From Nocardiopsis sp. TSRI0078 (GTDB taxonomy: Bacteria; Actinomycetota; Actinomycetes; Streptosporangiales; Streptosporangiaceae), in contig NZ_LWLB01000033.1 in assembly GCF_001905145.1 (NCBI RefSeq), positions 62,001-126,000 of the forward strand: 64,000 bases of DNA, read 5' to 3'. This document shows positions 1 through 64,000 of this stretch, one piece after another; within the stretch, counting starts at the first letter, position 1; every line of letters starts with the position of its first letter. Under the pieces are notes generated by a model that had not been told where the DNA came from, did no database searches, and was given only the letters and a program-made list of their open reading frames with translations. Made by a program: the position numbers and the translations under genes.

Positions 1-380
1 GGCTCGGCTTCGCGCTGATCTCCCAGCTGGAGCACCCGATCATGCTGGTCGACGAGGTGCTCGCGGTCGGAGACAAGGCCTTCAAGGGCAAGTGCTACGA
101 GGCCATCGACCGGATGCTGGCCAACAACCGCACGATGGTCCTGGTGTCGCACAACGAGAAGGACCTGCGCCGGTTCTGCAACCGCGGCCTGTACGTCAAG
201 GACGGCGGCCTCGCCCTGGACACCGACATCGCCGCCGCGCTCGCCGCCTACAACGACGACACCAAGGCCGAGATCGCTGAGCGCGAGAAGCGCGACGCGG
301 AGAGGAAGAAGCGGGCGGAGGAGGCCAGGAAGCAGAAGGAGCAGGGCCGGGACGGAACCGGCGGCGGCCAGACCGCCTGA
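1..380 (+). CDS. ABC exporter ATPase, C-terminal part (polysaccharide/teichoic-acid type)
   Basis: This is the 3' end of a gene that begins before the window; the reading frame starts at base 3. The visible part opens with a Walker B segment (IMLVDEVLAVGD) and continues with the switch histidine region (LVSHNEKDLRRFCNRGLYVKDG), both typical of the Wzt/TagH family of ATPases that power export of O-antigens and wall teichoic acids at the inner face of the membrane. The Walker A and signature motifs lie outside the window. The protein ends in a highly charged Lys/Glu/Arg-rich tail (roughly the last 40 residues) in place of a folded carbohydrate-binding domain. The gene lies directly upstream of a co-directional set of glycan/lipid genes, so the exported substrate is probably made by them; that is inference. 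Confidence 0.85.
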   Translation, partial: LGFALISQLEHPIMLVDEVLAVGDKAFKGKCYEAIDRMLANNRTMVLVSHNEKDLRRFCNRGLYVKDGGLALDTDIAAALAAYNDDTKAEIAEREKRDAERKKRAEEARKQKEQGRDGTGGGQTA

Positions 381-508
381 GCGGTGGCGCGCACCGTCGG
401 AGGACTCCGGCGTCGCGCGCCCTCGTGTTCCGCACCCGCCCGAAAGGGTGCCTACCCCCTCCACCGCGGCTTGTCGGCCACAGGGTGTGTCAGTGTTTGA
501 ATCACTAC

Positions 509-541
509 ACACCGTGAGAAACGGTGTCTCTCAGCAGAGAC
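509..541 (+). promoter_or_regulatory. Two overlapping leader hairpins
   Basis: Bases 509–527 form a 7-bp stem (ACACCGT/ACGGTGT, 5-nt loop). Bases 526–541 form a 6-bp stem (GTCTCT/AGAGAC, 4-nt loop). The two share bases 526–527, so they compete at one edge. They lie just upstream of the ribosome binding site (GGGGAGGG, 543–550) of the gene starting at 558. The function is unknown; an attenuator or a protein site are both possible. Confidence 0.3.
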
Positions 542-557
542 TGGGGAGGGCACGTCC

Positions 558-1370
558 ATGGTCGACGGCGGCACGGTGACGCGGCTGGCCGCGCGGGTGC
601 TGGAGCGAGGAAACCTCACCCGGGCCGCGGTGACCCGGATCAGCGCCCTGGCGGCGGTCGGCGCCGCGGTCTGGTTCTCCCGGGCCGACACGGTCGGCGG
701 CCTGGCGGGATCGGCGTTCCTGGGCGCCGTCCTGTTCTGCGACGCCGTCCGCGACCGCATGCGCGCCCACCGCCGCGACGCCCTCACCCTGTGGCTCGCG
801 GCGATGCTGTCGAGGCTGCGCGAGTACGCGGTCCACCTCGGGCTGGCGCTCGGCGCCGCGGCCGCCGGGGTCGGCGGCGCGTGGGGATGGGCGGCGGGCG
901 CCCTCATCGCGCTGGCCCTGCGCGACTCGTTCCTGGCGGCCGGATCCGCCCCGGCGGCCCCGGTGCCCGGTCCGGAACCGAGACGGTCCGCCCCCTCCGC
1001 CCAGAGGCGAACTGGCGGCCTTCTGGGTGATCTCACGCCACAACCGCCCCAAGGGTCCCGTGTCAACGATCCCGTGCTGACCTCGCGCCTGTTCGGCACC
1101 ACCGTGGTCACCGCCCCCGGTGCCACGGGGACGCGGTCCGCGGGGGAGCGGGAGAGCAGGACCGAAGGGCGCCTCGAAGACTCCGCGGCGGCCACGTTCG
1201 CGCCGGTCCGCCGCCTCCTCTCCTTCTCCCAGCCCGCACGCTTCCTGACCGTCGCGGTCACCGCCACGCTGTGGGACGCACGCGTCGCCTTCGTCACTCT
1301 CGTCATCGGCTGTGCCGTCGCGGTCACCGCCCGGCTCGTCGACCCCTCCGACCGAGGAGCGTGCCCGTGA
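558..1370 (+). CDS. Membrane protein of unknown function in surface-glycan/lipid cluster
   Basis: This 270-residue protein starts at an ATG preceded by GGGGAGGG. It has an Arg-rich N-terminus, two hydrophobic stretches between residues about 25 and 70, a further hydrophobic Ala/Gly-rich segment near 95–130, and another at the C-terminal end after a low-complexity Pro/Arg linker. I recognise no catalytic motif. It ends in a GTGA overlap with the next gene, so the two are almost certainly translated together. Its place between an exporter ATPase and the cytidylyltransferase/G1P-dehydrogenase/CDP-alcohol-transferase trio suggests a membrane accessory role there; this is inference. It may correspond to half of a larger membrane protein that is a single gene in relatives. 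Confidence 0.6.
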   Translation: MVDGGTVTRLAARVLERGNLTRAAVTRISALAAVGAAVWFSRADTVGGLAGSAFLGAVLFCDAVRDRMRAHRRDALTLWLAAMLSRLREYAVHLGLALGAAAAGVGGAWGWAAGALIALALRDSFLAAGSAPAAPVPGPEPRRSAPSAQRRTGGLLGDLTPQPPQGSRVNDPVLTSRLFGTTVVTAPGATGTRSAGERESRTEGRLEDSAAATFAPVRRLLSFSQPARFLTVAVTATLWDARVAFVTLVIGCAVAVTARLVDPSDRGACP

Positions 1371-2092
1371 ACGCGGGAGGCCGGGAGCACCGAGGGGAGC
1401 GGCTCGACCCCGTCCGCCCCGACCTGCGGGTCCTCCGTGACGACAGCCGCCTCTCCCGCCTGCTCGGCAGGATCGCCCCGGGGGCCGTGCCGCCCCTGCC
1501 CTCCGCGCTCACCGGCGCCCTGATCGTCGGGACGCTCCTCGCGGCGGAGCACGGACGGCTGACAGGCATTACCCTGTTCGCACCGGTCGCCGCCCTGCTA
1601 CTGTCCGGACTGGCCTCGGGCCACCCCCACGACGGACGGTTCGACCGGCTCGTGCCACCAGTCCTGCGCCTCACCGAGTACGGGTACCTGGCGGTCCTGG
1701 GCCTGGCGTCCGGCGTACCGGGTCCCCTGGTGTTCGTACTCTTGATGGTGGTCGCCTGCCACCACCGCGACGACGTGGCACGTCCCGCGGCCGGAACGGT
1801 CCGGCCGCAGGGAGTGCGCACGGCGGCTCTGGGCTGGGACGGCCGCATGCTCGTCACGGCGGTCGGGGGTGCGTTTCACGCGCTCACCCCGGTCTACGGC
1901 ATACTCGCCGGATACCTGGCGGTGCTGCTCGTCCGCGAGGCCGCGCGTACCTGGAGTGCGACACCCGTGGCCGACGTGCGCGCCGACGCCGCCCCCGGTG
2001 ACGGCGGCACCGGCCGGGCGGGTTCCGCGGCCACCAGGACAGGCCACGCAGACGGAGGCCGACCGGCCACCGGAACGAACGGGGAGGCGTGA
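1367..2092 (+). CDS. Membrane protein, DUF5941-like
   Basis: I chose the GTG at 1367, which overlaps the upstream stop (GTGA), over in-frame codons further upstream that lie inside the preceding gene. The product is about 241 residues. Two or three hydrophobic segments (SALTGALIVGTLLAAEH; TLFAPVAALLLSGLAS; PGPLVFVLLMVVAC) are followed by the motif LGWDGRMLV and a last membrane segment. That arrangement resembles the actinobacterial DUF5941 domain, which is found with CDP-alcohol phosphatidyltransferases. The C-terminal 45 residues are a disordered Gly/Thr/Asp tail. It sits directly upstream of the NTP transferase. The family assignment is from memory of the motif and is tentative; the biochemical role is unknown. 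Confidence 0.6.
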   Translation: MNAGGREHRGERLDPVRPDLRVLRDDSRLSRLLGRIAPGAVPPLPSALTGALIVGTLLAAEHGRLTGITLFAPVAALLLSGLASGHPHDGRFDRLVPPVLRLTEYGYLAVLGLASGVPGPLVFVLLMVVACHHRDDVARPAAGTVRPQGVRTAALGWDGRMLVTAVGGAFHALTPVYGILAGYLAVLLVREAARTWSATPVADVRADAAPGDGGTGRAGSAATRTGHADGGRPATGTNGEA

Positions 2093-2125
2093 GAGCCTTC
2101 CCGACCTAAGGAGGAACACGCCCTC

Positions 2126-2857
2126 ATGCTCGGAATGGTTCTCGCCGCAGGCGCGGGGCGCCGTCTACGCCCCTACACCGACACCCTTCCCAAGGCCCTG
2201 GTGCCCGTCGACGGTGAGACGACCATCATGGACATCTCACTGCGCAACCTGGCGGCGGCCGGGCTCACCGACGTCGTCGTCGTGGTCGGCTACCGCGCCG
2301 AGGCGGTCGAGGCGCGCAAGGAGACCCTGGAGGAGCGCCACGGCGTCAGGCTCACCCTCAGTTACAACGACAAGGCGGAGGAGTGGAACAACGCCTACTC
2401 CCTGTGGACCGCGCGTGAGTTCTTCTCCGAGGGCGTCCTCCTCGTCAACGGTGACACGGTCCACCCTGTGAGCGTCGAGGAAACGCTACTCGCCGCACGG
2501 GGTCCGGAACTCCTCCTCGCGGTGGACAACGTGAAAAGCCTCGCCGAAGAGGAGATGAAGGTGACCCTGGACGAGGAGGGACACCTGCGCGACATCACCA
2601 AGCTCATGGACCCGGCCACCGCCGCGGGCGAGTACATCGGCGCCACCCTCATCGAGGGCTCCCTGGACGCCCGTCTCGCCGACGCCCTCAAGGCCACCTG
2701 GGAGCGCGACCCGCAGCTGTACTACGAGGACGGCTACCAGGAGCTGGTCAACCGCGGGGAGAAGGTCGCCGTGGCGCCCATCGGCAAGGTGGACTGGGTC
2801 GAGGTCGACGACCACGACGACCTGGCCAAGGCGAGGGAGATCGCGTGCCGCTACTAG
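2126..2857 (+). CDS. NTP transferase, phosphocholine cytidylyltransferase-like
   Basis: This 243-residue protein is a nucleotidyltransferase with a Rossmann-like fold. The N-terminal signature GAGRRLRPYTDTLPKAL (residues 9–25) binds the NTP and contains the conserved Arg and Lys. NNAYSLW (88–94) matches the LicC-type phosphocholine cytidylyltransferase signature, and NGD (108–110) supplies the metal-binding Asp. A strong ribosome binding site (TAAGGAGG, 2107–2114) precedes the ATG. The next gene starts inside its 3' end. The enzyme should activate a phosphorylated small alcohol as its CDP derivative. Next to a glycerol-1-phosphate-dehydrogenase homologue the substrate could be sn-glycerol-1-phosphate or another polyol phosphate rather than phosphocholine; that is inference. 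Confidence 0.8.
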   Translation: MLGMVLAAGAGRRLRPYTDTLPKALVPVDGETTIMDISLRNLAAAGLTDVVVVVGYRAEAVEARKETLEERHGVRLTLSYNDKAEEWNNAYSLWTAREFFSEGVLLVNGDTVHPVSVEETLLAARGPELLLAVDNVKSLAEEEMKVTLDEEGHLRDITKLMDPATAAGEYIGATLIEGSLDARLADALKATWERDPQLYYEDGYQELVNRGEKVAVAPIGKVDWVEVDDHDDLAKAREIACRY

Positions 2858-3912
2858 CCCGTATGCTCCCCTCCCCCCTGGCGATCGACGTCCGGCGGGG
2901 AGCCGTCGCCTCCCTGGGGACGCTGCTCGCCGACCGGAGGATCGCCACCGAGGGCCGCGTCGCCGTCGCCGTGGGCCCCGGCCAGGGCGAGCAGATCGCC
3001 GCGGACCTGGACCTGCCCAACTGCGAGGTCTTCCAGGTGGGCGAGGGCACCGTCGACGCCGCCACCGAGCTGGGCAAGAAGCTCCGCTCGGGTGCCTACG
3101 AGGCGGTCGCCGGGATCGGCGGCGGCAAGACCATCGACGTCACCAAGTTCGCCGCGACCATGGCGGGCATCCCCATGGTGGCCGTGGCCACGAACCTGGC
3201 GCACGACGGTATCGCCTCCCCCGTCAGCTCGCTGGAGCACGAGGGCGGCAAGCCGTCCATCGGCGTGACCATGCCCATCGCCGTGGTCATCGACGTGGAC
3301 TACGTCCGGGCGGCCCCCTCCCACCTGGTCCGGTCCGGCATCGGTGACGTGGTCAGCAACATCTCCGCCATCGAGGACTGGGAACTGGCGGGCCGGGTGA
3401 ACGGCGAGCCGGTGGACGGCATGGCCGTCACCTTCGCCAGGGTCGCGGCCGAGGCCGTGCTGCACCGGCCCGACTCGGTGGACTCCGACGCCTTCCTCAC
3501 GGTGCTCGCCGAGGGGCTGGTGCTCTCGGGCATGGCCATGTCGGTGGCCGGCTCCAGCCGTCCGGCCAGCGGCGCGTGCCACGAGATCCTGCACGCGATC
3601 ACCCATCTCCACCCGGGCACCAGCAACCACGGTGAACTCGCCGGGCTGGGTGCGCTGTACGCGTCCTTCCTGCGGGTGCGGCACATGGACTGGCCGAAGG
3701 CGCGGATGGGCGAGATCCGCGACTGCCTGGTCCGCCACGAGCTGCCCGTGGTGCCCTCCGACGTCGGACTCGACGAGGCGGAGTTCGCACGGGCGGTGGC
3801 CCACGCGCCGGGCACCCGTCCGGGCCGGTTCACCATCCTGGAACACCTGAACCTCTCCGAGGACGAGATCGGACGGAGCGTCAAGGACTATGTCGAAGCC
3901 GTCGGTCGCTGA
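2845..3912 (+). CDS. sn-glycerol-1-phosphate dehydrogenase family protein (AraM/EgsA-like)
   Basis: This 355-residue protein belongs to the iron-containing alcohol dehydrogenase superfamily. GGGKTID (92–98) is the NAD(P)-binding loop. Asp121 in ATNLAHDGIASP, His246 in SGACHE and His262 in SNHGE sit where the metal ligands lie in glycerol-1-phosphate dehydrogenases, and GIGDVVSN...AIEDWELA (165–182) is a hallmark of that group. The family reduces dihydroxyacetone phosphate to sn-glycerol-1-phosphate, the archaeal-type enantiomer. The GTG start at 2845 overlaps the previous gene by 13 bp; an ATG at 2863 is an alternative. It is followed at once by a CDP-alcohol phosphatidyltransferase. The actual substrate in this organism cannot be read from sequence. 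Confidence 0.82.
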   Translation: MPLLARMLPSPLAIDVRRGAVASLGTLLADRRIATEGRVAVAVGPGQGEQIAADLDLPNCEVFQVGEGTVDAATELGKKLRSGAYEAVAGIGGGKTIDVTKFAATMAGIPMVAVATNLAHDGIASPVSSLEHEGGKPSIGVTMPIAVVIDVDYVRAAPSHLVRSGIGDVVSNISAIEDWELAGRVNGEPVDGMAVTFARVAAEAVLHRPDSVDSDAFLTVLAEGLVLSGMAMSVAGSSRPASGACHEILHAITHLHPGTSNHGELAGLGALYASFLRVRHMDWPKARMGEIRDCLVRHELPVVPSDVGLDEAEFARAVAHAPGTRPGRFTILEHLNLSEDEIGRSVKDYVEAVGR

Positions 3913-4660
3913 GGTCCGGGCGGGCGGACAGCCCGTCGGCATCAAGGAGAGAACGAACGAGGAGCACTGGGCGGGCCGCCTCTACATGCGCGACCTCTCC
4001 CCGTACCTGACCACGCTCTTCGTCCGGCTCGGCGTCCCCCCCAACCCGATCACCTACCTGATGATGGTGTTCGGGGTGCTGGCCGGGGTGGTGGTCGCCT
4101 TCGGCGGCCTGTGGTCGGCGATCGTCGCGGCGCTGTTCGTGCAGGTGTACCTGCTGCTGGACTGCTCCGACGGCGAGGTGGCCCGCTATACCGGCCGTAC
4201 CAGCGTCGCCGGGATCTACCTGGACCGGATCGGCCACTACGTGTCCGAGATCGCGCTCCTGATCGGGTTGGGCGTGCGCGCCCAGGGCGAGTGGGAGGCG
4301 GGCGGCTGGGTGGTCCTGGGTATGGCCGCCGCGATCGGTGTCGCGCTGATCAAGGCCGAGACCGACAACGTCGTGGTGGCACGCGCCAAGGCGGGCCTGC
4401 CGGAGAAGGTCTCGGACGAGGCGATGCGTCCGCGCTCGTCCGGTCTGAGCCTGGCCCGCCGCGCGGCCTCGGCGCTCAAGGTGCACCGCCTCATCCAGGC
4501 GGTGGAGCTGTCCCTGGTCGTCGTGGTGGCGGCCGTGGTGGACGCCCTCCTCGGCGACCTGACGGCCACCCGGGTCCTCGTGGCGGCGTGCGCCGCGGTG
4601 GGGGTGCTGATGAGCTTCGCGCACTTCGTGAGCGTGCTCGCCTCGCGGCGCCTCGAGTAG
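3890..4660 (+). CDS. CDP-alcohol phosphatidyltransferase family protein
   Basis: This is a 256-residue integral membrane enzyme with several transmembrane helices (about 52–90, 115–150, 200–250). The CDP-OH-P signature D-x2-DG-x2-AR-x8-G-x3-D-x3-D is present from Asp91: Asp91, Asp94-Gly95, Ala98-Arg99, Gly108 and Asp112. The last position, normally the catalytic-base Asp, is His116 (LDRIGH). The family moves a phospho-alcohol from a CDP-linked donor to a second alcohol in the membrane. The start overlaps the upstream gene by 23 bp, so the three enzymes from 2126 to 4660 form one translational block. A hairpin followed by a T-rich stretch comes after it. The His substitution may mark a subfamily or a changed mechanism. 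Confidence 0.85.
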   Translation: MSKPSVAEVRAGGQPVGIKERTNEEHWAGRLYMRDLSPYLTTLFVRLGVPPNPITYLMMVFGVLAGVVVAFGGLWSAIVAALFVQVYLLLDCSDGEVARYTGRTSVAGIYLDRIGHYVSEIALLIGLGVRAQGEWEAGGWVVLGMAAAIGVALIKAETDNVVVARAKAGLPEKVSDEAMRPRSSGLSLARRAASALKVHRLIQAVELSLVVVVAAVVDALLGDLTATRVLVAACAAVGVLMSFAHFVSVLASRRLE

Positions 4661-4707
4661 TTCGCCGGGGACACGGGCAACGCGCCAGTGACGATGACGC
4701 CATGTAC

Positions 4708-4739
4708 GGGGCTGTGCAGGTTACCCTGTTCACAGCCCC
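4708..4739 (+). terminator. Probable intrinsic terminator after the CDP-alcohol transferase
   Basis: A 9-bp perfect stem (GGGGCTGTG/CACAGCCCC) has a nested 4-bp stem (CAGG/CCTG) in its loop. It is followed by a T-rich stretch (CTTTCCTTTATCCTTTCG) that is unusual in this GC-rich sequence. It separates the trio at 2126–4660 from the glycosyltransferase at 4836, which may therefore have its own promoter. Confidence 0.6.
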
Positions 4740-4835
4740 GTCTACCTTTCCTTTATCCTTTCGTTAGTCTGTTCCTGCGAGCGTTGGCATGTGTCAACCT
4801 TCCAGCAACATGTCGTCCACTGAACGGTCGCAAGC

Positions 4836-5822
4836 ATGGCCACACCCGTGACTCCGTCCTCGTCTGGCTCCGGAAACCCCGACGCCGAGGTCTCTTTCCG
4901 AGTGCCCGGCGACGAGCACTCCCGAGCACCCCGAGCCGAACGGAGCCGCCCCCAGGTGTCCGCGCCCACCCTGTCCTGCGTCCTGCTCACGATGGGCAAC
5001 CGTCCCGCCGAACTGCGCCGTGCGATCACCAGCGTGTTCGAGCAGGAGGACGTGGACGTCGAGGTCGTCGTGGTCGGCAACGGCGCGGACCTGCCGGAGC
5101 TGCCCGAGGGCGTCACGCGGGTGCGCCTGCCGGAGAACGTGGGCATCCCCGAGGGACGCAACCACGGGGTGCGCGCGACCAAGGGCGACATCATCCTGTT
5201 CCTGGACGACGACGGCTGGTACCGCTCCACCGACCTGGCCCGCCACGTGCGCGAGCGCTTCGCCGCCGACCCGTCGCTGGGCGCCCTGTCCTTCCGGATC
5301 GCCGACCCCGACGGCGGTCCCGACCAGCGCCGCCACGTGCCGCGCCTGCGTGTGGGGGACCCGCGCAGGTCGAGCGCGGTGACCACGTTCCTGGGCGGGG
5401 CGTGCGCGATCCGCCGTACCGCCTTCGAGGCGGGGGGCGGCCTGCCCGGCGACTTCTTCTACGCCCACGAGGAGACCGACCTCGCCTGGCGGATCATGGA
5501 CGCGGGATACGGAATCGAGTACGACGCCGAAGCGGTGATGTACCACCCCGCGGTGGCGCCGACCCGGCACGAGAACTTCTACCGGCTCAACGCCCGCAAC
5601 CGGGTGTGGCTGGCCCGGCGCAACCTGCCCTGGCTCCTCGCCCTGGTCTACCTGGTGACCTGGATGGGGCTGACCGTGTTGCGCGAGCGGAACCGGACCG
5701 CCCTGCGCTCCTGGTTCGCGGGCTTTCGCGAGGGCTGGCGTGAGAACGCCGGTCCGCGCACCCCGATCAGCTGGTCGACCGCCTGGCGGATGGCCCGCGC
5801 CGGACGCCCTCCGATCATCTGA
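4836..5822 (+). CDS. Glycosyltransferase family 2 (membrane-associated)
   Basis: This 328-residue protein has about 45 disordered residues, then a GT-A fold. LSCVLLTMGNRPAELRRAI (47–65) is the nucleotide-sugar binding start, DDDG (124–127) the DXD-type metal site, and HEETDLAWR (near 214) the acceptor-side ED motif, as in rhamnosyl- and galactosyl-transferases of surface polymers. A hydrophobic segment near the C-terminus (WLLALVYLVTWMGLTVL) probably anchors it to the membrane. It ends immediately before a perfect 22-bp terminator, so it closes the cluster. The donor sugar cannot be predicted. Confidence 0.85.
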   Translation: MATPVTPSSSGSGNPDAEVSFRVPGDEHSRAPRAERSRPQVSAPTLSCVLLTMGNRPAELRRAITSVFEQEDVDVEVVVVGNGADLPELPEGVTRVRLPENVGIPEGRNHGVRATKGDIILFLDDDGWYRSTDLARHVRERFAADPSLGALSFRIADPDGGPDQRRHVPRLRVGDPRRSSAVTTFLGGACAIRRTAFEAGGGLPGDFFYAHEETDLAWRIMDAGYGIEYDAEAVMYHPAVAPTRHENFYRLNARNRVWLARRNLPWLLALVYLVTWMGLTVLRERNRTALRSWFAGFREGWRENAGPRTPISWSTAWRMARAGRPPII

Positions 5823-5852
5823 CCGGGCGCGCGGCCCCGTACCCGCGGCGCA

Positions 5853-5903
5853 CGTGAAGGAGGGGCCGGACACCCGGGAGCGGTGTCCGGCCCCTCCTTC
5901 ACG
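5853..5903 (+). terminator. Strong terminator hairpin
   Basis: The 22-bp arms 5853–5874 and 5882–5903 are perfectly complementary, with a 7-nt loop. There is no T run, as is common for actinobacterial terminators. It lies 30 bp after the GT2 stop and ends the first surface cluster. Confidence 0.85.
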
Positions 5904-5935
5904 CGTGCGGCCAGGGTATCGTTCCGTCGCGGCTA

Positions 5936-5976
5936 ATTGTTGCCGCTTGACAATAGTTGTTCTTGTCGGCATTGTT
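5936..5976 (+). promoter_or_regulatory. AT-rich patch with TTGACA and an ATTGT/ACAAT inverted repeat
   Basis: Between two convergent genes, an island of low GC holds ATTGT (5936–5940) and ACAAT (5950–5954) as an inverted repeat overlapping TTGACA (5947–5952). No good -10 hexamer stands out, and no coding frame follows on the plus strand. It could be a regulator site or the promoter of an RNA antisense to the MarR gene, but evidence is thin. Confidence 0.25.
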
Positions 5977-6092
5977 TGCCCCTGGGGGGCGCCCGCCTCA
6001 GAGGCGGTCACGACCCCGGGCGGCGCAGGGACGCGGAGTCTTCCGTTCGCGGGTGCTGCCGGGTCGCCCTTCCGGTTCGTGTACCGGCGACC

Positions 6093-6584
6093 TCAGGCCG
6101 TACGGAAGTTCGGCCGTTCGGAGTCGCCGGAGTGCGCGCCGGAGCGGCTCGCCGCCTCGCTGAAGGACGTGAGTCCTTCCAGCAGCATCGCCCGCTTTCG
6201 CGGGGGCATGCGGGCGATGACCTCGTGGAGCTCCGCCTCCCTGCGGGCCCTGAGGTCGCGCAGGAAGGACCGGCCGCTCTCGCTCAGCCAGAGCCTCAGC
6301 TCCCGCCGGCTGTTCGGACTCGCCGTCCGACTGACGAAGCCGACCGCCTGGAGGCGGTCGCACAACCTGCTCACGGATGGAGGGGTGGATCCCAGGCGAT
6401 CGGTCACGGTTCGCAGGTTGACGCCGTCCTCTTCCTCCAGGACGAAGAGGACCTTGAGTTGCGAGGGAGAGACCGGGGAGGAAGCTACCTCACGCCCACG
6501 CCCCCAGAGCACTTCCATCAGTTCGGTGAGGGCGGAGGCGGCACGGGCCGCCTCGGCCGTCTGCTCCTGCGATTCAGGACTCAC
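6093..6584 (-). CDS. MarR-family transcriptional regulator
   Basis: This 163-residue winged-helix protein has the MarR layout. An N-terminal dimerisation helix precedes the DNA-binding domain (SPSQLKVLFVLEEEDGVNLRTVTDRLGSTPPSVSRLCDRLQAVGFVSR, about residues 38–86). A wing with Arg-Arg (SRRELRLWLSESG) and C-terminal dimerisation helices follow. It is transcribed divergently from the phosphatase gene at 6745. The 160-bp gap between them contains several palindromes, the usual arrangement for a self-regulating MarR that also controls its neighbour. The ligand is unknown. Confidence 0.88.
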   Translation of the reverse strand: MSPESQEQTAEAARAASALTELMEVLWGRGREVASSPVSPSQLKVLFVLEEEDGVNLRTVTDRLGSTPPSVSRLCDRLQAVGFVSRTASPNSRRELRLWLSESGRSFLRDLRARREAELHEVIARMPPRKRAMLLEGLTSFSEAASRSGAHSGDSERPNFRTA

Positions 6585-6615
6585 TTTCCACTCTCACAAA
6601 TCAGTCTGTGAGTCG

Positions 6616-6642
6616 TACCCGACCGTGATCGGTAATCGGGTA
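6616..6642. promoter_or_regulatory. Candidate MarR operator palindrome
   Basis: TACCCGA (6616–6622) and TCGGGTA (6636–6642) form a perfect 7-bp inverted repeat, with an inner CCG/CGG pair (6623–6625, 6630–6632). It sits 32 bp from the MarR start and about 100 bp from the phosphatase start. This is the size and place of a MarR dimer site; binding is inferred. Confidence 0.4.
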
Positions 6643-6658
6643 TGTCTACGACCATAAC

Positions 6659-6710
6659 GGAACACCCTGTTCCATGCCCGCCGACCGTACCCGTGCCGGT
6701 GGGCGGGCAT
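6659..6710. promoter_or_regulatory. Second palindrome and hairpin upstream of the phosphatase gene
   Basis: GGAACA-CCC-TGTTCC (6659–6673) is a perfect 6-bp-arm palindrome. It is followed at once by a hairpin with 9-bp arms (ATGCCCGCC at 6674–6682, GGCGGGCAT at 6702–6710; 19-nt loop). Both lie in the likely 5' leader or promoter of the gene at 6745. The roles of the two are unknown. Confidence 0.35.
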
Positions 6711-6744
6711 TCCCCATCCGGCACAGAAAACGCAGGTCGACACA

Positions 6745-7923
6745 GTGAACAGATCCGAGGCCGTAGCGCGGGCTCTGCGCGGTGCCGCATCCCACGAGCT
6801 GCTGGCGGTTCTGCGCGGGGCGCTCGCGGAGAACTACGGGGCGGTGTCCGCCGAACTCTTCCTCGCCGACTATGGGCTCAAGGTACTGTGCCATGTCTCC
6901 GAGCGGCCCGTGGTGTGCGCCGAGGAGCTCTCCGTGTTCAACAGTGTCGTGGGAAGGGTCTTCGGCGCCCAGGAGGGCTTCCTGGAGGAGGACCCCGAAT
7001 CCGCCGTCACGGCGGTCCACCTCCCGGTGAGCGCGCGCGGTGACCGTTTGGGCGTCCTCACCGTCGGGCTGAAGGCGGACGACGCCCCCGAGGAGATGCT
7101 CGACGACCTGGCGCACGTCGCCAACGCCCTCGGGCACGAGATCCTCGTGGCCGAGCGCGACACCGACATCTACCGGACGGTCCGCCGCAGGGACCGCCTC
7201 ACCCTGGCCGCCGAGATCCAGTGGGACCTGCTTCCCGGACGCGCCTACGAATGCCCCGAGTACAGTCTCGGCGCCCAGCTCGAACCCGCCTACGCGGTAC
7301 GCGGCGACAACTTCGACTGGTCCGCGGACCCGGACCGGCTCAATCTCAGCATCACCAACGGCATGGGGGCGGGCATCGAGGCCTCGCTTCTGTCCAGCCT
7401 CGCGGTCAACGCCCTGCGCAACGCGCGCCGCGGAGGACTGCCGATCGCCGACCAGGTCGCCCTCGCCGACAAGGCCGTCTACGCTCAGCACCGGGGCGAG
7501 CGCTACCTGGAAGTCCTCTCCCTCGGCTTCGACCTCGACACGGGCGAGGTGGAGGTGGTCGACGCCGGCTCGCCCCGCCTCTACGTCCTGCGGGGCGACC
7601 AGGTGAACCAGGCCCCCTTCGAGGCGCAGCTCCCCCTGGGAATGGCCGAGGACACGGTGTACACCGCGCAGAGCTTCCGCGTCGAACCCGGGGACCGGCT
7701 GGTCTTCGTCAGCGACGGGGTGTTCGACGCCCGGGGCGGTGCGAAGGAGGCCTTCGGCGACAGGGCGCTGTCCCGGGCCGTCCTGGCCACCAGGCTGCTG
7801 CCCGCCGTCTCCGTTCCCCAGGAGGTCCTGCGGCACCTGTCCACGTACCAGGGCGGGCAGGAAGCGACCGACGACGCACTCGTGGTCTGCCTCGACTGGA
7901 GGGGGAGGCAGACCCGGGAGTAG
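6745..7923 (+). CDS. GAF-like/SpoIIE (PP2C) domain protein with altered metal site
   Basis: This 392-residue protein starts at GTG 6745. Residues about 10–140 look like a GAF-type sensor. Residues about 155–385 are a SpoIIE/PP2C fold: LAAEIQWDLLPG (linker helix), GDNFDW near 187, NGMGAGIEASLLSSLAVNALRNARRGG near 206, FVSDGVFDARGG and TDDALVVCLDW at the end. In active members the second motif reads D-x-MGHG. Here the Asp is Asn and the His is Ala, while the other acidic residues remain. The domain may be weak, metal-altered or a sensor. It precedes the Rsb operon but is separated from it by two hairpins. Confidence 0.8.
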   Translation: MNRSEAVARALRGAASHELLAVLRGALAENYGAVSAELFLADYGLKVLCHVSERPVVCAEELSVFNSVVGRVFGAQEGFLEEDPESAVTAVHLPVSARGDRLGVLTVGLKADDAPEEMLDDLAHVANALGHEILVAERDTDIYRTVRRRDRLTLAAEIQWDLLPGRAYECPEYSLGAQLEPAYAVRGDNFDWSADPDRLNLSITNGMGAGIEASLLSSLAVNALRNARRGGLPIADQVALADKAVYAQHRGERYLEVLSLGFDLDTGEVEVVDAGSPRLYVLRGDQVNQAPFEAQLPLGMAEDTVYTAQSFRVEPGDRLVFVSDGVFDARGGAKEAFGDRALSRAVLATRLLPAVSVPQEVLRHLSTYQGGQEATDDALVVCLDWRGRQTRE

Positions 7924-7950
7924 GCGGGTGGGGACGATCCCCCACCCGCC
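7923..7950 (+). terminator. Terminator hairpin 1 after the GAF/SpoIIE gene
   Basis: Arms 7923–7933 and 7940–7950 are perfectly complementary (11 bp) with a 6-nt loop. The stem begins within the stop codon. Confidence 0.7.
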
Positions 7951-7961
7951 GCCGCTCCCCA

Positions 7962-7991
7962 CCGGGGCTCCGGGCTTTCCCGGAGCCCCGG
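7962..7991 (+). terminator. Terminator hairpin 2 after the GAF/SpoIIE gene
   Basis: Arms 7962–7974 and 7979–7991 are perfectly complementary (13 bp) with a CTTT loop. With hairpin 1 it isolates the Rsb operon that starts at 8087. Confidence 0.75.
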
Positions 7992-8086
7992 CCGACCACC
8001 GCCGTTCGTCTGGTACATAGTTGTCAGGCGGCAAGCAACGTGTGCGGTGCACTGTTCCGGTGACACCGAGCGACCACGGGAGACGT

Positions 8087-8959
8087 ATGACTGACGGAGC
8101 AACCGGCCGTGCGAGGGCGGGTGCGAAGACCGTGGCGGACCTTCTCAGGCGCCGCGGCGAGCAGATCGCCCAGCGGTGGGCGGACCTTCCCTTCTTCCAG
8201 GCCGTGTTCACGGTCACGCGGGACGAGGCCGTCGAGGCCTGCCACGCGGTCGTCGACTCCCTCTCGGCCGTCGCCGAGAGCGGACGCGTCGACGACCTGG
8301 AGGCCCCCGGCTTCCAGCCCATCCGGGAACAGCTCATCGCGATGACCGCCTCGCGCGCACGGTCAGGCCTGTCCACGGCCCAGGTGGACCGCGAGGTCGG
8401 CGCCCTGCGCGAGGCCGCGCTGGAGCTGTTGGCGGCGGACGCCCCCGAGGAGGCGGGTGAGGCCCGGGTCCAGCTCGTCACGCTGTTCGCGACCCTGCGG
8501 GTCATGGTCGTCGACACCATGCTCCAGGAGAACCAGGAGATCGTCCTCCGACAGCGGCAGCAGCTGCTGGAGATGGCGACCCCGGTGATCAAGCTCTGGG
8601 ACCGCCTCGTCGCGGTGCCACTCATCGGCATGCTCGACAGCGCGCGCAGCCAGGTGGTGATGGAGAACCTCCTGGAGGCCATCGTCGAACACAAGGCCAC
8701 CATCGTCATCCTCGACATCACCGGGGTGTCGACGGTGGACTCGCTCGTCGCGCACCACCTCATGAAGACCGTCGCCTCGGCACGGCTCATGGGCGCCGAG
8801 TGCGTGATCTCCGGCATCCGCCCCGCCATCGCCCAGACCATCGTCCAGCTCGGGCTCGACCTGGGGCCGGTCACCACCCGCGCCAGCCTCGCCGACGCGC
8901 TGGAGTGGGCCCTGGAACGCCGGGAAGGCAGGGATCTGCCCACCCGAGGAAACCCCTGA
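8087..8959 (+). CDS. RsbR-like stressosome STAS protein
   Basis: I took the ATG at 8087 (GGGAGA just upstream) over a TTG at 8021; the product is 290 residues. The N-terminal half is an all-helical RsbRD-type sensor. The C-terminal half is a STAS domain: VILDITGVSTVDSLVAHHLMKTV, then SGIRPAIAQTIVQLGLDL. In Bacillus RsbRA the two phosphorylated threonines lie in these two segments. Here the first position is Ser (VDS) and the second Thr (AQT) is conserved. In known stressosomes RsbR and RsbS form a large complex that holds the kinase RsbT until stress. It is the first gene of a five-gene overlapped operon. Confidence 0.87.
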   Translation: MTDGATGRARAGAKTVADLLRRRGEQIAQRWADLPFFQAVFTVTRDEAVEACHAVVDSLSAVAESGRVDDLEAPGFQPIREQLIAMTASRARSGLSTAQVDREVGALREAALELLAADAPEEAGEARVQLVTLFATLRVMVVDTMLQENQEIVLRQRQQLLEMATPVIKLWDRLVAVPLIGMLDSARSQVVMENLLEAIVEHKATIVILDITGVSTVDSLVAHHLMKTVASARLMGAECVISGIRPAIAQTIVQLGLDLGPVTTRASLADALEWALERREGRDLPTRGNP

Positions 8960-8978
8960 GAGCCGATTGGACAGGTAC

Positions 8979-9374
8979 TTGACCAGCTCTTCCACCATCC
9001 CCGTCCTCGACCTCGGGGGGCTGCTGCTCGTCAGTATCCAGGGCGAGCTCCCCGACGACGCGGCCGTCTCCCTCCAGAAGGACGTCACGGCCGCGGTGGC
9101 GAACACCGGTTCGCGCGGGCTCATCATCGACATCAGCGCGCTCGACATGGTCGACTCCTTCCTCGCTCGTGTCCTCGCCGAGGTCGCGGCGTCCTCGCGC
9201 CTCCTCGCGGCCAGGACGGTACTGGTCGGCATGCGCCCGGCGGTGGCCATCACCCTGGTCGAGCTGGGCCTGAGCCTGCCCGGCATGGACACGGCTCGCA
9301 CGGTCACCGAGGCGGCGGCCAGTTTCGGGGTCACCATCGAACAGACGGACCGGCCGGGACGGGGCACGTCGTGA
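8979..9374 (+). CDS. RsbS-like stressosome scaffold STAS protein
   Basis: This is a single STAS domain of about 131 residues. Its start fits the family (VLDLGGLLLVSIQGEL), and DISALDMVDSFLARVL (51–66) carries Ser60, equivalent to the serine of RsbS that RsbT phosphorylates. I chose the TTG at 8979 because it gives the family's usual N-terminus; another in-frame TTG at 8967 would add four residues, and neither has a clear ribosome binding site. Its stop overlaps the RsbT-like start (GTGA). It should bind the RsbT-like kinase within the stressosome. Confidence 0.87.
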   Translation: MTSSSTIPVLDLGGLLLVSIQGELPDDAAVSLQKDVTAAVANTGSRGLIIDISALDMVDSFLARVLAEVAASSRLLAARTVLVGMRPAVAITLVELGLSLPGMDTARTVTEAAASFGVTIEQTDRPGRGTS

Positions 9375-9811
9375 ACCATGCTGCCCAGGAGTCGATACGT
9401 GTACCCATCCGCAAGGACACGGACCTGACGGTGGTCCGTCAGCAGGTGCGCGCCCTGGCGCAGCGGACCGGTTTCGGCCTGGTCCAGCAGACCAAGCTGG
9501 TGACCGCGGCCAGTGAGCTCGCCCGCAACACGCTCCTGCACGGGGGCGGGGGAGCCGCGGAGATACGCGTCGTCCACGGCCAGGCGGGCGCGGGGCTGTC
9601 CGTGAGCTTCGTCGACTCCGGACCGGGCATCCCGGACGTGGACCTCGCGCTGAGCGACGGCTACTCCACCGCGGGCGGGCTGGGCATGGGGCTGAGCGGC
9701 TCCAAACGCCTGGTGCAGGAGTTCGAGATCGAGAGCGGTCCCGACGGAGGGACGAGGGTCACGGTCACCTCCTGGGCCGATCCGTACTCCGTGGGGCACG
9801 GTGTCCGATGA
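9371..9811 (+). CDS. RsbT-like switch kinase (HATPase_c)
   Basis: This 146-residue protein is a GHKL-fold serine/threonine kinase. ELARNTLLHGGGG is the N box, DSGPGIPD the G1 box, and GGLGMGLSGSKRLV the G2 box. In characterised stressosomes RsbT phosphorylates RsbS and RsbR, leaves the complex, and then activates an RsbU-type phosphatase; such a phosphatase is encoded two genes downstream. It overlaps its neighbours by 4 bp at both ends, so stoichiometry is probably set by coupled translation. Confidence 0.88.
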   Translation: MNHAAQESIRVPIRKDTDLTVVRQQVRALAQRTGFGLVQQTKLVTAASELARNTLLHGGGGAAEIRVVHGQAGAGLSVSFVDSGPGIPDVDLALSDGYSTAGGLGMGLSGSKRLVQEFEIESGPDGGTRVTVTSWADPYSVGHGVR

Positions 9812-10854
9812 CCAGGGTCTGGGAGGCTGAGGTCCGCGACGCCACGCGTGTGCCCGAGGCGGCCCGGATCGCGGGCGAGGCGGCGCGCAGTCTCGGCCTC
9901 GACGAGGCCAGGACGTCCGCCGCCGTCCTCACCGCATCCGAGCTGGCGACCAACATGTGCAGGTACGCCGGAGGAGGCCGCTTCGTGGCCGAGGCGGCCC
10001 ATGAGCCCTGGGGGAGGGCCCGTGCGCTGCAGATGCTCGCGCTGGACCACGGCCCGGGCATCCCCGACGTGCCCCGGGCCATGGAGGACGGCTTCTCCAC
10101 CGCGGACTCCCTGGGCACCGGGCTGGGGGCCTGCGCGCGGGCGGCCGACTTCTTCGAGCTCCAGAGCAGGCCCGGGAGGGGCACGGTCGCCGTGGCCCGG
10201 TTCGCCCGGAGCGAGGACCGCTCCCACTTCGACGCCCGGGCCGCGACCGGCGGGGTGCACGTGCCGCTGAGCGGCCACAAGCGCTCCGGGGACGCCCTGG
10301 CCTTCCGCAGCGGCGCGGGCCGCCGCACGGTCATGCTGGCGGACGGGCTCGGCCACGGAGACGCCGCCGCGGAGGCCTCGAACCTGGCGGCGCGCTTCGT
10401 CCTGCACAGCGGGGGAGAGGCCCCCGAGGTGCTGTTGAGGGGGCTGCACGAGGCGCTGCGCCGCACGAGGGGCGCGGCCGTCGCGCTCGCCGAGATCGAC
10501 GAGCCCAGGCGCCGCCTCACCTTCTGCGGCGTCGGCAACGTCGGAGCCCGCCTGTACCGCGGCGGGCGCTGGGAGACGCTGATCTCCCGGCCCGGGATCG
10601 TGGGGGCCTTCAGCCTGCGCACGCCGCAGCCGGTCCGGTACGAGTGGGCGCCGGGGGACATGCTCGTGTTACACAGTGACGGACTGCCCGGACGGTGGGC
10701 GCCCGAGGGCATCGAACGCCTGCGCGACCGCGACGCGGCGGTCGTCGCCGGAGCGGTGTTCCGGGACTCCGGCAGCGCCGCCCGCCTGGTGCGGGACGAC
10801 ACCAGCATCGCGGTGGTCACGCACACCGTACGACCCGACGGGGAGGGACGATGA
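9808..10854 (+). CDS. Kinase–PP2C fusion (RsbT/anti-sigma-like HATPase + RsbX-like phosphatase)
   Basis: This 348-residue protein fuses two domains. Residues about 1–135 are a GHKL ATPase: SELATNMCRYAGGG, DHGPGIPD, LGTGLGACARAADFF. Residues about 150–345 are a PP2C/SpoIIE fold with metal motifs LADGLGHGDAAAEAS, CGVGNVG, LHSDGLPG and DDTSIAVV, so both look active. RsbX in Bacillus resets the stressosome by dephosphorylating RsbS and RsbR; the fused kinase could act on the same partners. The codon at 10669–10671, within the LHSDG motif, is TTA, a very rare codon in high-GC actinobacteria. Translation could therefore depend on the rare leucyl-tRNA. Confidence 0.83.
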   Translation: MTRVWEAEVRDATRVPEAARIAGEAARSLGLDEARTSAAVLTASELATNMCRYAGGGRFVAEAAHEPWGRARALQMLALDHGPGIPDVPRAMEDGFSTADSLGTGLGACARAADFFELQSRPGRGTVAVARFARSEDRSHFDARAATGGVHVPLSGHKRSGDALAFRSGAGRRTVMLADGLGHGDAAAEASNLAARFVLHSGGEAPEVLLRGLHEALRRTRGAAVALAEIDEPRRRLTFCGVGNVGARLYRGGRWETLISRPGIVGAFSLRTPQPVRYEWAPGDMLVLHSDGLPGRWAPEGIERLRDRDAAVVAGAVFRDSGSAARLVRDDTSIAVVTHTVRPDGEGR

Positions 10855-12524
10855 GGGAACCTTTGCTCGACCTCTCCTGCCACGGCATGGTCGACGTGGC
10901 GCTGGCACGGGTGGCCATGGCACGCGTGCTCGATCCGGCGTGCGTCTCCGACGAGGCGGAGCTGGAGTTCCTCGACAGCGCCTCCTCACGCGTGCTGCGG
11001 GAGGTCGAGGAGGCGGGGGAGGCCGCGCTGGTGGTGGAGCTGGCCGAGGACGGGCTCGCCCTGCGGGCCACGGTCCGCGACGGCTCCGGCGCGAACCTCT
11101 GGTCCTCCACACTCGGTCTCTCCGAGCCCCTGACGGAGGCGGGGGAGGGGGCCGGGGCGCTGAGCCCGGACCCCGAGCTGCTCTCGGCGGAGCTCCTGCG
11201 CACCTCCGGCCGGGCCGGTGCGGTGGCCGCGGTGTCGGGCGAGCGCGCACGTGACCTGGAGTGGCACCAGCACGAGCTGGAGGAGACCAACCTGGGAGTG
11301 CTCGCGCTGCACGCCGAGCTCGCCGAGGCGAGCGACGAGCAGAGGAGGCTCCTGGCGGCCGAGCGGTCGGCCAGGGACGAGGCGGAGGCCTCGCGCAACA
11401 GGCTGACGTTCCTCTCCACGGCCAGCGCCAGGCTGATGACGTCCCTGAACCAGTCGGAGATCTTCTCCCGCCTCCGGGACCTCCTCGTGCCGCGGTACGC
11501 GGACTCGGTCCAGGTGTGGCTCCTCGGGGAGGACGGACGGCTGTGCTCCTCCGACGCCGACGAGGACGATCCGCCGGAGGCGGTGCTCCGGGCCGCGGCC
11601 CGGAAGCGGTCGGCGGACGCCCTGGCGGAGAGGGGGCACCTGGCCCTGCCGCTGCTCACGGGCACCGACCTCCTCGGCGTGATGCTGCTGCGGCGCGAGG
11701 CCGCGGTGGACTCCGACGACGAGGTCGTGCTGGTCGAGTTCTCCCACAGGGTCGCGGTGTCGCTGGACAACGCGCGCCGCTTCGAGCGCGAGCGCGACAC
11801 GGCCGCCGCCCTGCAGCGCGCGATGCTCACCGACATCCCCCGCACCCCGGGAATGGAGCTGACCGCCCGCTACCTTCCGGCCACGCGGGGGATGAACGTG
11901 GGCGGCGACTGGTACGACGTCTTCCCCCTGGGGGACGGCGAGTTCATCGGCGTGGTGGGAGACGTCACCGGGCACGGCATCCACGCGGCGGTGACGATGG
12001 GCCAGCTGCGGACGGCCCTGCGCGCGTACGCCCTGGAGGAGCGGAGCCCGGCCGCGCTGATGGAACGCCTGGACCGGGTCCTGGGCCACCTCGAGCCCGA
12101 CCTGTTCGCGACCGCCGTCATCGTGCGCTTCCGCCCGGGCGACCCGGAGATGGTGATGGCCGGCGCGGGCCACCCGCCGCCGCTGTGGCGGGACGGCGAG
12201 GGCAGGGCCAGGGCGGTGGAGCTCCCGTCCGGCGGAATGCTGGGCCTGCCCGTGGAGCAGAGCTACACCGACCACACCATCGAACTGCCGCCGGGCGCGG
12301 CCCTGCTGCTGTACACCGACGGACTCGTGGAGCGGCGCGGGGAGTCCATCGACGACGGGATCGCCCGGCTGCTGGAGGGCTTCGGCGGTCCGCCCTACTG
12401 GGAGAGCGGCCCCGAGGGCGCGGCGGACGCCCTGCTGGACTCCATGGTCAAGCAGCAGGACTGCGACGACGACGTGTGCCTGCTGGTCCTCCTCGCCGGG
12501 GAGGCGCCGAACCCGGCCGGGTGA
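10851..12524 (+). CDS. RsbU-like SpoIIE phosphatase with coiled coil and GAF
   Basis: The ATG at 10851 overlaps the upstream stop (ATGA), giving 557 residues. Residues about 1–120 resemble a degenerate HATPase-like or RsbU-type N-terminal domain. Residues about 125–190 are a charged coiled coil (LEWHQHELEETN...ERSARDEAEAS), followed by a GAF-like domain. The C-terminal SpoIIE phosphatase has all canonical metal motifs: GGDWYDVFPL, VVGDVTGHGIHAAVTM, AGAGHPPP, LLLYTDGLVERRG and DCDDDVCLLVL. It is the expected output phosphatase of the module and would act on an anti-anti-sigma factor encoded elsewhere. A strong hairpin follows. Confidence 0.87.
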   Translation: MREPLLDLSCHGMVDVALARVAMARVLDPACVSDEAELEFLDSASSRVLREVEEAGEAALVVELAEDGLALRATVRDGSGANLWSSTLGLSEPLTEAGEGAGALSPDPELLSAELLRTSGRAGAVAAVSGERARDLEWHQHELEETNLGVLALHAELAEASDEQRRLLAAERSARDEAEASRNRLTFLSTASARLMTSLNQSEIFSRLRDLLVPRYADSVQVWLLGEDGRLCSSDADEDDPPEAVLRAAARKRSADALAERGHLALPLLTGTDLLGVMLLRREAAVDSDDEVVLVEFSHRVAVSLDNARRFERERDTAAALQRAMLTDIPRTPGMELTARYLPATRGMNVGGDWYDVFPLGDGEFIGVVGDVTGHGIHAAVTMGQLRTALRAYALEERSPAALMERLDRVLGHLEPDLFATAVIVRFRPGDPEMVMAGAGHPPPLWRDGEGRARAVELPSGGMLGLPVEQSYTDHTIELPPGAALLLYTDGLVERRGESIDDGIARLLEGFGGPPYWESGPEGAADALLDSMVKQQDCDDDVCLLVLLAGEAPNPAG

Positions 12525-12565
12525 GGTCCGGGGATCTTGGGGGAGGGGCTCTCGGGGGGTGGACG

Positions 12566-12605
12566 CGCCGGGGGCCGGGCACCCGGCGGTGCCCGGCCCC
12601 CGGCG
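12566..12605 (+). terminator. Terminator of the Rsb operon
   Basis: Arms 12566–12583 and 12588–12605 are perfectly complementary (18 bp) with a CGGC loop. It also lies 33 bp beyond the stop of the convergent nitroreductase gene, so it probably serves both strands. Confidence 0.85.
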
Positions 12606-12637
12606 GGCCGGATTCCCGGAGGTCCGGGTCCGGTGGA

Positions 12638-13243
12638 TCAGATCTCGGTGAAGACCTCGTCGTGCTCCAGGCGCGGCAGGCGGTCGAACCACGCGTCCGG
12701 GCCCGGCCGGCCCACGTTCATGACCACGAGCGGCCGCAGCGGGGAGTCCTCGCCGAAGAACTCCCGGCGGACGCCCTCGGCGTCGAAGCCGCTCATCGGC
12801 CCGGCGGCCAGCCCGGCGGCGCGCACGCCCACGATCAGGTAGGCGATCTGCAGGAGCGCGTTCTGGTCGGCCGCCTCCCGGCGGGCCTCGACGGGCATCC
12901 CGGCGAAGTCGTCCCGCACGGTGGGCGCGATCGGGAAGGTCTTCGGGAAGTGCTCGTGGAAGTCGGAGTCCGAGGACAGGATCAGCGTCAGCGGCGCCGT
13001 CAGGGTCTTCTGGGCGTTGTTGCCCGCCATGTGCGGCACGAGGCGCTCGCGGGCCTGGCGGGAGCGCACCACGGTGACACGCAGGGGCTGGTTGTTCATG
13101 GCGGTGGGCCCGTACTTGACCAGGTCGTGGATGGCGCGCACCTGCTCGTCGGTCACCGGCTCGTCGGTGAAGCCGTTGGCGGTGCGGGCGTCGCGGAACA
13201 GGAGGTCCTGTGCCGCCTTGTCCAGAACCAGCGTGTCAGTCAT
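12638..13243 (-). CDS. RutE-like malonic semialdehyde reductase (nitroreductase family)
   Basis: This 201-residue FMN enzyme starts at the ATG at 13243, which gives MTDTLVLDKAAQDLLFRDART, the usual N-terminus of the RutE/HadB-like group; longer in-frame starts add low-complexity residues. NGFTDEPVTDEQVRAIHDLVKYGPTAMNNQP and SGFDAEGVRREFF match this nitroreductase subgroup, which reduces malonic semialdehyde to 3-hydroxypropionate in uracil breakdown or acts as a general NAD(P)H nitroreductase. There is no other pyrimidine-degradation gene nearby, so the physiological substrate is uncertain. Confidence 0.8.
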   Translation of the reverse strand: MTDTLVLDKAAQDLLFRDARTANGFTDEPVTDEQVRAIHDLVKYGPTAMNNQPLRVTVVRSRQARERLVPHMAGNNAQKTLTAPLTLILSSDSDFHEHFPKTFPIAPTVRDDFAGMPVEARREAADQNALLQIAYLIVGVRAAGLAAGPMSGFDAEGVRREFFGEDSPLRPLVVMNVGRPGPDAWFDRLPRLEHDEVFTEI

Positions 13244-13348
13244 GTTCTTCCTCGGTCGTGCTCGTGCTGCGGTGGTGCCGGGCCGGCCCGGCACGGGCGT
13301 CAACACTTGTTGCGGAGGAAGATATTTCCTGGAACCTAAGATGTGGGT

Positions 13349-14515
13349 TCAATCACCGACGGGCGCGCCCTGGCGCTGGCGCCCCCTCTGACGCGGGACG
13401 ACGGGGACCGGGTCGGCGGCCTCGTCCACCCACGCCTCCAGCCGCTTGACGAACAAGCGTGCCTGGACCGGCCAGTGGAAGGACGTCCGCGTGATCTGGT
13501 GCCCGGTGCGCGCCAGGCTCCGGCGCAGCTCACCGTCACGGCGCAGCCGCAGCACCGCCTCCGCCGCCGCGGGCACGTCGTCGAACGGCACCACCAGGCC
13601 CGCGGGGCCCTCCGGGCGACCGGTCACCAGTTCCTGCGCCATCGGGTTGGGCGTGGTCACCACCGGAAGGCCGTGCGCCATGTACTCCACGACCTTGGTC
13701 GGCATCGAGTGCCGGTAGTTCGGGGTGTCGTGCAGCAGGCTCAGCCCCGCCGTGGCACCCGCGCAGATCCGCAGGGCCCGGTCGTTGGGCACGAACCCGT
13801 ACCAGTGCAGGACGTCCTCCTGCTGGGCCCGGCGCAGCAGCGGCCGCACGCCGACGTCGGCGCCGCCGATCACCTCCAGGCGCACCCCCTGCGGGCGCAG
13901 CATGCGGCCCAGTTCCACCAGCTCGTGCGCGCCGCGCGCCTCCGATACCTGGCCCAGGTAGACCACCCGGTCGTCCCCGGGCTCGCGTGCCGGCGCCTCG
14001 GGCACCTCGGTGGTGTTGGGCACCACCGGGTGGTCGCAGCGGAAGCGGGAGCGGTAGCCCTCCTCGGCCAGCAGCAGCCGCATCCGGCGCTCGGCGCGCC
14101 GCTCGAAGGAGCGCACCACCATGCCCAGCGGGCGCCGCAGCGGCCTGGGCACCCACGCCTTGGTGAGCAGGGCGGCGGCCGTGTCCTCGTGCACGTCCCA
14201 CACCGTCACCGGGCGCCTGGGCGGCAGGGCCAGCAGGAGCTCGGGGTCGTGGAAGAGCAGCAGGTCGGCCCCGGGGGCCTGTTCGGCGAGCACCGCCCGT
14301 GCGGCGCGCAGGGAGGACAGGCGCTCGCGACCGGAGGCGCGCGGCACGTCCACCGAGTGCAGTTCCTTCCACGGGGTCACCCCGCACTCGCGGAACGGCG
14401 CCACGTAGGTCACCGTGTGTCCAGCGTCCAGCAGGGCCCGGATCTGGCGGTGCAGGATCCGGGCGTCCTCAGGATGGTGCACAACCGTGGCCACAAGCGC
14501 GTGCATCGAGTTCAC
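13349..14515 (-). CDS. Glycosyltransferase family 4
   Basis: This 388-residue GT-B enzyme has the N-terminal acceptor domain (TVVHHPEDARILHRQIRALLDAGHTVTYVAPF) and the C-terminal nucleotide-sugar domain. The latter includes YLGQVSEARGAHELVELGRML and the EX7E-like region ending MPTKVVEYMAHGLPVVTTPNPMAQELV. The GTG at 14515 and the ATG at 14506 share an AGGTAGG ribosome binding site; either may be used. It is read on the minus strand like the dehydrogenase and the large GT4 upstream, and probably belongs to the same surface-glycan pathway. Confidence 0.85.
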   Translation of the reverse strand: MNSMHALVATVVHHPEDARILHRQIRALLDAGHTVTYVAPFRECGVTPWKELHSVDVPRASGRERLSSLRAARAVLAEQAPGADLLLFHDPELLLALPPRRPVTVWDVHEDTAAALLTKAWVPRPLRRPLGMVVRSFERRAERRMRLLLAEEGYRSRFRCDHPVVPNTTEVPEAPAREPGDDRVVYLGQVSEARGAHELVELGRMLRPQGVRLEVIGGADVGVRPLLRRAQQEDVLHWYGFVPNDRALRICAGATAGLSLLHDTPNYRHSMPTKVVEYMAHGLPVVTTPNPMAQELVTGRPEGPAGLVVPFDDVPAAAEAVLRLRRDGELRRSLARTGHQITRTSFHWPVQARLFVKRLEAWVDEAADPVPVVPRQRGRQRQGAPVGD

Positions 14516-14686
14516 CTACCTGTGTCACCGTATGGGCAGTTTGTGGCGACCTATGACGATCATCCACTTCGGAAGAGCCGTAGGGGCCTTCCGACACGGT
14601 ATTCAGCGGGGAAGACGTGCCGAGGAAAGCCCGGTGGCCGGTCGGAGTGCAGCGGGTGAACCTTCGGTCAGGGAAGGGTGAACACG

Positions 14687-14731
14687 AAAAGGCACGCCGG
14701 TGGACACCGCGGGTGTCCGGATCGGCGTGCC
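14687..14731 (-). terminator. Terminator of the minus-strand glycan genes
   Basis: GGCACGCCG and CGGCGTGCC flank an inner GGACACC/GGTGTCC stem, with a short internal loop. On the minus strand the stem is followed by TTTT (complement of 14687–14690). It lies about 25 bp after the dehydrogenase stop. Confidence 0.75.
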
Positions 14732-14757
14732 CCTCGTGGCGGGTGGACCCGGTCAGG

Positions 14758-16185
14758 TCACAGGACCTGCAGCCCCTCGCGCGTGGTGTGCCGGCGTACC
14801 TGGGCCGGGATCGCCGGCGAGGTGTCGGCCTCGGGGTCGGGGCGGCGCAGCACGCCCCGCGTGTCCAGGAGCAGCCGCGCGTACTCCTCCAACCGCTTGG
14901 GCCGGTACTCGCTGTGGTCGGTGAGCAGGATGGTCAGGTCGGCGTCGGCCAGCGCCTGGTCCAGGTCGGTGGACCGGGGCACGTCCACCCCGTCGACCTC
15001 CCACGTCTCCACGTGCGGGTCGTGGTAGGTCAGGGTGGCGCCCTTGGCGGCCAGCTTGCGCGCCACCGGCCGCGCCGGGGACTCGCGCTGGTCGGCGATG
15101 TCGGCCTTGTAGGTCACTCCCAGCAGCAGCACCTTGGACCGCGACAGAGCCAGACCCGCGTCGTTGAGCAGCTCCTGGGCCCGCTGGATGACGTAGGACG
15201 GCATCCGGCCGTTGATCTCCTGGGCCAGCTCCACGAACCGGAACGGGTACCCCAGGGTCTTGACCTTGTACGACAGGTAGTTCGGGTCGATGGGGATGCA
15301 GTGCCCGCCCACGCCCGGACCCGGATAGAAGGCCTGGAAGCCGAACGGCTTGGTGGCGGCCGCCGCGATGGAGTCCCACAGGTCGATGCCCAGCTCCTGG
15401 CAGAAGACGGCCATCTCGTTCACCAGCGCGATGTTGACGTGCCGGTAGGTGTTCTCCAGCAGCTTGGCCATCTCGGCCTCGCGGGTGCCGCGCGCCCGCA
15501 CCACCGTGTTCACGAAGGCCGCGTAGAAGACCGCCGCGGCCTCACCGCACTCGGGGGTGAGCCCGCCGACCACCTTGGGCGTGTTGGCCACGCCGAAGGT
15601 CGGGTTGCCGGGATCGATGCGCTCGGGCGAGAACGCCAGGTGGAAGTCGGCGCCCGCGACCAGGCCGGACTTCTCCAGCAGCGGGCGGACCACCTCCTCG
15701 GTGGTGCCGGGGTAGGTGGTGGACTCCAGGATGACCAGGGTGCCCGGTTGCAGTTGCGCGGCGATCGCGGTGGCCGCCGAGGTGACCGCGCCCAGGTCCG
15801 GGCCGCCCTCGGGTGAGAGCGGCGTGGGGACGCAGATCACGATGGTGCGCGTGGTGGACAGGCACGCGGGGTCGGTGGTCGCGGTGAAACCGCGGTCCAG
15901 CATCTGGCGGACGTCCTCAGAGGAGAGGTCGTCCACGTGCGACACCGCGTTGTTGAGCCCGTCGACGACGTTGCTGCTCACATCGAGGCCGGTGACCTTC
16001 AGTCCCGCGGACACGGCCTCGGCCGCCAGCGGCAGGCCGACGTAGCCGAGACCGAGGACGACGAGATCGCTGACCGCGCCGGCGGACTGCTCGGAAACAG
16101 GTGCTGGGTTGGAGGCTGCGGCATCCACTTCGTGGTCACACTCGCATTCATTTCGTGAACGGGCGTAAATAGCGGGGAGTGCCAT
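14758..16185 (-). CDS. Nucleotide-sugar 6-dehydrogenase (UDP-ManNAc/UDP-GlcNAc type)
   Basis: This 475-residue enzyme has about 38 extra N-terminal residues, then an NAD-binding Rossmann motif (VVLGLGYVGLPLA). SPERIDPGN, the central AEMAKLLENTYRHVNIALVNEMA helix and the catalytic cysteine in GVGGHCIPIDPNYLSYK follow. The pattern fits the WecC/WbpA/VipA branch, which oxidises the C6 hydroxyl of UDP-HexNAc to the uronate using two NAD+. A non-hydrolysing UDP-GlcNAc 2-epimerase is encoded 2 kb away, so UDP-ManNAcA is the likely product; that is inference. Together with the GT4 genes it would feed an acidic wall polysaccharide such as teichuronic acid. Confidence 0.87.
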   Translation of the reverse strand: MALPAIYARSRNECECDHEVDAAASNPAPVSEQSAGAVSDLVVLGLGYVGLPLAAEAVSAGLKVTGLDVSSNVVDGLNNAVSHVDDLSSEDVRQMLDRGFTATTDPACLSTTRTIVICVPTPLSPEGGPDLGAVTSAATAIAAQLQPGTLVILESTTYPGTTEEVVRPLLEKSGLVAGADFHLAFSPERIDPGNPTFGVANTPKVVGGLTPECGEAAAVFYAAFVNTVVRARGTREAEMAKLLENTYRHVNIALVNEMAVFCQELGIDLWDSIAAAATKPFGFQAFYPGPGVGGHCIPIDPNYLSYKVKTLGYPFRFVELAQEINGRMPSYVIQRAQELLNDAGLALSRSKVLLLGVTYKADIADQRESPARPVARKLAAKGATLTYHDPHVETWEVDGVDVPRSTDLDQALADADLTILLTDHSEYRPKRLEEYARLLLDTRGVLRRPDPEADTSPAIPAQVRRHTTREGLQVL

Positions 16186-16231
16186 TGCTCAGTGCGTCGG
16201 ACGTCTGAGTGTAGGTAGGCGTTGTCCCCGA

Positions 16232-18043
16232 TTACGGGTTCTGGCCTGGTTCGGTCATTTTCCGAATGAGAACCCGATACGCCTGGTTGTAGCGGTATGC
16301 GGCCTCGGTCCAGGTGCGGTCCGCGCCGACGAGGCTGCGACCTGCACGGCCGTAGGAAGCCCGCTTTTCACGACTGTAAGCGAGTTTTGTCAGGACATCG
16401 GCTAGGCATGCCGATTCGCCCGCAGGAATTAACTCTCCTGTCACTCCCGGTTCCACGATCTCTCGCAAAGCAGGAAGATCACTGGCAACCACGGGGAGTC
16501 CGCCCGCCATGGCCTCCACGGGCTTGAGCGGGGTGACCAGACGGCACACCCTCTCGTCCCGCCGCGGCACGGCGAACACGTCCAGCGCGGCGTGGTGGGC
16601 GCGTACCCGGTCGGCGGGGACCCGGCCGGGGAAGTGCGCGGCACCCTCCAGTCCCAGGGAGGCCGCCCGGGCGCGCAGCGCGGGCAGCTCCGGGCCGTCC
16701 CCCACCACCAGGGCGTGCGCCGACTCCCCGCGCTCGCGCATCAGGGCCACCGCCTCCAGCAGCACGTCCAGGCCCTCGTAGCCGAAGCAGCTGGTGGTGG
16801 TGCCCACCACGAACTCCTCCGCGCCGATCCCCAGCTCCCGGCGCACCCCCTCGCCCGGCGGCAGCGGTTCGAGGAAGGAGGCGTCCACCGCGTTGGGGAC
16901 CACCAGCAGGCGCTCGCGTGCCACCCCCCGCGCCTCGATGTCGGCGCGCATCGCCTCGCCCAGCGTCACCACCAGGTCGGCGGACAGCATGCACTCGGTC
17001 TCGCTCGCGCGCTCGGCCCGGTAGAAGGCGTCGTCCACGCTGCGCGAGGGGTCACGGGACAGCCACGACTCCTCCAGGAAGCCCCGGACCTCGTACACCA
17101 CCGGCAGGCCGAACCTGCGGCCCAGCTCCAGCGCCAGGCGGGCGTTGTGGTGGTTGCTCGCGGCGTGCAGCACGTGCGGTCGCACCGTCTCCACCAGCGC
17201 CGACGCCAACCGCACCCCCGCCTCCAGTTCGCGGGCGGAGTCGGCCGGCGCCGTCCACGGGATCAGCCGGTGGTAGGAGACGCCGTCCAGCCGCACCAGC
17301 GTGCGCGGATCGGGCACCCCCTTGGTGAGCGGATACCCCGCTCGCGTGGCCACGTGCACGTCCATCCCGGCCTCGCGCTGGGCGACCGCGATCCGGTGGG
17401 TGCGCTGGGTGTATCCGGCGTTGGTGTGCGGCAGCGCGTTGGTCACCAGGTGCAGCACCCGCAGCCCCGACCCGGGTGAGGACGGATCACCGGCCACACG
17501 CCAGCGTTCACCGGAGGGAACCTCCGGTCGCCGAGCGTTCACCGTGTCGTCGGGCCGCGTTCGGGCATCGCGGGTTAACGTGATCCCGTGACGGTCAGGC
17601 GACGTGGACGGGGACGCGGGAACAGCGCGTCCCGTGGCCAGGGCCGTCCGGTACTCCGCGGCCTCCCGGAGGGCACCCTCCGGGAGTCGTTCGACCAGCT
17701 CGCGGGCGGTGTCCGCGTCTCCCGCCGCCAGACAGGCCGCCACCAGGCGGCCCACACGGCGGGGAGGGGCGCCGCTCGCCGCGGCGAGCACCGCCTCGCG
17801 GGCGTCGTCGCGTCGGCCCTGGTCCCACAGGGCGTAGGCGCGGGCCCGGCCACCCGCACGGGTGGCCAGGGCGCGGGCCGCACGCCGCGGCGGGCCGGGC
17901 GCCAGCCGCAGCGCCAGCAGCGGCAGCCGGGCCGGATCGGACCGCAGGTGTTGCCAGGCCAACGACAGGATGAACGTCACCGCCCGCGGCCAGCGGGTAC
18001 GGGGACGCGGAACCTGGGATTCGGAAGCTTGGGTGTCATGCAC
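16232..18043 (-). CDS. Large glycosyltransferase family 4 with N-terminal helical extension
   Basis: This 603-residue protein has about 190 residues of Ala/Arg-rich helices with a TPR-like look (RAYALWDQGRRDDAREAVLAA; ACLAAGDADTARELVERLPEG), then a GT-B transferase. Its motifs are LRVLHLVTNALPHTNAGYTQRTHRIA, VYEVRGFLEESW, VVGTTTSCFGYEGLDVLLEAV and KPVEAMAGGLPVVASDLPALREIV. The start is GTG 18043. The last ~90 codons differ sharply: GC falls to roughly 55–58% over 16381–16500 and A/T-ending codons appear, including a TTA at 16430–16432. This looks like a recombined 3' end. The gene diverges from the epimerase at 18183. Confidence 0.82.
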   Translation of the reverse strand: MHDTQASESQVPRPRTRWPRAVTFILSLAWQHLRSDPARLPLLALRLAPGPPRRAARALATRAGGRARAYALWDQGRRDDAREAVLAAASGAPPRRVGRLVAACLAAGDADTARELVERLPEGALREAAEYRTALATGRAVPASPSTSPDRHGITLTRDARTRPDDTVNARRPEVPSGERWRVAGDPSSPGSGLRVLHLVTNALPHTNAGYTQRTHRIAVAQREAGMDVHVATRAGYPLTKGVPDPRTLVRLDGVSYHRLIPWTAPADSARELEAGVRLASALVETVRPHVLHAASNHHNARLALELGRRFGLPVVYEVRGFLEESWLSRDPSRSVDDAFYRAERASETECMLSADLVVTLGEAMRADIEARGVARERLLVVPNAVDASFLEPLPPGEGVRRELGIGAEEFVVGTTTSCFGYEGLDVLLEAVALMRERGESAHALVVGDGPELPALRARAASLGLEGAAHFPGRVPADRVRAHHAALDVFAVPRRDERVCRLVTPLKPVEAMAGGLPVVASDLPALREIVEPGVTGELIPAGESACLADVLTKLAYSREKRASYGRAGRSLVGADRTWTEAAYRYNQAYRVLIRKMTEPGQNP

Positions 18044-18182
18044 GGTCAGTCACACAACCACGCCGACGTGACCATGTGGTGACACCACGGCGACACGGAC
18101 GGGACGGCTCGGGCAAAGAACGTCGCCGGACCACACCAGCCTCGCCGGTCACGGCGGGAACATCACCCCAACAGAAGGAAAC

Positions 18183-19304
18183 GTGAGAGTCGTGGCAACG
18201 AGCGCCCCCCTGGGGAGCCAGGACACAGGGATCGTGCACGTCGTCGGCGCGCGCCCCAACTTCGTCAAGGCCGCGCCCGTCGTCTCCGCCCTGCGCGGGC
18301 GCGGCGCCCACCAGTCGGTCGTGCACACCGGTCAGCACTACGACGACCGCATGTCCGCCGTGTTCTTCCGCGACCTGAACCTACCCACCCCCGACGTCGA
18401 CCTCGGTGTGGGATCGGGCTCCCACGCCGCCCAGACCGCCGCCCTCATGGTGGGCCTGGAGAAGGAGTTCGTCGCGCGCCGGCCCGGCATGGTGGTCGTC
18501 TACGGCGACGTCAACTCCACCGTCGCCGCAGCCCTGGTGGCCGCCAAGCTGCAGATCCCCGTGGCCCACGTCGAGGCGGGCCTGCGCTCCTTCGACGACA
18601 CCATGCCCGAGGAGATCAACCGCCGGGTCACCGACCAGCTCAGCGATCTGTGCTTCGCCACCAGCCCGGAGGCCGTGGGCCACCTGGCCGCCGAGGGCGT
18701 CGCGCCCGACCGCGTCCACCTGGTCGGCAACCCCATGATCGACACCCTGCTGGGCAACCTCGACCGCTTCGACGCCGAGGCCCTGCGCGCCCGCCTCGAC
18801 CTGCCCGAGCGCTACGTCGCCGCCACCCTGCACCGGCCCGCGAACGTGGACGACCCCGACAACGTCGCCCGCCTCACCGAGCGCCTGCACGAGATCGCCG
18901 AGATCGCCGACGTGGTCATGCCCGTGCACCCGCGCGGCAGGGCCGCCTTCGACCGGGTCGGCCTCGGCGACCACCCGCGCGTGCGGCTCCTCGAACCCCT
19001 CGGCTACCTCGACTTCGTCGCCCTCACACGCGGCGCCGCCGCCGTGGTCACCGACTCCGGCGGCGTACAGGAGGAGACCACCATCCTCGGGGTCCCCTGC
19101 CTGACCCTGCGCCCCAACACCGAACGCCCCGTCACCATCACCCACGGCACCAACCAGCTCGTCACGGAGGCCGACCTCCTCCAGGCCGTCACCAAGGTCC
19201 TGCACGGGCAGACACCCGAGCGGATCGGCGACGACACCCCGCCCCTGTGGGACGGGCGCGCCGGGGAGCGCATCGCCTCCGTCCTCACCCAGTGGTCCAG
19301 GTGA
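18183..19304 (+). CDS. wecB: UDP-N-acetylglucosamine 2-epimerase (non-hydrolysing)
   Basis: This 373-residue GT-B-fold epimerase starts at GTG 18183, preceded by GAAGGAAAC. Hallmarks are VVGARPNFVKAAPVV, VHTGQHYD, VYGDVNSTVAAALVAAKLQIPVAHVEAGLRSFD, MPEEINRRVTDQLSD, ATLHRPANVDD and TDSGGVQEETTILGVPCLTLRPNTERPVT. It converts UDP-GlcNAc to UDP-ManNAc in the cytoplasm. With the nucleotide-sugar dehydrogenase at 14758 it would supply UDP-ManNAcA. It is the first plus-strand gene of a set that continues with an unknown protein and a double glycosyltransferase. Confidence 0.92.
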   Translation: MRVVATSAPLGSQDTGIVHVVGARPNFVKAAPVVSALRGRGAHQSVVHTGQHYDDRMSAVFFRDLNLPTPDVDLGVGSGSHAAQTAALMVGLEKEFVARRPGMVVVYGDVNSTVAAALVAAKLQIPVAHVEAGLRSFDDTMPEEINRRVTDQLSDLCFATSPEAVGHLAAEGVAPDRVHLVGNPMIDTLLGNLDRFDAEALRARLDLPERYVAATLHRPANVDDPDNVARLTERLHEIAEIADVVMPVHPRGRAAFDRVGLGDHPRVRLLEPLGYLDFVALTRGAAAVVTDSGGVQEETTILGVPCLTLRPNTERPVTITHGTNQLVTEADLLQAVTKVLHGQTPERIGDDTPPLWDGRAGERIASVLTQWSR

Positions 19305-19632
19305 ACCCCGATGACACACGAGAACCGCAACCCCGTACCCGAACCCAGACACGCCCGGGAGGGGACCCGGGAACGCGCCGTTCCCGCCCCGGCCCCGCCG
19401 GGCGGCCGCGGCACCGTCCCGATCCCCCCACAGCGGTCCAGGTAACCCACCATGGCAAACGTCCTTCAGCCCTCTCCGCCACGACGCCCGGCCGGACCCG
19501 CGACACGCCTCGCCAAGGGCATCCGCACCCGGCCGGGCACGCGCCGGGGGTACCGCCCCGCGACGCCGGCCCCACCACGGCCGACCGACGCAGTGGTTTC
19601 GCCGATCCGACCAGAACACAAGGTGGCAGACC
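19305..19632. other. 328-bp intergenic stretch in the glycan cluster
   Basis: I see no convincing gene. The last 15 bases of the epimerase gene (CAGTGGTCCAGGTGA) recur with two changes at 19432–19446 (CAGCGGTCCAGGTAA), which may be a relic of a local duplication or chance. A possible ATG frame at 19452 lacks a ribosome binding site and has unlike composition. Confidence 0.4.
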
Positions 19633-21423
19633 GTGAAACGGCGTGAACAGAGCCAGACCGAACAGCTCCGTCAGGCGCTGGCCGAGCGCGAGGCCCAGCT
19701 CCAGGAGGCACGCGCGCGGCTGGCGGCCGTGGAGGGCTCCACCTCGCTCCAGGTGGGGCGCGCGCTCACGGCCGCCGCGAAGAAGCCCGGTCGGTCCCTG
19801 GTCAAACTCCCACGTGACCTCTACCGCCTCTGGCGGCGCAGCGGAACCACCCGGCACACCGAGCGCCGCCGCGGCGTCGAGCCGGTCCGCTCCTTCGACG
19901 CGGACCGCCAGGAGGCCCGCCTCCTCACGGGTGTGCCGGGCGGCGGCGAGAACCTGCTCGTGGCCGCCACCGTAGTCGGCCCCGCCATCGCCGAGGCGAT
20001 CGACCCGTACGTGCACCCGGTGTCCCTGCGGCCGCACGACGCCCAGATCGTCATGGACGGCGTGGACGTGGACCTGGTCCTGGTCTCCGCCTCGGCCGCA
20101 GCACCGGGCTCACCGTGGGCGCACGTGGGCGATCCCGCGGTCGTGGACCGCACCCGCGCCCTGCACTGGGTGCTGGAGTCCGCCGCCGCGAGGGGCATCC
20201 CCACCGTCCTGATCGACGACGCCCCCGCCCCGCCCGCCCTGCGCGAACTGGGCTTCGACCGGGTCCACAAGGGGGACGCCGGCGTCCCCCTGCACCTGTT
20301 CAACCCGGTGGCCGCCCACCTGACGCCCGGGCCCAAGGCGGTGTTCGTGCGCGGCCACCGCGACGAACCCGTCCCGGAGGTCCTCACCGAACTGGACGCG
20401 GGCGTGGTGGACGCCGACTCCTCCGGTCTGGCCGACGCGCTGCGCGCCGCCAACGTCGCCGTCGTCCCCGCGTTCCCGAGCGAGGACACGCGCCTGCGCC
20501 GCCGCGCCTGGGCGTGCGGTACCCGCGTGGTCGCCCACGCGGCGGTCCCGGACCCGGCCGACCCCGCCGCGGAGGGGCTGGCGGTCACGGTGCCGCGCCT
20601 GCGCGCCGAGGAGCCCACGCCCTCCGAACAGCGGGGCATGCTCCGGCAGGTCTTCCTGCGGGAGGCCACGCCGGTCCGCCTCGCCGAGATCCTGGACGGC
20701 CTGGACTTCCCTCCCGGAACCCCGGGGGCGGAACTGCCGCTGCGGGGCCGTTCCGTGGCCGTCCTCGCCGACCCGGCGGGGGAGAGCGACGCCGAACTGC
20801 TCGCCGACGACCTGCTGGCCGCGGCCCTGAGGCCCACCGAGGTGATCGTGCCCAGCACGGCCTCGCGCCTGCCCGGGATCCGACGGCTGCGGGCTGAGGG
20901 CGTCACCGTGCGCACCGCGCGCTTCAGCACCCCGGACACACCCGAGGAGCTGACCCGGAGCACGCCCGACGTGCGGGTCGGCGGCCTCGGCCCGGAGAGG
21001 TGGGCGGTCCTGGCCGAGCGGGCCACCGCGCCCTGGGCGCACCTGTGGACCGCACCGGTGGGACGCAGGCGGCTCGCCGACCTGGTGTGCGCGGTCGAGT
21101 GCTCGGACGCCGACGCGGTCGGCGCCGTGGACCTCGGCGCCGGAGAGGAGGGCGGCGACACGGGCGGCCGGCCGCAGGAAGGCGGGGCACGCGGGTTCTT
21201 CGACCGCCCGAGCACCGGCGGGCAGCAGTACGTCTTCGTCAGCGCGGTCGTCCCGGAGCTGGCCCGTACCGGACTGCTGCGGCGCGGCTGGGATCCCGCG
21301 GAGTGGAACCGCCGCGGCACCCGGCTCCTGGCCCTGGGGCCCGACCACGGTACGGGCACCGACCCCGACGCCGAGGACGCCGTGTACAACACCACGGACG
21401 CCCCGACCGGTGCGGTCGGTTGA
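19633..21423 (+). CDS. Unrecognised protein of the glycan cluster, N-terminal coiled coil
   Basis: This 596-residue protein starts at GTG 19633 behind AAGGTGG. Residues 1–40 form a charged coiled coil (QTEQLRQALAEREAQLQEARARLAAVEG), a feature seen on glycosyltransferases and methyltransferases of surface-polymer clusters. A basic linker follows (AAAKKPGRSLVKLPRDLYRLWRR). The rest alternates Rossmann-like strands (VDVDLVLVSASA; GIPTVLIDD; KAVFVRGHRDEP; ANVAVVPAFPSEDTRLRRRAWACGTRVVAH) that resemble a degenerate GT-B or nucleotidyl fold without a clear donor motif. A C-terminal part ends with GGQQYVFVSAVVPEL. It lies between an epimerase and a double GT and probably assists polymer assembly. I do not recognise its family. 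Confidence 0.65.
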   Translation: MKRREQSQTEQLRQALAEREAQLQEARARLAAVEGSTSLQVGRALTAAAKKPGRSLVKLPRDLYRLWRRSGTTRHTERRRGVEPVRSFDADRQEARLLTGVPGGGENLLVAATVVGPAIAEAIDPYVHPVSLRPHDAQIVMDGVDVDLVLVSASAAAPGSPWAHVGDPAVVDRTRALHWVLESAAARGIPTVLIDDAPAPPALRELGFDRVHKGDAGVPLHLFNPVAAHLTPGPKAVFVRGHRDEPVPEVLTELDAGVVDADSSGLADALRAANVAVVPAFPSEDTRLRRRAWACGTRVVAHAAVPDPADPAAEGLAVTVPRLRAEEPTPSEQRGMLRQVFLREATPVRLAEILDGLDFPPGTPGAELPLRGRSVAVLADPAGESDAELLADDLLAAALRPTEVIVPSTASRLPGIRRLRAEGVTVRTARFSTPDTPEELTRSTPDVRVGGLGPERWAVLAERATAPWAHLWTAPVGRRRLADLVCAVECSDADAVGAVDLGAGEEGGDTGGRPQEGGARGFFDRPSTGGQQYVFVSAVVPELARTGLLRRGWDPAEWNRRGTRLLALGPDHGTGTDPDAEDAVYNTTDAPTGAVG

Positions 21424-21481
21424 CCACCGACCGCCCCGACCGCCCCGCACGGGCAACGAGAAAGCATCCGAAGGGAAGAAC

Positions 21482-23698
21482 GTGAGTACACCGCCTCCGC
21501 GCGCACTCCTGTACGGGGACGTGGACCTCAACATCATCGACGGTTCCGCGATCTGGGCGCAGTCGATGGCGCAGGCCCTGGCCGCCGCCGGATGCGAGGT
21601 CACCCTGCTGCTGAAGGCGCCCGTGCGCACCGACCGGCTCACCGAGCCCCTCACCAGGGTGCCCGGGGTCCGGCTGCTGAATCCCCACGAGGACAAGGCG
21701 CTGCCGGACCTGGGGCCGCGGGGGCTCACCCCGGAGCAGGCCGTGACCCTGATGACCAGGCACCACGAGCGCAGGGCCTTCGACCTGGTGGTCGTGCGCG
21801 GCCGCCGCCTGGCCGGCCTGGCCGCGCAGGAGGAGGCGCTGGCGGGACGCCTGTGGACCTACCTGACCGACTTCCCGCACAGCGTGGGGGAACTGTCGGC
21901 GACCGCCACCGCCGAGCTCACCGAGATCGCGCTGGCCTCCCGGTTCCTGCTCTGCCAGACCGAGGAGCTGCGCGCCTTCCTGGAGTCGTCGGTGCCCGCC
22001 GCCTGCGGCCGGTCGGTCCTGTTCCCGCCCGTGGTGGTCGTCCCCGAGGACGTGCGCGCGGACGGGGAGGTACACGCGCGGGCCCGCCTGGCCTACACGG
22101 GCAAGTTCGCGCCGCGGTGGAACACCCTGGAGATGACCGAGCTGCCCGCCGAGCTGGCGCGGCGCGGGGTGGACTCCGAACTCGTGATGATCGGTGACAA
22201 GATCCACGCGGAGCCCGCCGACTGGGCCAAGCGCATGCGCAGGGCCCTGGAGGACACCCCGGACGTGGACTGGCGCGGCGGGATGCCGCGTGCCGAGGCG
22301 CTTCGCCAGGCCGCCGAGTGCGGCTTCGGGCTGTCCTGGCGCGACCCGTCCATGGACGCCAGCCTGGAGCTGTCCACCAAGGTGCTGGAACTGGGCGCGC
22401 TCGGACTGCCGGTGGTGCTCAACCGCACTCCCATGCACGAGACGATGCTGGGCGCCGACTACCCGCTGTTCGCCGGCGCGGACGTCGCCTCGGTCGCCGA
22501 GGTGGTGGCCCGCGCCCACAACGACCGCGCGGTCTACGCGGACGCCGCCGCGCGCTGCCGCGACGCCGCGGCCGACCACACCCTGGAGCGGGCCGCCGAG
22601 CGGCTGCGCGGCTACCTCACCGAGGCCCTGCCCCCGGCGCCGGCGGGCGCCGACCCGGACCGGCCGCTCAAGGTGGTCGTGGCGGGGCACGACATGAAGT
22701 TCTTCACCCGGCTGGCCGAGTACCTGGACTCGCTGCCCGGGCTGGAGGTGCGCATGGACGAGTGGGAGGGGCTGAGCACCCACGACCAGTACCGGTCCCG
22801 CGAGCTGGCGGGCTGGGCGGACGTGGTGATCTGCGAGTGGTGCGGGCCCAACGCCCTGTTCTACGCCAAGTGGAAGCGGCCCGACCAGCGGCTGATCGTG
22901 CGGCTGCACCGCTTCGAGCTGTACGCGGAGTGGCCGCGCAAGCTCGACATCGACAAGGTGGACGCCGTGGTGTGCGTGAGCCCCCACTACGCCGACCTGA
23001 CCCGGGAGCTGACCGGGTGGCCCGCCGACAAGGTGGTCGTGGTGCCCAACTGGGTGGACGACGAGCAGTTGGACCGGCCCAAGCTCTCCGGTGTGGAGTA
23101 CTCGATGGGCATGGTCGGGATCGCCCCGTCGCGCAAGCGCCTGGACCGGGGACTGGACGTGCTGGCGGAGCTGCGGCGCATGGACCCGCGGTACACGCTG
23201 GCGGTGAAGACCAAGCAGCCGTGGGAGTACTGGTGGATCTGGAACCGCCCGGAGGAGCGCGCCTACTTCGAGCGCGTGTACCGGAGGATCCAGCGTGACG
23301 ACCTCCTCGCCTCCGGGGTGGTGTTCGACCCCTTCGGGCCGGACGTGGCCACCTGGCTGCGGCGGGTGGGGTTCATGCTCTCCACCAGCGACGACGAGTC
23401 GTTCCACCTGGCTCCGGCGGAGTGCGCCGCCTCGGGCGGCGTGCCCGCGCTGCTGCCGTGGCCGGGCGCGGACACCATCTACGACCCGCACTGGATCCAC
23501 GACGACGCGGTGGCGATGGCCGAGTCCATCCACGCGACCGTGAGCGAGGGGCGCTTCGCCGCCGAGGCGGAACGGGCGCGCGGGGAGGTCACCAAGGCCT
23601 ACGGCCTGGGCCGGGTGCGTTCGCTGTGGAGCGACCTGGTGGTGCGGGGCAAGGCTCCCGACCAGGCGCAGCAGTCCACCGCCGGGGCGGGCGCCTGA
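21482..23698 (+). CDS. Double GT-B glycosyltransferase (two GT4-like modules fused)
   Basis: The GTG at 21482 has a GAAGGGAAG ribosome binding site and gives 738 residues; the open frame upstream lies within the previous gene. Module 1 (about 1–385) begins LLYGDVDLNIIDGSAIWAQSMAQAL and has AYTGKFAPRWNTLEMTELP and ASLELSTKVLELGALGLPVVLN. Module 2 (about 395–720) begins LKVVVAGHDMKFFTRLAEYL and has VVICEWCGPNALFY, VVVVPNWVDDEQLDRP and DESFHLAPAECAASGGVPALL, an EX7E-type donor site. Two transferase sites in one chain suit synthesis of a disaccharide repeat. Donors and acceptor are unknown. Confidence 0.8.
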   Translation: MSTPPPRALLYGDVDLNIIDGSAIWAQSMAQALAAAGCEVTLLLKAPVRTDRLTEPLTRVPGVRLLNPHEDKALPDLGPRGLTPEQAVTLMTRHHERRAFDLVVVRGRRLAGLAAQEEALAGRLWTYLTDFPHSVGELSATATAELTEIALASRFLLCQTEELRAFLESSVPAACGRSVLFPPVVVVPEDVRADGEVHARARLAYTGKFAPRWNTLEMTELPAELARRGVDSELVMIGDKIHAEPADWAKRMRRALEDTPDVDWRGGMPRAEALRQAAECGFGLSWRDPSMDASLELSTKVLELGALGLPVVLNRTPMHETMLGADYPLFAGADVASVAEVVARAHNDRAVYADAAARCRDAAADHTLERAAERLRGYLTEALPPAPAGADPDRPLKVVVAGHDMKFFTRLAEYLDSLPGLEVRMDEWEGLSTHDQYRSRELAGWADVVICEWCGPNALFYAKWKRPDQRLIVRLHRFELYAEWPRKLDIDKVDAVVCVSPHYADLTRELTGWPADKVVVVPNWVDDEQLDRPKLSGVEYSMGMVGIAPSRKRLDRGLDVLAELRRMDPRYTLAVKTKQPWEYWWIWNRPEERAYFERVYRRIQRDDLLASGVVFDPFGPDVATWLRRVGFMLSTSDDESFHLAPAECAASGGVPALLPWPGADTIYDPHWIHDDAVAMAESIHATVSEGRFAAEAERARGEVTKAYGLGRVRSLWSDLVVRGKAPDQAQQSTAGAGA

Positions 23699-23714
23699 GT
23701 CCCGTCCCGGGAGT

Positions 23715-25001
23715 TCAGACCGGGCCGGTCATCTTCGACAGGCCGCCCGCCCCGGCGGGCAGGAACAGCGCGAAGGTGGTCGGCCTGGTCTGCACCAGCT
23801 CGATCCGCGCGCCCTCGGACTCGGCGATGTGCCGGGCCAGTGCCAGCCCCAGGCCGGTGCCGCCGGTACCGCTGACCTCGCGTTCGAAGATCCGGCCCGC
23901 CAGGTGCTCGGGAACCCCCTCGCCCTCGTCGCTCACCTCGATGCGCACGGACTGGTCGGTGTCGAGGCGGCGGATGGTCACCGTGCCCGCGCCGTGTTTG
24001 TAGGCGTTCTCCACCAGGGTCGCGATGATCTGCGCCAGGTCGCTGGGGACGGTCATGGCCGTCAGCCCCGACACCCCGGTGACCAGCAGCCTGCGCTGCT
24101 CGGCGTGGAAGACCGGCTGCCACTCGGCCTGGATGTGGTTGAGGACGGGGTCGACCTCCACCGCCTCCACCTCGGGGTTCTGGCTCTTGCGGGCCCGCCC
24201 CAGCAGGCTCTCCACGGTCTCCACCAGGCGCTCGGTCTGGGCCAGGGCGGCCTCGCCCTCCTCGCGGACCACGTCGGGGTTGCCGGACTCGGCGATGATC
24301 TCCTCCAGGCGCATCATCAGCGCGGTCAGCGGTGTGCGCAGCTGGTGCGAGGCGTCGGTGGCGAAGTGGCGCTCGGTGGCGATCAGCCCGGCGATGCGCT
24401 CGGCGCTGCGGTCCAGGACCTCCGCCACCCGGTCGGCCTCCGGGATCCCGTAGCGGTGGCCCCACGGCGTGGTCACCCCCGATCCCAGCCGCTCGGCGGT
24501 GACCGCCAGGTCGATCAGGGGCAGTGTGAGCCTGCGGGCCTGGAACATCGACAGCCCCACGGCGACGCCGATGGCCAGCAGGGACAGGGAGGCGATCCCC
24601 AGCCAGGCGCGGACCACGCTCTGCTGCACGCCCTCGGCGTTCATCCACACCTCGACGAGTGTGCCCCGGCCGGTGGTCGCCGTGGCCTTCAGCATGCTCG
24701 GGGAGTCGGGGGCCTCGGGGTCGAGGGCGGGGTCGCCCGCGGTCACCGCGGTGGACGCGTCGGCCGGGGTGATCCGGATGAAGCGGTTCGGGTGGTCCCG
24801 GTCGAACTCCGCCAGGTTGAGCTCACCGTGGGCCTCCAGCATGGTGTCGCTCTCGGCACCGATCAACTCCGCCTCGCCCTGGAGCTGGCGGGTGCTCTCG
24901 TCGTACACCAGCTTGTACGTGAGCGCGCCCAGGGGCAGCCCGAGCAGCATGACGGCGATGACGGTCACCACCAGGGTGGAGAAAACCATCCGCCTGCGCA
25001 T
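23715..25001 (-). CDS. Sensor histidine kinase
   Basis: This 428-residue membrane kinase has a transmembrane helix at about 7–30, an extracytoplasmic sensor of about 100 residues, a second helix at about 132–153, and a HAMP linker. The dimerisation/phosphoacceptor helix follows, with His219 in ATDASHQLRTPLTAL. The catalytic domain has VENAYKHG (N box), DEGEGVPEHL (G1) and GTGGTGLGLALARHI (G2). It lies 67 bp downstream of the response regulator on the same strand and is its obvious partner. The sensor domain gives no clue to the signal. Confidence 0.9.
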   Translation of the reverse strand: MRRRMVFSTLVVTVIAVMLLGLPLGALTYKLVYDESTRQLQGEAELIGAESDTMLEAHGELNLAEFDRDHPNRFIRITPADASTAVTAGDPALDPEAPDSPSMLKATATTGRGTLVEVWMNAEGVQQSVVRAWLGIASLSLLAIGVAVGLSMFQARRLTLPLIDLAVTAERLGSGVTTPWGHRYGIPEADRVAEVLDRSAERIAGLIATERHFATDASHQLRTPLTALMMRLEEIIAESGNPDVVREEGEAALAQTERLVETVESLLGRARKSQNPEVEAVEVDPVLNHIQAEWQPVFHAEQRRLLVTGVSGLTAMTVPSDLAQIIATLVENAYKHGAGTVTIRRLDTDQSVRIEVSDEGEGVPEHLAGRIFEREVSGTGGTGLGLALARHIAESEGARIELVQTRPTTFALFLPAGAGGLSKMTGPV

Positions 25002-25068
25002 GTCACCTCATGTCCGTCCGACCCGGAGGCGGCCGACCGGCGCGGGGCGCCTCGGACCCGGGGCCGTG

Positions 25069-25737
25069 TCAGTCTCGTTCGAACCGGAAGCCCACACCCC
25101 GAACGGTCGTGATGTACGACGGCTGGTTGGCGTCATCGCCCAGCTTGCGGCGCAGCCAGGAGATGTGCATGTCCAGGGTCTTGGTGGAACCCCACCAGTT
25201 GGTGTCCCAGACCTCGCGCATGATCTGCTCGCGGGTGACCACCTTGCCCGCGTCGCGGACGAGCACGCGCAGCAGGTCGAACTCCTTGGTGGTGAGCTGC
25301 AGCTCGCGTTCGCCCAGCCAGGCGCGGCGGGAGTCGTTGTCGATGCGCACGCCGTGCACGACGGGCACCTCGGCGCCGCCCCGGCGCAGCAGGGCGCGGA
25401 CACGGGCCAGCAGCTCGGCCAGCCGGAAGGGCTTGGTGACGTAGTCGTCGGCACCCGCGTCGAGGCCGACGACGGTGTCGACCTCGTCGGCGCGCGCGGT
25501 CAGGATGAGGATCGGCGTTCCGTGACCCTCGGTCCGGAGCCGACGCGCCACCTCGAGTCCATCCATTTCGGGCAGCCCGAGATCCAGGACCATGAGGTCG
25601 ATGTCTCCCGCACGGGCACGGTCGAGTGTCTCAATGCCGTTGACGGTCACGTCCACCGTGTAGCCCTCGCGTCGGAGTGCGCGCGCGAGAGGCTCGGAGA
25701 TCGAGACATCGTCTTCGGCCAGCAAAACGCAGGTCAT
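25069..25737 (-). CDS. OmpR/PhoB-family response regulator
   Basis: I chose the ATG at 25737, giving MTCVLLAEDD, the normal start of a receiver domain, over longer frames whose upstream residues look non-coding. The product is 222 residues. The receiver has Asp9/Asp10, phospho-acceptor Asp52 (LMVLDLGLPEMDG), Thr80 and Lys102 (TKPF). The winged-helix DNA-binding domain is complete (LTTKEFDLLRVLVRDAGKVVTREQIMREVW; TLDMHISWLRRKLGDD; ITTVRGVGFRFE). It diverges from the Pro-rich membrane protein at 26105, which could be a target. Confidence 0.92.
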   Translation of the reverse strand: MTCVLLAEDDVSISEPLARALRREGYTVDVTVNGIETLDRARAGDIDLMVLDLGLPEMDGLEVARRLRTEGHGTPILILTARADEVDTVVGLDAGADDYVTKPFRLAELLARVRALLRRGGAEVPVVHGVRIDNDSRRAWLGERELQLTTKEFDLLRVLVRDAGKVVTREQIMREVWDTNWWGSTKTLDMHISWLRRKLGDDANQPSYITTVRGVGFRFERD

Positions 25738-26104
25738 GGTGCCGATCGTAGGTCCGGGGTCGTGCATTTCCCTATTATGCGCGCCGGATGTGCCAAGGTT
25801 GGCCGAAAATACGCTAATCACATATCGGGCAAATCGTCCAATTGGCCACCTTGTACCCTTTCTTTGTACTTGCATGGTGAAACTGGGAAGCCTGTGGTGC
25901 GTGTGCTCCAGATGCCGTACCGCTCGGGTCCATGTCTCCCCCGCATGGCCATCGTGTTCGGGAAAGTGGCAGGATTCGTAACAAACAGGCAATAAAGCGG
26001 CGTGGAACAGGCGCCGAAACGCGAGGGGCGCCCGTGGCCCGCCGGCGGGCCACCGCCGACGCGCACCGCCTGGTCCGGCACCCCAGACAGCGAGGAGACC
26101 GTAC
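25738..26104. promoter_or_regulatory. Divergent AT-richer control region
   Basis: This 367-bp gap separates the response regulator from the gene at 26105 and is clearly less GC-rich than its flanks. It holds a palindrome (GCCAA-GG-TTGGC, 25792–25803) and a direct repeat of TTGTAC at 25851–25856 and 25864–25869. OmpR-family regulators bind direct repeats, so autoregulation is plausible, but the 13-bp period is not the usual 10–11. Confidence 0.35.
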
Positions 26105-26977
26105 GTGAACTCCCACGAAGCGCCCGGGCACGGCGACGGATTCGGGCCGCCACCCCAGCGGCCTCCGCAGGGCCCGCCCCCGGGGTCGCGGGGAGGCCAT
26201 CCCGGCCAGGGGCGGCGGGGCCCGCTCCCCCAGGGCCCGCCTCCGCCGGGCCCGTCGGCTCCCCAGGGGCCCCAGGGGCCTCCTCCGGGATCTCCGGGGC
26301 CGCCCCAGGGGTTCCAGGGGCCTCCGGACCCGCAGGGACCCTTCGGTCCCCCGCCCCGGCCGGGCCGCTACGGCACCGGTCTGGTGGCCGTCCTCGCCGT
26401 GATCGCGGTACTGGCGGGGGCCTCCTTCCTCGGCGGCGGAATCGCCCTCGGCGGGATGCTGACCGACCGTGTCGCGGCGGGCGGCGACCCCGGGCCGTCG
26501 GAGGAGCCCGGCGTGGCGCCGTCGGAGTCGGCGCCGCCGACCGGGTCCCCGTCCCCCACCGAGGAACCCCCCGTCCCGTCCGACGGGCCCACGGGGGAGC
26601 CGGAGCCGACCGGGGCTCCGACCTCGGAGGAGCTCATGTCCTCCGGGGAACTGGTCGACGGGCTGCGCGACGACTTCGGTATCGACGCACGCCAGGACAT
26701 CACCGACGAGGTCTGCACCCCGTCCGAGGGGGAGGAGTACACCGCCTTCCAGTGCACCTCCTCGATGGACACCAACCTGGTGCGGGTGGCCGCCTTCGCG
26801 AGCGACGGGATCGCCATGTTCACCGCGATGGCCATGCAGGAGAGCGAGGAGACCACCGCGGAGGACGTCCAGGACGCCTGCCACTTCGTGCTGGTGTGGT
26901 TCGAGCACAACGGCCTGGACCAGGGCGAGCGCGACGACATGGCCGAGGCCGCGCGGGAGATCGCGGGCTGCCTCTGA
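26105..26977 (+). CDS. Pro/Gly-rich membrane-anchored protein with extracytoplasmic Cys domain
   Basis: This 290-residue protein starts at GTG 26105 with GAGGAGACC upstream. Residues about 10–90 are a Pro/Gly/Gln low-complexity cytoplasmic region, followed by one transmembrane helix (LVAVLAVIAVLAGASFLGGGIALGG, about 96–120). A Pro/Ser/Glu linker leads to a C-terminal domain of about 110 residues that starts SSGELVDGLRDDFGI. This last part has four cysteines (EVCTP, FQCTS, DACHF, GCL), suited to two disulphides outside the membrane. The layout is common among actinobacterial secreted proteins of unknown function. Divergence from a two-component system suggests co-regulation; the function is unknown. 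Confidence 0.7.
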   Translation: MNSHEAPGHGDGFGPPPQRPPQGPPPGSRGGHPGQGRRGPLPQGPPPPGPSAPQGPQGPPPGSPGPPQGFQGPPDPQGPFGPPPRPGRYGTGLVAVLAVIAVLAGASFLGGGIALGGMLTDRVAAGGDPGPSEEPGVAPSESAPPTGSPSPTEEPPVPSDGPTGEPEPTGAPTSEELMSSGELVDGLRDDFGIDARQDITDEVCTPSEGEEYTAFQCTSSMDTNLVRVAAFASDGIAMFTAMAMQESEETTAEDVQDACHFVLVWFEHNGLDQGERDDMAEAAREIAGCL

Positions 26978-27021
26978 CGAGGCCGGAGCCGGTCCCCCCG
27001 CACCGGACGGCCGCCGGACAC

Positions 27022-27068
27022 GGAGGCGGGCCCGCCCCGGGGTCGACACCCGGGGCGGGCCCGCCTCC
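27022..27068. terminator. Bidirectional terminator
   Basis: Arms 27022–27041 and 27049–27068 are perfectly complementary (20 bp) with a 7-nt loop. It lies between the convergent genes ending at 26977 and 27083. Confidence 0.85.
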
Positions 27069-27082
27069 TCGGCCGCGCGGCT

Positions 27083-29221
27083 TCAGGAGTCCAGTTCCGC
27101 GGCCCCTCCCTCGGAGGCAGCCCTGCGCCTGCGGCCCAGGTAGAGCGCGGTACCGCCCGCGCCGACGGCCACCGCGGCGGCGGCGACCAGCCCGAACAGC
27201 GCGCCACCGGTCGTCGGCAGGGAGCCGCCGGCGTCCCCGCCGGGCCTACCGGGCTTGCCGGAGCCGTCTCCCGGATCGGTCGGGTCCGCGGTCGGCGGGT
27301 CCGTCGGGCCCGGGGTCGGCGGGTCGGCCGGGTCCGCGGGGTCGCCGCTCGGCGGGTCGGTGGGCTTCCCGCCGCCGTCGCCGTCCGGCACGGTGGCCTG
27401 CTCGCCCACCACGATGCGGCCGGAACCGCCCTCGGGGTAGGCGGCCTCGGTGACCTCCCCCTCCAGCGTCCCGGTGAGCAGGTCCTCCAGGGCGCCCTGG
27501 TAGGTCGCGCCCACCACGGTGAAGTCCGCGCCGCGGAACGGGTACATGTCGCCGCCCCGGGCGGAGAAGTCGTTGGTCACGATCGTGATCGGGTCGCCCT
27601 CCACGACCTCGCCGTCCTCGACGAGCACCGTGCCGTCGTGCAGGACCACGTTGCGGACCCGCTCGCCGGGGGTGAGGACACGGCCCCCCTCGTCGACCAC
27701 CTGCGCGGTGCGCTCGGGGTCGTAGGCGAAGTTGACCCCGGCGACCTGCATGAACGCGCCGCTGGCCGCGGGCGCGGCGGCCACGCCCTGCTCCAGCAGC
27801 TCCTTGACCTGCGAGCGCGGGATGTCCGGGACCACCGCCACCTGGTTGGCGAACGGGGCGATCGAGTAGGTGTCCAGCGAGGTCAGCGGCCCCGCCGGGA
27901 TCACCGAGGAGTTGCGGATGCCGCCGCCGTTCTGGATGCCGATCCGCGGTGCGGGGACCCCGTACTCGTCGGCGTTGCGGACACCGGTGTCCAGCAGTGC
28001 GTCCGCCACCAGGTCGCCCAGGTTGGTCTCCTGGGTGCGCACGCCTGGGTCCCGGACGCCGTTCAGGTCGACCTCGCTCAGGGCCACCTCGGCCTCGGCC
28101 AGCCCGGCCACGTACTCGGAGACCGGCCCGGTCACCTGCGCAGCCACCTCGGGGTGGGGTTCGACCGCGTCCTCCTCGACGCCGGAGACCCGGACCGGAC
28201 CGGAGCGGTCGGAGACCGACACCTCGTCGCCGTCGAAGTTCAGGACCAGGCGGCCCACGTACTTGTAGTTCGACCCGGCGGTGACGATCGGCACCCCGAC
28301 GCCCTCCGGGTTGGTGGCCATCAGGGGGTAGGCCAGCGGTTCGCCGGTCTCCGGATGCGCGGTGACCTCGTCACCGGGCACCAGGGCGTCGTCCGGGTCG
28401 GCCATCACCTCGTGGCCGCCGCCCGCGACGATGGCGTCGACGCCGGTCAGCTCCTGGGCGACCCTCTCCTCGTAGGCGATGTTCTGCAGGTGCGAGATCA
28501 GGATGACCTTGTCCACGCCCGCCTCGGTCAGCCGGTCGACCTCGTCCTGGACCGGCTGGACGACGTCGTCCACCACCACGTCGCGCGGGCTGGTGATGGT
28601 GGCCAGCGGCGGGTACAGCGCGCCGACGACGCCGACCTCGTGCCCGGAGGCCTCCACCACGGTGCTGGGCGCGATCCGGCCCTTCCCCTCCAGCGCGGCC
28701 AGGCGGGGCTCGGCGGACACGTCCACGTTGGCGGCGACCACCGTGGTGTCCCCGTCCAGCTGTTCGAGGAAGTCCGCGTACACGTCCGGGCCGAAGTCGA
28801 ACTCGTGGTTGCCCATGGAGATCGCGTCGTACTCCGCGTGGTCGGCGGCGACGGCGTCGTAGAAGGGCGCGCCGTCCTCGCGGGAGGCGGCCAACTCCGG
28901 GCCCGGAAGGTACATGTCGCCGGAGTTGACGGTCACGACACCGCGCTCGGCGGCCTCGTCGACCCCCGCGCCGATACCGCTGCTCTCGTCGTCGCGCAGC
29001 CGGTCGAGCAGCGCGGTGAAGCGGTCGGCGCCGCCGAAGCCGTTCTGCTCGGGGGCGGGCAGCAGCTGGGACTCGGGGTCGTTGGCGTGCAGGATCGTCA
29101 GGGTGAAGTCGGCGCCGTCCGCGGGGTTCGCGGGGACGGACGCGCTCGCTGTGGGTGCGAACGGGACCACCAGGGCACTCGTCAGCACCAGTGCGGCCGA
29201 GGCGCGCACGAGTCTGGACAT
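27083..29221 (-). CDS. Secreted, LPXTG-anchored 5'-nucleotidase/metallophosphatase
   Basis: This 712-residue protein has a signal peptide (about residues 1–28, ending TASAS) and a calcineurin-like phosphatase domain. The domain begins LTILHANDPESQL and continues with MGNHEFDFG, ISHLQNIAYEE and GGGHEVM. A 5'-nucleotidase C-terminal domain follows (QETNLGDLVADALLDT; RIGIQNGGGIRNS; FANQVAVVPDIPRSQVKELLEQG). The end is a Pro/Asp-rich wall-spanning linker, LPTTG near residue 668, a hydrophobic stretch and Arg-rich tail: a sortase signal. At the first metal motif (HxND-x-H in many homologues) Glu50 replaces His, a change seen in an 'ND-x-ESQ' subgroup. It probably hydrolyses nucleotides at the cell wall. 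Confidence 0.88.
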   Translation of the reverse strand: MSRLVRASAALVLTSALVVPFAPTASASVPANPADGADFTLTILHANDPESQLLPAPEQNGFGGADRFTALLDRLRDDESSGIGAGVDEAAERGVVTVNSGDMYLPGPELAASREDGAPFYDAVAADHAEYDAISMGNHEFDFGPDVYADFLEQLDGDTTVVAANVDVSAEPRLAALEGKGRIAPSTVVEASGHEVGVVGALYPPLATITSPRDVVVDDVVQPVQDEVDRLTEAGVDKVILISHLQNIAYEERVAQELTGVDAIVAGGGHEVMADPDDALVPGDEVTAHPETGEPLAYPLMATNPEGVGVPIVTAGSNYKYVGRLVLNFDGDEVSVSDRSGPVRVSGVEEDAVEPHPEVAAQVTGPVSEYVAGLAEAEVALSEVDLNGVRDPGVRTQETNLGDLVADALLDTGVRNADEYGVPAPRIGIQNGGGIRNSSVIPAGPLTSLDTYSIAPFANQVAVVPDIPRSQVKELLEQGVAAAPAASGAFMQVAGVNFAYDPERTAQVVDEGGRVLTPGERVRNVVLHDGTVLVEDGEVVEGDPITIVTNDFSARGGDMYPFRGADFTVVGATYQGALEDLLTGTLEGEVTEAAYPEGGSGRIVVGEQATVPDGDGGGKPTDPPSGDPADPADPPTPGPTDPPTADPTDPGDGSGKPGRPGGDAGGSLPTTGGALFGLVAAAAVAVGAGGTALYLGRRRRAASEGGAAELDS

Positions 29222-29560
29222 CTTTCCGGGGCTCCTTCGGAGGATGAACGTCGTCGGGGGACGAACGGAGGTTCCGCCGGGGCGGGCGGGGGTCGGAGTG
29301 GTTCACCCTAGAGGCGGACGGACAAGGGTTCACGTGCCTCGGGGTTACGATTTGCAGAATCTGAGGCACCAATACGGCTTTCTGGCCCGTCCGTATCGCG
29401 CTGAGCGGCTCGGCGGCCCCTCGGCCGCTCCGGGTGGGGCGCACGCGGGGCCCGCCGCCCGCCGTGACGGGAGGGTTTCCCGTCCGGTTTCCGCGTCCCC
29501 CGCTCCGCGCCCTCTACGATGGAGGGGACAAGCCGGTTCGACACCCCTCGGAGGACGTCC

Positions 29561-30121
29561 GTGTTTTCCTCTGGCCAGGACCCGTACGACCCCGACGGGA
29601 CACGGGACGGAGACGGCGTACCGCCGCGGGGGATGCCCGACTTCGGTGCCCACTTCGACGCGCTGCGCCCCGACGCGCCCCTACCCAGGAAGGTGGCGCT
29701 CGTCCGCGTCCTGATGTTCGTGGGCGGCGCCTGCGGGCTCGCGCTGTCGGCCCTCTTCCTCATGGGGCTGAGCGTGCCCTCCGAGACCATGGCCGAGGCC
29801 ATGCGGCAGCAGGCCGACGCCGCCTCCGGGCAAAGCGCCGAGTTCTTCGCCGACGTCGGTGCGGTGCGCGCCATGATGGTCGCCATGGCGGCGATCACCG
29901 GTGTGTACGGGGCGCTGTCCACGCTCCTGGCCGCCAGGATCCGCCACCGCACGGTCGGCGTGTTCTGGGGCGTCGTGCTCTTCCAGTCCGCCGCGGGCGC
30001 GCTCCTGCTGTGGAACCTGTACGCCGGGGACCTCCTCGCGGTCGTCCCGCTGGGCTTCGCCGCCACGATGGTGGCCCACATGTTCTCCCGCGAGGCCCGC
30101 GCCCACTACGGGCTGCTCTGA
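29561..30121 (+). CDS. Small integral membrane protein, unknown function
   Basis: I took the GTG at 29561, preceded by GGAGGA, rather than an ATG at 29519 without a ribosome binding site; the product is 186 residues. About 55 polar residues precede four predicted transmembrane segments (VRVLMFVGGACGLALSALFLMGL; VRAMMVAMAAITGVYGALSTLL; VGVFWGVVLFQSAAGALLLW; LLAVVPLGFAATMVAHMF). I recognise no family. It converges with the kinase gene, with 13 bp between stops. Confidence 0.65.
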   Translation: MFSSGQDPYDPDGTRDGDGVPPRGMPDFGAHFDALRPDAPLPRKVALVRVLMFVGGACGLALSALFLMGLSVPSETMAEAMRQQADAASGQSAEFFADVGAVRAMMVAMAAITGVYGALSTLLAARIRHRTVGVFWGVVLFQSAAGALLLWNLYAGDLLAVVPLGFAATMVAHMFSREARAHYGLL

Positions 30122-30134
30122 GCGGCGGCCGTCC

Positions 30135-31226
30135 TCAGTCCCTCCCGGGGCCGAGCGCGCGGCCCAACAGCCCGCGCCCCTCGCGCGGGGGCAGCGGCGG
30201 GCGCACCGCGACCTCCGTCCACCGGCGCTCCAGCAGCCCCCGCACGGCCGCCGCGCCCGACGCCGCCGCGGAGCCGCCGGCCTCCGCCGCGCGCACCCCG
30301 CCCTCCGGGCCCTCCAGGGCCAGGGCGGCGCGCAGCAGTTCCGCGGTGTCGGGCCGGTCACCGGGCTCCTTGGCCATCGCGGCCACCACCAGCCGCTCCA
30401 GGCCGGGCGGCAGGTGGTCCAGGTCCGGTTCCTCGAACATCACGCGCCGGGCCATCTCCTTGACCCCGGCCCGCCCGAACGGGTCGTGCGCGGCGGCGGC
30501 GAAGGCCACCGTGGCCCCCCACAGGAACACGTCGGCCCTCTGCGTCGTGGGCTCGCGCCGGTACTGCTCGGGGCTGATCCACCCCGGCGTGCCCAGCTTG
30601 TCGACCTGTTCGGCGACCCGCGCGTCGGGCAGCGACTCCGGCGACGGCAGCCTGAGGTCGCGGTAGGCCCGGCGCATCCTGCGCAGCCGGATCCACTTGG
30701 TGGGGTCGGGATCCTCCACCGGGTGCGCGATGCCGAAGTCCAGCAGCTTGGGACCCCCGCCGGAGAGCACCACGTTGCCGGGCTTGAGGTCGCGGTGGAC
30801 CACCCCGGCGGCGTGGATGGCCCGCAGCGCCTCCGCGATGCCCACGGCCAGCCCCAGCAGCATCCCCCCGCGCAGGCGGCCGTGCCGTTCCACGTGGCGG
30901 CGCAGAGTGGGGCCCGGCACGTACTCGGTGATCATCCACGGCGGGTCCGCCTCCACGTCGGCGCGCACGAAGCGCGCCACCGAGGGGCTGTTCACCCGGG
31001 ACAGCAGGCGGGCCTCGTGCGCGAACCGCTCCCGGAAGCGCCGGTCGGCCGCCTGCTCGGCGTGGACGACCTTGACCGCCAGGTAGCCGTGTACGCCGGG
31101 GGAGTCGGCGGCGTAGACCGTGCCCATACCGCCGGAGCCGACCCGTCCCCGCACCCGGTGCCCGCCGACCTCACGGGGGTCGCCCGGCTCCAGGGGGTCG
31201 AGTCTGCGTACGCCGCGCGCCTTCAT
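30135..31226 (-). CDS. Cytosolic Ser/Thr protein kinase (Hanks type)
   Basis: This 363-residue protein starts at ATG 31226, preceded by GGGAG. The kinase domain is complete: GSGGMGTVY (30–38), Lys52 (AVKVV), HRDLKPGN (144–151), DFG (163–165) and GTPGWISPEQY in the activation segment. The C-terminal ~70 residues are Ala/Gly/Arg-rich, without a transmembrane helix or PASTA repeats, so it is probably a soluble kinase rather than a PknB-type wall sensor. The frame stays open far upstream, but that extension is the mirror image of the helicase gene at 32184 and is not coding. Targets are unknown. Confidence 0.88.
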   Translation of the reverse strand: MKARGVRRLDPLEPGDPREVGGHRVRGRVGSGGMGTVYAADSPGVHGYLAVKVVHAEQAADRRFRERFAHEARLLSRVNSPSVARFVRADVEADPPWMITEYVPGPTLRRHVERHGRLRGGMLLGLAVGIAEALRAIHAAGVVHRDLKPGNVVLSGGGPKLLDFGIAHPVEDPDPTKWIRLRRMRRAYRDLRLPSPESLPDARVAEQVDKLGTPGWISPEQYRREPTTQRADVFLWGATVAFAAAAHDPFGRAGVKEMARRVMFEEPDLDHLPPGLERLVVAAMAKEPGDRPDTAELLRAALALEGPEGGVRAAEAGGSAAASGAAAVRGLLERRWTEVAVRPPLPPREGRGLLGRALGPGRD

Positions 31227-31739
31227 GGGGGCTCCCGTTTCGCTGGTGACACAGGGAACGCTGCTGCGCCGGATCCTATCCGCCTCCGGCACGGTGGCCG
31301 GAGGGCACGCATGGTCGCGGATCCCCGCGCGGCGGGAGGTTGCGCCGCAAGGGCGTCCGCCAGTAGGTGCCGGCTTTGGACGGGCCGGAAACGTTGCTGA
31401 TGTGGAGCGAGGGTCCTGACCTGCGTTGATCTTGTACCTATAGCGAGTGTGGGCGCCCAAACCCGCTATAGGTACAAGATCAACGGCGAACGGGGGCGCT
31501 GCCACCGCACGGAGGGTCCTGATCCCGAATCGAAGCCGGGGCCGGTGCCGTGCACGGGCGGAGCGGCGGGACGCCCGACTCCCTCGTGCGGGCCCGGGAG
31601 GTCGCCCCGCGGATCGCCGCCCCGGCGGACGGCCCGCACCGAGCGCCCCGCGGGCGGGGCCCTCCACAGGGGCGGGGCGGGCACTCCCGAACGTCGGCGG
31701 TCTCTGGCACTGTCGGAGGCGGAGGAAGGGAGCCCCGCC
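31227..31739. other. 513-bp gap between divergent genes
   Basis: It carries the promoters of the kinase gene and the MmcQ-like gene and the palindromic element described separately (31409–31522). The remainder is GC-rich without a supportable coding frame. Confidence 0.5.
31409..31522. repeat. 22-bp perfect palindrome flanked by 11-bp direct repeats (REP/MITE-like)
   Basis: Arms 31424–31445 and 31464–31485 are perfectly complementary over 22 bp. They enclose an 18-nt loop that itself contains GGGCGCCC. The arms are unusually AT-rich for this genome (they contain GATCTTGTACCTATAG). The 11-bp sequence GAGGGTCCTGA occurs at 31409–31419 and 31512–31522, bracketing the palindrome like a target-site duplication around a 92-bp insert. 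It could be a non-autonomous mobile repeat, a recombination site or a very stable RNA hairpin. Confidence 0.55.
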
Positions 31740-32165
31740 ATGACCCCCGAACAGTTCATCGACGCCGCCCTGTGGTTTCCCGAGGCCGGGGAGAGCGAGC
31801 CCTTCGGCCCGGGCGCCCTGGTATACAAGGTGGCCGGACAGAAGATGTTCGCCCTGCTCACCGGGGGAGGCGACGGGAGCGGCCCGGCCACGGCCAACCT
31901 CAAGTGCGATCCCGACCTGGCCCTGGAGCTGCGGGACCAGTTCCCCGCCGTCACGCCCGGATACCACATGAACAAGAAGCACTGGAACTCCGTGCTCCTG
32001 GACGGCACGGTGCCCGAGGACGAGGTCCTGGAGATGCTCAGGCACTCCTACGTCCTGGTGGCCCGGAGCCTGCGCCGGGCCGACCGCGACCGCGTGCTCG
32101 CGGTCCTGGGCGAGGACGCGCCGCGGATCGACGGGGCGGCCGCGGAGGCGCCGGAACGTACGTGA
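31740..32165 (+). CDS. MmcQ/YjbR family DNA-binding-like protein
   Basis: This 141-residue protein starts at ATG 31740 with GGAGGAAGGGA upstream. The CyaY-like fold of the MmcQ/YjbR family is seen in FPEAGESEPFGPGALVYKVAGQKMFALL, ANLKCDPDLALELRDQFPAVTPGYHMNKKHWNSVLLDG and HSYVLVARSL. Members bind DNA weakly or have unknown functions. It lies 18 bp upstream of the RecD2-like helicase gene, so the two are probably co-transcribed. Confidence 0.8.
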   Translation: MTPEQFIDAALWFPEAGESEPFGPGALVYKVAGQKMFALLTGGGDGSGPATANLKCDPDLALELRDQFPAVTPGYHMNKKHWNSVLLDGTVPEDEVLEMLRHSYVLVARSLRRADRDRVLAVLGEDAPRIDGAAAEAPERT

Positions 32166-32183
32166 CCCGGAGAGGACGACCGC

Positions 32184-34433
32184 GTGCCCGACAAGACCGC
32201 CCCACCAGCCGTTGTCCAGGGCGTCCTGGAGCGGATCACCTACGCCAACGAGGAGACCGGGTACACCGTCGCCCGCGTCGACACCGGTCGCGGCGGCGAC
32301 CTGCTCACCGTGGTCGGCTCCCTCCTGGGCGTCCAGCCCGGTGAGGCTCTGCGCATGCGCGGCCGCTGGGGCTCCCACCCCCAGTACGGCCGCCAGTTCC
32401 ACGTGGACGACTACACGACCGTCCTGCCCGCCACGGTCCAGGGCATCCGCCGCTACCTCGGCTCCGGGCTGATCAAGGGCATCGGCCCGAAGATGGCCGA
32501 GCGGATCGTCGGCCACTTCGGCACCGACGCCCTGGAGGTCATCGAGGAGCACCCCGAACGGCTCATCGAGGTCCCTGGCCTGGGCCCCAAGCGCACCAGG
32601 CTCATCGCGGACGCCTGGGAGGAGCAGAAGGCCATCAAGGAGGTGATGGTCTTCCTCCAGGGGGTCGAGGTCACCACCTCCCTGGCCGTGCGCATCTACA
32701 AGAAGTACGGCGACGCCTCCATCGACATCGTGCAGAAGGAGCCCTACCGCCTGGCCACCGACGTGTGGGGGATCGGCTTCAAGACCGCCGACACCATCGC
32801 CCAGGCGGTCGGCATCCCGCACGACAGCCCGCAGCGGGTGATGGCCGGGATCCAGTTCACCCTCTCGGAGTCCACCGGGGACGGGCACTGCTACCTGCCC
32901 GAGGAGAAGCTCATCTCCGCGGCCGTGAAGATCCTCCAGGTGGAGGCCGGGCTGGTGATCGAGTGCGTCGCCGAGCTCGTGGCCACCGAGGGCGTGGTCC
33001 GGGAGACCGTCCCCGGGCCCGGGGACGAGCCCGTGCGCGCGGTCTACCTGGTGCCCATGCACCGCGCCGAGGTCGGCCTCACCTCCGGGCTGCGCACCCT
33101 GCTCTCCCACCCGGAGGACCGCATGCCCGCGTTCGCCGGGGTGGACTGGGACGTGGCCCTGGACTGGCTGCGCTCCCGCACCCGCGCCGAGCTCGCCGAC
33201 GCCCAGCGCGAGGCCGTGCGCCTGGCGCTCTCCGAGAAGGTGTGCGTGCTCACCGGCGGCCCCGGCTGCGGCAAGTCCTTCACCGTCGCCTCCGTCGTCA
33301 CCCTGGCCACGGCCAAGCACGCCAAGGTCATCATGGCCGCGCCCACCGGACGCGCCGCCAAGCGCCTCACCGAGATGACCGGGATCGAGGCCTCCACCGT
33401 GCACCGGCTCCTCGAACTCCGGCCGGGCGGCGAGGCCGCCTACGACCGCGACAACCCGCTCGACTGCGACCTGCTGGTGGTGGACGAGGCCTCCATGCTG
33501 GACGTGCTCCTGGCCAACAAGCTGGTCAAGGCGGTCCCGCCCGGAGCACACCTCCTGTTCGTCGGGGACGTGGACCAGCTGCCCTCCGTCGGCGCGGGCC
33601 AGGTGCTGCGCGACCTGCTCGACGAGGACTCGCCCGTTCCGAGCGTGCGCCTGACCCACGTCTTCCGCCAGGCCCAGCACTCCGGCGTGGTCACCAACGC
33701 CCACCGGATCAACGGCGGCGAACCGCCGCATTTCCAGGGCATGGCCGACTTCTTCCTCTTCCCCTGCGAGGAGTCCGAGGACGCCGCGGAGATGACCGTG
33801 GACGTGGTCGCCCGCCGCATCCCGCGCCGGTTCGGCCTCGACCCGCGCCGGGACGTGCAGGTCCTCACCCCCATGAAGGGCGGCCCGGCCGGGGCCGCCA
33901 ACCTCAACACGGCGCTCCAGGCCGCCGTGACCCCCTCGGGCGAGCACATCCCGGAACGCCGCTTCGGCGGCCGCGTCTTCCGCGTCGGCGACAAGGTCAC
34001 CCAGATCCGCAACAACTACGAGAAGGGCGCGAACGGGGTGTTCAACGGAACCCTCGGCGTGGTCGCGGGCATCGACTCCGTCGCCCAGGAGATCCTGGTG
34101 CGCACCGACGAGGACGAGGAGATCGCCTACGACTTCGCCGAACTCGACGAGCTCGCCCACGCCTACGCCATCACCGTGCACCGGTCCCAGGGCAGCGAGT
34201 ACCCCGCCGTGGTCGTCCCCGTCACCACCAGCGCCTGGATGATGCTCCAGCGCAACCTGCTGTACACCGCCGTCACCAGGGCGAAGAAGCTGGTCGTCCT
34301 CGTCGGCTCCCGGCGCGCCCTGGCCCAGGCGGTCCGCAACGCCTCCTCCGGGCGCAGGCACACGGCCCTGGCGCACCGGCTGCGGTCCGCCCGCCGGACG
34401 CCGCAGGAGGCCGCCGGCCCGGGCGCCCCCTGA
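32184..34433 (+). CDS. RecD2-like SF1 DNA helicase
   Basis: This 749-residue helicase has an N-terminal OB-like region, helix-hairpin-helix repeats (SGLIKGIGPKMAERIVGHFG; VPGLGPKRTRLIADAWEE) and a superfamily 1B motor. Motor motifs are TGGPGCGKSFT (Walker A), LLVVDEASMLD (Walker B), FVGDVDQLPSVGAGQVL and AITVHRSQGSEYPAVV. This is the layout of RecD2, a 5'–3' helicase that works apart from RecBCD. The GTG start at 32184 follows GAGAGGAC. The double-strand-break enzyme here is AdnAB (49421–56024), so RecD2 is likely a separate repair activity. Confidence 0.9.
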   Translation: MPDKTAPPAVVQGVLERITYANEETGYTVARVDTGRGGDLLTVVGSLLGVQPGEALRMRGRWGSHPQYGRQFHVDDYTTVLPATVQGIRRYLGSGLIKGIGPKMAERIVGHFGTDALEVIEEHPERLIEVPGLGPKRTRLIADAWEEQKAIKEVMVFLQGVEVTTSLAVRIYKKYGDASIDIVQKEPYRLATDVWGIGFKTADTIAQAVGIPHDSPQRVMAGIQFTLSESTGDGHCYLPEEKLISAAVKILQVEAGLVIECVAELVATEGVVRETVPGPGDEPVRAVYLVPMHRAEVGLTSGLRTLLSHPEDRMPAFAGVDWDVALDWLRSRTRAELADAQREAVRLALSEKVCVLTGGPGCGKSFTVASVVTLATAKHAKVIMAAPTGRAAKRLTEMTGIEASTVHRLLELRPGGEAAYDRDNPLDCDLLVVDEASMLDVLLANKLVKAVPPGAHLLFVGDVDQLPSVGAGQVLRDLLDEDSPVPSVRLTHVFRQAQHSGVVTNAHRINGGEPPHFQGMADFFLFPCEESEDAAEMTVDVVARRIPRRFGLDPRRDVQVLTPMKGGPAGAANLNTALQAAVTPSGEHIPERRFGGRVFRVGDKVTQIRNNYEKGANGVFNGTLGVVAGIDSVAQEILVRTDEDEEIAYDFAELDELAHAYAITVHRSQGSEYPAVVVPVTTSAWMMLQRNLLYTAVTRAKKLVVLVGSRRALAQAVRNASSGRRHTALAHRLRSARRTPQEAAGPGAP

Positions 34434-34486
34434 CCGCTCCGCCGCCGGGTCCGGGAACGTCGTAGGGCGTCGCTACGCTGGGCACC

Positions 34487-34921
34487 GTGGAGCAACAGAC
34501 CCTGATCGTGGTGGGCGCCGTCGTCATCCGCGACGGCCGCGTCCTGGCAGCCCAGCGCGCCGAGCCCGAGGCCCTGCGCGGTCGGTGGGAGTTCCCCGGC
34601 GGCAAGGTCGACCCGGGGGAGACCCCGGCCCAGGCCGTGGTCCGCGAGTGCCGTGAGGAACTCGGCGCCGACGTCCGCCCCCTGCACCAGCTCGGAGAGG
34701 ACGCGCCCTTCCCCGCGCCCGGCCGGGGCCACACGCGCCCCGCCGTGCTGCGGCTGTGGCGCGTGGAGCTGCTCTCCGGCGAGCCCGAGGCACTGGAGCA
34801 CCTCTCCCTGCGCTGGCTCGCCGCCGCCGGCCTGCGCGCCCTGGACTGGCTCCCCGCCGACGTGCCCTTCCTCGACCTCGTCGAACCCCTGCTCGCGCCG
34901 GGTGCGGCCGCCCGGCTCTGA
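34487..34921 (+). CDS. mutT: MutT-type Nudix hydrolase
   Basis: This 144-residue protein has the full Nudix box: GGKVDPGETPAQAVVRECREELGAD fits G-x5-E-x7-RE-x2-EE-x-G. The approach IVVGAVVIRDGRVLAAQRAEPEALRGRWEFPGG is typical of actinobacterial MutT proteins, which hydrolyse 8-oxo-dGTP to prevent mutations. The start is GTG 34487. It follows the helicase gene by 53 bp. Confidence 0.88.
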   Translation: MEQQTLIVVGAVVIRDGRVLAAQRAEPEALRGRWEFPGGKVDPGETPAQAVVRECREELGADVRPLHQLGEDAPFPAPGRGHTRPAVLRLWRVELLSGEPEALEHLSLRWLAAAGLRALDWLPADVPFLDLVEPLLAPGAAARL

Positions 34922-35031
34922 GAGGTCGTGGCCTGCACGTTTCCCCAAGGGGCCGCTATCACCCCATAAACTGGTAACGGGCCGTGGCAATCTGCGGTCT
35001 CTTCCCAGCATCAGGAGATCGAGACTTTCCC

Positions 35032-36924
<1,893 letters not shown>

Positions 36925-36940
36925 CGCCTCCGCGCCCGGA

Positions 36941-36980
36941 CGCGGGCGGGCCGCACAGGCGGTCCGCCCGCGTCGCGTTT
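36941..36980 (+). terminator. Intrinsic terminator of typA
   Basis: Arms 36941–36954 and 36959–36972 pair over 14 bp with one G·T wobble and an ACAG loop. TTTT follows at 36977–36980. Confidence 0.8.
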
Positions 36981-37015
36981 TCCCGGCGGACGCGTCGGGT
37001 AGACCCGTGATCAGC

Positions 37016-37681
37016 ATGAAGTCCGAGCCCACGTGTCCCCGCTGCGGGCGCGCGGTCCAGCCTCCGGGGCTGTGGACCAGCGCCTGGCAGTGCGACGCCC
37101 ACGGACCGGTGGCGCCCCTGCACCCGGTGCGGGCCCCCGGGACCGCGGCCCTGGAGGCACTCCTGCCCCAGGCGCACGTCCCCGTCTGGATTCCCTGGCC
37201 GCTGCCCACCAGCTGGGTGGTCACCGGCTTCGCCGAGTGCGGGGACGAGCGCAGCGGCACCCTCGCCACCGCCGTGGCCCTGTCCGGCCCCGATCCGCTC
37301 GGCGGCGTCGGCGAGGCCGTCATCGTCGCCGAGGACCCCGGTGTGGGACTGGGCGCACGCCTCGCCGGGCTGGAGGGACCCGACCCCGGCGACGGCTTCG
37401 ACACCTCCGCGGCCGACGCCAAGGTGCGCTTCGACGGCCACGAGATCGCGCTGTGGAACCTGGACGTGGGTCGCGACCGGGCCGTCTACACGGGAGAGGC
37501 GCTCGCCCACTGGCTGTGGCTGGTGTTCGCCTCCGCGGACACCGGCATGCTCATGTGCGAGATCAACGCGCTGCGCGACCTGCGCGACATCAGGAACGGG
37601 GGGATCGCGCTGGAACCGCCCTTCGGCGCGCCCAGCCCCTTCCTGACCCAGAGCCTGGCACCCCGGGACGAAACGGACTGA
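37016..37681 (+). CDS. DUF6758-like zinc-ribbon protein
   Basis: This protein of about 221 residues starts at ATG 37016 (a GTG at 37007 is an alternative). CPRCG near the N-terminus and WQCDAHG about 20 residues later form a zinc-ribbon-like start. The rest (WIPWPLPTSWVVTGFAECGDERSGTLATAVALSGPDPLGG; EALAHWLWLVFASADTGMLMCEINALRDLRDI) is conserved in Streptomyces-type genomes, always near a PHP-domain gene as here. It is usually listed under DUF6758. The function is unknown; a metal-dependent nucleic-acid or protein partner is a guess. Confidence 0.72.
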   Translation: MKSEPTCPRCGRAVQPPGLWTSAWQCDAHGPVAPLHPVRAPGTAALEALLPQAHVPVWIPWPLPTSWVVTGFAECGDERSGTLATAVALSGPDPLGGVGEAVIVAEDPGVGLGARLAGLEGPDPGDGFDTSAADAKVRFDGHEIALWNLDVGRDRAVYTGEALAHWLWLVFASADTGMLMCEINALRDLRDIRNGGIALEPPFGAPSPFLTQSLAPRDETD

Positions 37682-37753
37682 GCCCGGCCGCGCGGCCCAG
37701 CCCGGTCCCACCCGTGCGGGGCGCGGAGACCGGGACTTACGTACAATCGCCCG

Positions 37754-38629
37754 GTGACACGTATCGACCTGCACTCACACAGCTCGGTCTCCGACGGAAC
37801 CGACACCCCCGCCGAAGTCGTCGAGTACGCGGTCGCCGCGGGTCTCGACGTGCTCGCCCTCACCGACCACGACACGGTCGGCGGCGTCGAGGAGGCCGCC
37901 AAGCACCTGCCCCCCGGGTTCACCCTCGTCCCGGGGATGGAGCTTTCCTGCGCCTACGCCGGGTCCAGCGTGCACCTGGTGTCCTACCTGTTCGACCCCG
38001 AGGACTCGGGCCTGGCCGAGGAGCTGCGCCGTGTCCGCTCCGACCGGGCCTCCCGCGCCGAGGAGATGGTCCGCAAGCTTCGCGACCTGGGGGTGGACCT
38101 CACCTGGGAGCGGGTGCTGGAGATCGCCGGCGCGGGCCGCGACGAGTACGCCGACGCCAACACGATCGGCCGCCCGCACCTGGCCCGCGCGATCGTGGAG
38201 GCGGGCGCGGCCAGGGACGTGCAGGACGCCTTCGACCGGTGGATCGGCTCGGGAGGTCCGGCCTACGCCTCGCGGTACGCGATCGACCCGGTCCGCGCGG
38301 TGGAGCTGGTGCGGGCGGCGGGCGGTGTGTGCTCGCTGGCCCACCCGGCGCGGGCGGAGGGCGCCCTCAACGGCGCGGTCCCCCTCGAACTGGTGGAGCG
38401 CATGGCCGCCGCGGGCCTGGGCGGGATCGAGGCCGACCACCCCTCGCACAAGCGGACCCAGGCCGCGTACTGGCGCGGAGTGGCCGGGGACCTGGGCGTG
38501 GTGGTCACCGGTTCCAGCGACGACCACGGGAGCCTGTCCGGCCACAGGCTGGGGTGCAGGACCACCGACCCGGAGGCCTTCGAACGGCTCATCGCGCCCG
38601 CGACGGGGGTACCACTTCTGCGGGGGTGA
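37754..38629 (+). CDS. PHP-domain phosphoesterase (RNase AM/YciV-like)
   Basis: This 291-residue protein starts at GTG 37754. PHP metal motifs are intact: DLHSHSSVSDGTDTP, LTDHDT, GMELSCAY, the long insert with IGRPHLARAIVEAG, SLAHPAR, IEADHPSH and SSDDHG. The family includes 3',5'-nucleotide bisphosphatases that also trim RNA 5' ends. It stands between the DUF6758-like gene and the MBL-fold gene, a conserved order. Start choice and family are clear; the exact substrate is inferred. Confidence 0.88.
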   Translation: MTRIDLHSHSSVSDGTDTPAEVVEYAVAAGLDVLALTDHDTVGGVEEAAKHLPPGFTLVPGMELSCAYAGSSVHLVSYLFDPEDSGLAEELRRVRSDRASRAEEMVRKLRDLGVDLTWERVLEIAGAGRDEYADANTIGRPHLARAIVEAGAARDVQDAFDRWIGSGGPAYASRYAIDPVRAVELVRAAGGVCSLAHPARAEGALNGAVPLELVERMAAAGLGGIEADHPSHKRTQAAYWRGVAGDLGVVVTGSSDDHGSLSGHRLGCRTTDPEAFERLIAPATGVPLLRG

Positions 38630-38742
38630 ACCGTGTGTCGGCGCCCCGAAGTCCGGTACGGTACCGACCACTGGGCGGGAGCGCGACAATGGGTCGCAAA
38701 GCAACCCCCTCGTAGTCGGACGAAATCGAAAGGTCGGACACC

Positions 38743-39666
38743 GTGTTCTGGAAGCGGAAGCCGAAGAAGCAGGACGGCCAGGAGGCCACCGACTCCGCTG
38801 CGGAGTCCGCGGTGGACCAGGAGGCCACGGAGGAGGACTCCGGGGAGTCCGCCAAGGCCGCCGGGGCCGACACGGCTGATGCGAAGGCCGGGGAGTCCAC
38901 CGGGGCCGACGCGGTCGAGGAGGCGGACACCGGGACCGACGACGCCGACGCCCCGGAGGAGTCCGTGAAGGAGCCGGCCGAGGCCGACGCGCCCGCCGAC
39001 GTCTTCGCCGACGAGGGCGAGGAGACCGGGGTGACCGGTCCCGACGCCGACAAGATCACCCGCGTGCGCACCGCCGGGGTCTTCGAGTTCGACGGCGAGA
39101 AGCACGACGTCGTCAGCAACACCTGGATCGTCGAGGCCGACGACGAGGGCGTCGTCGTCATCGACCCCGCCCACGACGCCGAGGCCGTTCTGGAGGCCGT
39201 CGGGGAGCGCGAGATCTACCTCGTGGCCTGCACCAACGCCTACAGCCCCCACATCGAGTCGGCCATCAAGGTCGCCGAGGAGTCCGAGGCCCCGATCGCC
39301 CTGCACCCGCGTGAGATGCGCGCCTGGCGCCGCCACCACGGCGCCGAGCACCGCCCCGAGATCGAGGTGGAGGGCCAGGGCGCCCTCGACATCGGCGACC
39401 TGCACATCGACGTCCTGGCCCTGCCCGGCACCGCGTCCGGCACCGTCGGCTACTACATCAGCCAGCTCGGGGTCGTCTTCAGCGGTGACACCCTGCGCAA
39501 GGGCGAGCCCGGCATGGTCGGCAGCACCTACATCGACTACACGACGCAGCTCGCCTCCATCGGGGAGTCGCTGCTGTCCCTGCCGCCCGACACCCGCATC
39601 CTGCCCGACCGCGGCCCCGCCACCACGGCGGGCGCCGAGAGCAAGAACTTCGACTCCTGGGTCTAG
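38743..39666 (+). CDS. Metallo-beta-lactamase-fold protein lacking most metal ligands
   Basis: This 307-residue protein starts at GTG 38743. Residues 10–105 are an acidic Asp/Glu/Ala-rich region. Residues about 110–307 have the glyoxalase-II-like MBL fold (NTWIVEADDEGVVVIDP; LPGTASGTVGYYISQLGVVFSGDTL; LPDRGPATT). The HxHxDH motif reads TNAYSPH (164–170), the PGHT histidine is Thr230, and the final LPGHGP histidine is Arg290; only His170 and Asp249 remain. It is therefore probably not a metallohydrolase and may be a binding protein. The acidic N-terminus could be a partner-binding tail. Confidence 0.8.
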   Translation: MFWKRKPKKQDGQEATDSAAESAVDQEATEEDSGESAKAAGADTADAKAGESTGADAVEEADTGTDDADAPEESVKEPAEADAPADVFADEGEETGVTGPDADKITRVRTAGVFEFDGEKHDVVSNTWIVEADDEGVVVIDPAHDAEAVLEAVGEREIYLVACTNAYSPHIESAIKVAEESEAPIALHPREMRAWRRHHGAEHRPEIEVEGQGALDIGDLHIDVLALPGTASGTVGYYISQLGVVFSGDTLRKGEPGMVGSTYIDYTTQLASIGESLLSLPPDTRILPDRGPATTAGAESKNFDSWV

Positions 39667-39756
39667 GCGTACTGACCTGAGAGGTGAGGAACGCGGGAGG
39701 CGGGCTCCCACCACCAGCACCACGACGACCTGCGCTTCGGCCGCGCCTGACCCGTC

Positions 39757-39794
39757 CACGGCCGTGCCGCCGTCCCTGCGGCGGCGCGGCCGTG
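39757..39794. terminator. Bidirectional terminator
   Basis: Arms 39757–39772 and 39779–39794 pair over 16 bp with one G·T wobble and a 6-nt loop. It sits between the convergent MBL-fold and alpha/beta-hydrolase genes. Confidence 0.8.
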
Positions 39795-39802
39795 CGTCAC
39801 GG

Positions 39803-40711
39803 TCAGCGGGGGCCCACCGACTCCGTCTCGTTCCAGAACGCGGTCAGCGCGCTCGCCGTGGTCTCGGGAGCCTCCACGTTGGGGGAGTGGCCCGCGCCGG
39901 GGACCACCAGGCGTTTGGCCTCCAGGCGCTCGGCCATCCGGTCCTGTTCCTCCAGCGGCCACGCCTCGTCGTTCTCGCCGTACAGGACCAGCTTGGGGAC
40001 CTCCACCCGGGACAGCTCGTCCACGCGGTCGGGCGCGGCCAGCATCTCCTCGGCCATGTGCATGAGGCCCACGGCGCTGCTGGCCAGCAGCCGCTCGCGC
40101 AGGAAGCCGCGGATCTCGGCCTGGGGGGTGCGCCCCTGCGCCACGGCGTCGAACTGCTCCTCCCACAGCTCCCGGAGCCGCTCGGGGGTGGGGTTCATGG
40201 ACACGGAGGCGATGAGGCCGCGCGCGGTGTCCGCGCTCGGGCCGCTCAGGGCACCGGGGCCCGAGCACATCAGGGTGAGCGAGGCCAGCGGCGCCATCTC
40301 GACCAGCGCGGCCTCGCGTGAGACCAGCCCGCCGAAGGAGTGGCCCAGCAGGTGGACGGGGCCGCCGTCGCCGACCTGGTCCAGGACCTCGGCGACCACC
40401 GCGCCCAGGGAGGACAGGCGGTAGTCCGGGCGCCGTACGCCGGGCGGGAGGACGAGGGACTCCAGGCCCGGCGACTGGTAGGTGCCGGGCAGGTCGATCG
40501 CGACCACCTCCCGGCCGGCCTGGGCCAGGCTCTGGAACAGGGCGATGAAGTCCTCCTTGCTGCCGGTGAAACCGTGCACCAGGACAGCGGGGGCCAATTC
40601 GGGGCCGCCGGAGGTGGGAAGCGCCCGCAGAGCGGCGACGGGACCGTACGACAGGGTCAGGTCCGCGCGCCGCACGCCCGGGGGCAGGTCGATGAACTGA
40701 GGTGTACTCAC
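39803..40711 (-). CDS. Alpha/beta hydrolase
   Basis: This 302-residue protein has the oxyanion segment LVHGFTGSKEDF, the nucleophile elbow GHSFGG, the acid in LVLYGENDEAWP and the final histidine in VPGAGHSPN, so the catalytic triad is complete. A cap region of about 70 residues lies between strands 6 and 7. No signal peptide is seen, so it is a cytosolic esterase- or lipase-like enzyme. The substrate cannot be predicted. It is a single gene ending at a shared terminator. Confidence 0.85.
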   Translation of the reverse strand: MSTPQFIDLPPGVRRADLTLSYGPVAALRALPTSGGPELAPAVLVHGFTGSKEDFIALFQSLAQAGREVVAIDLPGTYQSPGLESLVLPPGVRRPDYRLSSLGAVVAEVLDQVGDGGPVHLLGHSFGGLVSREAALVEMAPLASLTLMCSGPGALSGPSADTARGLIASVSMNPTPERLRELWEEQFDAVAQGRTPQAEIRGFLRERLLASSAVGLMHMAEEMLAAPDRVDELSRVEVPKLVLYGENDEAWPLEEQDRMAERLEAKRLVVPGAGHSPNVEAPETTASALTAFWNETESVGPR

Positions 40712-40857
40712 GTCGGGCCACCCTAGACGATCGGTGGCCCGGGCCGGTCGAACCGGGCCGTGGCCGTGGCCGCGACGGCCACCGGCACCGCGGGGAAGGC
40801 CCGTCGCCCGCCCCGCGTCGACCGCGGCGCCCGCACGCGTGAGCGGGCGCCCGTGCG

Positions 40858-42429
40858 TCAGGTGTTCTCCGGGTCCCGCCGGGCGCCGGCGCCACCGCGG
40901 GTCCGGCGGCGTCGCCGCACCTTGCGGGTGCCCTCCTCGGAGGACCTGCCGCCCCCGCGCGCCGTGTCCGGGGAGGCCGGGGCTGCTGCGCCCGCCTTCT
41001 CCGCGGAGCCCTCGGCCCCGGCCGCCTCGCGGCCACCGCGGGTCCGGCGGCGCGAGCGGCCCCGGTCACGGCCGCGTCCGCCCTCACCGCGGCCCCGGTC
41101 ACGGTCGCGGCGACCGCCGCGGTCGCCGCGGGGAGCACCGGTGTCGCCGATGTCCTCGATCTCCTCGGCCTCCAGGCCCGCGTGCTCGTCGCGTTTGTCC
41201 GCGGCCAGCTTGCCCTTGGTCCCGGCCGGGATCCGCAGCGCCTCGAAGAAGTGCGGCGAGGTGGAGTAGGTCTCCTCCGGCTCGCTGAAGGGCAGGTCGA
41301 GGGCGCCGTTGATCAGCTTCCAGCGCGGCATCTCCTGCCAGTCCACGAAGGTGACGGCGGTGCCGCTGCGCCCGGCCCGGCCGGTGCGGCCGATGCGGTG
41401 CGTGTAGGTCTTCTCGTCCTCGGGCGTCTCGTAGTTGACCACGTGCGTGACGTCGTCCACGTCGAGTCCCCGGGCCGCCACGTCGGTGGCGACCAGGATG
41501 TTGATCTTGCCGTTGCGGAAGGCCCTCAGGGCGCGTTCGCGCTGGCTCTGTCCCAGGTCGCCGTGGACGGCCGCGACGGCGAAGCCGCGCGCCTTCAGGT
41601 CGCCCGCCACCCGGTCGCAGGTCCGCTTGGTCTGGCAGAACACCATGCTCTGGCCGTGGTCCTCCGCCTGGATCAGGCGGGCGAGCATCTCGATCTTGTC
41701 CATCTGGTGGGTGCGGAACGCGTGCTGCGTGATCCGCCCCGTGATGGACGAGCCGTCGATCTCGTTGTCGTCACCCGCGCGCACGTGGGTGGGGCGGGTG
41801 AGGTACTTGCGCGACAGGGAGACGATCTCGCTCGGCATGGTGGCCGAGAAGAGCATGGTCTGGCGCTCGTTCGGGGTCTTGGTGAGGATGCGCTCGATGT
41901 CGGGCAGGAAGCCCAGGTCGAGCATCTTGTCGGCCTCGTCCAGCACCACCGCGGACACCCCGTCCAGGCGCAGGTGCTTCTGGTTCTCCAGGTCCAGCAG
42001 GCGGCCCGGGGTGCCGACGACGACGTCGGTGCCCTCCTTGAGGCCGTTGACCTGCGGCTCGTAGGAGCGGCCGCCGTAGACGGTCAGGATGCGGCCGCCG
42101 CTGCGCTTGCTGGCGGTGGTCAGGTCCGCGGCGACCTGGATGGCCAGCTCACGGGTGGGGACCACGACCAGGGCGCGGGGCCGCTTGCTCGTTCCGGGGG
42201 CCTCCTGCGCCTTCTGGAGCAGGGGGAGGCCGAAGGCCAGGGTCTTGCCGGTACCGGTCCGGGCCTGGCCGATGATGTCGCTGCCGTGCAGCGCGATCGG
42301 CAGGGCCAGCTCCTGGATGGGGAAGGGTTCGACGATCCCCTCCGCCTCCAGGGCGTCGGCGAGCTCGGCGTTCACACCCAGGTCGCGGAAGGTCGTCTTC
42401 GGTTTGGTCGTCTCGTCTGTGTTGCTCAG
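40858..42429 (-). CDS. DEAD-box RNA helicase with Arg/Gly-rich tail; probable CTG start
   Basis: Helicase motifs are complete: Q motif (Phe14, Gln39), ARTGTGKT (56–63), VLDEADKMLDLGF, SATMP and YTHRIGRTGRAG. A C-terminal tail of about 100 residues rich in Arg/Gly/Asp should bind RNA. I extend the gene to the CTG at 42429. It gives an N-terminus (SNTDETTKPKTTFRDLG) with the aromatic residue the Q motif needs, has GGAGG 8 nt upstream (42438–42442), and an in-frame stop lies just before it. A GTG at 42375 would remove Phe14. The helicase probably remodels rRNA or mRNA, as cold-shock DEAD-box proteins do. Confidence 0.88.
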   Translation of the reverse strand: MSNTDETTKPKTTFRDLGVNAELADALEAEGIVEPFPIQELALPIALHGSDIIGQARTGTGKTLAFGLPLLQKAQEAPGTSKRPRALVVVPTRELAIQVAADLTTASKRSGGRILTVYGGRSYEPQVNGLKEGTDVVVGTPGRLLDLENQKHLRLDGVSAVVLDEADKMLDLGFLPDIERILTKTPNERQTMLFSATMPSEIVSLSRKYLTRPTHVRAGDDNEIDGSSITGRITQHAFRTHQMDKIEMLARLIQAEDHGQSMVFCQTKRTCDRVAGDLKARGFAVAAVHGDLGQSQRERALRAFRNGKINILVATDVAARGLDVDDVTHVVNYETPEDEKTYTHRIGRTGRAGRSGTAVTFVDWQEMPRWKLINGALDLPFSEPEETYSTSPHFFEALRIPAGTKGKLAADKRDEHAGLEAEEIEDIGDTGAPRGDRGGRRDRDRGRGEGGRGRDRGRSRRRTRGGREAAGAEGSAEKAGAAAPASPDTARGGGRSSEEGTRKVRRRRRTRGGAGARRDPENT

Positions 42430-42934
42430 GGCTCAAGCCTCCATCTTGGCGGGCCGCAACGTTGGCGTGGCCGCGGCGGGATGCGGTAGTGGTCGGTCCC
42501 TCGCCGCCGTACGGGCGCGGCTCACCGCTCGCCTCCGTTGTGAGGCGCCGCGATGGCGCTGCCCTGCCGGATCCGTGCGGCGCGGGGGTTCCCCGCCGCG
42601 GAGAGGGACCGTCCCCGTGTTGGACGGGGAGCATCCGTGGTTCGTCGTTGTCCTCGCGCGGCCTGGGCCACCGTGGTGGGGGTCCGCGCCTGTGCGGGCG
42701 CCGCCTCCGCGACGCCGCTGCGTGGGAGATCCCCGCGTGTGTGAGGAGAGTTCGTGTCGGACGCACACGCCGGTCATCACGCAGAGTCTAGCTGGTGACG
42801 CGCCAGGTGGACATAGCAGTTCACCGGGCTGTGGACGGCATGGACCGTACCCGCTCCCAGCGAGTGCAACCGTGTCAGCGGTTCGTTTAGTCCCCCGTTC
42901 GGTGCCCGTGCGGTCGGGCGATACGCTGGCCGGC
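42430..42934. other. 505-bp divergent gap; possible long leader of the helicase
   Basis: No coding frame is convincing. It holds the promoters for the DEAD-box helicase and for the MiaE-like gene at 42935. Long structured 5' leaders are common on DEAD-box helicase mRNAs, and the sequence is rich in short GC hairpins, but I cannot single out one structure. Confidence 0.4.
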
Positions 42935-43618
42935 ATGACCCAAGGCCCCTCTGCCAGCCCCGGTGTGATCGATCTGCTCGGGCTGCTCGCCTACGCCGAG
43001 CTCGGTTCCTTCTTCCGCCTCGCCGACGACGCGGGGCTGGCCCCCTCCCTGCGGTCCAAGGGCCAGCTGGCCGCCCTCGCCGCCGCCGAGCAGGCGCACT
43101 ACCAGACGCTGCGGGACCGGCTGGAGGAGCTGGGAGTCGACCCGGAGGAGGCCATGGCGCCGTTCGTGGGCCCGCTGGACGCCTGGCACGCCCGGACCGA
43201 GCCGCAGAGCTGGCTGGAGAGCCTGGTCAAGACCTACGTCGGCGACGGTATCGCGGGGGACTTCTACCGCAAGGTCGCCGCGCTGGCCGACGAGGAGACG
43301 CGGACCCTGGTGGAGGGCGTGCTGGCCGAGACGGGGCGCGCCGAGTTCGTCTCGGAGACGGTGCGCGCCGCCGTGGGGGAGGACCCCAAGCTGGCCGGGC
43401 GCCTGTCCCTGTGGGCCCGCCGCCTGGTCGGCGAGGCGCTCAGCCAGGCGCAGTCGGTGGCGGTGGCCCGCCCCGACCTCGCGGCGCTGCTGGCCAAGGA
43501 CCCCAAGGCCGCCGATGGCGGCACCGGCCTGGGCGACCTCGCCGCGGTCAGCAGGATGTTCGCCTCGCTGACCGACCGCCACTCGGCCCGCCTGGAGGCC
43601 ATGGGGCTGTCCGCCTGA
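42935..43618 (+). CDS. Ferritin-like/MiaE-like diiron-fold protein
   Basis: This 227-residue all-helical protein starts at ATG 42935. GVIDLLGLLAYAELGSFFRLADDAG, AAAEQAHYQTLRDRLEELG and QSWLESLVKTYVGDGIAGDFYRKVAALAD are typical of the actinobacterial ferritin-like group related to tRNA 2-methylthio-N6-isopentenyl-adenosine hydroxylase (MiaE). Glu/His pairs in helices 1, 2 and 4 could carry a di-iron centre. It is divergently placed from a DEAD-box helicase gene, as in other actinobacteria. Catalytic activity is unproven for this group. Confidence 0.8.
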   Translation: MTQGPSASPGVIDLLGLLAYAELGSFFRLADDAGLAPSLRSKGQLAALAAAEQAHYQTLRDRLEELGVDPEEAMAPFVGPLDAWHARTEPQSWLESLVKTYVGDGIAGDFYRKVAALADEETRTLVEGVLAETGRAEFVSETVRAAVGEDPKLAGRLSLWARRLVGEALSQAQSVAVARPDLAALLAKDPKAADGGTGLGDLAAVSRMFASLTDRHSARLEAMGLSA

Positions 43619-43778
43619 CCCTCTGGGCGCCGGCTCCAGGTATTACGCAAACTTGGCCCAGACTTGGGATGTCTTGGTCAAGTGCGGGTAATATCCAACG
43701 CTTTCGTGACGATTCGTTGGCTGGTGCCCGTAAAATCGGTGGAGCTTCCGTCTCCTGACCACCCGAGTAGGTACTTCC

Positions 43779-44090
43779 ATGCCCAGTGGGACCTCCGTGC
43801 GCCATCCGCTGGCCGGACTGACCCGTGACTTCCACCGGATCGGCCCCCTCGACGGGCCGATCGAGCCCTGGATGTGTGCTGAACTGGACCAGCACGCCGC
43901 ACAGGTGTGCGAAGGCATCACCGCCTCCGGCGACGAGCTCAACGCGCGCACCCTCGGTACCTACCTCCACGGGTTCCTCGACGGCTGCCTCGAACGGGGC
44001 TGGGACTCCGAGGCGGTCGAGTACGACTGGGAGACCCTCCGCATCCTCGCGATCTGCCGCCTGGCCAAGGATCGCGGTTTCGTCCGCTAG
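43779..44090 (+). CDS. Small hypothetical protein
   Basis: This 103-residue acidic protein starts at ATG 43779. Features are a helix-rich core (MCAELDQHAAQVCEGITASGDELNARTLGTYLHGFLDGCLERGWD) and a C-terminal helix ending LAKDRGFVR. There is no signal, membrane segment or known motif. An AT-rich stretch of about 130 bp upstream (43640–43770) probably holds its promoter. I do not recognise the family; coding seems real from codon bias and the isolated, well-spaced start. Confidence 0.6.
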   Translation: MPSGTSVRHPLAGLTRDFHRIGPLDGPIEPWMCAELDQHAAQVCEGITASGDELNARTLGTYLHGFLDGCLERGWDSEAVEYDWETLRILAICRLAKDRGFVR

Positions 44091-44360
44091 GTTGGTGACG
44101 TCCGCAGGCCGGTACGGTCCACAATCCGAGCTCCTCGTGGCCACCAGCCCTGCCAGTTCTCCGGTGGAAACCCCACGCTGGGCGTACGCTGAGAAGTACC
44201 GGTGACTCCCAGCGGCCGAGTCCGGCCCGGCGCACCGTGGTCGAACCAGGGCCCTGCGGAATGCAACGTGGGACTGGCGGCGTTATGGAGGTCCGGTAAC
44301 CGGACCGGCATGCGCCGTAACTGGCGGAGCGGCTCGCGGAGCCGCAAGAAAGGAAGGCGA

Positions 44361-44603
44361 ATGAGGAGCGGTCGGCATGGGGCGGCGCGCCCACCGGTCG
44401 GCGTCCTGATTCAACAGGACCGCGTCGACTTCGCGCTTTTCGCACTGATCTTCGTCGTCGCGCTGGCGTCGATGGTCTTCACCGGGCCCGGGAGTGTCGC
44501 CTTCTGGCTGGCCTTCCTCCCGATCATCGCCTCCGTGGTACTGGCCTTCCGGCGGATCGAACAGCTCTCCCGTCTGGAACTGCGGGACTCGGAGTTCCTC
44601 TAG
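44361..44603 (+). CDS. Small two-helix membrane protein
   Basis: This 80-residue protein starts at ATG 44361 with AAGGAAGG just upstream. A short basic N-terminus is followed by two transmembrane segments (DFALFALIFVVALASMVFT; SVAFWLAFLPIIASVVLAF) and a polar tail (RRIEQLSRLELRDSEFL). The function is unknown. The 270 bp before it (44091–44360) hold no gene I can support. Confidence 0.6.
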   Translation: MRSGRHGAARPPVGVLIQQDRVDFALFALIFVVALASMVFTGPGSVAFWLAFLPIIASVVLAFRRIEQLSRLELRDSEFL

Positions 44604-44658
44604 GGACCTCGGCGGGGCCTCCCCGGGCGGGCACGGAAAAGCACGCGCGCACGACGAA

Positions 44659-44682
44659 GGGCGGGACCGGTCGGTCCCGCCC
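44659..44682. terminator. Terminator hairpin between convergent genes
   Basis: Arms GGGCGGGACCG (44659–44669) and CGGTCCCGCCC (44672–44682) are perfectly complementary with a minimal loop. The hairpin lies between the stops at 44603 and 44719. Confidence 0.75.
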
Positions 44683-44718
44683 TCACTGGTGTCCGCGGCC
44701 GTGTGCCGCGCGGTCCGG

Positions 44719-45510
44719 TTACGGGGTGGGCGTCTCACCGCCCCCGCCGCGGCGCGCGGCCTGGGACGTGGCCCCCTCGCGCCGCTCCGCGCGCTCGGCG
44801 GGACGGCTCATGGCAGCCTCGTGCCCGGCGCGGTAACTGCGCTCCTCGCTGATCCGGCCGGTCTCACGCTCGGCGACGTCCAGCCAGCGGGACCAGCGCG
44901 ACCGCATCGGTTCGATCATGCCGCCGCCCACGCCGACGACGAGGATGCCGCCGACCGTGGCCAGGACCGTGATCAGGACCGGCATGGTCACGCTCACGGC
45001 GACGCCCATCTGGTTCAGCGCGGCGATGACACCGAGCGCCATGATGAACACGGCCGCCACGTTGGCCAGGACCCGGCCGTAGGACAGCCCGCCCAGCGCA
45101 CCGGAGATGATGTTGTGGACCGCCTTGGCGATCATCGCGGTCACCACGACGATCACCAGCGCCACGATGCCGCGTGGGATCCAGGCGATGACGTCACTGA
45201 GCAGCGTGCTGACCGGGTTCGGTCCGAAGACGTTGAACGCGAGCGTGAACACGAACAACAGTCCGACGTAGTAGATGATCTTTCCGCACAGCTCGCTGGC
45301 GCTCCAGCGGCTGCGCTCGAAGTACTCGCCCACACCCCCGCGGTGGAGCGCGCGGTCCAGTCCGACGCTGTGCAGGCCCTTGGCGACGGCCTTGCCCACG
45401 ATCCAGGCGACAAGCCAGCCCAGGACCAGGATCACCAGGAAGCCGATCAGCAGCGGAACGAAGCTGACCACCGCCTCCCAGGCCGTCGTCAGTCCCTGAC
45501 CCACGTTCAT
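44719..45510 (-). CDS. Conserved-TM-helix membrane protein (mechanosensitive-channel-like)
   Basis: This 263-residue protein has paired transmembrane repeats of the conserved TM-helix type: VSFVPLLIGFLVILVLGWLVAWIVGKAVAKGLHSVGLD, then SASELCGKIIYYVGLLFVFTLAFNVFG, GIVALVIVVVTAMIAKAVHNIISGALGG and PVLITVLATVGGILVVGVGGGMIEPMRSRW. These resemble the pore-adjacent helices of MscS/CmpX-type proteins but without the MscS beta domain. The basic C-terminal tail of about 50 residues is disordered and cytoplasmic. It may be a small mechanosensitive or CmpX-like channel; the function is not established. Confidence 0.78.
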   Translation of the reverse strand: MNVGQGLTTAWEAVVSFVPLLIGFLVILVLGWLVAWIVGKAVAKGLHSVGLDRALHRGGVGEYFERSRWSASELCGKIIYYVGLLFVFTLAFNVFGPNPVSTLLSDVIAWIPRGIVALVIVVVTAMIAKAVHNIISGALGGLSYGRVLANVAAVFIMALGVIAALNQMGVAVSVTMPVLITVLATVGGILVVGVGGGMIEPMRSRWSRWLDVAERETGRISEERSYRAGHEAAMSRPAERAERREGATSQAARRGGGGETPTP

Positions 45511-45710
45511 AACGTCTTCACCCCCAAATCGCTTGCTCCGCCGGGGGTCCGAGCAGGGACCAGGCGGATACGGCGAAGAGAAGCGCGTTACTTCTCATTT
45601 CGCCGATACCCGTGGGGCGAAAATTGAATCGCCTGTCCCGCGCGAGTCGGGACGGTTACCTTTTCTTTGGGAATTCCTTGCGAAATGATGGGTGGATGTT
45701 TTCCGCGTTT

Positions 45711-45746
45711 CGCGACGGAAGGACCCCATCGCGACGGAAGGACCCC
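45711..45746. repeat. 17-bp direct repeat overlapping a terminator arm
   Basis: CGCGACGGAAGGACCCC occurs at 45711–45727 and again at 45730–45746. The second copy forms most of the left arm of the hairpin at 45738–45774, so two copies compete for one right arm. A duplication of the arm is the simplest origin. Confidence 0.6.
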
Positions 45747-45774
45747 CGGGCGCACTCGGCGCCCGGGGGTCCTT
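45738..45774 (-). terminator. Terminator of the TetR gene
   Basis: Arms 45738–45753 and 45759–45774 are perfectly complementary (16 bp) with a 5-nt loop, located 13 bp beyond the TetR stop. Confidence 0.8.
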
Positions 45775-45786
45775 TCCGCGGAACGG

Positions 45787-46449
45787 TCAGTCCTGTTCCC
45801 CCGCCGCGCGGTGCAGGTCCCAGCCGCTGATCCCGCGCCAGGCCAGGCGGGCCACCAGCTGCTCCGCGGCGTCCTTGGGGACGGAACCGTGGTTGTTGAG
45901 CCAGTACCGGGCGCTGGTCTCGGCCATGCCGACCAGCCCGATGCTCAGCAGGTGCGCCTCCTCGTCGGAGATGCTGGTGTCCTGCCGGATCACCGCGCCG
46001 ATCAGCTCGGCGCAGCGCTGGAAGGTCTCCTCGCTCTTCTCCCGCACGGCGGGCAGGTTGCGCAGGTCGGACTCGAACACCAGGCGGAAGGCCTCGCCGT
46101 CGCCCGCGACGAAGTCGAAGTAGGCGCGAAAGCTCGCGATGACGCGCTGGCGGTTGTCGTCGGTGCTCTCCAGGGCCTCGCGCTGCTTTTCGACCAGCAC
46201 CTCGGAGTGCTCCTCGAGCAGGGCCAGGTACAGCTCCAGCTTGCCTGGGAAGTGCTGGTAGAGCACGGGCTTGCTGACCCCGGCGCGGTCGGCGATCTCG
46301 TCCATCGCCGCCGCGTGGTACCCGCGTGCGACGAAGACCTCCTGGGCAGCGGCCAGGAGTTGACGGCGGCGCCTGACCCGGGGCAAGCGGGTACCCCGGG
46401 CGCGGGCGTCTGAAGGAGCTGTCACACCCACACCCTCCGAACTCGGCAT
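45787..46449 (-). CDS. TetR-family transcriptional regulator
   Basis: This 220-residue protein has a TetR helix-turn-helix (RRRRQLLAAAQEVFVARGYHAAAMDEIADRAGVSKPVLYQHFPGKLELYLALLEEH, about 26–82). An all-helical ligand-binding domain follows, with FRAYFDFVAGDGEAFRLVFESDL typical of a regulator conserved near moeZ in actinobacteria. The ligand and targets are unknown. The 243 bp upstream (46450–46692) hold no gene I can see and should include its promoter. Confidence 0.87.
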   Translation of the reverse strand: MPSSEGVGVTAPSDARARGTRLPRVRRRRQLLAAAQEVFVARGYHAAAMDEIADRAGVSKPVLYQHFPGKLELYLALLEEHSEVLVEKQREALESTDDNRQRVIASFRAYFDFVAGDGEAFRLVFESDLRNLPAVREKSEETFQRCAELIGAVIRQDTSISDEEAHLLSIGLVGMAETSARYWLNNHGSVPKDAAEQLVARLAWRGISGWDLHRAAGEQD

Positions 46450-46692
46450 GGCAGATGCACGCCATCACCGGACATCTGCGTGGCTAGTGCCGTCGAACGC
46501 CGCCGGTGGCGCGTTCCACAGCTTTCCCCCTCATCTTACTCCGGCGTAGGTTCCCCCCGGGCAGGACGGAGTACGTTCCGGGGCCGCGCGACCCGCTCCG
46601 GACACCCGTGGAACAGGCGGTCGGGGACGTGTCGGCGGCGGAGGGCGTCCTGAGAAACTCCGGAGAAAAGCGGGGAACGGATCCGGACGCGG

Positions 46693-46917
46693 TCACCTTC
46701 GTTCGTCGTCCTCGTCCCCGACGTCGAGCGCCTGCTCCACCACGTCCGCCTCGGACGCCTGGTCGAAGCTCTCCGCGGGCGGTTCGTTCCACCCGTTCCC
46801 GGCGTCGTCGTCCCCGGCCGGTGTGCGCTGCTCGGCCGCATCGGCCTCGGGCACCTCGGGAACGGGGAGCTCGTCGGCGTCCGGGCGCCGTCTCACGGAA
46901 CGGTTCTCCTGTGCCAC
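46693..46917 (-). CDS. Tiny acidic protein with EADxxEQ repeats
   Basis: This 74-residue protein starts at GTG 46917 with a perfect ribosome binding site (GGGAGG, 5 nt away). It begins basic (AQENRSVRRRP) and is then strongly acidic and disordered. A repeated motif appears twice: VPEADAAEQ and ASEADVVEQ, separated by a Gly/Asn/Pro linker, ending DVGDEDDERR. Similar short acidic proteins exist in other actinobacteria, with no known function. The repeats look like short binding motifs for a partner protein. The longer open frame upstream has no start with a ribosome binding site and is not used. Confidence 0.65.
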   Translation of the reverse strand: MAQENRSVRRRPDADELPVPEVPEADAAEQRTPAGDDDAGNGWNEPPAESFDQASEADVVEQALDVGDEDDERR

Positions 46918-47197
46918 AGGGGCCTCCCAACGTCGTCGCCGACCGTACAGGCGACCACTACCCACCGCCTGGAACGGTACGCCGGCCGCGCGGGATGAAC
47001 TCGCGGCCGGCGGTGGTTGCCGTAGGGAGGACGTGCGCGGGCGCGTGTGTGCTCCCACACCTCCCGGAGGTGGGAATGGAAAACCCCACCCGTTAGGTTG
47101 GGTATGAGTGCAAGCACGCTTCGCGCCCTCCGTCCCCCGCCCGGTGCTCCCTTGGTACGGGTGGTGCGAAGCAACCGAACAGACATGAGGAGTCACC

Positions 47198-48361
47198 GTG
47201 TCGCTGCCGCCGCTGGTGGAACCAGCTGACGAGCTGACCGTGGACGAGGTGCGCCGATACTCGCGCCACCTGATCATCCCCGACGTGGGTATGGACGGGC
47301 AAAAGCGCCTGAAGAACGCCAAGGTCCTGGTCGTCGGCGCGGGCGGCCTGGGCTCCCCGGCGCTGCTCTACCTGGCCGCCGCGGGTGTGGGCACGCTCGG
47401 CATCATCGACTTCGACGTCGTGGACGAGTCCAACCTCCAGCGCCAGATCATCCACGGACAGAGCGACGTCGGCCGCCCCAAGGCCGAGTCCGCCCGGGAC
47501 AGCGTCAAGGAGGTGAACCCGGGCACCCGTGTGGTCCTGCACCAGGAGCGCCTGGAGTCGGACAACGCGTTGGAGGTCTTCGCCGACTACGACCTGGTCC
47601 TGGACGGGACCGACAACTTCGCGACCCGCTACCTGGTCAACGACGCCTGCGTCATCCTGAACAAGCCGTACGTGTGGGGTTCCATCTACCGCTTCGACGG
47701 CCAGGTCAGCGTCTTCTGGAACGAGTACGGGCCCCAGTACCGCGACCTGTACCCCGAGCCCCCGCCGCCCGGCATGGTGCCCTCCTGCGCCGAGGGCGGT
47801 GTCCTGGGCGTGCTGTGCGCCTCCATCGGCTCGGTCATGGTCAACGAGGCCATCAAGCTGATCACCGGCATCGGCGACCCGCTGGTGGGCCGCCTGCTCA
47901 TCTTCGACGCCCTGGAGATGAGCTGGCGCGAGGTCAAGGTCCGCAAGGACCCCGACACCGAGCCGGTCACCGAGCTCATCGACTACGAGGCGTTCTGCGG
48001 AGCCGTGTCGGAGGAGGCCACCGAGGCCGCCGCCGGCGCCACGATCACCGCGGGCGAGCTCAAGGAGCTGCTGGACAACAAGCCCGAGGACGTCTTCCTC
48101 GTGGACGTCCGGGAGAAGAACGAGTACGAGATCGTCAACATCCCGGGGGCCACGCTCATCCCCAAGGGCGAGTTCCTCAACGGCAAGGCGTTCGAGCAGC
48201 TGCCCCAGGACAAGCGCATCGTCCTGCACTGCAAGTCGGGAGTGCGCTCGGCCGAGGCGCTGGCGGCGGTGCACGCGGCCGGGTTCTCCGACGCCGTCCA
48301 CGTGGGTGGCGGCGTCCTGGCCTGGGTCAACCAGGTCGACCCGAGCCTGCCCACCTACTAG
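47198..48361 (+). CDS. moeZ: MoeZ adenylyltransferase/sulphurtransferase
   Basis: This 387-residue protein joins a ThiF/MoeB E1-like domain (VVGAGGLGSPALLYLAAAGVG; DFDVVDESNLQRQIIH; LDGTDNFATRYLVNDAC) to a C-terminal rhodanese domain (VDVREKNEYEIVNIPGA; HCKSGVRSA with the active Cys near residue 345). It adenylates the C-terminal Gly of small ubiquitin-like sulphur carriers and then passes sulphur to them, for molybdopterin, cysteine or thiamine pathways. The zinc CxxC pairs of E. coli MoeB are absent, as in mycobacterial MoeZ. The start is GTG 47198 after GAGGAG. Confidence 0.93.
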   Translation: MSLPPLVEPADELTVDEVRRYSRHLIIPDVGMDGQKRLKNAKVLVVGAGGLGSPALLYLAAAGVGTLGIIDFDVVDESNLQRQIIHGQSDVGRPKAESARDSVKEVNPGTRVVLHQERLESDNALEVFADYDLVLDGTDNFATRYLVNDACVILNKPYVWGSIYRFDGQVSVFWNEYGPQYRDLYPEPPPPGMVPSCAEGGVLGVLCASIGSVMVNEAIKLITGIGDPLVGRLLIFDALEMSWREVKVRKDPDTEPVTELIDYEAFCGAVSEEATEAAAGATITAGELKELLDNKPEDVFLVDVREKNEYEIVNIPGATLIPKGEFLNGKAFEQLPQDKRIVLHCKSGVRSAEALAAVHAAGFSDAVHVGGGVLAWVNQVDPSLPTY

Positions 48362-48394
48362 GCGGCGTCCCGCGGGGACGCCCTCCCCGCCGTT

Positions 48395-48436
48395 CGCGGG
48401 GCGGCACCGGAAGATCCCTTCCGGCGCCGCCCCGCG
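48395..48436 (+). terminator. Terminator of moeZ
   Basis: CGCGGGGCGGC and GCCGCCCCGCG pair over 11 bp. After one A/C mismatch, CCGGAAG/CTTCCGG adds a further 7 bp, giving a compact hairpin ending 75 bp after the stop. A short T-containing stretch (TGTTTTCG) follows. Confidence 0.8.
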
Positions 48437-48543
48437 TGTTTTCGCGCCCTCCCGCGCCTGTGGGAGCCGTGACTGGGTAGGAGTCCGTGCAGAGGCCGCC
48501 GGCTGACCGCCGGCGGCGGTCCCCGACGCTGGGAGGTGGCTCC

Positions 48544-48930
48544 ATGCGATGGCAGGGACGCTGGGCGGACTGGGCGGCGATCCTCGCCGGTCTGGCCCTG
48601 GGACTGAGCTGGCTGTGGCACGGGATGTACGGCTTCGGCGGGGGCGCGATGTTCGTCCTCGGCCTGGCGGTCATCGTGGCCGCCGTCGTCTCCATCACCC
48701 GTCCGGGAGCGCTGTCGAGCGAGGCGGGAGTCCTCGCGATCGGTGTCCTGACGTTCGCCATGCCGTGGCTGCTGGGCTTCACGGACCTCACCGCCGCCGC
48801 CTGGACGGCGTGGATCCTCGGCGCGGGCATCGCCGCGCTGGGGGCGTTCGGCCTGGTACGGGCGCGCCAGGCGCGCAGGCGCGACCCCGAGCTCGCCTGG
48901 GGGTCGCAGGCCTACCAGGTCCACAACTGA
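48544..48930 (+). CDS. SPW-repeat membrane protein
   Basis: This 128-residue protein starts at ATG 48544 after GGGAGGTGG. Four transmembrane segments form two SPW-like repeats: WADWAAILAGLALGLSWLW and PWLLGFTDLTAAAWTAWILGAGIAALGAFGL, the duplicated unit typical of the family. A short basic-acidic tail follows. Function unknown; usually a small inner-membrane protein. Confidence 0.75.
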   Translation: MRWQGRWADWAAILAGLALGLSWLWHGMYGFGGGAMFVLGLAVIVAAVVSITRPGALSSEAGVLAIGVLTFAMPWLLGFTDLTAAAWTAWILGAGIAALGAFGLVRARQARRRDPELAWGSQAYQVHN

Positions 48931-49032
48931 TCCGAAGGCCCTCCCTTCCGGGGCCGTCCCGCCCACGCGGGGCGGCCCCTCCCCTCACGTCCGAGCCCCT
49001 CTCCCGTCGGCGGTCGGCGCTACGCTGCGGGG

Positions 49033-49359
49033 GTGTTCACGGACGAGGAGGGCGGACCCGACGACTACGCCGAGGAGGTCCTGGCGCTGGTCGAGCGGAT
49101 TCCGCCCGGACGGGTGATGGCCTACGGCGACATCGCCGAGTACGTCGGCCGGGGAGGGCCCCGGCAGGTCGGCTCGGTCATGTCCTCCTGGGGAGGGGGA
49201 GTGCCCTGGTGGCGTGTGGTGCGCGCGGACGGGCGCCCGGCCTCCGGGCACGAGGTCCGAGCCCTGTCCCACTACGCGGCGGAGGGCACCCCGATGCGCC
49301 CGGGGAGCGACCGCGTGGACATGCGGCGGGCCCGGTGGGACGGGGAGGGCGGGAGCTGA
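49033..49359 (+). CDS. Alkyltransferase-like (ATL) DNA repair protein
   Basis: This 108-residue protein is homologous to the DNA-binding domain of O6-alkylguanine-DNA alkyltransferase (VLALVERIPPGRVMAYGDIAEYVGRGGPRQVGSVM). The active-site PCHR is replaced by PWWR (58–61), so it cannot accept an alkyl group. ATL proteins bind O6-alkylguanine, flip it and hand it to nucleotide-excision repair; most known ones have PWHR, so the second Trp is less usual. The start is GTG 49033. It lies just upstream of adnA. Confidence 0.85.
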   Translation: MFTDEEGGPDDYAEEVLALVERIPPGRVMAYGDIAEYVGRGGPRQVGSVMSSWGGGVPWWRVVRADGRPASGHEVRALSHYAAEGTPMRPGSDRVDMRRARWDGEGGS

Positions 49360-49420
49360 GGAACCCCCTGTGGCAAGGATGACGTGCGGGATGGTCGCCG
49401 ACCTCTGGTGAACTGGTGGG

Positions 49421-52400
49421 GTGAACACATCTCCGTACCGTCTCGTGCGGCGCGCCCACCAGGTGCAGCCGCCGCCGGTGCTGGACGACAACCAGCGGCG
49501 CGTGGTCGAGCACGAGGGCGGCCCCCTCCTGGTGCTGGCCGGGCCCGGCACCGGCAAGACCACCACCATCGTCGAGGCCGTCGTCGACCGCATCGACCAC
49601 CGTGGCCTGGACCCCTCGCACGTGCTGGTGCTCACCTTCAGCCGCAAGGCCGCCCAGGAACTGCGCGAGCGCATCACCGCACGGCTGCGCCGCACCACCC
49701 GCGAACCGCTGGCCCTGACCTTCCACAGCTACGCCTACGCCCTGATCCGCCGGGAGTTCCAGCGCATGGGCGACCTGCCGCCGCGCCTGCTCTCGGGCCC
49801 CGAACAGCTGATGGAGGTCCGCGAACTCCTCGCCGGAGAGGCCCTGGACGGCGCCGCGGAGTGGCCCGAGCGCCTGCGCCCGGCCCTGGAGACGCGCGGG
49901 TTCGCCGAGGAGCTGCGCGACTTCCTCATGCGCGCCCAGGAGCGCGGCATGGGCCCGGCCGAGCTGGAGCGGCTGGGCCGCGAGCGCGACCGCGACGACT
50001 GGATCGCGGCCGCCGGGTTCCTGGACCGCTACACCGGCCGTTTCGACATCGCCCCCGTGCCCACGCTCAACTACGCCGAGCTGGTGCGGGTCGCCGCGAA
50101 CCTGCTCTCCGACCCCGCGGTCCAGGAGCGCGAGCGCGCCGCCCACGAGGCCGTGTTCGTCGACGAGTACCAGGACACCGACCCCGCCCAGGAGGAGCTC
50201 CTGCGCGCACTGGCCGGAGACGGCCGGGACCTGGTCGCGGTCGGCGACCCGGACCAGTCCATCTACGCCTTCCGCGGTGCCGAGGTCCGGGGCATCCTGG
50301 ACTTCCCGCGCCGCTTCCCGACCGCGCGGCGCACCGAGGCCCCCGTGGTCGCGCTGCGCACCTGCCGCCGCAGCGGCCCCGCCCTGCTGTCGGCCTCGCG
50401 CGCCCTGACCCGGCGCCTGCCCGCGGTCGCCTCCGCCCGCGGCCACGTCAACGAGCACCGCGACCTGCTCCCGGCCGAGGGCCTGCCCGAGGGCGAGGTC
50501 CGCGTGCTGCTGGCCGACAGCGCCACCCAGGAGGCCGCGGTCGTCGCCGACATCCTGCGCCGCGCCCACCTGGTCGACGGCGTCCCGTGGTCGGACATGG
50601 CCGTGCTGGTGCGCTCCGCCAGCCGCCAGGTGCCGGTACTGCGCCGCGCCCTGACCGCCGCATCGGTCCCCGTCGCGGTCGGCGCCGACGACCTCCCCGT
50701 GGCCGCCGAGCCCATCGTCCGGCCCATGCTCGCGCTGATCCGCTACGGCCTGTCCCCCGAGGAGCTGGACGAGGACGCCGCGCGCGAACTGCTCACCAGC
50801 CCCTTCGGCGAGGCCGACACGGTACGGCTGCGCAGGCTCGTGCGGGCGCTGCGCCGCCTGGACCTGGACCGCGCCCACACCGCTCCCGGGGAGGAGACCG
50901 CCTACCGGCCGGCCTCCCAGCTGCTCGTGGACGCCCTGCGCGACCCGGCCGAACTCACCCTCGTCGATCCCGAGGTCGCCGCTCCCGCCACCCGTGTGGC
51001 CGAGGCGCTGCGCACCGTCCGCGACCTGTCCGCCAGGGGGGCCGACGCCGAACAGGTCCTGTGGGAGCTGTGGCGCGACAGCGGCCTCGCCGACCGGCTC
51101 CTGCGCCACAGCCTGGCCGGGGGCCGCCGGGGCGCCGCCGCGGACCGCGACCTGGACGCCGTGGTCGCCCTGTTCGAGAGCGCGGCCCGCTACTGCGACC
51201 GGCTGCCCCCCGGCAGCCCCGCCGGGTTCCTGGAGGACCTCGCCGCCCAGGAGATCCCCGGCGACAGCCTCGCCGAGCGCGCGCCCGAGGGCGAGGCGGT
51301 GCGCATCCTCACCGCCCACCGCTCCAAGGGCCTGGAGTGGGGCCTGGTCGTGGTCGCCGGAGCCCAGGAGGGCGACTGGCCCGACCTGCGGCTGCGCGGC
51401 TCCCTGCTCGGCGTGGAGGAACTCGTCGACGCCGACGTGCACTCCGCCGACTCCTCCGGCGCCGCCCTGGCCTCCAAGCTCCTGGACGAGGAGCGCCGCC
51501 TGTTCTACGTGGCCCTGACCCGTGCCCGCCGCACCCTAGTGGTGACCGCCGTGGGCGGGGAGGACACCGACGAGCGCCCCTCGCGCTTCCTCACCGAGAT
51601 GAACGTCGGCGACCCCGAGCCCGTCAGCACGGGCCTGCGCTGGCTGTCCCTGCCCTCGCTCGTCGCCGACCTGCGCTCGGTGGTCACCGACCCCGGAGCA
51701 CCCGAACCGCTGCGCGAGGCCGCCGCCGCACACCTGGCCCGCCTGGCCGAGGAGGGCGTGCGCGGCGCCGACCCCTCGGAGTGGTACGCGCTCACCCCCT
51801 TCACCGACGATCGCCCCCTGGCCGACGCCGAGGACACCATCCGCGTCTCGCCCTCCCAGGTGGAGAGCTTCACCAACTGCCAGCTGCGCTGGCTCCTCGA
51901 ACGCGCCGCCGGGGCCTCCTCCGGGGACTCCGCCTCGGCCCTGGGCACCGTCGTGCACGCCGTCGCCGTCCTGGTCGCCCAGGGCAGCACCCCCGAGGAG
52001 ATCAGCGGTCGCATGGACGAGATCTGGGCGGACCTGGACTTCGGCGGCCCCTGGCAGTCCAGGGCCCAGCGCGACCGCGCCGACACGATGGTCCGCAAGC
52101 TCGTCGACTGGGAGGCGGCCAACGACCGCGAGCTGGTCGTCACCGAGGAGGGCTTCCGGGTGGACCTGGGGGGCATCGAGATCATCGGCCGCGTGGACCG
52201 CCTCGAACGCGACGACCAGGGCCGCGCCGTGGTCGTGGACATCAAGACCGGCAGGAACAAGGCGGACGACCTGGCCCGCCACCCCCAGCTCGGCGTCTAC
52301 CAGATGGCCGTCCTCAAGGGCGCCTTCGCCAGGCTCGGCCTCACCGAGCCGGGCGGAGCCTCGCTCGTACAGGTCGGCGAGAAGATCAAGAAGGCACGGG

Positions 52401-52576
52401 AGCAACCCCAGCCGCCCCTGGGCGAGGACCCCGATCCCGGGTGGGCAGGGACCCTGGTGCGCGAGGTCGCCACCGGTATGGGCGGGTCCCGCTTCACCGC
52501 CACACGCAACAAGGGCTGCAGATCGTGCGCCGTCCGCGCCTGCTGCCCGGTCCAGGACGAGGGCAGACATGTCTGA
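49421..52576 (+). CDS. adnA: AdnA subunit of the AdnAB helicase-nuclease
   Basis: This 1051-residue protein has a UvrD-like motor with Walker A AGPGTGKTTT (40–49), Walker B VFVDEYQDTD (near 247), GDPDQSIYAFRGA and LTAHRSKGLEW. A RecB-type nuclease follows (IIGRVDRLERDDQGRAVVVDIKTG near 940). One Cys near 820 (FTNCQLRW) and Cys at the C-terminus (CRSCAVRACC, near 1033–1042) form the iron-sulphur site of this family. AdnAB resects double-strand breaks in mycobacteria and other actinobacteria in place of RecBCD. The GTG start at 49421 is chosen for its family N-terminus. It overlaps adnB by 8 bp. Confidence 0.9.
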   Translation: MNTSPYRLVRRAHQVQPPPVLDDNQRRVVEHEGGPLLVLAGPGTGKTTTIVEAVVDRIDHRGLDPSHVLVLTFSRKAAQELRERITARLRRTTREPLALTFHSYAYALIRREFQRMGDLPPRLLSGPEQLMEVRELLAGEALDGAAEWPERLRPALETRGFAEELRDFLMRAQERGMGPAELERLGRERDRDDWIAAAGFLDRYTGRFDIAPVPTLNYAELVRVAANLLSDPAVQERERAAHEAVFVDEYQDTDPAQEELLRALAGDGRDLVAVGDPDQSIYAFRGAEVRGILDFPRRFPTARRTEAPVVALRTCRRSGPALLSASRALTRRLPAVASARGHVNEHRDLLPAEGLPEGEVRVLLADSATQEAAVVADILRRAHLVDGVPWSDMAVLVRSASRQVPVLRRALTAASVPVAVGADDLPVAAEPIVRPMLALIRYGLSPEELDEDAARELLTSPFGEADTVRLRRLVRALRRLDLDRAHTAPGEETAYRPASQLLVDALRDPAELTLVDPEVAAPATRVAEALRTVRDLSARGADAEQVLWELWRDSGLADRLLRHSLAGGRRGAAADRDLDAVVALFESAARYCDRLPPGSPAGFLEDLAAQEIPGDSLAERAPEGEAVRILTAHRSKGLEWGLVVVAGAQEGDWPDLRLRGSLLGVEELVDADVHSADSSGAALASKLLDEERRLFYVALTRARRTLVVTAVGGEDTDERPSRFLTEMNVGDPEPVSTGLRWLSLPSLVADLRSVVTDPGAPEPLREAAAAHLARLAEEGVRGADPSEWYALTPFTDDRPLADAEDTIRVSPSQVESFTNCQLRWLLERAAGASSGDSASALGTVVHAVAVLVAQGSTPEEISGRMDEIWADLDFGGPWQSRAQRDRADTMVRKLVDWEAANDRELVVTEEGFRVDLGGIEIIGRVDRLERDDQGRAVVVDIKTGRNKADDLARHPQLGVYQMAVLKGAFARLGLTEPGGASLVQVGEKIKKAREQPQPPLGEDPDPGWAGTLVREVATGMGGSRFTATRNKGCRSCAVRACCPVQDEGRHV

Positions 52577-55500
52577 AACCCAACCCCGACAACCCCACTC
52601 CCACCCCGAACCGGGCCCCCAGCCCCACCTTCCGCCCCATCCCCGCTTCTCCCCCTCAGAACTCGCCCGCCTCCTCGGCCAGCCCGAACCCACCGCCGAG
52701 CAGTCCCAGGTCATCTCCGCCCCCCTGGAACCCGGCGTGGTCATCGCGGGTGCGGGGTCGGGCAAGAGCGAGACCATGGCCTCCCGGGTGGTCTGGCTGG
52801 TGGCCAACGGCCACGTGCGCCCCGAGCAGGTCCTCGGCCTGACCTTCACCCGCAAGGCCACCGCCGAGCTGGCCGAGCGCGTGCGCAGGCGCCTGGAGCA
52901 GCTGCGCGCCACCGAGCAGCTGCCCGAGGAGCTGCTCGACGGCGAGCCCACCGTGTCCACCTACAACGCCTACGCAGGGCGCATCGTCTCCGACCACGCC
53001 CTGCGCGAGGCCGTCGAGCCCACCTCCCGCCTGCTCAGCGAGGGCCAGGCCTGGCAGCTGGCCTCCCGGATCGTCGGCGAGTACGACGGCCCCATGGACC
53101 TGATCACGGTCGGGGCCGACACCGTCACCCGCCGGGTCCTGGACCTGTCCGGGCAGATCGCCGACCACCTCACCACCACCGAGCAGGTGCGCGGTATCGG
53201 CCGGTGGCTGCGTGCGGCCGTCGACGCCCTACCGCGCAAACCCACGGTGCCCACCCGCAACCTGCTCAACGCCCAGCTGCGCCGCGAGCAGCTCCTGCCG
53301 CTCGTGGAGCGCTACGAGCACGCCAAGCACGCCCGCGAGGCCATGGACTTCGGCGACCAGGTGTCCCTGGCCGCCCGCATCGCCCAGAACCACCCCGAGG
53401 TCGGCCTCATCGAGCGGGGCCGGTTCCGCGTGGTCCTGCTGGACGAGTACCAGGACACCAGCCACGCCCAGCTCGTGCTGCTGCGCGCCCTGTTCGGCGA
53501 GGGCCACCCGGTCACCGCCGTCGGGGACCCCTGCCAGTCCATCTACGGCTGGCGGGGGGCCGTCGCCGCCAACCTCACCAATTTCCCCAACGACTTCCCG
53601 GCCGCACCGGGCCGTGCCGCGCCCGTGCGCCGACTGGCCACCAGTTTCCGCAACGGCGAGCACGTCCTGGAGGTCGCCAAGCACATCTCCGAACCCCTGC
53701 GCGCCGAGAGCGCCGAGGTGCCCGTCCTGCACCCGGGGCCGGCCCGGCGCGGTCGCGGCACCGTCCGCACGGGCCTGTTCGTCGGGCAGAAGGACGAGGC
53801 CGCGTGGATCGCCGAGGAGATCGGGAGGTACCTTCGCGCGGCCCCCGGCGAGCCGGGCGGCGCCGAGACCGCGCCGGACGGGCTGCCCTGGCCCCCGGGG
53901 GAGTCCGGCGGCGCCGCGGACGGCGGGATCAGCCCCGGCGACGTCGCCGTGCTGTGCCGCAAGCGCTCCCAGTTCCCGGCGCTGCGTGAGGCCCTGGAGG
54001 AGCGCGGGATCCCCGTGGAGGTCGTCGGCCTGGGCGGGCTCATGATGGTCCCCGAGGTCCGCGACATCATCGCGACCCTGCGCGTGGTCCACGACGCCTC
54101 CGCGGGCAACGAGCTCGCACGCATCCTCACCGGTCCGCGCTGGCGGATCGGTCCGCGCGACCTCGCCGCGCTCGGCGCCCGCGCCGCGGAGCTGGCCCGC
54201 CACACCCGGCGCGACCTCACCTCGCCCGACCCCGGCGAGGAGCCCGAGGACGACGTCCTGCGCCGCACCGTCCTCGACCTGACCGCCGAGAGCGGCAGCC
54301 TGGTGGACGCCCTGGACGATCCGGGCCCGGCCTCGAACTACTCCGAGGCCGCCCGCGAACGGCTCGGCCGCCTCGCCGAGGAGCTGCGCACCCTGCGCAA
54401 GCTCATCGGCCAGCCGCTGCCCGACCTGATCAGCGAGACCGAGCGGATGCTCGGCCTGGACATCGAGGTGGGCGCCCGCATTCACCGCGACCCCCTGTCC
54501 GCGCGTGCGGACCTGGACGCGTTCGTCGACCACGCGGTCCGCTTCGCGGGCAACAGCGAGGACCCCACACTGGGCAGCTTCCTCAGCTACCTCAGGGCCG
54601 CGGCCGAGAGGGAGAGCGGCCTGGCCCCCGGCGAGCGCGTCAGCGGCAGCGACACCGTCAAGCTCATGACCATGCACGCCTCCAAGGGGCTGCAGTGGCC
54701 CGTGGTGGTCGTGCCCGGCATCAGCGGCGGCAGGTACGCCCCGCTGTTCCCCACGAGCCAGTCCGAGGGCGACATGTGGATCAAGGGCGAGCACCTGCTG
54801 CCCTACCGGCTGCGCGGAGACCGGCGGAACCTGCCCGAACTCCTGTCGGTCGACAAGTCGGGTATCGACGAGTTCAAGGCGGCCGAACAGGAGCGCCACC
54901 TGCTGGAGGAGCGGCGCCTGGCCTACGTCGCCGTCACCCGCGCCTCCTTCGCCCTGCTGTGCACCGGCCACTGGTGGGGAAGCGACGCCGCGAGCGAGCG
55001 CGGGCCCTCACAGTTCCTGGAGGAGATCCGGCAGGCCTGCGGTGACGGCTCCGGTGGCCCCAGGAGGGTCGAGCGCTGGGAGCCCCGGCCCGACCCCGAC
55101 GACAACCCCTACGAGGAGGAAGAGGACGACACGGCCGTGTGGCCGCCCGAGGAGGACGCCGGTCCGGGCGCGCCGGACGGGGAGGACACCAGCCGGGGCG
55201 GGCGGCACGGCCGCCGCGCCGAGATCCTCGCCGGCGCCGACATGGTCGAACGCGCCCGCGCCCGCATGCTCGCGGGGGAGACCGATCCCGAGCGGGAGAG
55301 GGCCGCGCCGCCGCCCAAGCTGAGCCGCCGCCTCCAGGGCTGGGAGCGCGACACCGAGCTGCTGCTCGCCCACCGCCGCGCCGAGGAGGCCGGGACCGCG
55401 GGGGGGACCGTCCAGGTCGAGCTGCCCGGCCACCTGTCGGTGTCGTCCATGGTGTGGCTGGCACGCGACCCCTCCGCCCTGGCCCGGCAGATCCGGCGCC

Positions 55501-56024
55501 CGCTGCCCCGCCCGCCCGCGCCGCACACCCGGCGCGGCACCGCCTTCCACTCCTGGCTGGAGCAGCGCTTCGGCCAGCGCGCGGCCCTGCTGGACGAGCT
55601 GCCCGGCGCCGCGGACGAGACCGCGGGGGAGGACGAGGACCTGGCCGAGCTCCAGAGCCGCTTCGAGGAGAGCGAGTGGGGCTCGCGCGTCCCGGTGGAG
55701 GTGGAGGTGCCCTTCGAGACGGTCATCGGTGACCGGCTGATCCGGGGCCGCATGGACGCGGTCTTCCACGACCCCGGAACGGGCCGCTACGACGTGGTGG
55801 ACTGGAAGACCGGCCATCCGCCCTCCGGCGACGCCGAGCGCCGCGCCGTGGGCGTGCAGCTGGCCGCCTACCGCCTGGCCTGGGCGGACCTGGCGGGGGT
55901 GGAGCCGGAGGAGGTGCGCGCCGCCTTCCACTACGTGCGCGCCGGACTGACCGTGCGCCCCGCGGACCTGCTCGACGCCGAGGGCCTGGCCGCGCTCATC
56001 GAGTCCGTCCCCGAACCAGGGTGA
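52569..56024 (+). CDS. adnB: AdnB subunit of the AdnAB helicase-nuclease
   Basis: This 1151-residue protein has a UvrD/Rep motor (Walker A AGAGSGKSETM near 60; VVLLDEYQDTSHAQ near 292; AVGDPCQSIYGWRGA; MTMHASKGLQWPVVVVPG). After an acidic linker (EEEEDDTAVWPPEED, about 845–860) comes a C-terminal nuclease: RRGTAFHSWLEQRFG, IRGRMDAVFHD and VVDWKTG (near 1078), followed by VGVQLAAYRLAW. In mycobacteria AdnB is the lead motor of the heterodimer. The ATG at 52569 overlaps adnA, which favours a 1:1 ratio. Confidence 0.92.
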   Translation: MSETQPRQPHSHPEPGPQPHLPPHPRFSPSELARLLGQPEPTAEQSQVISAPLEPGVVIAGAGSGKSETMASRVVWLVANGHVRPEQVLGLTFTRKATAELAERVRRRLEQLRATEQLPEELLDGEPTVSTYNAYAGRIVSDHALREAVEPTSRLLSEGQAWQLASRIVGEYDGPMDLITVGADTVTRRVLDLSGQIADHLTTTEQVRGIGRWLRAAVDALPRKPTVPTRNLLNAQLRREQLLPLVERYEHAKHAREAMDFGDQVSLAARIAQNHPEVGLIERGRFRVVLLDEYQDTSHAQLVLLRALFGEGHPVTAVGDPCQSIYGWRGAVAANLTNFPNDFPAAPGRAAPVRRLATSFRNGEHVLEVAKHISEPLRAESAEVPVLHPGPARRGRGTVRTGLFVGQKDEAAWIAEEIGRYLRAAPGEPGGAETAPDGLPWPPGESGGAADGGISPGDVAVLCRKRSQFPALREALEERGIPVEVVGLGGLMMVPEVRDIIATLRVVHDASAGNELARILTGPRWRIGPRDLAALGARAAELARHTRRDLTSPDPGEEPEDDVLRRTVLDLTAESGSLVDALDDPGPASNYSEAARERLGRLAEELRTLRKLIGQPLPDLISETERMLGLDIEVGARIHRDPLSARADLDAFVDHAVRFAGNSEDPTLGSFLSYLRAAAERESGLAPGERVSGSDTVKLMTMHASKGLQWPVVVVPGISGGRYAPLFPTSQSEGDMWIKGEHLLPYRLRGDRRNLPELLSVDKSGIDEFKAAEQERHLLEERRLAYVAVTRASFALLCTGHWWGSDAASERGPSQFLEEIRQACGDGSGGPRRVERWEPRPDPDDNPYEEEEDDTAVWPPEEDAGPGAPDGEDTSRGGRHGRRAEILAGADMVERARARMLAGETDPERERAAPPPKLSRRLQGWERDTELLLAHRRAEEAGTAGGTVQVELPGHLSVSSMVWLARDPSALARQIRRPLPRPPAPHTRRGTAFHSWLEQRFGQRAALLDELPGAADETAGEDEDLAELQSRFEESEWGSRVPVEVEVPFETVIGDRLIRGRMDAVFHDPGTGRYDVVDWKTGHPPSGDAERRAVGVQLAAYRLAWADLAGVEPEEVRAAFHYVRAGLTVRPADLLDAEGLAALIESVPEPG

Positions 56025-56086
56025 GGAAGGGGGCGTCCGGACGCCCACGGGGCCTTCCGCGCCGCGGGCGCCCGAGGGGGCGGGCC

Positions 56087-56419
56087 CTACCCGGTGGGCA
56101 GGGCGTCCATCTGTCCGACCGACTGCTCCAGGCCCTCCACCATGCCCATCCTCGCGAGCTGTTCCCTCTGCTCCAGCGACGCGAGGACCGAGCGCAGCAC
56201 CATCCGGTTCCCGTCACCGTCCCCGGTGGTCTCCACCCGCGCCGTGGCACTGGGCATGCCGGCGGACGGGGCGCCGTCCTGGTCCGAGAAGCCGTCGACG
56301 AACTCCAGGGAGGTCGGCGGGTCGACCGACACGACCTTCCACCAGCCGTGGTGCCCGTCGCCCTCGGGGCCGGTCATGACATAGGCGACGCCGCCGGGAG
56401 CCAGGTCGTGCTCCTCCAC
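56087..56419 (-). pseudogene. 5'-truncated SRPBCC/AHSA1-type gene
   Basis: The reading frame from GTG 56419 encodes 110 residues that match only the second part of an activator-of-Hsp90-ATPase-like/SRPBCC protein. It starts within the first-strand region (EEHDLAPGGVAYVMTGPEGD), then HHGWWKVVSVDPPTSLEFVDGFSD and MVLRSVLASLEQREQLARMGMVEGLEQSVGQMDAL. The usual first ~50 residues, with the helix that closes the ligand cavity, are missing, and a stop codon lies in frame seven codons upstream of the GTG. The truncation abuts the antitoxin/toxin remnant, so an insertion or deletion there is likely. A functional short protein cannot be excluded. Confidence 0.65.
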
Positions 56420-56541
56420 GGTCGCCGGGCGGGTGGGCGGGTCATCGGGGCGCGGGGCTGGAGGCCGGCCCCCGATCGTGGTGGCGCCTGCCCACCTTGG
56501 TACTGCGGTTTATGCCCACACAGGTCAAGGGGATAGGGGAG

Positions 56542-56784
56542 ATGGAACTGGTCAGAACCGGCAGCAGAGGTCGGACCACCCTCGGGGAGAAGCTGGCCAC
56601 CAGCGAGTACTGCGAAGTGGAGAAGGGCGGGGACGGCACCATCGCCCTTCGTTCTGTGCGTGTCGTCCGTACTGCTGCCCCCACTCCGGAGGACATCCGT
56701 CGCCGAAGTGAGGATGTCGACGCCGGGCGCAACGTCATGAGCGCCACCCTCGACGACATCGACCGGATGCTGGGGGACGGCTGA
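56542..56784 (+). CDS. Small antitoxin-like protein upstream of a broken YoeB
   Basis: This 80-residue protein starts at ATG 56542 behind AGGGGATAGGGGAG; an in-frame ATG at 56512 is possible. It has a charged N-terminal part (MELVRTGSRGRTTLGEKLATSEYCEVEKGG) and a C-terminal helix (SEDVDAGRNVMSATLDDIDRMLGD) of the kind antitoxins use to wrap their toxin. It does not look like YefM/Phd to me. Its stop overlaps the start of a YoeB-like remnant, the classic antitoxin–toxin order, so I call it an antitoxin by context and size. Confidence 0.65.
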   Translation: MELVRTGSRGRTTLGEKLATSEYCEVEKGGDGTIALRSVRVVRTAAPTPEDIRRRSEDVDAGRNVMSATLDDIDRMLGDG

Positions 56785-57039
56785 GGAAACCGGCCTTCCA
56801 CGCCGAAGGCTGGGGCGACTTCATGTGGTGGGTGGAGAACGACCGCCGCACAGCGAAGAAGGTTCGCAAACTCGTCGATGAGCCTCTTCGCACTCCCTTC
56901 TCGGGAACGGGAGAAACCCGAGCCTCCCGAACACCTGGGCCCGAACCGGTGGTCACGCCGGATCACCGGTGAACACCGCTTGGTGTACGTGGTGACGGAC
57001 GAGGAGATCACGGTGGTGAACGCCCGGGGCCACTACTGA
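56781..57039 (+). pseudogene. YoeB/RelE-type toxin, frameshifted
   Basis: Read from CTG 56781 (overlapping the antitoxin stop as CTGA), frame one gives RKPAFHAEGWGDFMWWVEND and KKVRKLVDEPLRTPFSGTG. After one extra base near 56909–56914 the second frame continues KPEPPEHLGPNRWSRRITGEH and RLVYVVTDEEITVVNARGHY, then stops. Joined, this is a complete YoeB: the Glu, Arg, His and final -HY residues used for ribosome-dependent mRNA cleavage are present. The total length is 3n+1, matching a single-base shift. The start has no ATG or GTG. The toxin is most likely inactive, though a sequencing error at the shift cannot be excluded. Confidence 0.8.
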
Positions 57040-57123
57040 GGGGGAGGGGCGCCGGGACCGCTCCCGACACCCCTTCCCGTCCCGCCCGCCCGTGCCCGGT
57101 CGGGTCGGCGCCCGAAGGAGCGG

Positions 57124-57672
57124 TCAGACCACCCCGGAGACGAAGCCGCCCGGGGACCGCGTGTCGTCCCCGAACAGGTACTCCCGCGCCGAGAGCACGA
57201 ACTCCTCGCGGCTGATGAACCCGTCCTCGTCGGCGTCCACCCCCGCGAACCGCTCCTCGGCGTCGGCGGCCTCCGCGCCGAGGGCGTTCGCGTACCGCAG
57301 GAACTCCTCCCGGCTGATCCGGTCGTCGCCGTCGGTGTCGAGCAGGTCGAACACCGCCTCGGCCACACCCTCCGCGGCGTTGAACCGGCTCCGGTCCTCC
57401 GACGCCGCGCGCATGGCCGCGACGAACTCCTCCCGCTCCAGGCGCTCGCCCTCCGCGCCCGAGTGGCGCAGCAGCTCCTGCCAGAGCATCTGGTACGACA
57501 CCCGGATCGCCTGCGCCCGGCGCTCCTGCGGGTCCAGCCCGTACCCGTGGACGTAGCGCTCCACGAGCCGCTGGTAGTCCGCCCAGGTCACGAAGGCGTC
57601 GTCGTCGGAGTCGAGCGCGGCGAAGAGCCGTCCGAACCTCTCGGTGATCGGGGCGGCGGGAACGGTGTCCAC
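57124..57672 (-). CDS. EF-hand calcium-binding protein (calerythrin-like)
   Basis: This 182-residue acidic protein has four EF-hand units. Unit 1 has loop DSDDDAFVTWAD (21–32). Unit 2 is degenerate (GAEGERLEREEF). Unit 3 (DTDGDDRISREEF, near 113) and unit 4 (DADEDGFISREEF, near 148) are canonical with Glu at position 12. Prokaryotic calerythrin and sarcoplasmic-type proteins share this order with a weak second hand. No signal peptide is present, so it should act as a cytosolic Ca2+ buffer or sensor. It stands alone, divergent from the M20 gene. Confidence 0.88.
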   Translation of the reverse strand: MDTVPAAPITERFGRLFAALDSDDDAFVTWADYQRLVERYVHGYGLDPQERRAQAIRVSYQMLWQELLRHSGAEGERLEREEFVAAMRAASEDRSRFNAAEGVAEAVFDLLDTDGDDRISREEFLRYANALGAEAADAEERFAGVDADEDGFISREEFVLSAREYLFGDDTRSPGGFVSGVV

Positions 57673-57850
57673 GGGGATTCCTCTCGTCTGCGGAAGGGGC
57701 GGGCGGGTCCCGCCCCGTGCCCTTCGAGTGTCCCGCGGGTGAAAAGGTTCCGTCCCGGCCTCCTCCGGCTGGGAAGGACGCGGCGTCTTCGACGGTTCGT
57801 CCAGGTTCTAGGCTCGATTCCGACAAGGACGTCGAGGAAGGACGGGCCAT

Positions 57851-59233
57851 ATGGACGTACGCGCCTACATCGAGGCACACCGGGACGAGTTCGTCTCCTC
57901 CCTCAAGGAGTGGCTGGAGATCCCCTCGGTCTCCGCCGACCCCGCGCACCACATCGACGTGCGCCGGTCCGCGCTGTGGCTCGCGGACCACCTCACCGCC
58001 ACCGGGTTCCCCACCGTCGAGGTGTGGGAGACCCCCGGCCTGCCCGCCGTGTTCGCCGAGTGGCCCGCGGCCGACCCGGCCGCCCCCACCGTGCTCGTCT
58101 ACGGCCACCACGACGTCCAGCCCGTCGACCCGGTCTCCGAGTGGGAGACCGACCCGTTCATGCCCACCGAGCGCGGCACCTCCCTGCACGCGCGCGGGGC
58201 CTCCGACGACAAGGGGCAGGTGCTCTTCCACGCCCTCGGCGTGAGCGCCGCACTGGCCGCCTCCGGGGCCGACGCGCCGCCGGTCACGGTCAAGCTGCTC
58301 GTGGAGGGTGAGGAGGAGTCGGGCTCGGTGCACTTCGCCGAGCTGATGCGGGCCAACAGGGACCGCCTCGCCTGCGACGTCGCCGTCATCTCCGACACCA
58401 CCATGTGGGCGGCCGACACCCCGTCCATGTGCGTGGGCATGCGCGGCGTCACCGACGCCGAGATCAGCCTGTACGGCCCCGAGCGCGACCTGCACAGCGG
58501 ATCCTTCGGCGGCGCGGTCCCCAACCCGCTCAAGGCCATGAGCGACCTGCTGTCCGGCCTGCACGACGAGGACCACCGCGTCGCCGTCCCCGGGTTCTAC
58601 GACGGGGTGGTCGAGGCCGGCCGGGCCGAGCGCGACCTCATCGCCCAGCTGCCCTTCGACGAGCGCGAGTGGCTGGCCACCGCCGGCTCCACCGCCACCT
58701 GGGGTGAGAGGGGGTACACCACGCTGGAGCGGATCTGGCTGCGCCCGACCGCCGAGATCAACGGCATGTGGGGCGGCCACACCGGTTCGGGCGGCAAGAC
58801 CATCGTCCCCCGATCCGCGCACGCCAAGGTCAGCTTCCGGCTGGTCCCCGGCCAGGAGCCGCTGCGCGTGCAGGAGTGCGTCCGCGCCTACGTGGAGGCC
58901 AGCACCCCGGCGGGCCTGCGCGCGGAGACGGAGTTCAGCGGCCCCGGCGTGCGCGCCTGCGCCTCCGACCTGTCCTCCACCGCGCTGAAGGCGGCCCGCT
59001 CGGCCATGGAGCGCGCCTTCGGCACCCAGGTCCTGTTCACCCGCGAGGGCGGCAGCGGACCCGAGGCCGACATCGCCGACATCCTCGAGGCCCCGCTGGT
59101 GTTCGTCGCCGTCGGCCTGGACGAGGACCGCATCCACGCCCCCAACGAGAAGGTGGAGGTCCCCCTGCTGCTCAAGGGAGCCGAGAGCGCCGCCTACCTG
59201 TGGGAGGAGCTCGGTACCGTCGGACTGGACTGA
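57851..59233 (+). CDS. M20 family metallopeptidase (dipeptidase)
   Basis: This 460-residue protein has the M20 metal motifs: VLVYGHHDVQPVDP, ARGASDDKGQVLFH, LVEGEEESGSVHF and VISDTT, and the dimerisation-domain motif ERDLHSGSFGGAVPNPL. The final ligand is in ADIADILEAPLVFVAVGLDEDRIHAPNEKVEV. It closely fits the actinobacterial dipeptidase/carnosinase-like group that cleaves short peptides with two zinc ions in the cytoplasm. The ATG at 57851 follows GAGGAAGGACGGG. Confidence 0.9.
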   Translation: MDVRAYIEAHRDEFVSSLKEWLEIPSVSADPAHHIDVRRSALWLADHLTATGFPTVEVWETPGLPAVFAEWPAADPAAPTVLVYGHHDVQPVDPVSEWETDPFMPTERGTSLHARGASDDKGQVLFHALGVSAALAASGADAPPVTVKLLVEGEEESGSVHFAELMRANRDRLACDVAVISDTTMWAADTPSMCVGMRGVTDAEISLYGPERDLHSGSFGGAVPNPLKAMSDLLSGLHDEDHRVAVPGFYDGVVEAGRAERDLIAQLPFDEREWLATAGSTATWGERGYTTLERIWLRPTAEINGMWGGHTGSGGKTIVPRSAHAKVSFRLVPGQEPLRVQECVRAYVEASTPAGLRAETEFSGPGVRACASDLSSTALKAARSAMERAFGTQVLFTREGGSGPEADIADILEAPLVFVAVGLDEDRIHAPNEKVEVPLLLKGAESAAYLWEELGTVGLD

Positions 59234-59401
59234 GGCCCCGGGGCGGCCGTGCCCGAGCCCGTCCGCCGAGGGCGTGGAGGGCGGCGGGCGAGGGGCACCG
59301 CGACCGTGCGGGCCCTTCTCCGGATGCGCGCGGCCGCCACCGGTGTTATCCCTGTTGGAGACGGACCGTGCCCGGCGGCCCCGCAGACCCCGGAAGGACC
59401 C

Positions 59402-60352
59402 ATGGACGCTGACGCGACTCCCTCCCTGTCCCGCTTCTCCGTCGACCCCGCGGCGCACCGGCGCCTGGACGACGCATGGCTGGCCGAGGCGTGGGCGGAC
59501 CCCGGAACGCGGGTCCTGGTCCTGGAGGGCGGCGACCCCGGCAGCCACGGCTGGCGGGCGCTCATGGCCAGGCAGTCCCGGGCGCTGGTCACCACCGGCC
59601 CCGCCCCCGAACTCGTGTTCACCTCCCCGGCCGACGCGCCCGCGGGCGAGCGCTACCTGCTCGGCACCGACGGGGAGCACGCCTACTTCGCGGTGCGCTC
59701 CACCGAGGAACCGGCCCCCGCGCCGGGGGCCGAGCCCGCGTCCCTGCGCGAGGTCGGCGCCCTGCTCGGCGACCGCGACACCGGTCTGCTGACCCGGGCC
59801 GTGGCCCTCGCCAACTGGAACGCCACCCACGGTTTCTGCCCCCGCTGCGGCTCTCCCACCACGCAGGCCGCCGCCGGACACGTGCGCGTGTGCGACAGGG
59901 AGGGCACGGAGCAGTACCCCCGGACGGACCCCGCGGTGATCATGCTGGTGCACCGCGAACGCGACGGGCGCGAGGAGGTGCTGCTCGGCAACAACCCCAA
60001 GTGGGACGCCCGCCGGTTCTCGGTGCTAGCCGGGTTCGTCGACGCGGGGGAGTCACTGGAGCAGGCCGTGGTCCGCGAGGTCGCCGAGGAGGTGGGGGTC
60101 GTGGTCGAGCGGCCGTACTACCTGGCCTCCCAGCCCTGGCCGTTCCCGCGCAGCCTCATGGTGGGCTACACCGCGCGCGCCGTGGGCGAGACCGAGCGGA
60201 CCGACGACGAGATCGCCGTCGCCCGCTGGTTCACCCGCCCCGAACTGGCCGAGGCCGTGTACTCCGAGGAGGTCGTGCTGCCCGGCCGGGTCTCGATCGC
60301 CCGCACCCTCATCGAGCACTGGTACGGCGCCGAGCTCCCCGGCGGCTGGTGA
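59402..60352 (+). CDS. nudC: NAD(+) diphosphatase NudC
   Basis: This 316-residue protein starts at ATG 59402. It has an N-terminal domain, a zinc ribbon with CPRC (146–149) and Cys164, the YPRTDPAVI segment, a Nudix box (GFVDAGESLEQAVVREVAEEVG, 211–232) and the NADH-specific motif SQPWPFPRS (243–251). The enzyme splits NAD(H) to NMN(H) and AMP and removes NAD caps from RNA. The position of the fourth zinc Cys is Glu167 in CDREG, so the zinc site may use another residue or be incomplete. Confidence 0.9.
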   Translation: MDADATPSLSRFSVDPAAHRRLDDAWLAEAWADPGTRVLVLEGGDPGSHGWRALMARQSRALVTTGPAPELVFTSPADAPAGERYLLGTDGEHAYFAVRSTEEPAPAPGAEPASLREVGALLGDRDTGLLTRAVALANWNATHGFCPRCGSPTTQAAAGHVRVCDREGTEQYPRTDPAVIMLVHRERDGREEVLLGNNPKWDARRFSVLAGFVDAGESLEQAVVREVAEEVGVVVERPYYLASQPWPFPRSLMVGYTARAVGETERTDDEIAVARWFTRPELAEAVYSEEVVLPGRVSIARTLIEHWYGAELPGGW

Positions 60353-60381
60353 GGGGACGGCGCCCGGCCCCTCGGCCCGGG

Positions 60382-60415
60382 CCGGCCGCCCCCGCTCTCA
60401 GCGGGGGCCGGCCGG
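60382..60415. terminator. Hairpin at the end of the ANTAR gene
   Basis: Bases 60382–60396 and 60400–60415 pair over 15 bp with one bulged G and a 3-nt loop. It overlaps the ANTAR stop codon (60398–60400) and follows the nudC stop by 30 bp; it could terminate nudC. Confidence 0.5.
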
Positions 60416-60904
60416 GGAGTCCAGCTCGTCGGGCAGGGCGGTGAGGGGGCTGGTGCTGCTCTCCACCACGTCCCGTGCCAGGTCGGCCACCTTCCTGCCG
60501 CGCGAGCGCGCCGAGGAGCGCAGCCGCTCGAAGGCCTCGCGCGGCTCCATCGTGTGCCGCTCCGCCAGGACCCCGATCGCCTGCTCCACCACCACACGCG
60601 AGTGCAGGGCGTGCTCCAGCTGCGCGATGGTGTGTCGCAGCCGCTCGACCTCGGACGCCCCCTCGGGGGCGCGGCCGGGCGCCTGCGCGCGCGGGAGCCG
60701 CGTTCCCGACTCCCGGGACAGCAGGTCCGCCAGGACCATCGCGCTCACCAGGTCGGGCACCTCCTCGCCGCCGTCCACACGCCACCCCCGCGGGGTGCGG
60801 CGGACCACGCCGACGTCCGTCGTGCCGACGTTCGCCGTGTCGGCGACCGCTGTGTCATGAGGCCGCATGTCCTCCCCCAACTCCACACTCCCCGTCGTCA
60901 TCAT
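60398..60904 (-). CDS. ANTAR-domain RNA-binding regulator
   Basis: This protein of about 168 residues starts at ATG 60904 with GGGAGG six nt upstream. The N-terminal ~80 residues are variable. The C-terminal ANTAR three-helix domain (VERLRHTIAQLEHALHSRVVVEQAIGVLAERHTMEPREAFERLRSSARSRGRKVADLARDVV, about 88–150) binds twin hairpins in mRNA leaders to prevent termination. There is no GAF sensor domain, unlike many actinobacterial ANTAR proteins, so its input is unclear. Confidence 0.85.
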   Translation of the reverse strand: MMTTGSVELGEDMRPHDTAVADTANVGTTDVGVVRRTPRGWRVDGGEEVPDLVSAMVLADLLSRESGTRLPRAQAPGRAPEGASEVERLRHTIAQLEHALHSRVVVEQAIGVLAERHTMEPREAFERLRSSARSRGRKVADLARDVVESSTSPLTALPDELDSPAGPR

Positions 60905-61016
60905 CCGAGCCCTCCCAGGCCCGAGCGCCGTCGGAGGGTGCGCCGCCGGAGGCGGGCCCCATGACGGGGCGGCGGCCGCACCCCTCACGGGGCGCGACCG
61001 GCGGTCCGCGTCCGTC

Positions 61017-61277
61017 CTACGACAGCTCGGCCAGTTTCTGCTTCACCTGAGCGAGGGACGGGTTGGTCATCGCCGCTCCGTCAGTGAAGACCAGCGTCGG
61101 GACCGTCTGGTTCCCTCCGTTGGCCTCCATCACGAGTTCCGCGGCCTCAGGGTTCTCCTCGATGTTCACCTCACGGCCGGTGATCCCCTCACGGGCGAGC
61201 TGGCTCTTGAGCCGTTTGCAGTACCCGCACCACGGGGTGGTGTACATCGTGAACTGTTCGGTCGCAGTGCTCGTCAT
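61017..61277 (-). CDS. mrx1: Mycoredoxin-1-like glutaredoxin
   Basis: This 86-residue thioredoxin-fold protein has the active site TTPWCGYCKRLK (Cys17, Cys20), the cis-Pro loop NQTVPTLVF and the mycoredoxin signature NGGNQTVPT...MTNPSLAQVKQKL. It reduces mycothiol mixed disulphides in the cytoplasm. I chose the ATG at 61277; a GTG two codons upstream (61283) is possible. Placement next to uvrD2 and close to nudC is typical of actinobacteria. Confidence 0.9.
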   Translation of the reverse strand: MTSTATEQFTMYTTPWCGYCKRLKSQLAREGITGREVNIEENPEAAELVMEANGGNQTVPTLVFTDGAAMTNPSLAQVKQKLAELS

Positions 61278-61534
61278 CTCGCTCACGTCCTTCTTCCTCG
61301 TCGACGGTCCGTGGATGTGTCCGGTCATCTCAACACCGAGCGGGCCGGAGCGCTTCCCGCGACCGTGCGACACAACGTGGGACGCCTCACAGGCCCAACT
61401 GGTTCTGGAATGTCCGGCACGCCACGTGACCAGCGGTCCGCCGGTGCGCGGCGACCGATCCGCTCCCCGGCACGTCCGATACTTGAGAGACTGGGCCGCC
61501 AGACCCATCCGCCCCGACCCGATGCAGGAGCACC

Positions 61535-63661
61535 ATGGACCCCGACCGCGTCCTGGAGGGACTGGACCCGGAGCAGACCCAGGCGGCACGCGCCCTGCGC
61601 GGCCCCGTGTGCATCCTGGCCGGTGCCGGAACAGGGAAGACCCGCGCCATCACCCACCGCATCGCCTACGCGGTCGCCAGCGGGGTGGTGTCCGAACAAC
61701 AGGTCCTCGCGGTCACCTTCACCGCACGCGCCGCCGGAGAGATGCGCGGCCGCCTGCGCGGCCTGGGCGCCCCGCGCGTGCAGGCCCGTACCTTCCACGC
61801 CGCCGCCCTGCGGCAGCTGGCCTTCTTCTGGCCGCAGGTCATCGGCGGTGAGAAGCCCACCCTCATCGAGAGCAAGATCCAGGCCGTCTCCCGCGCGGCC
61901 CACTCGGTGGGCCTGCAGCCCGACCGCGCCGGCCTGCGCGACCTGGCCAGCGAGATCGAGTGGGCCAAGGTCACCCAGGTGCGCCCCACCGACTACGACA
62001 AGGTCGTGGTCAAGGCGGGCCGCCAGCCCCCGATGCCCGCGGGCGAGGTGGCCCGCGTCTTCGAGGCCTACGAGGAGCTGCGCCGCGAGCACAACCTGCT
62101 CGACTTCGAGTCGATGCTCGAACTCACCGCGGGCATGATCAACGAGTACCCGGCCATCGCCCAGCGCGTACGCGACCAGTACCGGTACTTCGTCGTCGAC
62201 GAGTTCCAGGACGTCAACCCGCTCCAGCAGCTCCTGCTGGACGCCTGGCTGGGCGACCGCGACGACCTGTGCGTGGTGGGGGACCCCAGCCAGACCATCT
62301 ACTCCTTCGCGGGCGCCACCCCCGGCTACCTGACCGGGTTCTCCGCCCGCTACCCGCACGCCACCATGGTCGAACTGGTCCGCGACTACCGCTCCACCCC
62401 CCAGGTGGTGCGGGTGGCCAACCACGTCATCGCCCAGGCGCGCGGCACCACCTCCGCCCAGTACCTGACCCTCCAGGCGCAGCGCCCCGACGGCCCCGAC
62501 CCGATGTACCAGGAGTACGACGACGAGCCCGCCGAGGCCACCGGGGTCGCCCGCAAGATCAGCGTCCTGATGGAGGGCGGGACCCCGGCCAGCGAGATCG
62601 CGGTGCTGGTGCGCACCAACGGCCAGTCGGCCGCCTACGAGCAGGCCCTGACCGACGAGGGCGTGCCGTTCACGATGCGCGGCACCACCCGCTTCTTCGA
62701 GCGCCCCGAGATCAAGCAGGCCGTGCACACCCTGCGCGGTGCCCGGCACGGCGCCGCGGGGGAGGAGGCCGAGCCCCTGGTGCGCACGGTCCGCCAGCTG
62801 CTCGGACAGCTCGGCCTGACCGAGAGCGCCCCCGAGGGCCGCCAGGCCCGCGAGCGCTGGGAGTCGCTGTCCGCGCTCGCCCAGCTGGCCGAGGACATGG
62901 CCGCCGGGCCCGGGCCCGAGGGCCGTCCGGCGACCATGGCCGACTTCGTGGACGAGCTGGACATGCGTATGGCCACCGAGCACGCACCCGGCTTCGAGGG
63001 CGTCACCATCGCCTCCCTGCACGCCGCCAAGGGCCTGGAGTGGGACGCCGTCTTCCTGGTCGGCCTCACCGAGGGCATGGTGCCGATCATCTACGCCGAG
63101 ACCGACGAGCAGGTGGAGGAGGAGCGCCGCCTGTTCTACGTGGGCGTCACCCGGGCCCGCGAGCGCCTGATGATGTCGTGGTCCCTGGCCCGCTCGCCCG
63201 GCGGCAGGAGGACCCGCAAGCCCTCCCGGTTCCTGGACGGGCTGCGGCCCGCCTCGCCGTTCACCTCCTCCCGGCGCGCCGAGCGCCGCAAGGGCGGTGT
63301 GACCCGCTGCCGGGTGTGCGGGACCACCCTCACCGACGCGGCCGAGCGCAAGCTGGGCCGCTGCCTGGACTGCCCGTCCAGCTACGATGAGGCGCTGCTG
63401 GAGCGGCTGCGCGACTGGCGCCGTGAGATCGCGCAGGAGCAGAAGGTGCCCGCCTACGTGGTCTTCACCGACGCGACCCTCCAGGCCATCGCCGAACAGG
63501 AGCCCACGAGCCTCACCCAGCTCTCGGCCGTGTCCGGTGTCGGAGCCGTGAAACTCGATCGCTACGGTGATGCGGTACTCGCGCTGGTGTCCGGGGCCGA
63601 ACCGGCGGACGTCCTGGAGGGCCCGGCGGAGGAGAACGGGGAGGAAGCAGCGGATGAGTGA
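61535..63661 (+). CDS. uvrD2: UvrD2 DNA helicase with tetracysteine and HRDC domains
   Basis: This 708-residue SF1A helicase has Walker [12 protein letters not shown] (28–38), Walker [11 protein letters not shown] (near 222), [23 protein letters not shown] and [17 protein letters not shown]. At the C-terminus, CRVC (near 591) and CLDC (near 609) form the tetracysteine zinc motif, followed by an HRDC domain ([40 protein letters not shown]). This order defines actinobacterial UvrD2, which is essential in mycobacteria and unwinds 3' to 5'. Its stop overlaps the thioesterase start. Confidence 0.93.
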
Positions 63662-64000
63662 TCGCGCCGACGCGCAGTTGCGGGGACAGTCCCTCGCCGA
63701 CCTGTTGACGGTGCTGGACCTGGAGCGGATCGAGGACAACATCTTCCGGGGCAGCAGCCCCGCGGAGGGGCCGCAGCGGGTCTTCGGCGGACAGGTCGCC
63801 GGCCAGGCGCTGGTCGCGGCCGGGCGCACCGTCCCGGTCGAGCGCTACGTGCACTCCCTGCACGCGTACTTCATCCGCCCGGGCGACCCGTCGGTGCCGA
63901 TCGTCTACGAGGTGGATCGGGTCCGCGACGGGCGCTCGTTCACCACCCGCCGGGTGGTGGCCATCCAGCACGGCAAGCCGATCTTCACCCTGTCGGCCTC
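63654..64000 (+). CDS. tesB: Acyl-CoA thioesterase II (TesB family), N-terminal part
   Basis: This gene is cut by the window edge. From ATG 63654 (overlapping the uvrD2 stop by 8 bp, with GAGGAAG upstream) about 115 residues are visible: [60 protein letters not shown] and [18 protein letters not shown]. These are hallmarks of the first hot-dog domain of TesB thioesterases, which release fatty acids from acyl-CoA in the cytoplasm. The catalytic Asp/Thr/Gln set lies mostly in the missing second half. Confidence 0.92.

Follow-up and report, generated by a model that had tools for sequence, protein, structure and literature searches.

The window, a 64,000-nucleotide stretch of Nocardiopsis sp. 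TSRI0078 DNA, carries near its beginning a group of genes whose core encodes a cytidylyltransferase (CT), a glycerol-1-phosphate-dehydrogenase-like enzyme (DH), a CDP-alcohol phosphotransferase (CDP-AP B) and a glycosyltransferase (GT2), all on the forward strand (Table 1). CT overlaps DH by 13 bases and DH overlaps CDP-AP B by 23. Open reading frames together with Pfam and NCBIfam matches confirmed these three overlapping genes of the initial annotation, and the GT2 placed beside them was borne out as well (PF00535, 62.4 bits; cut-off 23.3).

Table 1. Genes and features at the locus (positions in the window)
Feature	Position	Strand	Basis
TagH-type exporter ATPase, 3′ end; gene start upstream of the window	1..380	+	ABC_tran; TagH match
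Decayed CDP-alcohol phosphotransferase (CDP-AP A), without the DxxDGxxAR...GxxxDxxxD motif	558..1370	+	HMM; alignment to relatives
DUF5941 membrane protein	1367..2092	+	PF19365
CT, LicC/inositol-1-phosphate-cytidylyltransferase-like nucleotidyltransferase	2126..2857	+	PF00483; best solved relative LicC 1jyk
DH, glycerol-1-phosphate-dehydrogenase-like enzyme	2845..3912	+	PF13685; PRK00843 best match
CDP-AP B, CDP-alcohol phosphotransferase fold, signature D4 replaced by His116	3890..4660	+	PF01066; fold
GT2 glycosyltransferase, conserved partner of CDP-AP B	4836..5822	+	PF00535

CT matches its Pfam domain at 52.4 bits (cut-off 21.2) and LicC with an E value of 4.7e-15 (the aligned part spans only CT residues 3-103), which places it among the LicC/COG1213-type cytidylyltransferases. 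It stays under the curated cut-off of every NCBIfam family listed (25 of 31 listed). CT and CDP-AP B are also similar to one half each of IPCT/DIPPS (NF041135), at 50 and 42 bits against a cut-off of 580.

DH belongs to the Fe-ADH_2 family (93.8 bits; cut-off 28), and its best NCBIfam match is the glycerol-1-phosphate dehydrogenase PRK00843. At 239 bits it falls short of the curated cut-off of 413, so we class it as G1P-dehydrogenase-like and not as an equivalog; a plain glycerol dehydrogenase was set aside, as that family scored 55 bits. The closest solved structures are 4rgq/4rfl (E 2e-40), which we take to be the enzyme of M. jannaschii. A SRP[A/C]SG...H...H...HG stretch is common to DH, these structures and 5fb3, 9h4x has the SRPASG..H...H part, and the Arg is missing from 3ce9, which is named a glycerol dehydrogenase. 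In an alignment of 15 sequences G92-94, S238, R239, P240, H246, H250 and H262 are invariant and D168 is conserved in at least 90%. The family's NAD and metal residues claimed earlier for DH are conserved as the GGG nucleotide loop, GxGD and three His around SRPxSG, the assignment of metal and substrate positions being our presumption.

CDP-AP B scores 29.8 bits against PF01066 (cut-off 22), and its predicted structure (pLDDT 84.7, used for the fold only) has the six-helix fold of the family. The nearest folds are AF2299 (top match, E 3.5e-5), IPCT-DIPPS and PIP synthases; the nearest solved structures are AF2299 and 4mnd. B carries seven of the eight residues of the signature D1xxD2GxxAR...GxxxD3xxxD4. 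The fourth aspartate is gone in all 105 B copies counted, namely those scoring at least 130 bits (84 His, 21 Ala), and is present in 58 motif-bearing A-like copies, weak A-like matches included. Three weak matches to the B model (19-30 bits; L158, L159, L161) keep D4; they are other CDP-APs, outside the 105. The other seven residues were retained in 91 of 91 B copies in one count and in 41 of 41 in another. Eight positions past D3 lies an acidic residue, Asp or Glu in 105/105 B copies and Glu in 54/58 A-like ones. Accordingly, we file B as a divergent branch, set apart from the standard enzymes by its sequence. In PIP synthase, a D-to-N change of the base absent from B nearly abolished activity, according to the available part of PMC4634129. 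Since B lacks this aspartate, it cannot be taken for granted that B transfers to a lipid hydroxyl in the usual way.

Two membrane proteins had been noted beside the trio. Both are present, and we can now name them as a decayed CDP-AP A and a DUF5941 protein. An HMM built on 47 intact A domains recovers 26 of 26 Nocardiopsaceae homologues (E 7e-25 to 1e-12); the window's own copy is outside this set and is linked to it by alignment, with 53-62% identity to three of its members. On the strength of the HMM and the alignment, the reading as an unrelated membrane protein was set aside. Seven ORFs that best match A have no motif (L034, L036, L081, L084, L087, L092 and L096); L034 and L036 are a separate DUF5941 part, and at the Streptomyces-like locus L040 DUF5941 is fused to CDP-AP A. 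In the window DUF5941 most likely starts at the GTG at 1367, within a GTGA overlap with the preceding gene. The term DUF5941 was not found in the literature searched, which covered few subscription papers.

The neighbouring exporter ATPase held up as TagH-type, with an ABC_tran match and a TagH score of 42.7 bits (cut-off 320). The permease (ORF L004 10450-11493, before the ATPase on the contig) best matches KpsM at 56.6 bits (cut-off 300). As both are under their family cut-offs, we use 'TagG/TagH' as a type name only. The 80 named loci are the top-scoring 80 among 589 matches to the B alignment and so tilt towards close relatives; LCP and GDPD homologues occur in 43 of them each and the exporter pair in 29. 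PF04464 or TagD genes lie near B or near CT and DH in some relatives, and in L040 the cluster is followed by hpnC and hpnD, two hopanoid genes that each score over the NCBIfam cut-off. The exporter, LCP, GDPD and TagF-like context makes a wall glycopolymer likelier than a membrane lipid. N. metallicus, whose major teichoic acid is poly(ribitol phosphate) in the part of PMC6801904 available, carries the locus (L058), which counts against a glycerol-based wall polymer.

Co-conservation had been named beforehand as the test on which the pathway could fail, and the genes passed it. In 345 genomes CT and DH were both present in 84, DH alone in 1, CT alone in 1 and neither in 259, so that 84 of the 86 genomes having either have both; G444 (E 2e-21) was excluded from the DH count. 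In 78 of the 80 best-matching loci the genes run in the order CT-DH-B-GT2 (set A4 is 40 of these plus the window). A chance cluster was rejected on account of this order and the CT/DH co-occurrence; Fisher p values take no account of phylogeny. Of 120 genomes with B, 43 have no DH, and of 85 with DH, 8 have no B, which argues that B and the CT-DH pair are two modules.

Elsewhere in the genome, no TagD was found over the cut-off: the best match, a PfkB-fused and presumably HldE-like protein, reaches 40.7 bits against 165.4. PcrB/GGGPS has no match in the genome, compared with matches in 7 of 14 control genomes. Three TagF-like proteins (PF04464, 359-392 bits) lie on other contigs, and the sole full-length IspD of the genome, situated in this neighbourhood, could be a TarI. 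Proteins matching the TagD model at 100 bits or more, a threshold picked after viewing the scores (at the curated cut-off 3 of 345 pass), occur in 25 of 345 genomes and in 0 of the 85 with DH. Since 15 Streptomyces-like genomes (g3, all with DH) have full-length weak TagD matches (58.7-68.0 bits against 165.4), the absence of TagD is secure for the Nocardiopsis side alone. From the 43 genomes with B but no DH, 16 were compared for TagD, and 4 of these have a TagD-like protein. One of the four is L148, whose TagD (204.9 bits) sits one gene away from CDP-AP B, as if it replaced CT and DH; the remaining three have theirs on a different contig or some 415 kb distant.

Several known systems share parts of this set. 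IPCT-DIPPS of the archaeal glycerophosphoinositol route likewise pairs a nucleotidyltransferase with a CDP-AP; here, however, the genes are separate, a dedicated DH, a GT2 and an exporter accompany them, B lacks D4 and NF041135 scores are far below the cut-off. The TagD/TagF route to wall teichoic acid shares a predicted CDP-glycerol donor, TagG/TagH-type export, LCP nearby and TagF-like proteins, but here the genome has no TagD over the cut-off, the glycerol-phosphate enantiomer is predicted to be the opposite one and an integral CDP-AP stands beside GT2. AraM-PcrB of B. subtilis also includes a bacterial G1P dehydrogenase-like enzyme, whereas here PcrB is missing and DH adjoins a cytidylyltransferase, not a prenyltransferase. 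TarI/TarJ (CDP-ribitol) pairs its cytidylyltransferase with a reductase, TarJ being of another family than DH. TarI and CpgD (CDP-glycerate; COG1213-type in the seen part of PMC12275187) have in common with CT the type of a dedicated cytidylyltransferase giving a CDP-polyol donor, although the substrates differ.

The initial annotation knew of no characterised pathway with this set. Our search, which included few subscription papers, gave no biochemistry of the locus, but the neighbourhood itself had already been recorded: in the accessible text of a 2026 Streptomyces synteny survey (PMC13118837), tagG, tagH, araM, CDP-AP, GT2 and a sugar phosphate nucleotidyltransferase form one syntenic, teichoic-acid-associated region, apparently the same as ours. 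That text deals with annotation and duplication counts, and stereochemistry, CT substrate, D4 loss and a TagD link do not appear in it. An early placement of the Streptomyces copy at SCO2589-SCO2592 was unsupported: in the sources available in part, SCO2589 and SCO2590 are glycerophosphotransferases or teichoic acid genes, and an amidase is given for SCO2591. A 2021 paper (PMC8262930, seen in part) calls CDP-sn-1-glycerol likely absent from bacteria and describes an A. fulgidus lysate activity that prefers Gro1P when forming CDP-glycerol.

From the observed gene content, order and co-conservation, the missing PcrB, the lack of TagD over the cut-off and the loss of D4, we infer every substrate, chirality, acceptor and polymer of the pathway. 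Read from gene content, the best explanation of the whole, at somewhat better than even confidence, is that CT and DH make CDP-sn-1-glycerol for a wall glycopolymer. DH would reduce dihydroxyacetone phosphate to sn-glycerol-1-phosphate, and CT would join the latter with CTP to give CDP-sn-1-glycerol. CDP-AP B and GT2, probably also CDP-AP A/DUF5941, would place glycerol-1-phosphate onto a membrane-bound acceptor and glycosylate it, and a TagG/TagH-type transporter would export the product to the wall. With no TagD found, the TagF-like proteins are probably supplied by the same donor. The polymer would have the stereochemistry of lipoteichoic acid, yet its synthesis would be intracellular, as that of wall teichoic acid is. 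Thus, the conserved gene set is probably a mirror-image glycerol wall-polymer operon of soil actinobacteria. The G1P and CDP-activation steps proposed earlier gain support from the CT/DH co-occurrence, the absence of PcrB and the TagD missing at the cut-off; of the "lipid or polymer" end, the lipid lost ground to a wall polymer, as B is without D4 and the neighbouring genes point to the wall. A more specific version, taken whole, is rather unlikely: mirror-image wall teichoic acids in Nocardiopsis and allied actinobacteria, with CDP-sn-1-glycerol in place of CDP-sn-3-glycerol as cytosolic donor and with B making a polyprenyl-diphosphate-glycerol starter for GT2 and the TagF-like proteins. There B would not need D4, because the acceptor (polyprenyl phosphate) is already ionised; alternatively, the acidic residue eight positions past D3 may have taken over as the base, which would thereby be shifted by one helical turn.

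It is also fairly improbable, in our estimate, that CDP-sn-1-glycerol is made but B joins G1P to a lipid alcohol (diacylglycerol, prenol or glycolipid), giving an unusual phospholipid or anchor, with the neighbours forming a separate wall pathway. Most known CDP-APs are lipid enzymes, the folds nearest to B are AF2299, IPCT-DIPPS and PIP synthases, and hpnC and hpnD follow the cluster in L040. However, a hydroxyl attack would lack its base, the exporter, LCP, GDPD and PF04464/TagD neighbours point to the wall, and in the two CDP-AP structures solved earlier, AF2299 and DIPP synthase, the lipid-groove site is a small hydrophilic pocket (PMC4634129, in part). Pseudoenzyme status of B, which would scaffold a complex with a catalytic CDP-AP A, is quite doubtful. 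It would fit the uniform loss of D4 in B and its retention in A-like copies, but in Nocardiopsaceae A has lost the whole motif, and seven signature residues are not expected to persist in a pure scaffold.

The donor may differ too. LicC acts on phosphocholine, and the substrate of CT could be something other than G1P: sn-glycerol-3-phosphate, or the phosphate of another polyol or of an amine. We think it unlikely that CT takes G3P or another phospho-alcohol (ribitol phosphate, phosphocholine, a phosphonate) which DH supplies from the keto form, yielding an ordinary or different CDP-alcohol. The sub-cut-off scores of CT and DH would allow it, as would the several phospho-acceptors of COG1213-type enzymes (PMC12275187) and the acceptance of both enantiomers by glycerol cytidylyltransferases (PMC8262930), both sources seen in part. 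Against this, the DH pattern is that of G1P dehydrogenase and not of glycerol dehydrogenase, and the lock-step of CT and DH is hard to account for with CT taking a housekeeping metabolite such as G3P. DH and AraM presumably share one broad family, so DH might feed an archaeal-type ether lipid as AraM does via PcrB, its adjacency to CT being incidental. With no PcrB/GGGPS in the genome and CT accompanying DH in 84 of 85 DH genomes, this is very improbable.

Handedness of glycerol phosphate divides archaeal from bacterial lipids and, in B. subtilis, lipoteichoic from wall teichoic acid (PMC7086022, in part). If CT and DH make CDP-sn-1-glycerol, a large group of actinobacteria would depart from this rule, with wall polymers expected to be of the enantiomer left uncut by B. 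subtilis GlpQ. The loss of D4 in this branch of the CDP-APs raises a second question, that of a mechanism without the accepted base.

ORF calls, family matches and a kept gene order bear out the gene cluster described in the initial annotation. A LicC-like cytidylyltransferase gene (CT) overlaps a glycerol-1-phosphate-dehydrogenase-like gene (DH) by 13 bases, and DH overlaps the gene of a CDP-alcohol phosphotransferase (CDP-AP B) by 23. The window (contig C33, 62001–126000) belongs to a genome of 6.1 Mb; beyond it, upstream, lie the permease of the TagH-type ATPase, an IspD-like protein, a GDPD and an LCP protein. Among the best 80 of 589 matches to CDP-AP B, the nearest named relatives are Nocardiopsis species (81–96% identity), and a Glycomyces fuscus record reaches 96%. 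Directly 3′ of the locus, a gene run at 6745–12524 resembles an RsbR/S/T/U stress module; we take its translations, by their look, to be PP2C phosphatase, STAS and anti-sigma kinase-like genes.

Features of the locus in the window
Feature	Position	Strand	Basis	Remark
TagH-type ATPase, end of gene	1–380			upstream of CT
A protein, without CDP-AP motif	558–1370			upstream of CT
DUF5941	start most likely 1367			GTGA overlap; upstream of CT
CT	2126–2857	+	ORF call	
DH	2845–3912	+	ORF call	
CDP-AP B	3890–4660	+	ORF call	
GT2	4836–5822	+	ORF call	

DH matches PF13685 in Pfam at 93.8 bits. Among NCBIfam models it scores 239 bits against PRK00843 (G1P dehydrogenase), which is under the cut-off of 413, and 55 bits against glycerol dehydrogenase. 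Its closest solved chains are 4rgq and 4rfl (G1PDH, E 2e-40), then 3ce9, 5fb3 and 9h4x; an SRPxSG stretch, including its Arg, is common to DH and the four chains named G1PDH and absent from 3ce9, which is named glycerol dehydrogenase. For CT the nearest solved chain is LicC (1jyk, E 4.7e-15), followed by 6pd1, named nucleotidyl transferase/aminotransferase, and CT stays under every curated cut-off among the NCBIfam families shown. G1PDH converts DHAP to sn-glycerol-1-phosphate (Gro1P), LicC/IPCT-type enzymes produce CDP-alcohols and CDP-APs consume them. Because of these known family chemistries, we propose that DH would convert DHAP to Gro1P and CT would convert Gro1P to CDP-1-Gro. A passage of PMC8262930 describes an A. 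fulgidus activity that favours Gro1P for CDP-glycerol synthesis.

The two genes travel together. Within the class, 345 genomes were compared: DH (E < 1e-90, which excludes G444 at 2e-21) occurs in 85, CT in 85 and both in 84; B occurs in 120, and DH together with B in 77. Judged by eye in genome listings, CT and DH adjoin each other except in G265, where they are ~10 kb apart. Among the named loci (best 80 of 589, retrieved via B, with loci cut by contig ends scored as misses), the order CT-DH-B-GT2 is found in 78 of 80, two with one split gene; DH is present in 79, CT in 78 and GT2 in 80, and, at ≥30 bits, 29 loci have both a TagG and a TagH homologue, while LCP and GDPD are each found in 43. 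Locus L098 carries B and GT2 and lacks CT and DH. In a wider phylum sample, 25 of 198 genomes encode DH-like proteins. Eleven of the regions around 20 phylum DH matches hold DH, B and GT2, ten of them also CT (L044 is the one without it); the other nine have DH at 36–43% identity, no B and a weakly CT-like gene (58–123 bits).

The window genome encodes three strong PF04464 (TagF-like) proteins of ~1200 aa each (359–392 bits), two with a GT2 domain at the N-terminus. No TagD, the usual CDP-glycerol enzyme, exceeds the cut-off in this genome, where a PfkB-fused protein, presumably HldE-like, scores highest (40.7 bits), nor in four further locus-bearing genomes (best 43.2 bits), including N. halotolerans (locus L056) and N. 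metallicus (L058). Since PF04464 proteins are present and no TagD is over the cut-off, CT is the best candidate for CDP-glycerol supply in Nocardiopsis. However, that the PF04464 proteins use CDP-glycerol as donor is a presumption, and fifteen DH-bearing Streptomyces-like genomes have full-length weak TagD-model matches (58.7–68.0 bits). At ≥100 bits, a threshold set after the scores were known, 25 of the 345 class genomes encode TagD-like proteins, and all 85 with DH lack them (Fisher p 0.001, uncorrected for phylogeny). The one full-length IspD of the window genome (153.8 bits; two others are partial matches of 35–38 bits) is located in this neighbourhood and, a further point against CT as the supplier, could be a TarI. 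A passage of PMC6801904 reports glycerol-phosphate teichoic acid in N. halotolerans and ribitol teichoic acid in N. metallicus. In Nonomuraea (L107, 3490–4950), a protein that combines an IspD-like domain with a short-chain dehydrogenase adjoins the cluster and looks like a CDP-ribitol-type enzyme.

CDP-AP B matches PF01066 at 29.8 bits (Pfam), and AF2299 is the sole solved chain matched by its sequence. A fold search with its AlphaFold model, built from 41 sequences (pLDDT 84.7, pTM 0.82), placed AF2299 first (E 3.5e-5), A. fulgidus IPCT-DIPPS second (6.3e-4) and PIP synthases next. Seven of the eight residues of the signature D1xxD2GxxAR...GxxxD3xxxD4 are present in 91/91 B copies, and P51, N52, T55, D91, D94, G95, A98, R99, G108 and D112 are identical in all 41 aligned sequences. 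Among 105 B copies (at least 130 bits; 91 from cluster loci and 14 from loci that lack CT and DH), 84 carry His at D4, 21 carry Ala and none has Asp. Eight positions after D3, Glu or Asp stands in 105/105 B copies, and Glu also in 54 of 58 A-like copies.

The A-like copies belong to a second CDP-AP (A), found just 5′ of CT in Streptomyces-like and Streptosporangiales loci and fused to DUF5941 in the Streptomyces-like locus L040 (PF01066 36.1 bits, DUF5941 303.7 bits). All 58 copies that bear the motif, weak matches included, have Asp at D4; the motif is missing from seven further A-matching ORFs, two of them a separate DUF5941 part. In Nocardiopsaceae loci, the window's included, the A protein lacks the motif (28 motif-less ORFs counted). 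An HMM built on 47 intact A domains recovers 26/26 Nocardiopsaceae copies supplied; the window copy, outside this set, is 53–62% identical to three of them. A and B are thus opposite: Nocardiopsaceae A has lost the whole motif, whereas B keeps seven of its eight residues. Passages in two papers report that a D-to-N change at D4 nearly abolishes PIP synthase activity (PMC4634129) and assign D4 to the second metal and as the presumed base (PMC6506517), and because of this role the loss in B is a real puzzle. B could work without D4 via an ionised acceptor; alternatively, the catalytic base may have moved elsewhere.

B and CT+DH are two modules. Loci L144–L155, from other actinobacterial families, contain D4-less B without CT or DH, mostly with GT2 and several also with intact A and a TagG/TagH-type exporter; they are a wider branch of D4-less CDP-AP B. 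Conversely, CT+DH occur without B, for example in L160 and L162, beside a TagG/TagH-type exporter, and in L158 (8378–10855) and L159 they are followed by a different CDP-AP with the D4 motif intact, which might serve as a natural control for the role of D4. The L160 stretch (4458–8347) also encodes a galactofuranosyltransferase-2-like protein (PF19320, PF17994) nearby. Second B copies with D4 replaced by Ala were seen in Streptomyces-like genomes (L156, region 7741–9165; L157, 8526–9356), with no CT, DH or GT2 in the fetched stretch, which in L157 stops 0.2 kb past the gene. In L148 (genome G402), CDP-AP B (9168–9998), a gene we take to be GalE-like and TagD (11151–11603; 204.9 bits, above the curated cut-off) form one run. 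TagD-like proteins occur in 4 of 16 B-only genomes compared, near B in L148 only; in the other three they are on a separate contig or ~415 kb off. L144, L155 and L162 have PF04464 proteins close to B or CT+DH (25.8–30.5 bits, cut-off 22.1); the gene adjoining TagD in L148 was left out of this count because it has no Pfam match.

The literature searched for a G1P/CDP-glycerol/teichoic link held no biochemical study of the locus. Passages of PMC13118837 describe as teichoic-acid-associated a syntenic Streptomyces region (crtB, tagH, tagG, araM, CDP-AP, GT2, nucleotidyltransferase). The crtB of that region fits with hpnC and hpnD, the hopanoid genes (14537–16389) that come after the cluster in L040. 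Hopanoids may be linked to this polymer.

Of the pathway proposed initially, the G1P/CDP part stands as the best-supported reading, while the membrane product is replaced by a wall glycopolymer made with an unusual CDP-AP. That CT and DH make CDP-sn-1-glycerol for an exported wall glycopolymer via B and GT2 is, taken whole, a prediction we put slightly above even, our confidence being trimmed because TagD is near B in only one of the four TagD-bearing B-only genomes. According to passages in PMC5974469 and PMC7086022, CDP-glycerol donates Gro3P to wall teichoic acid and phosphatidylglycerol donates Gro1P to lipoteichoic acid. Given this split, the predicted product, if the reading is true, would be a wall polymer of lipoteichoic-like handedness built from a cytosolic donor.
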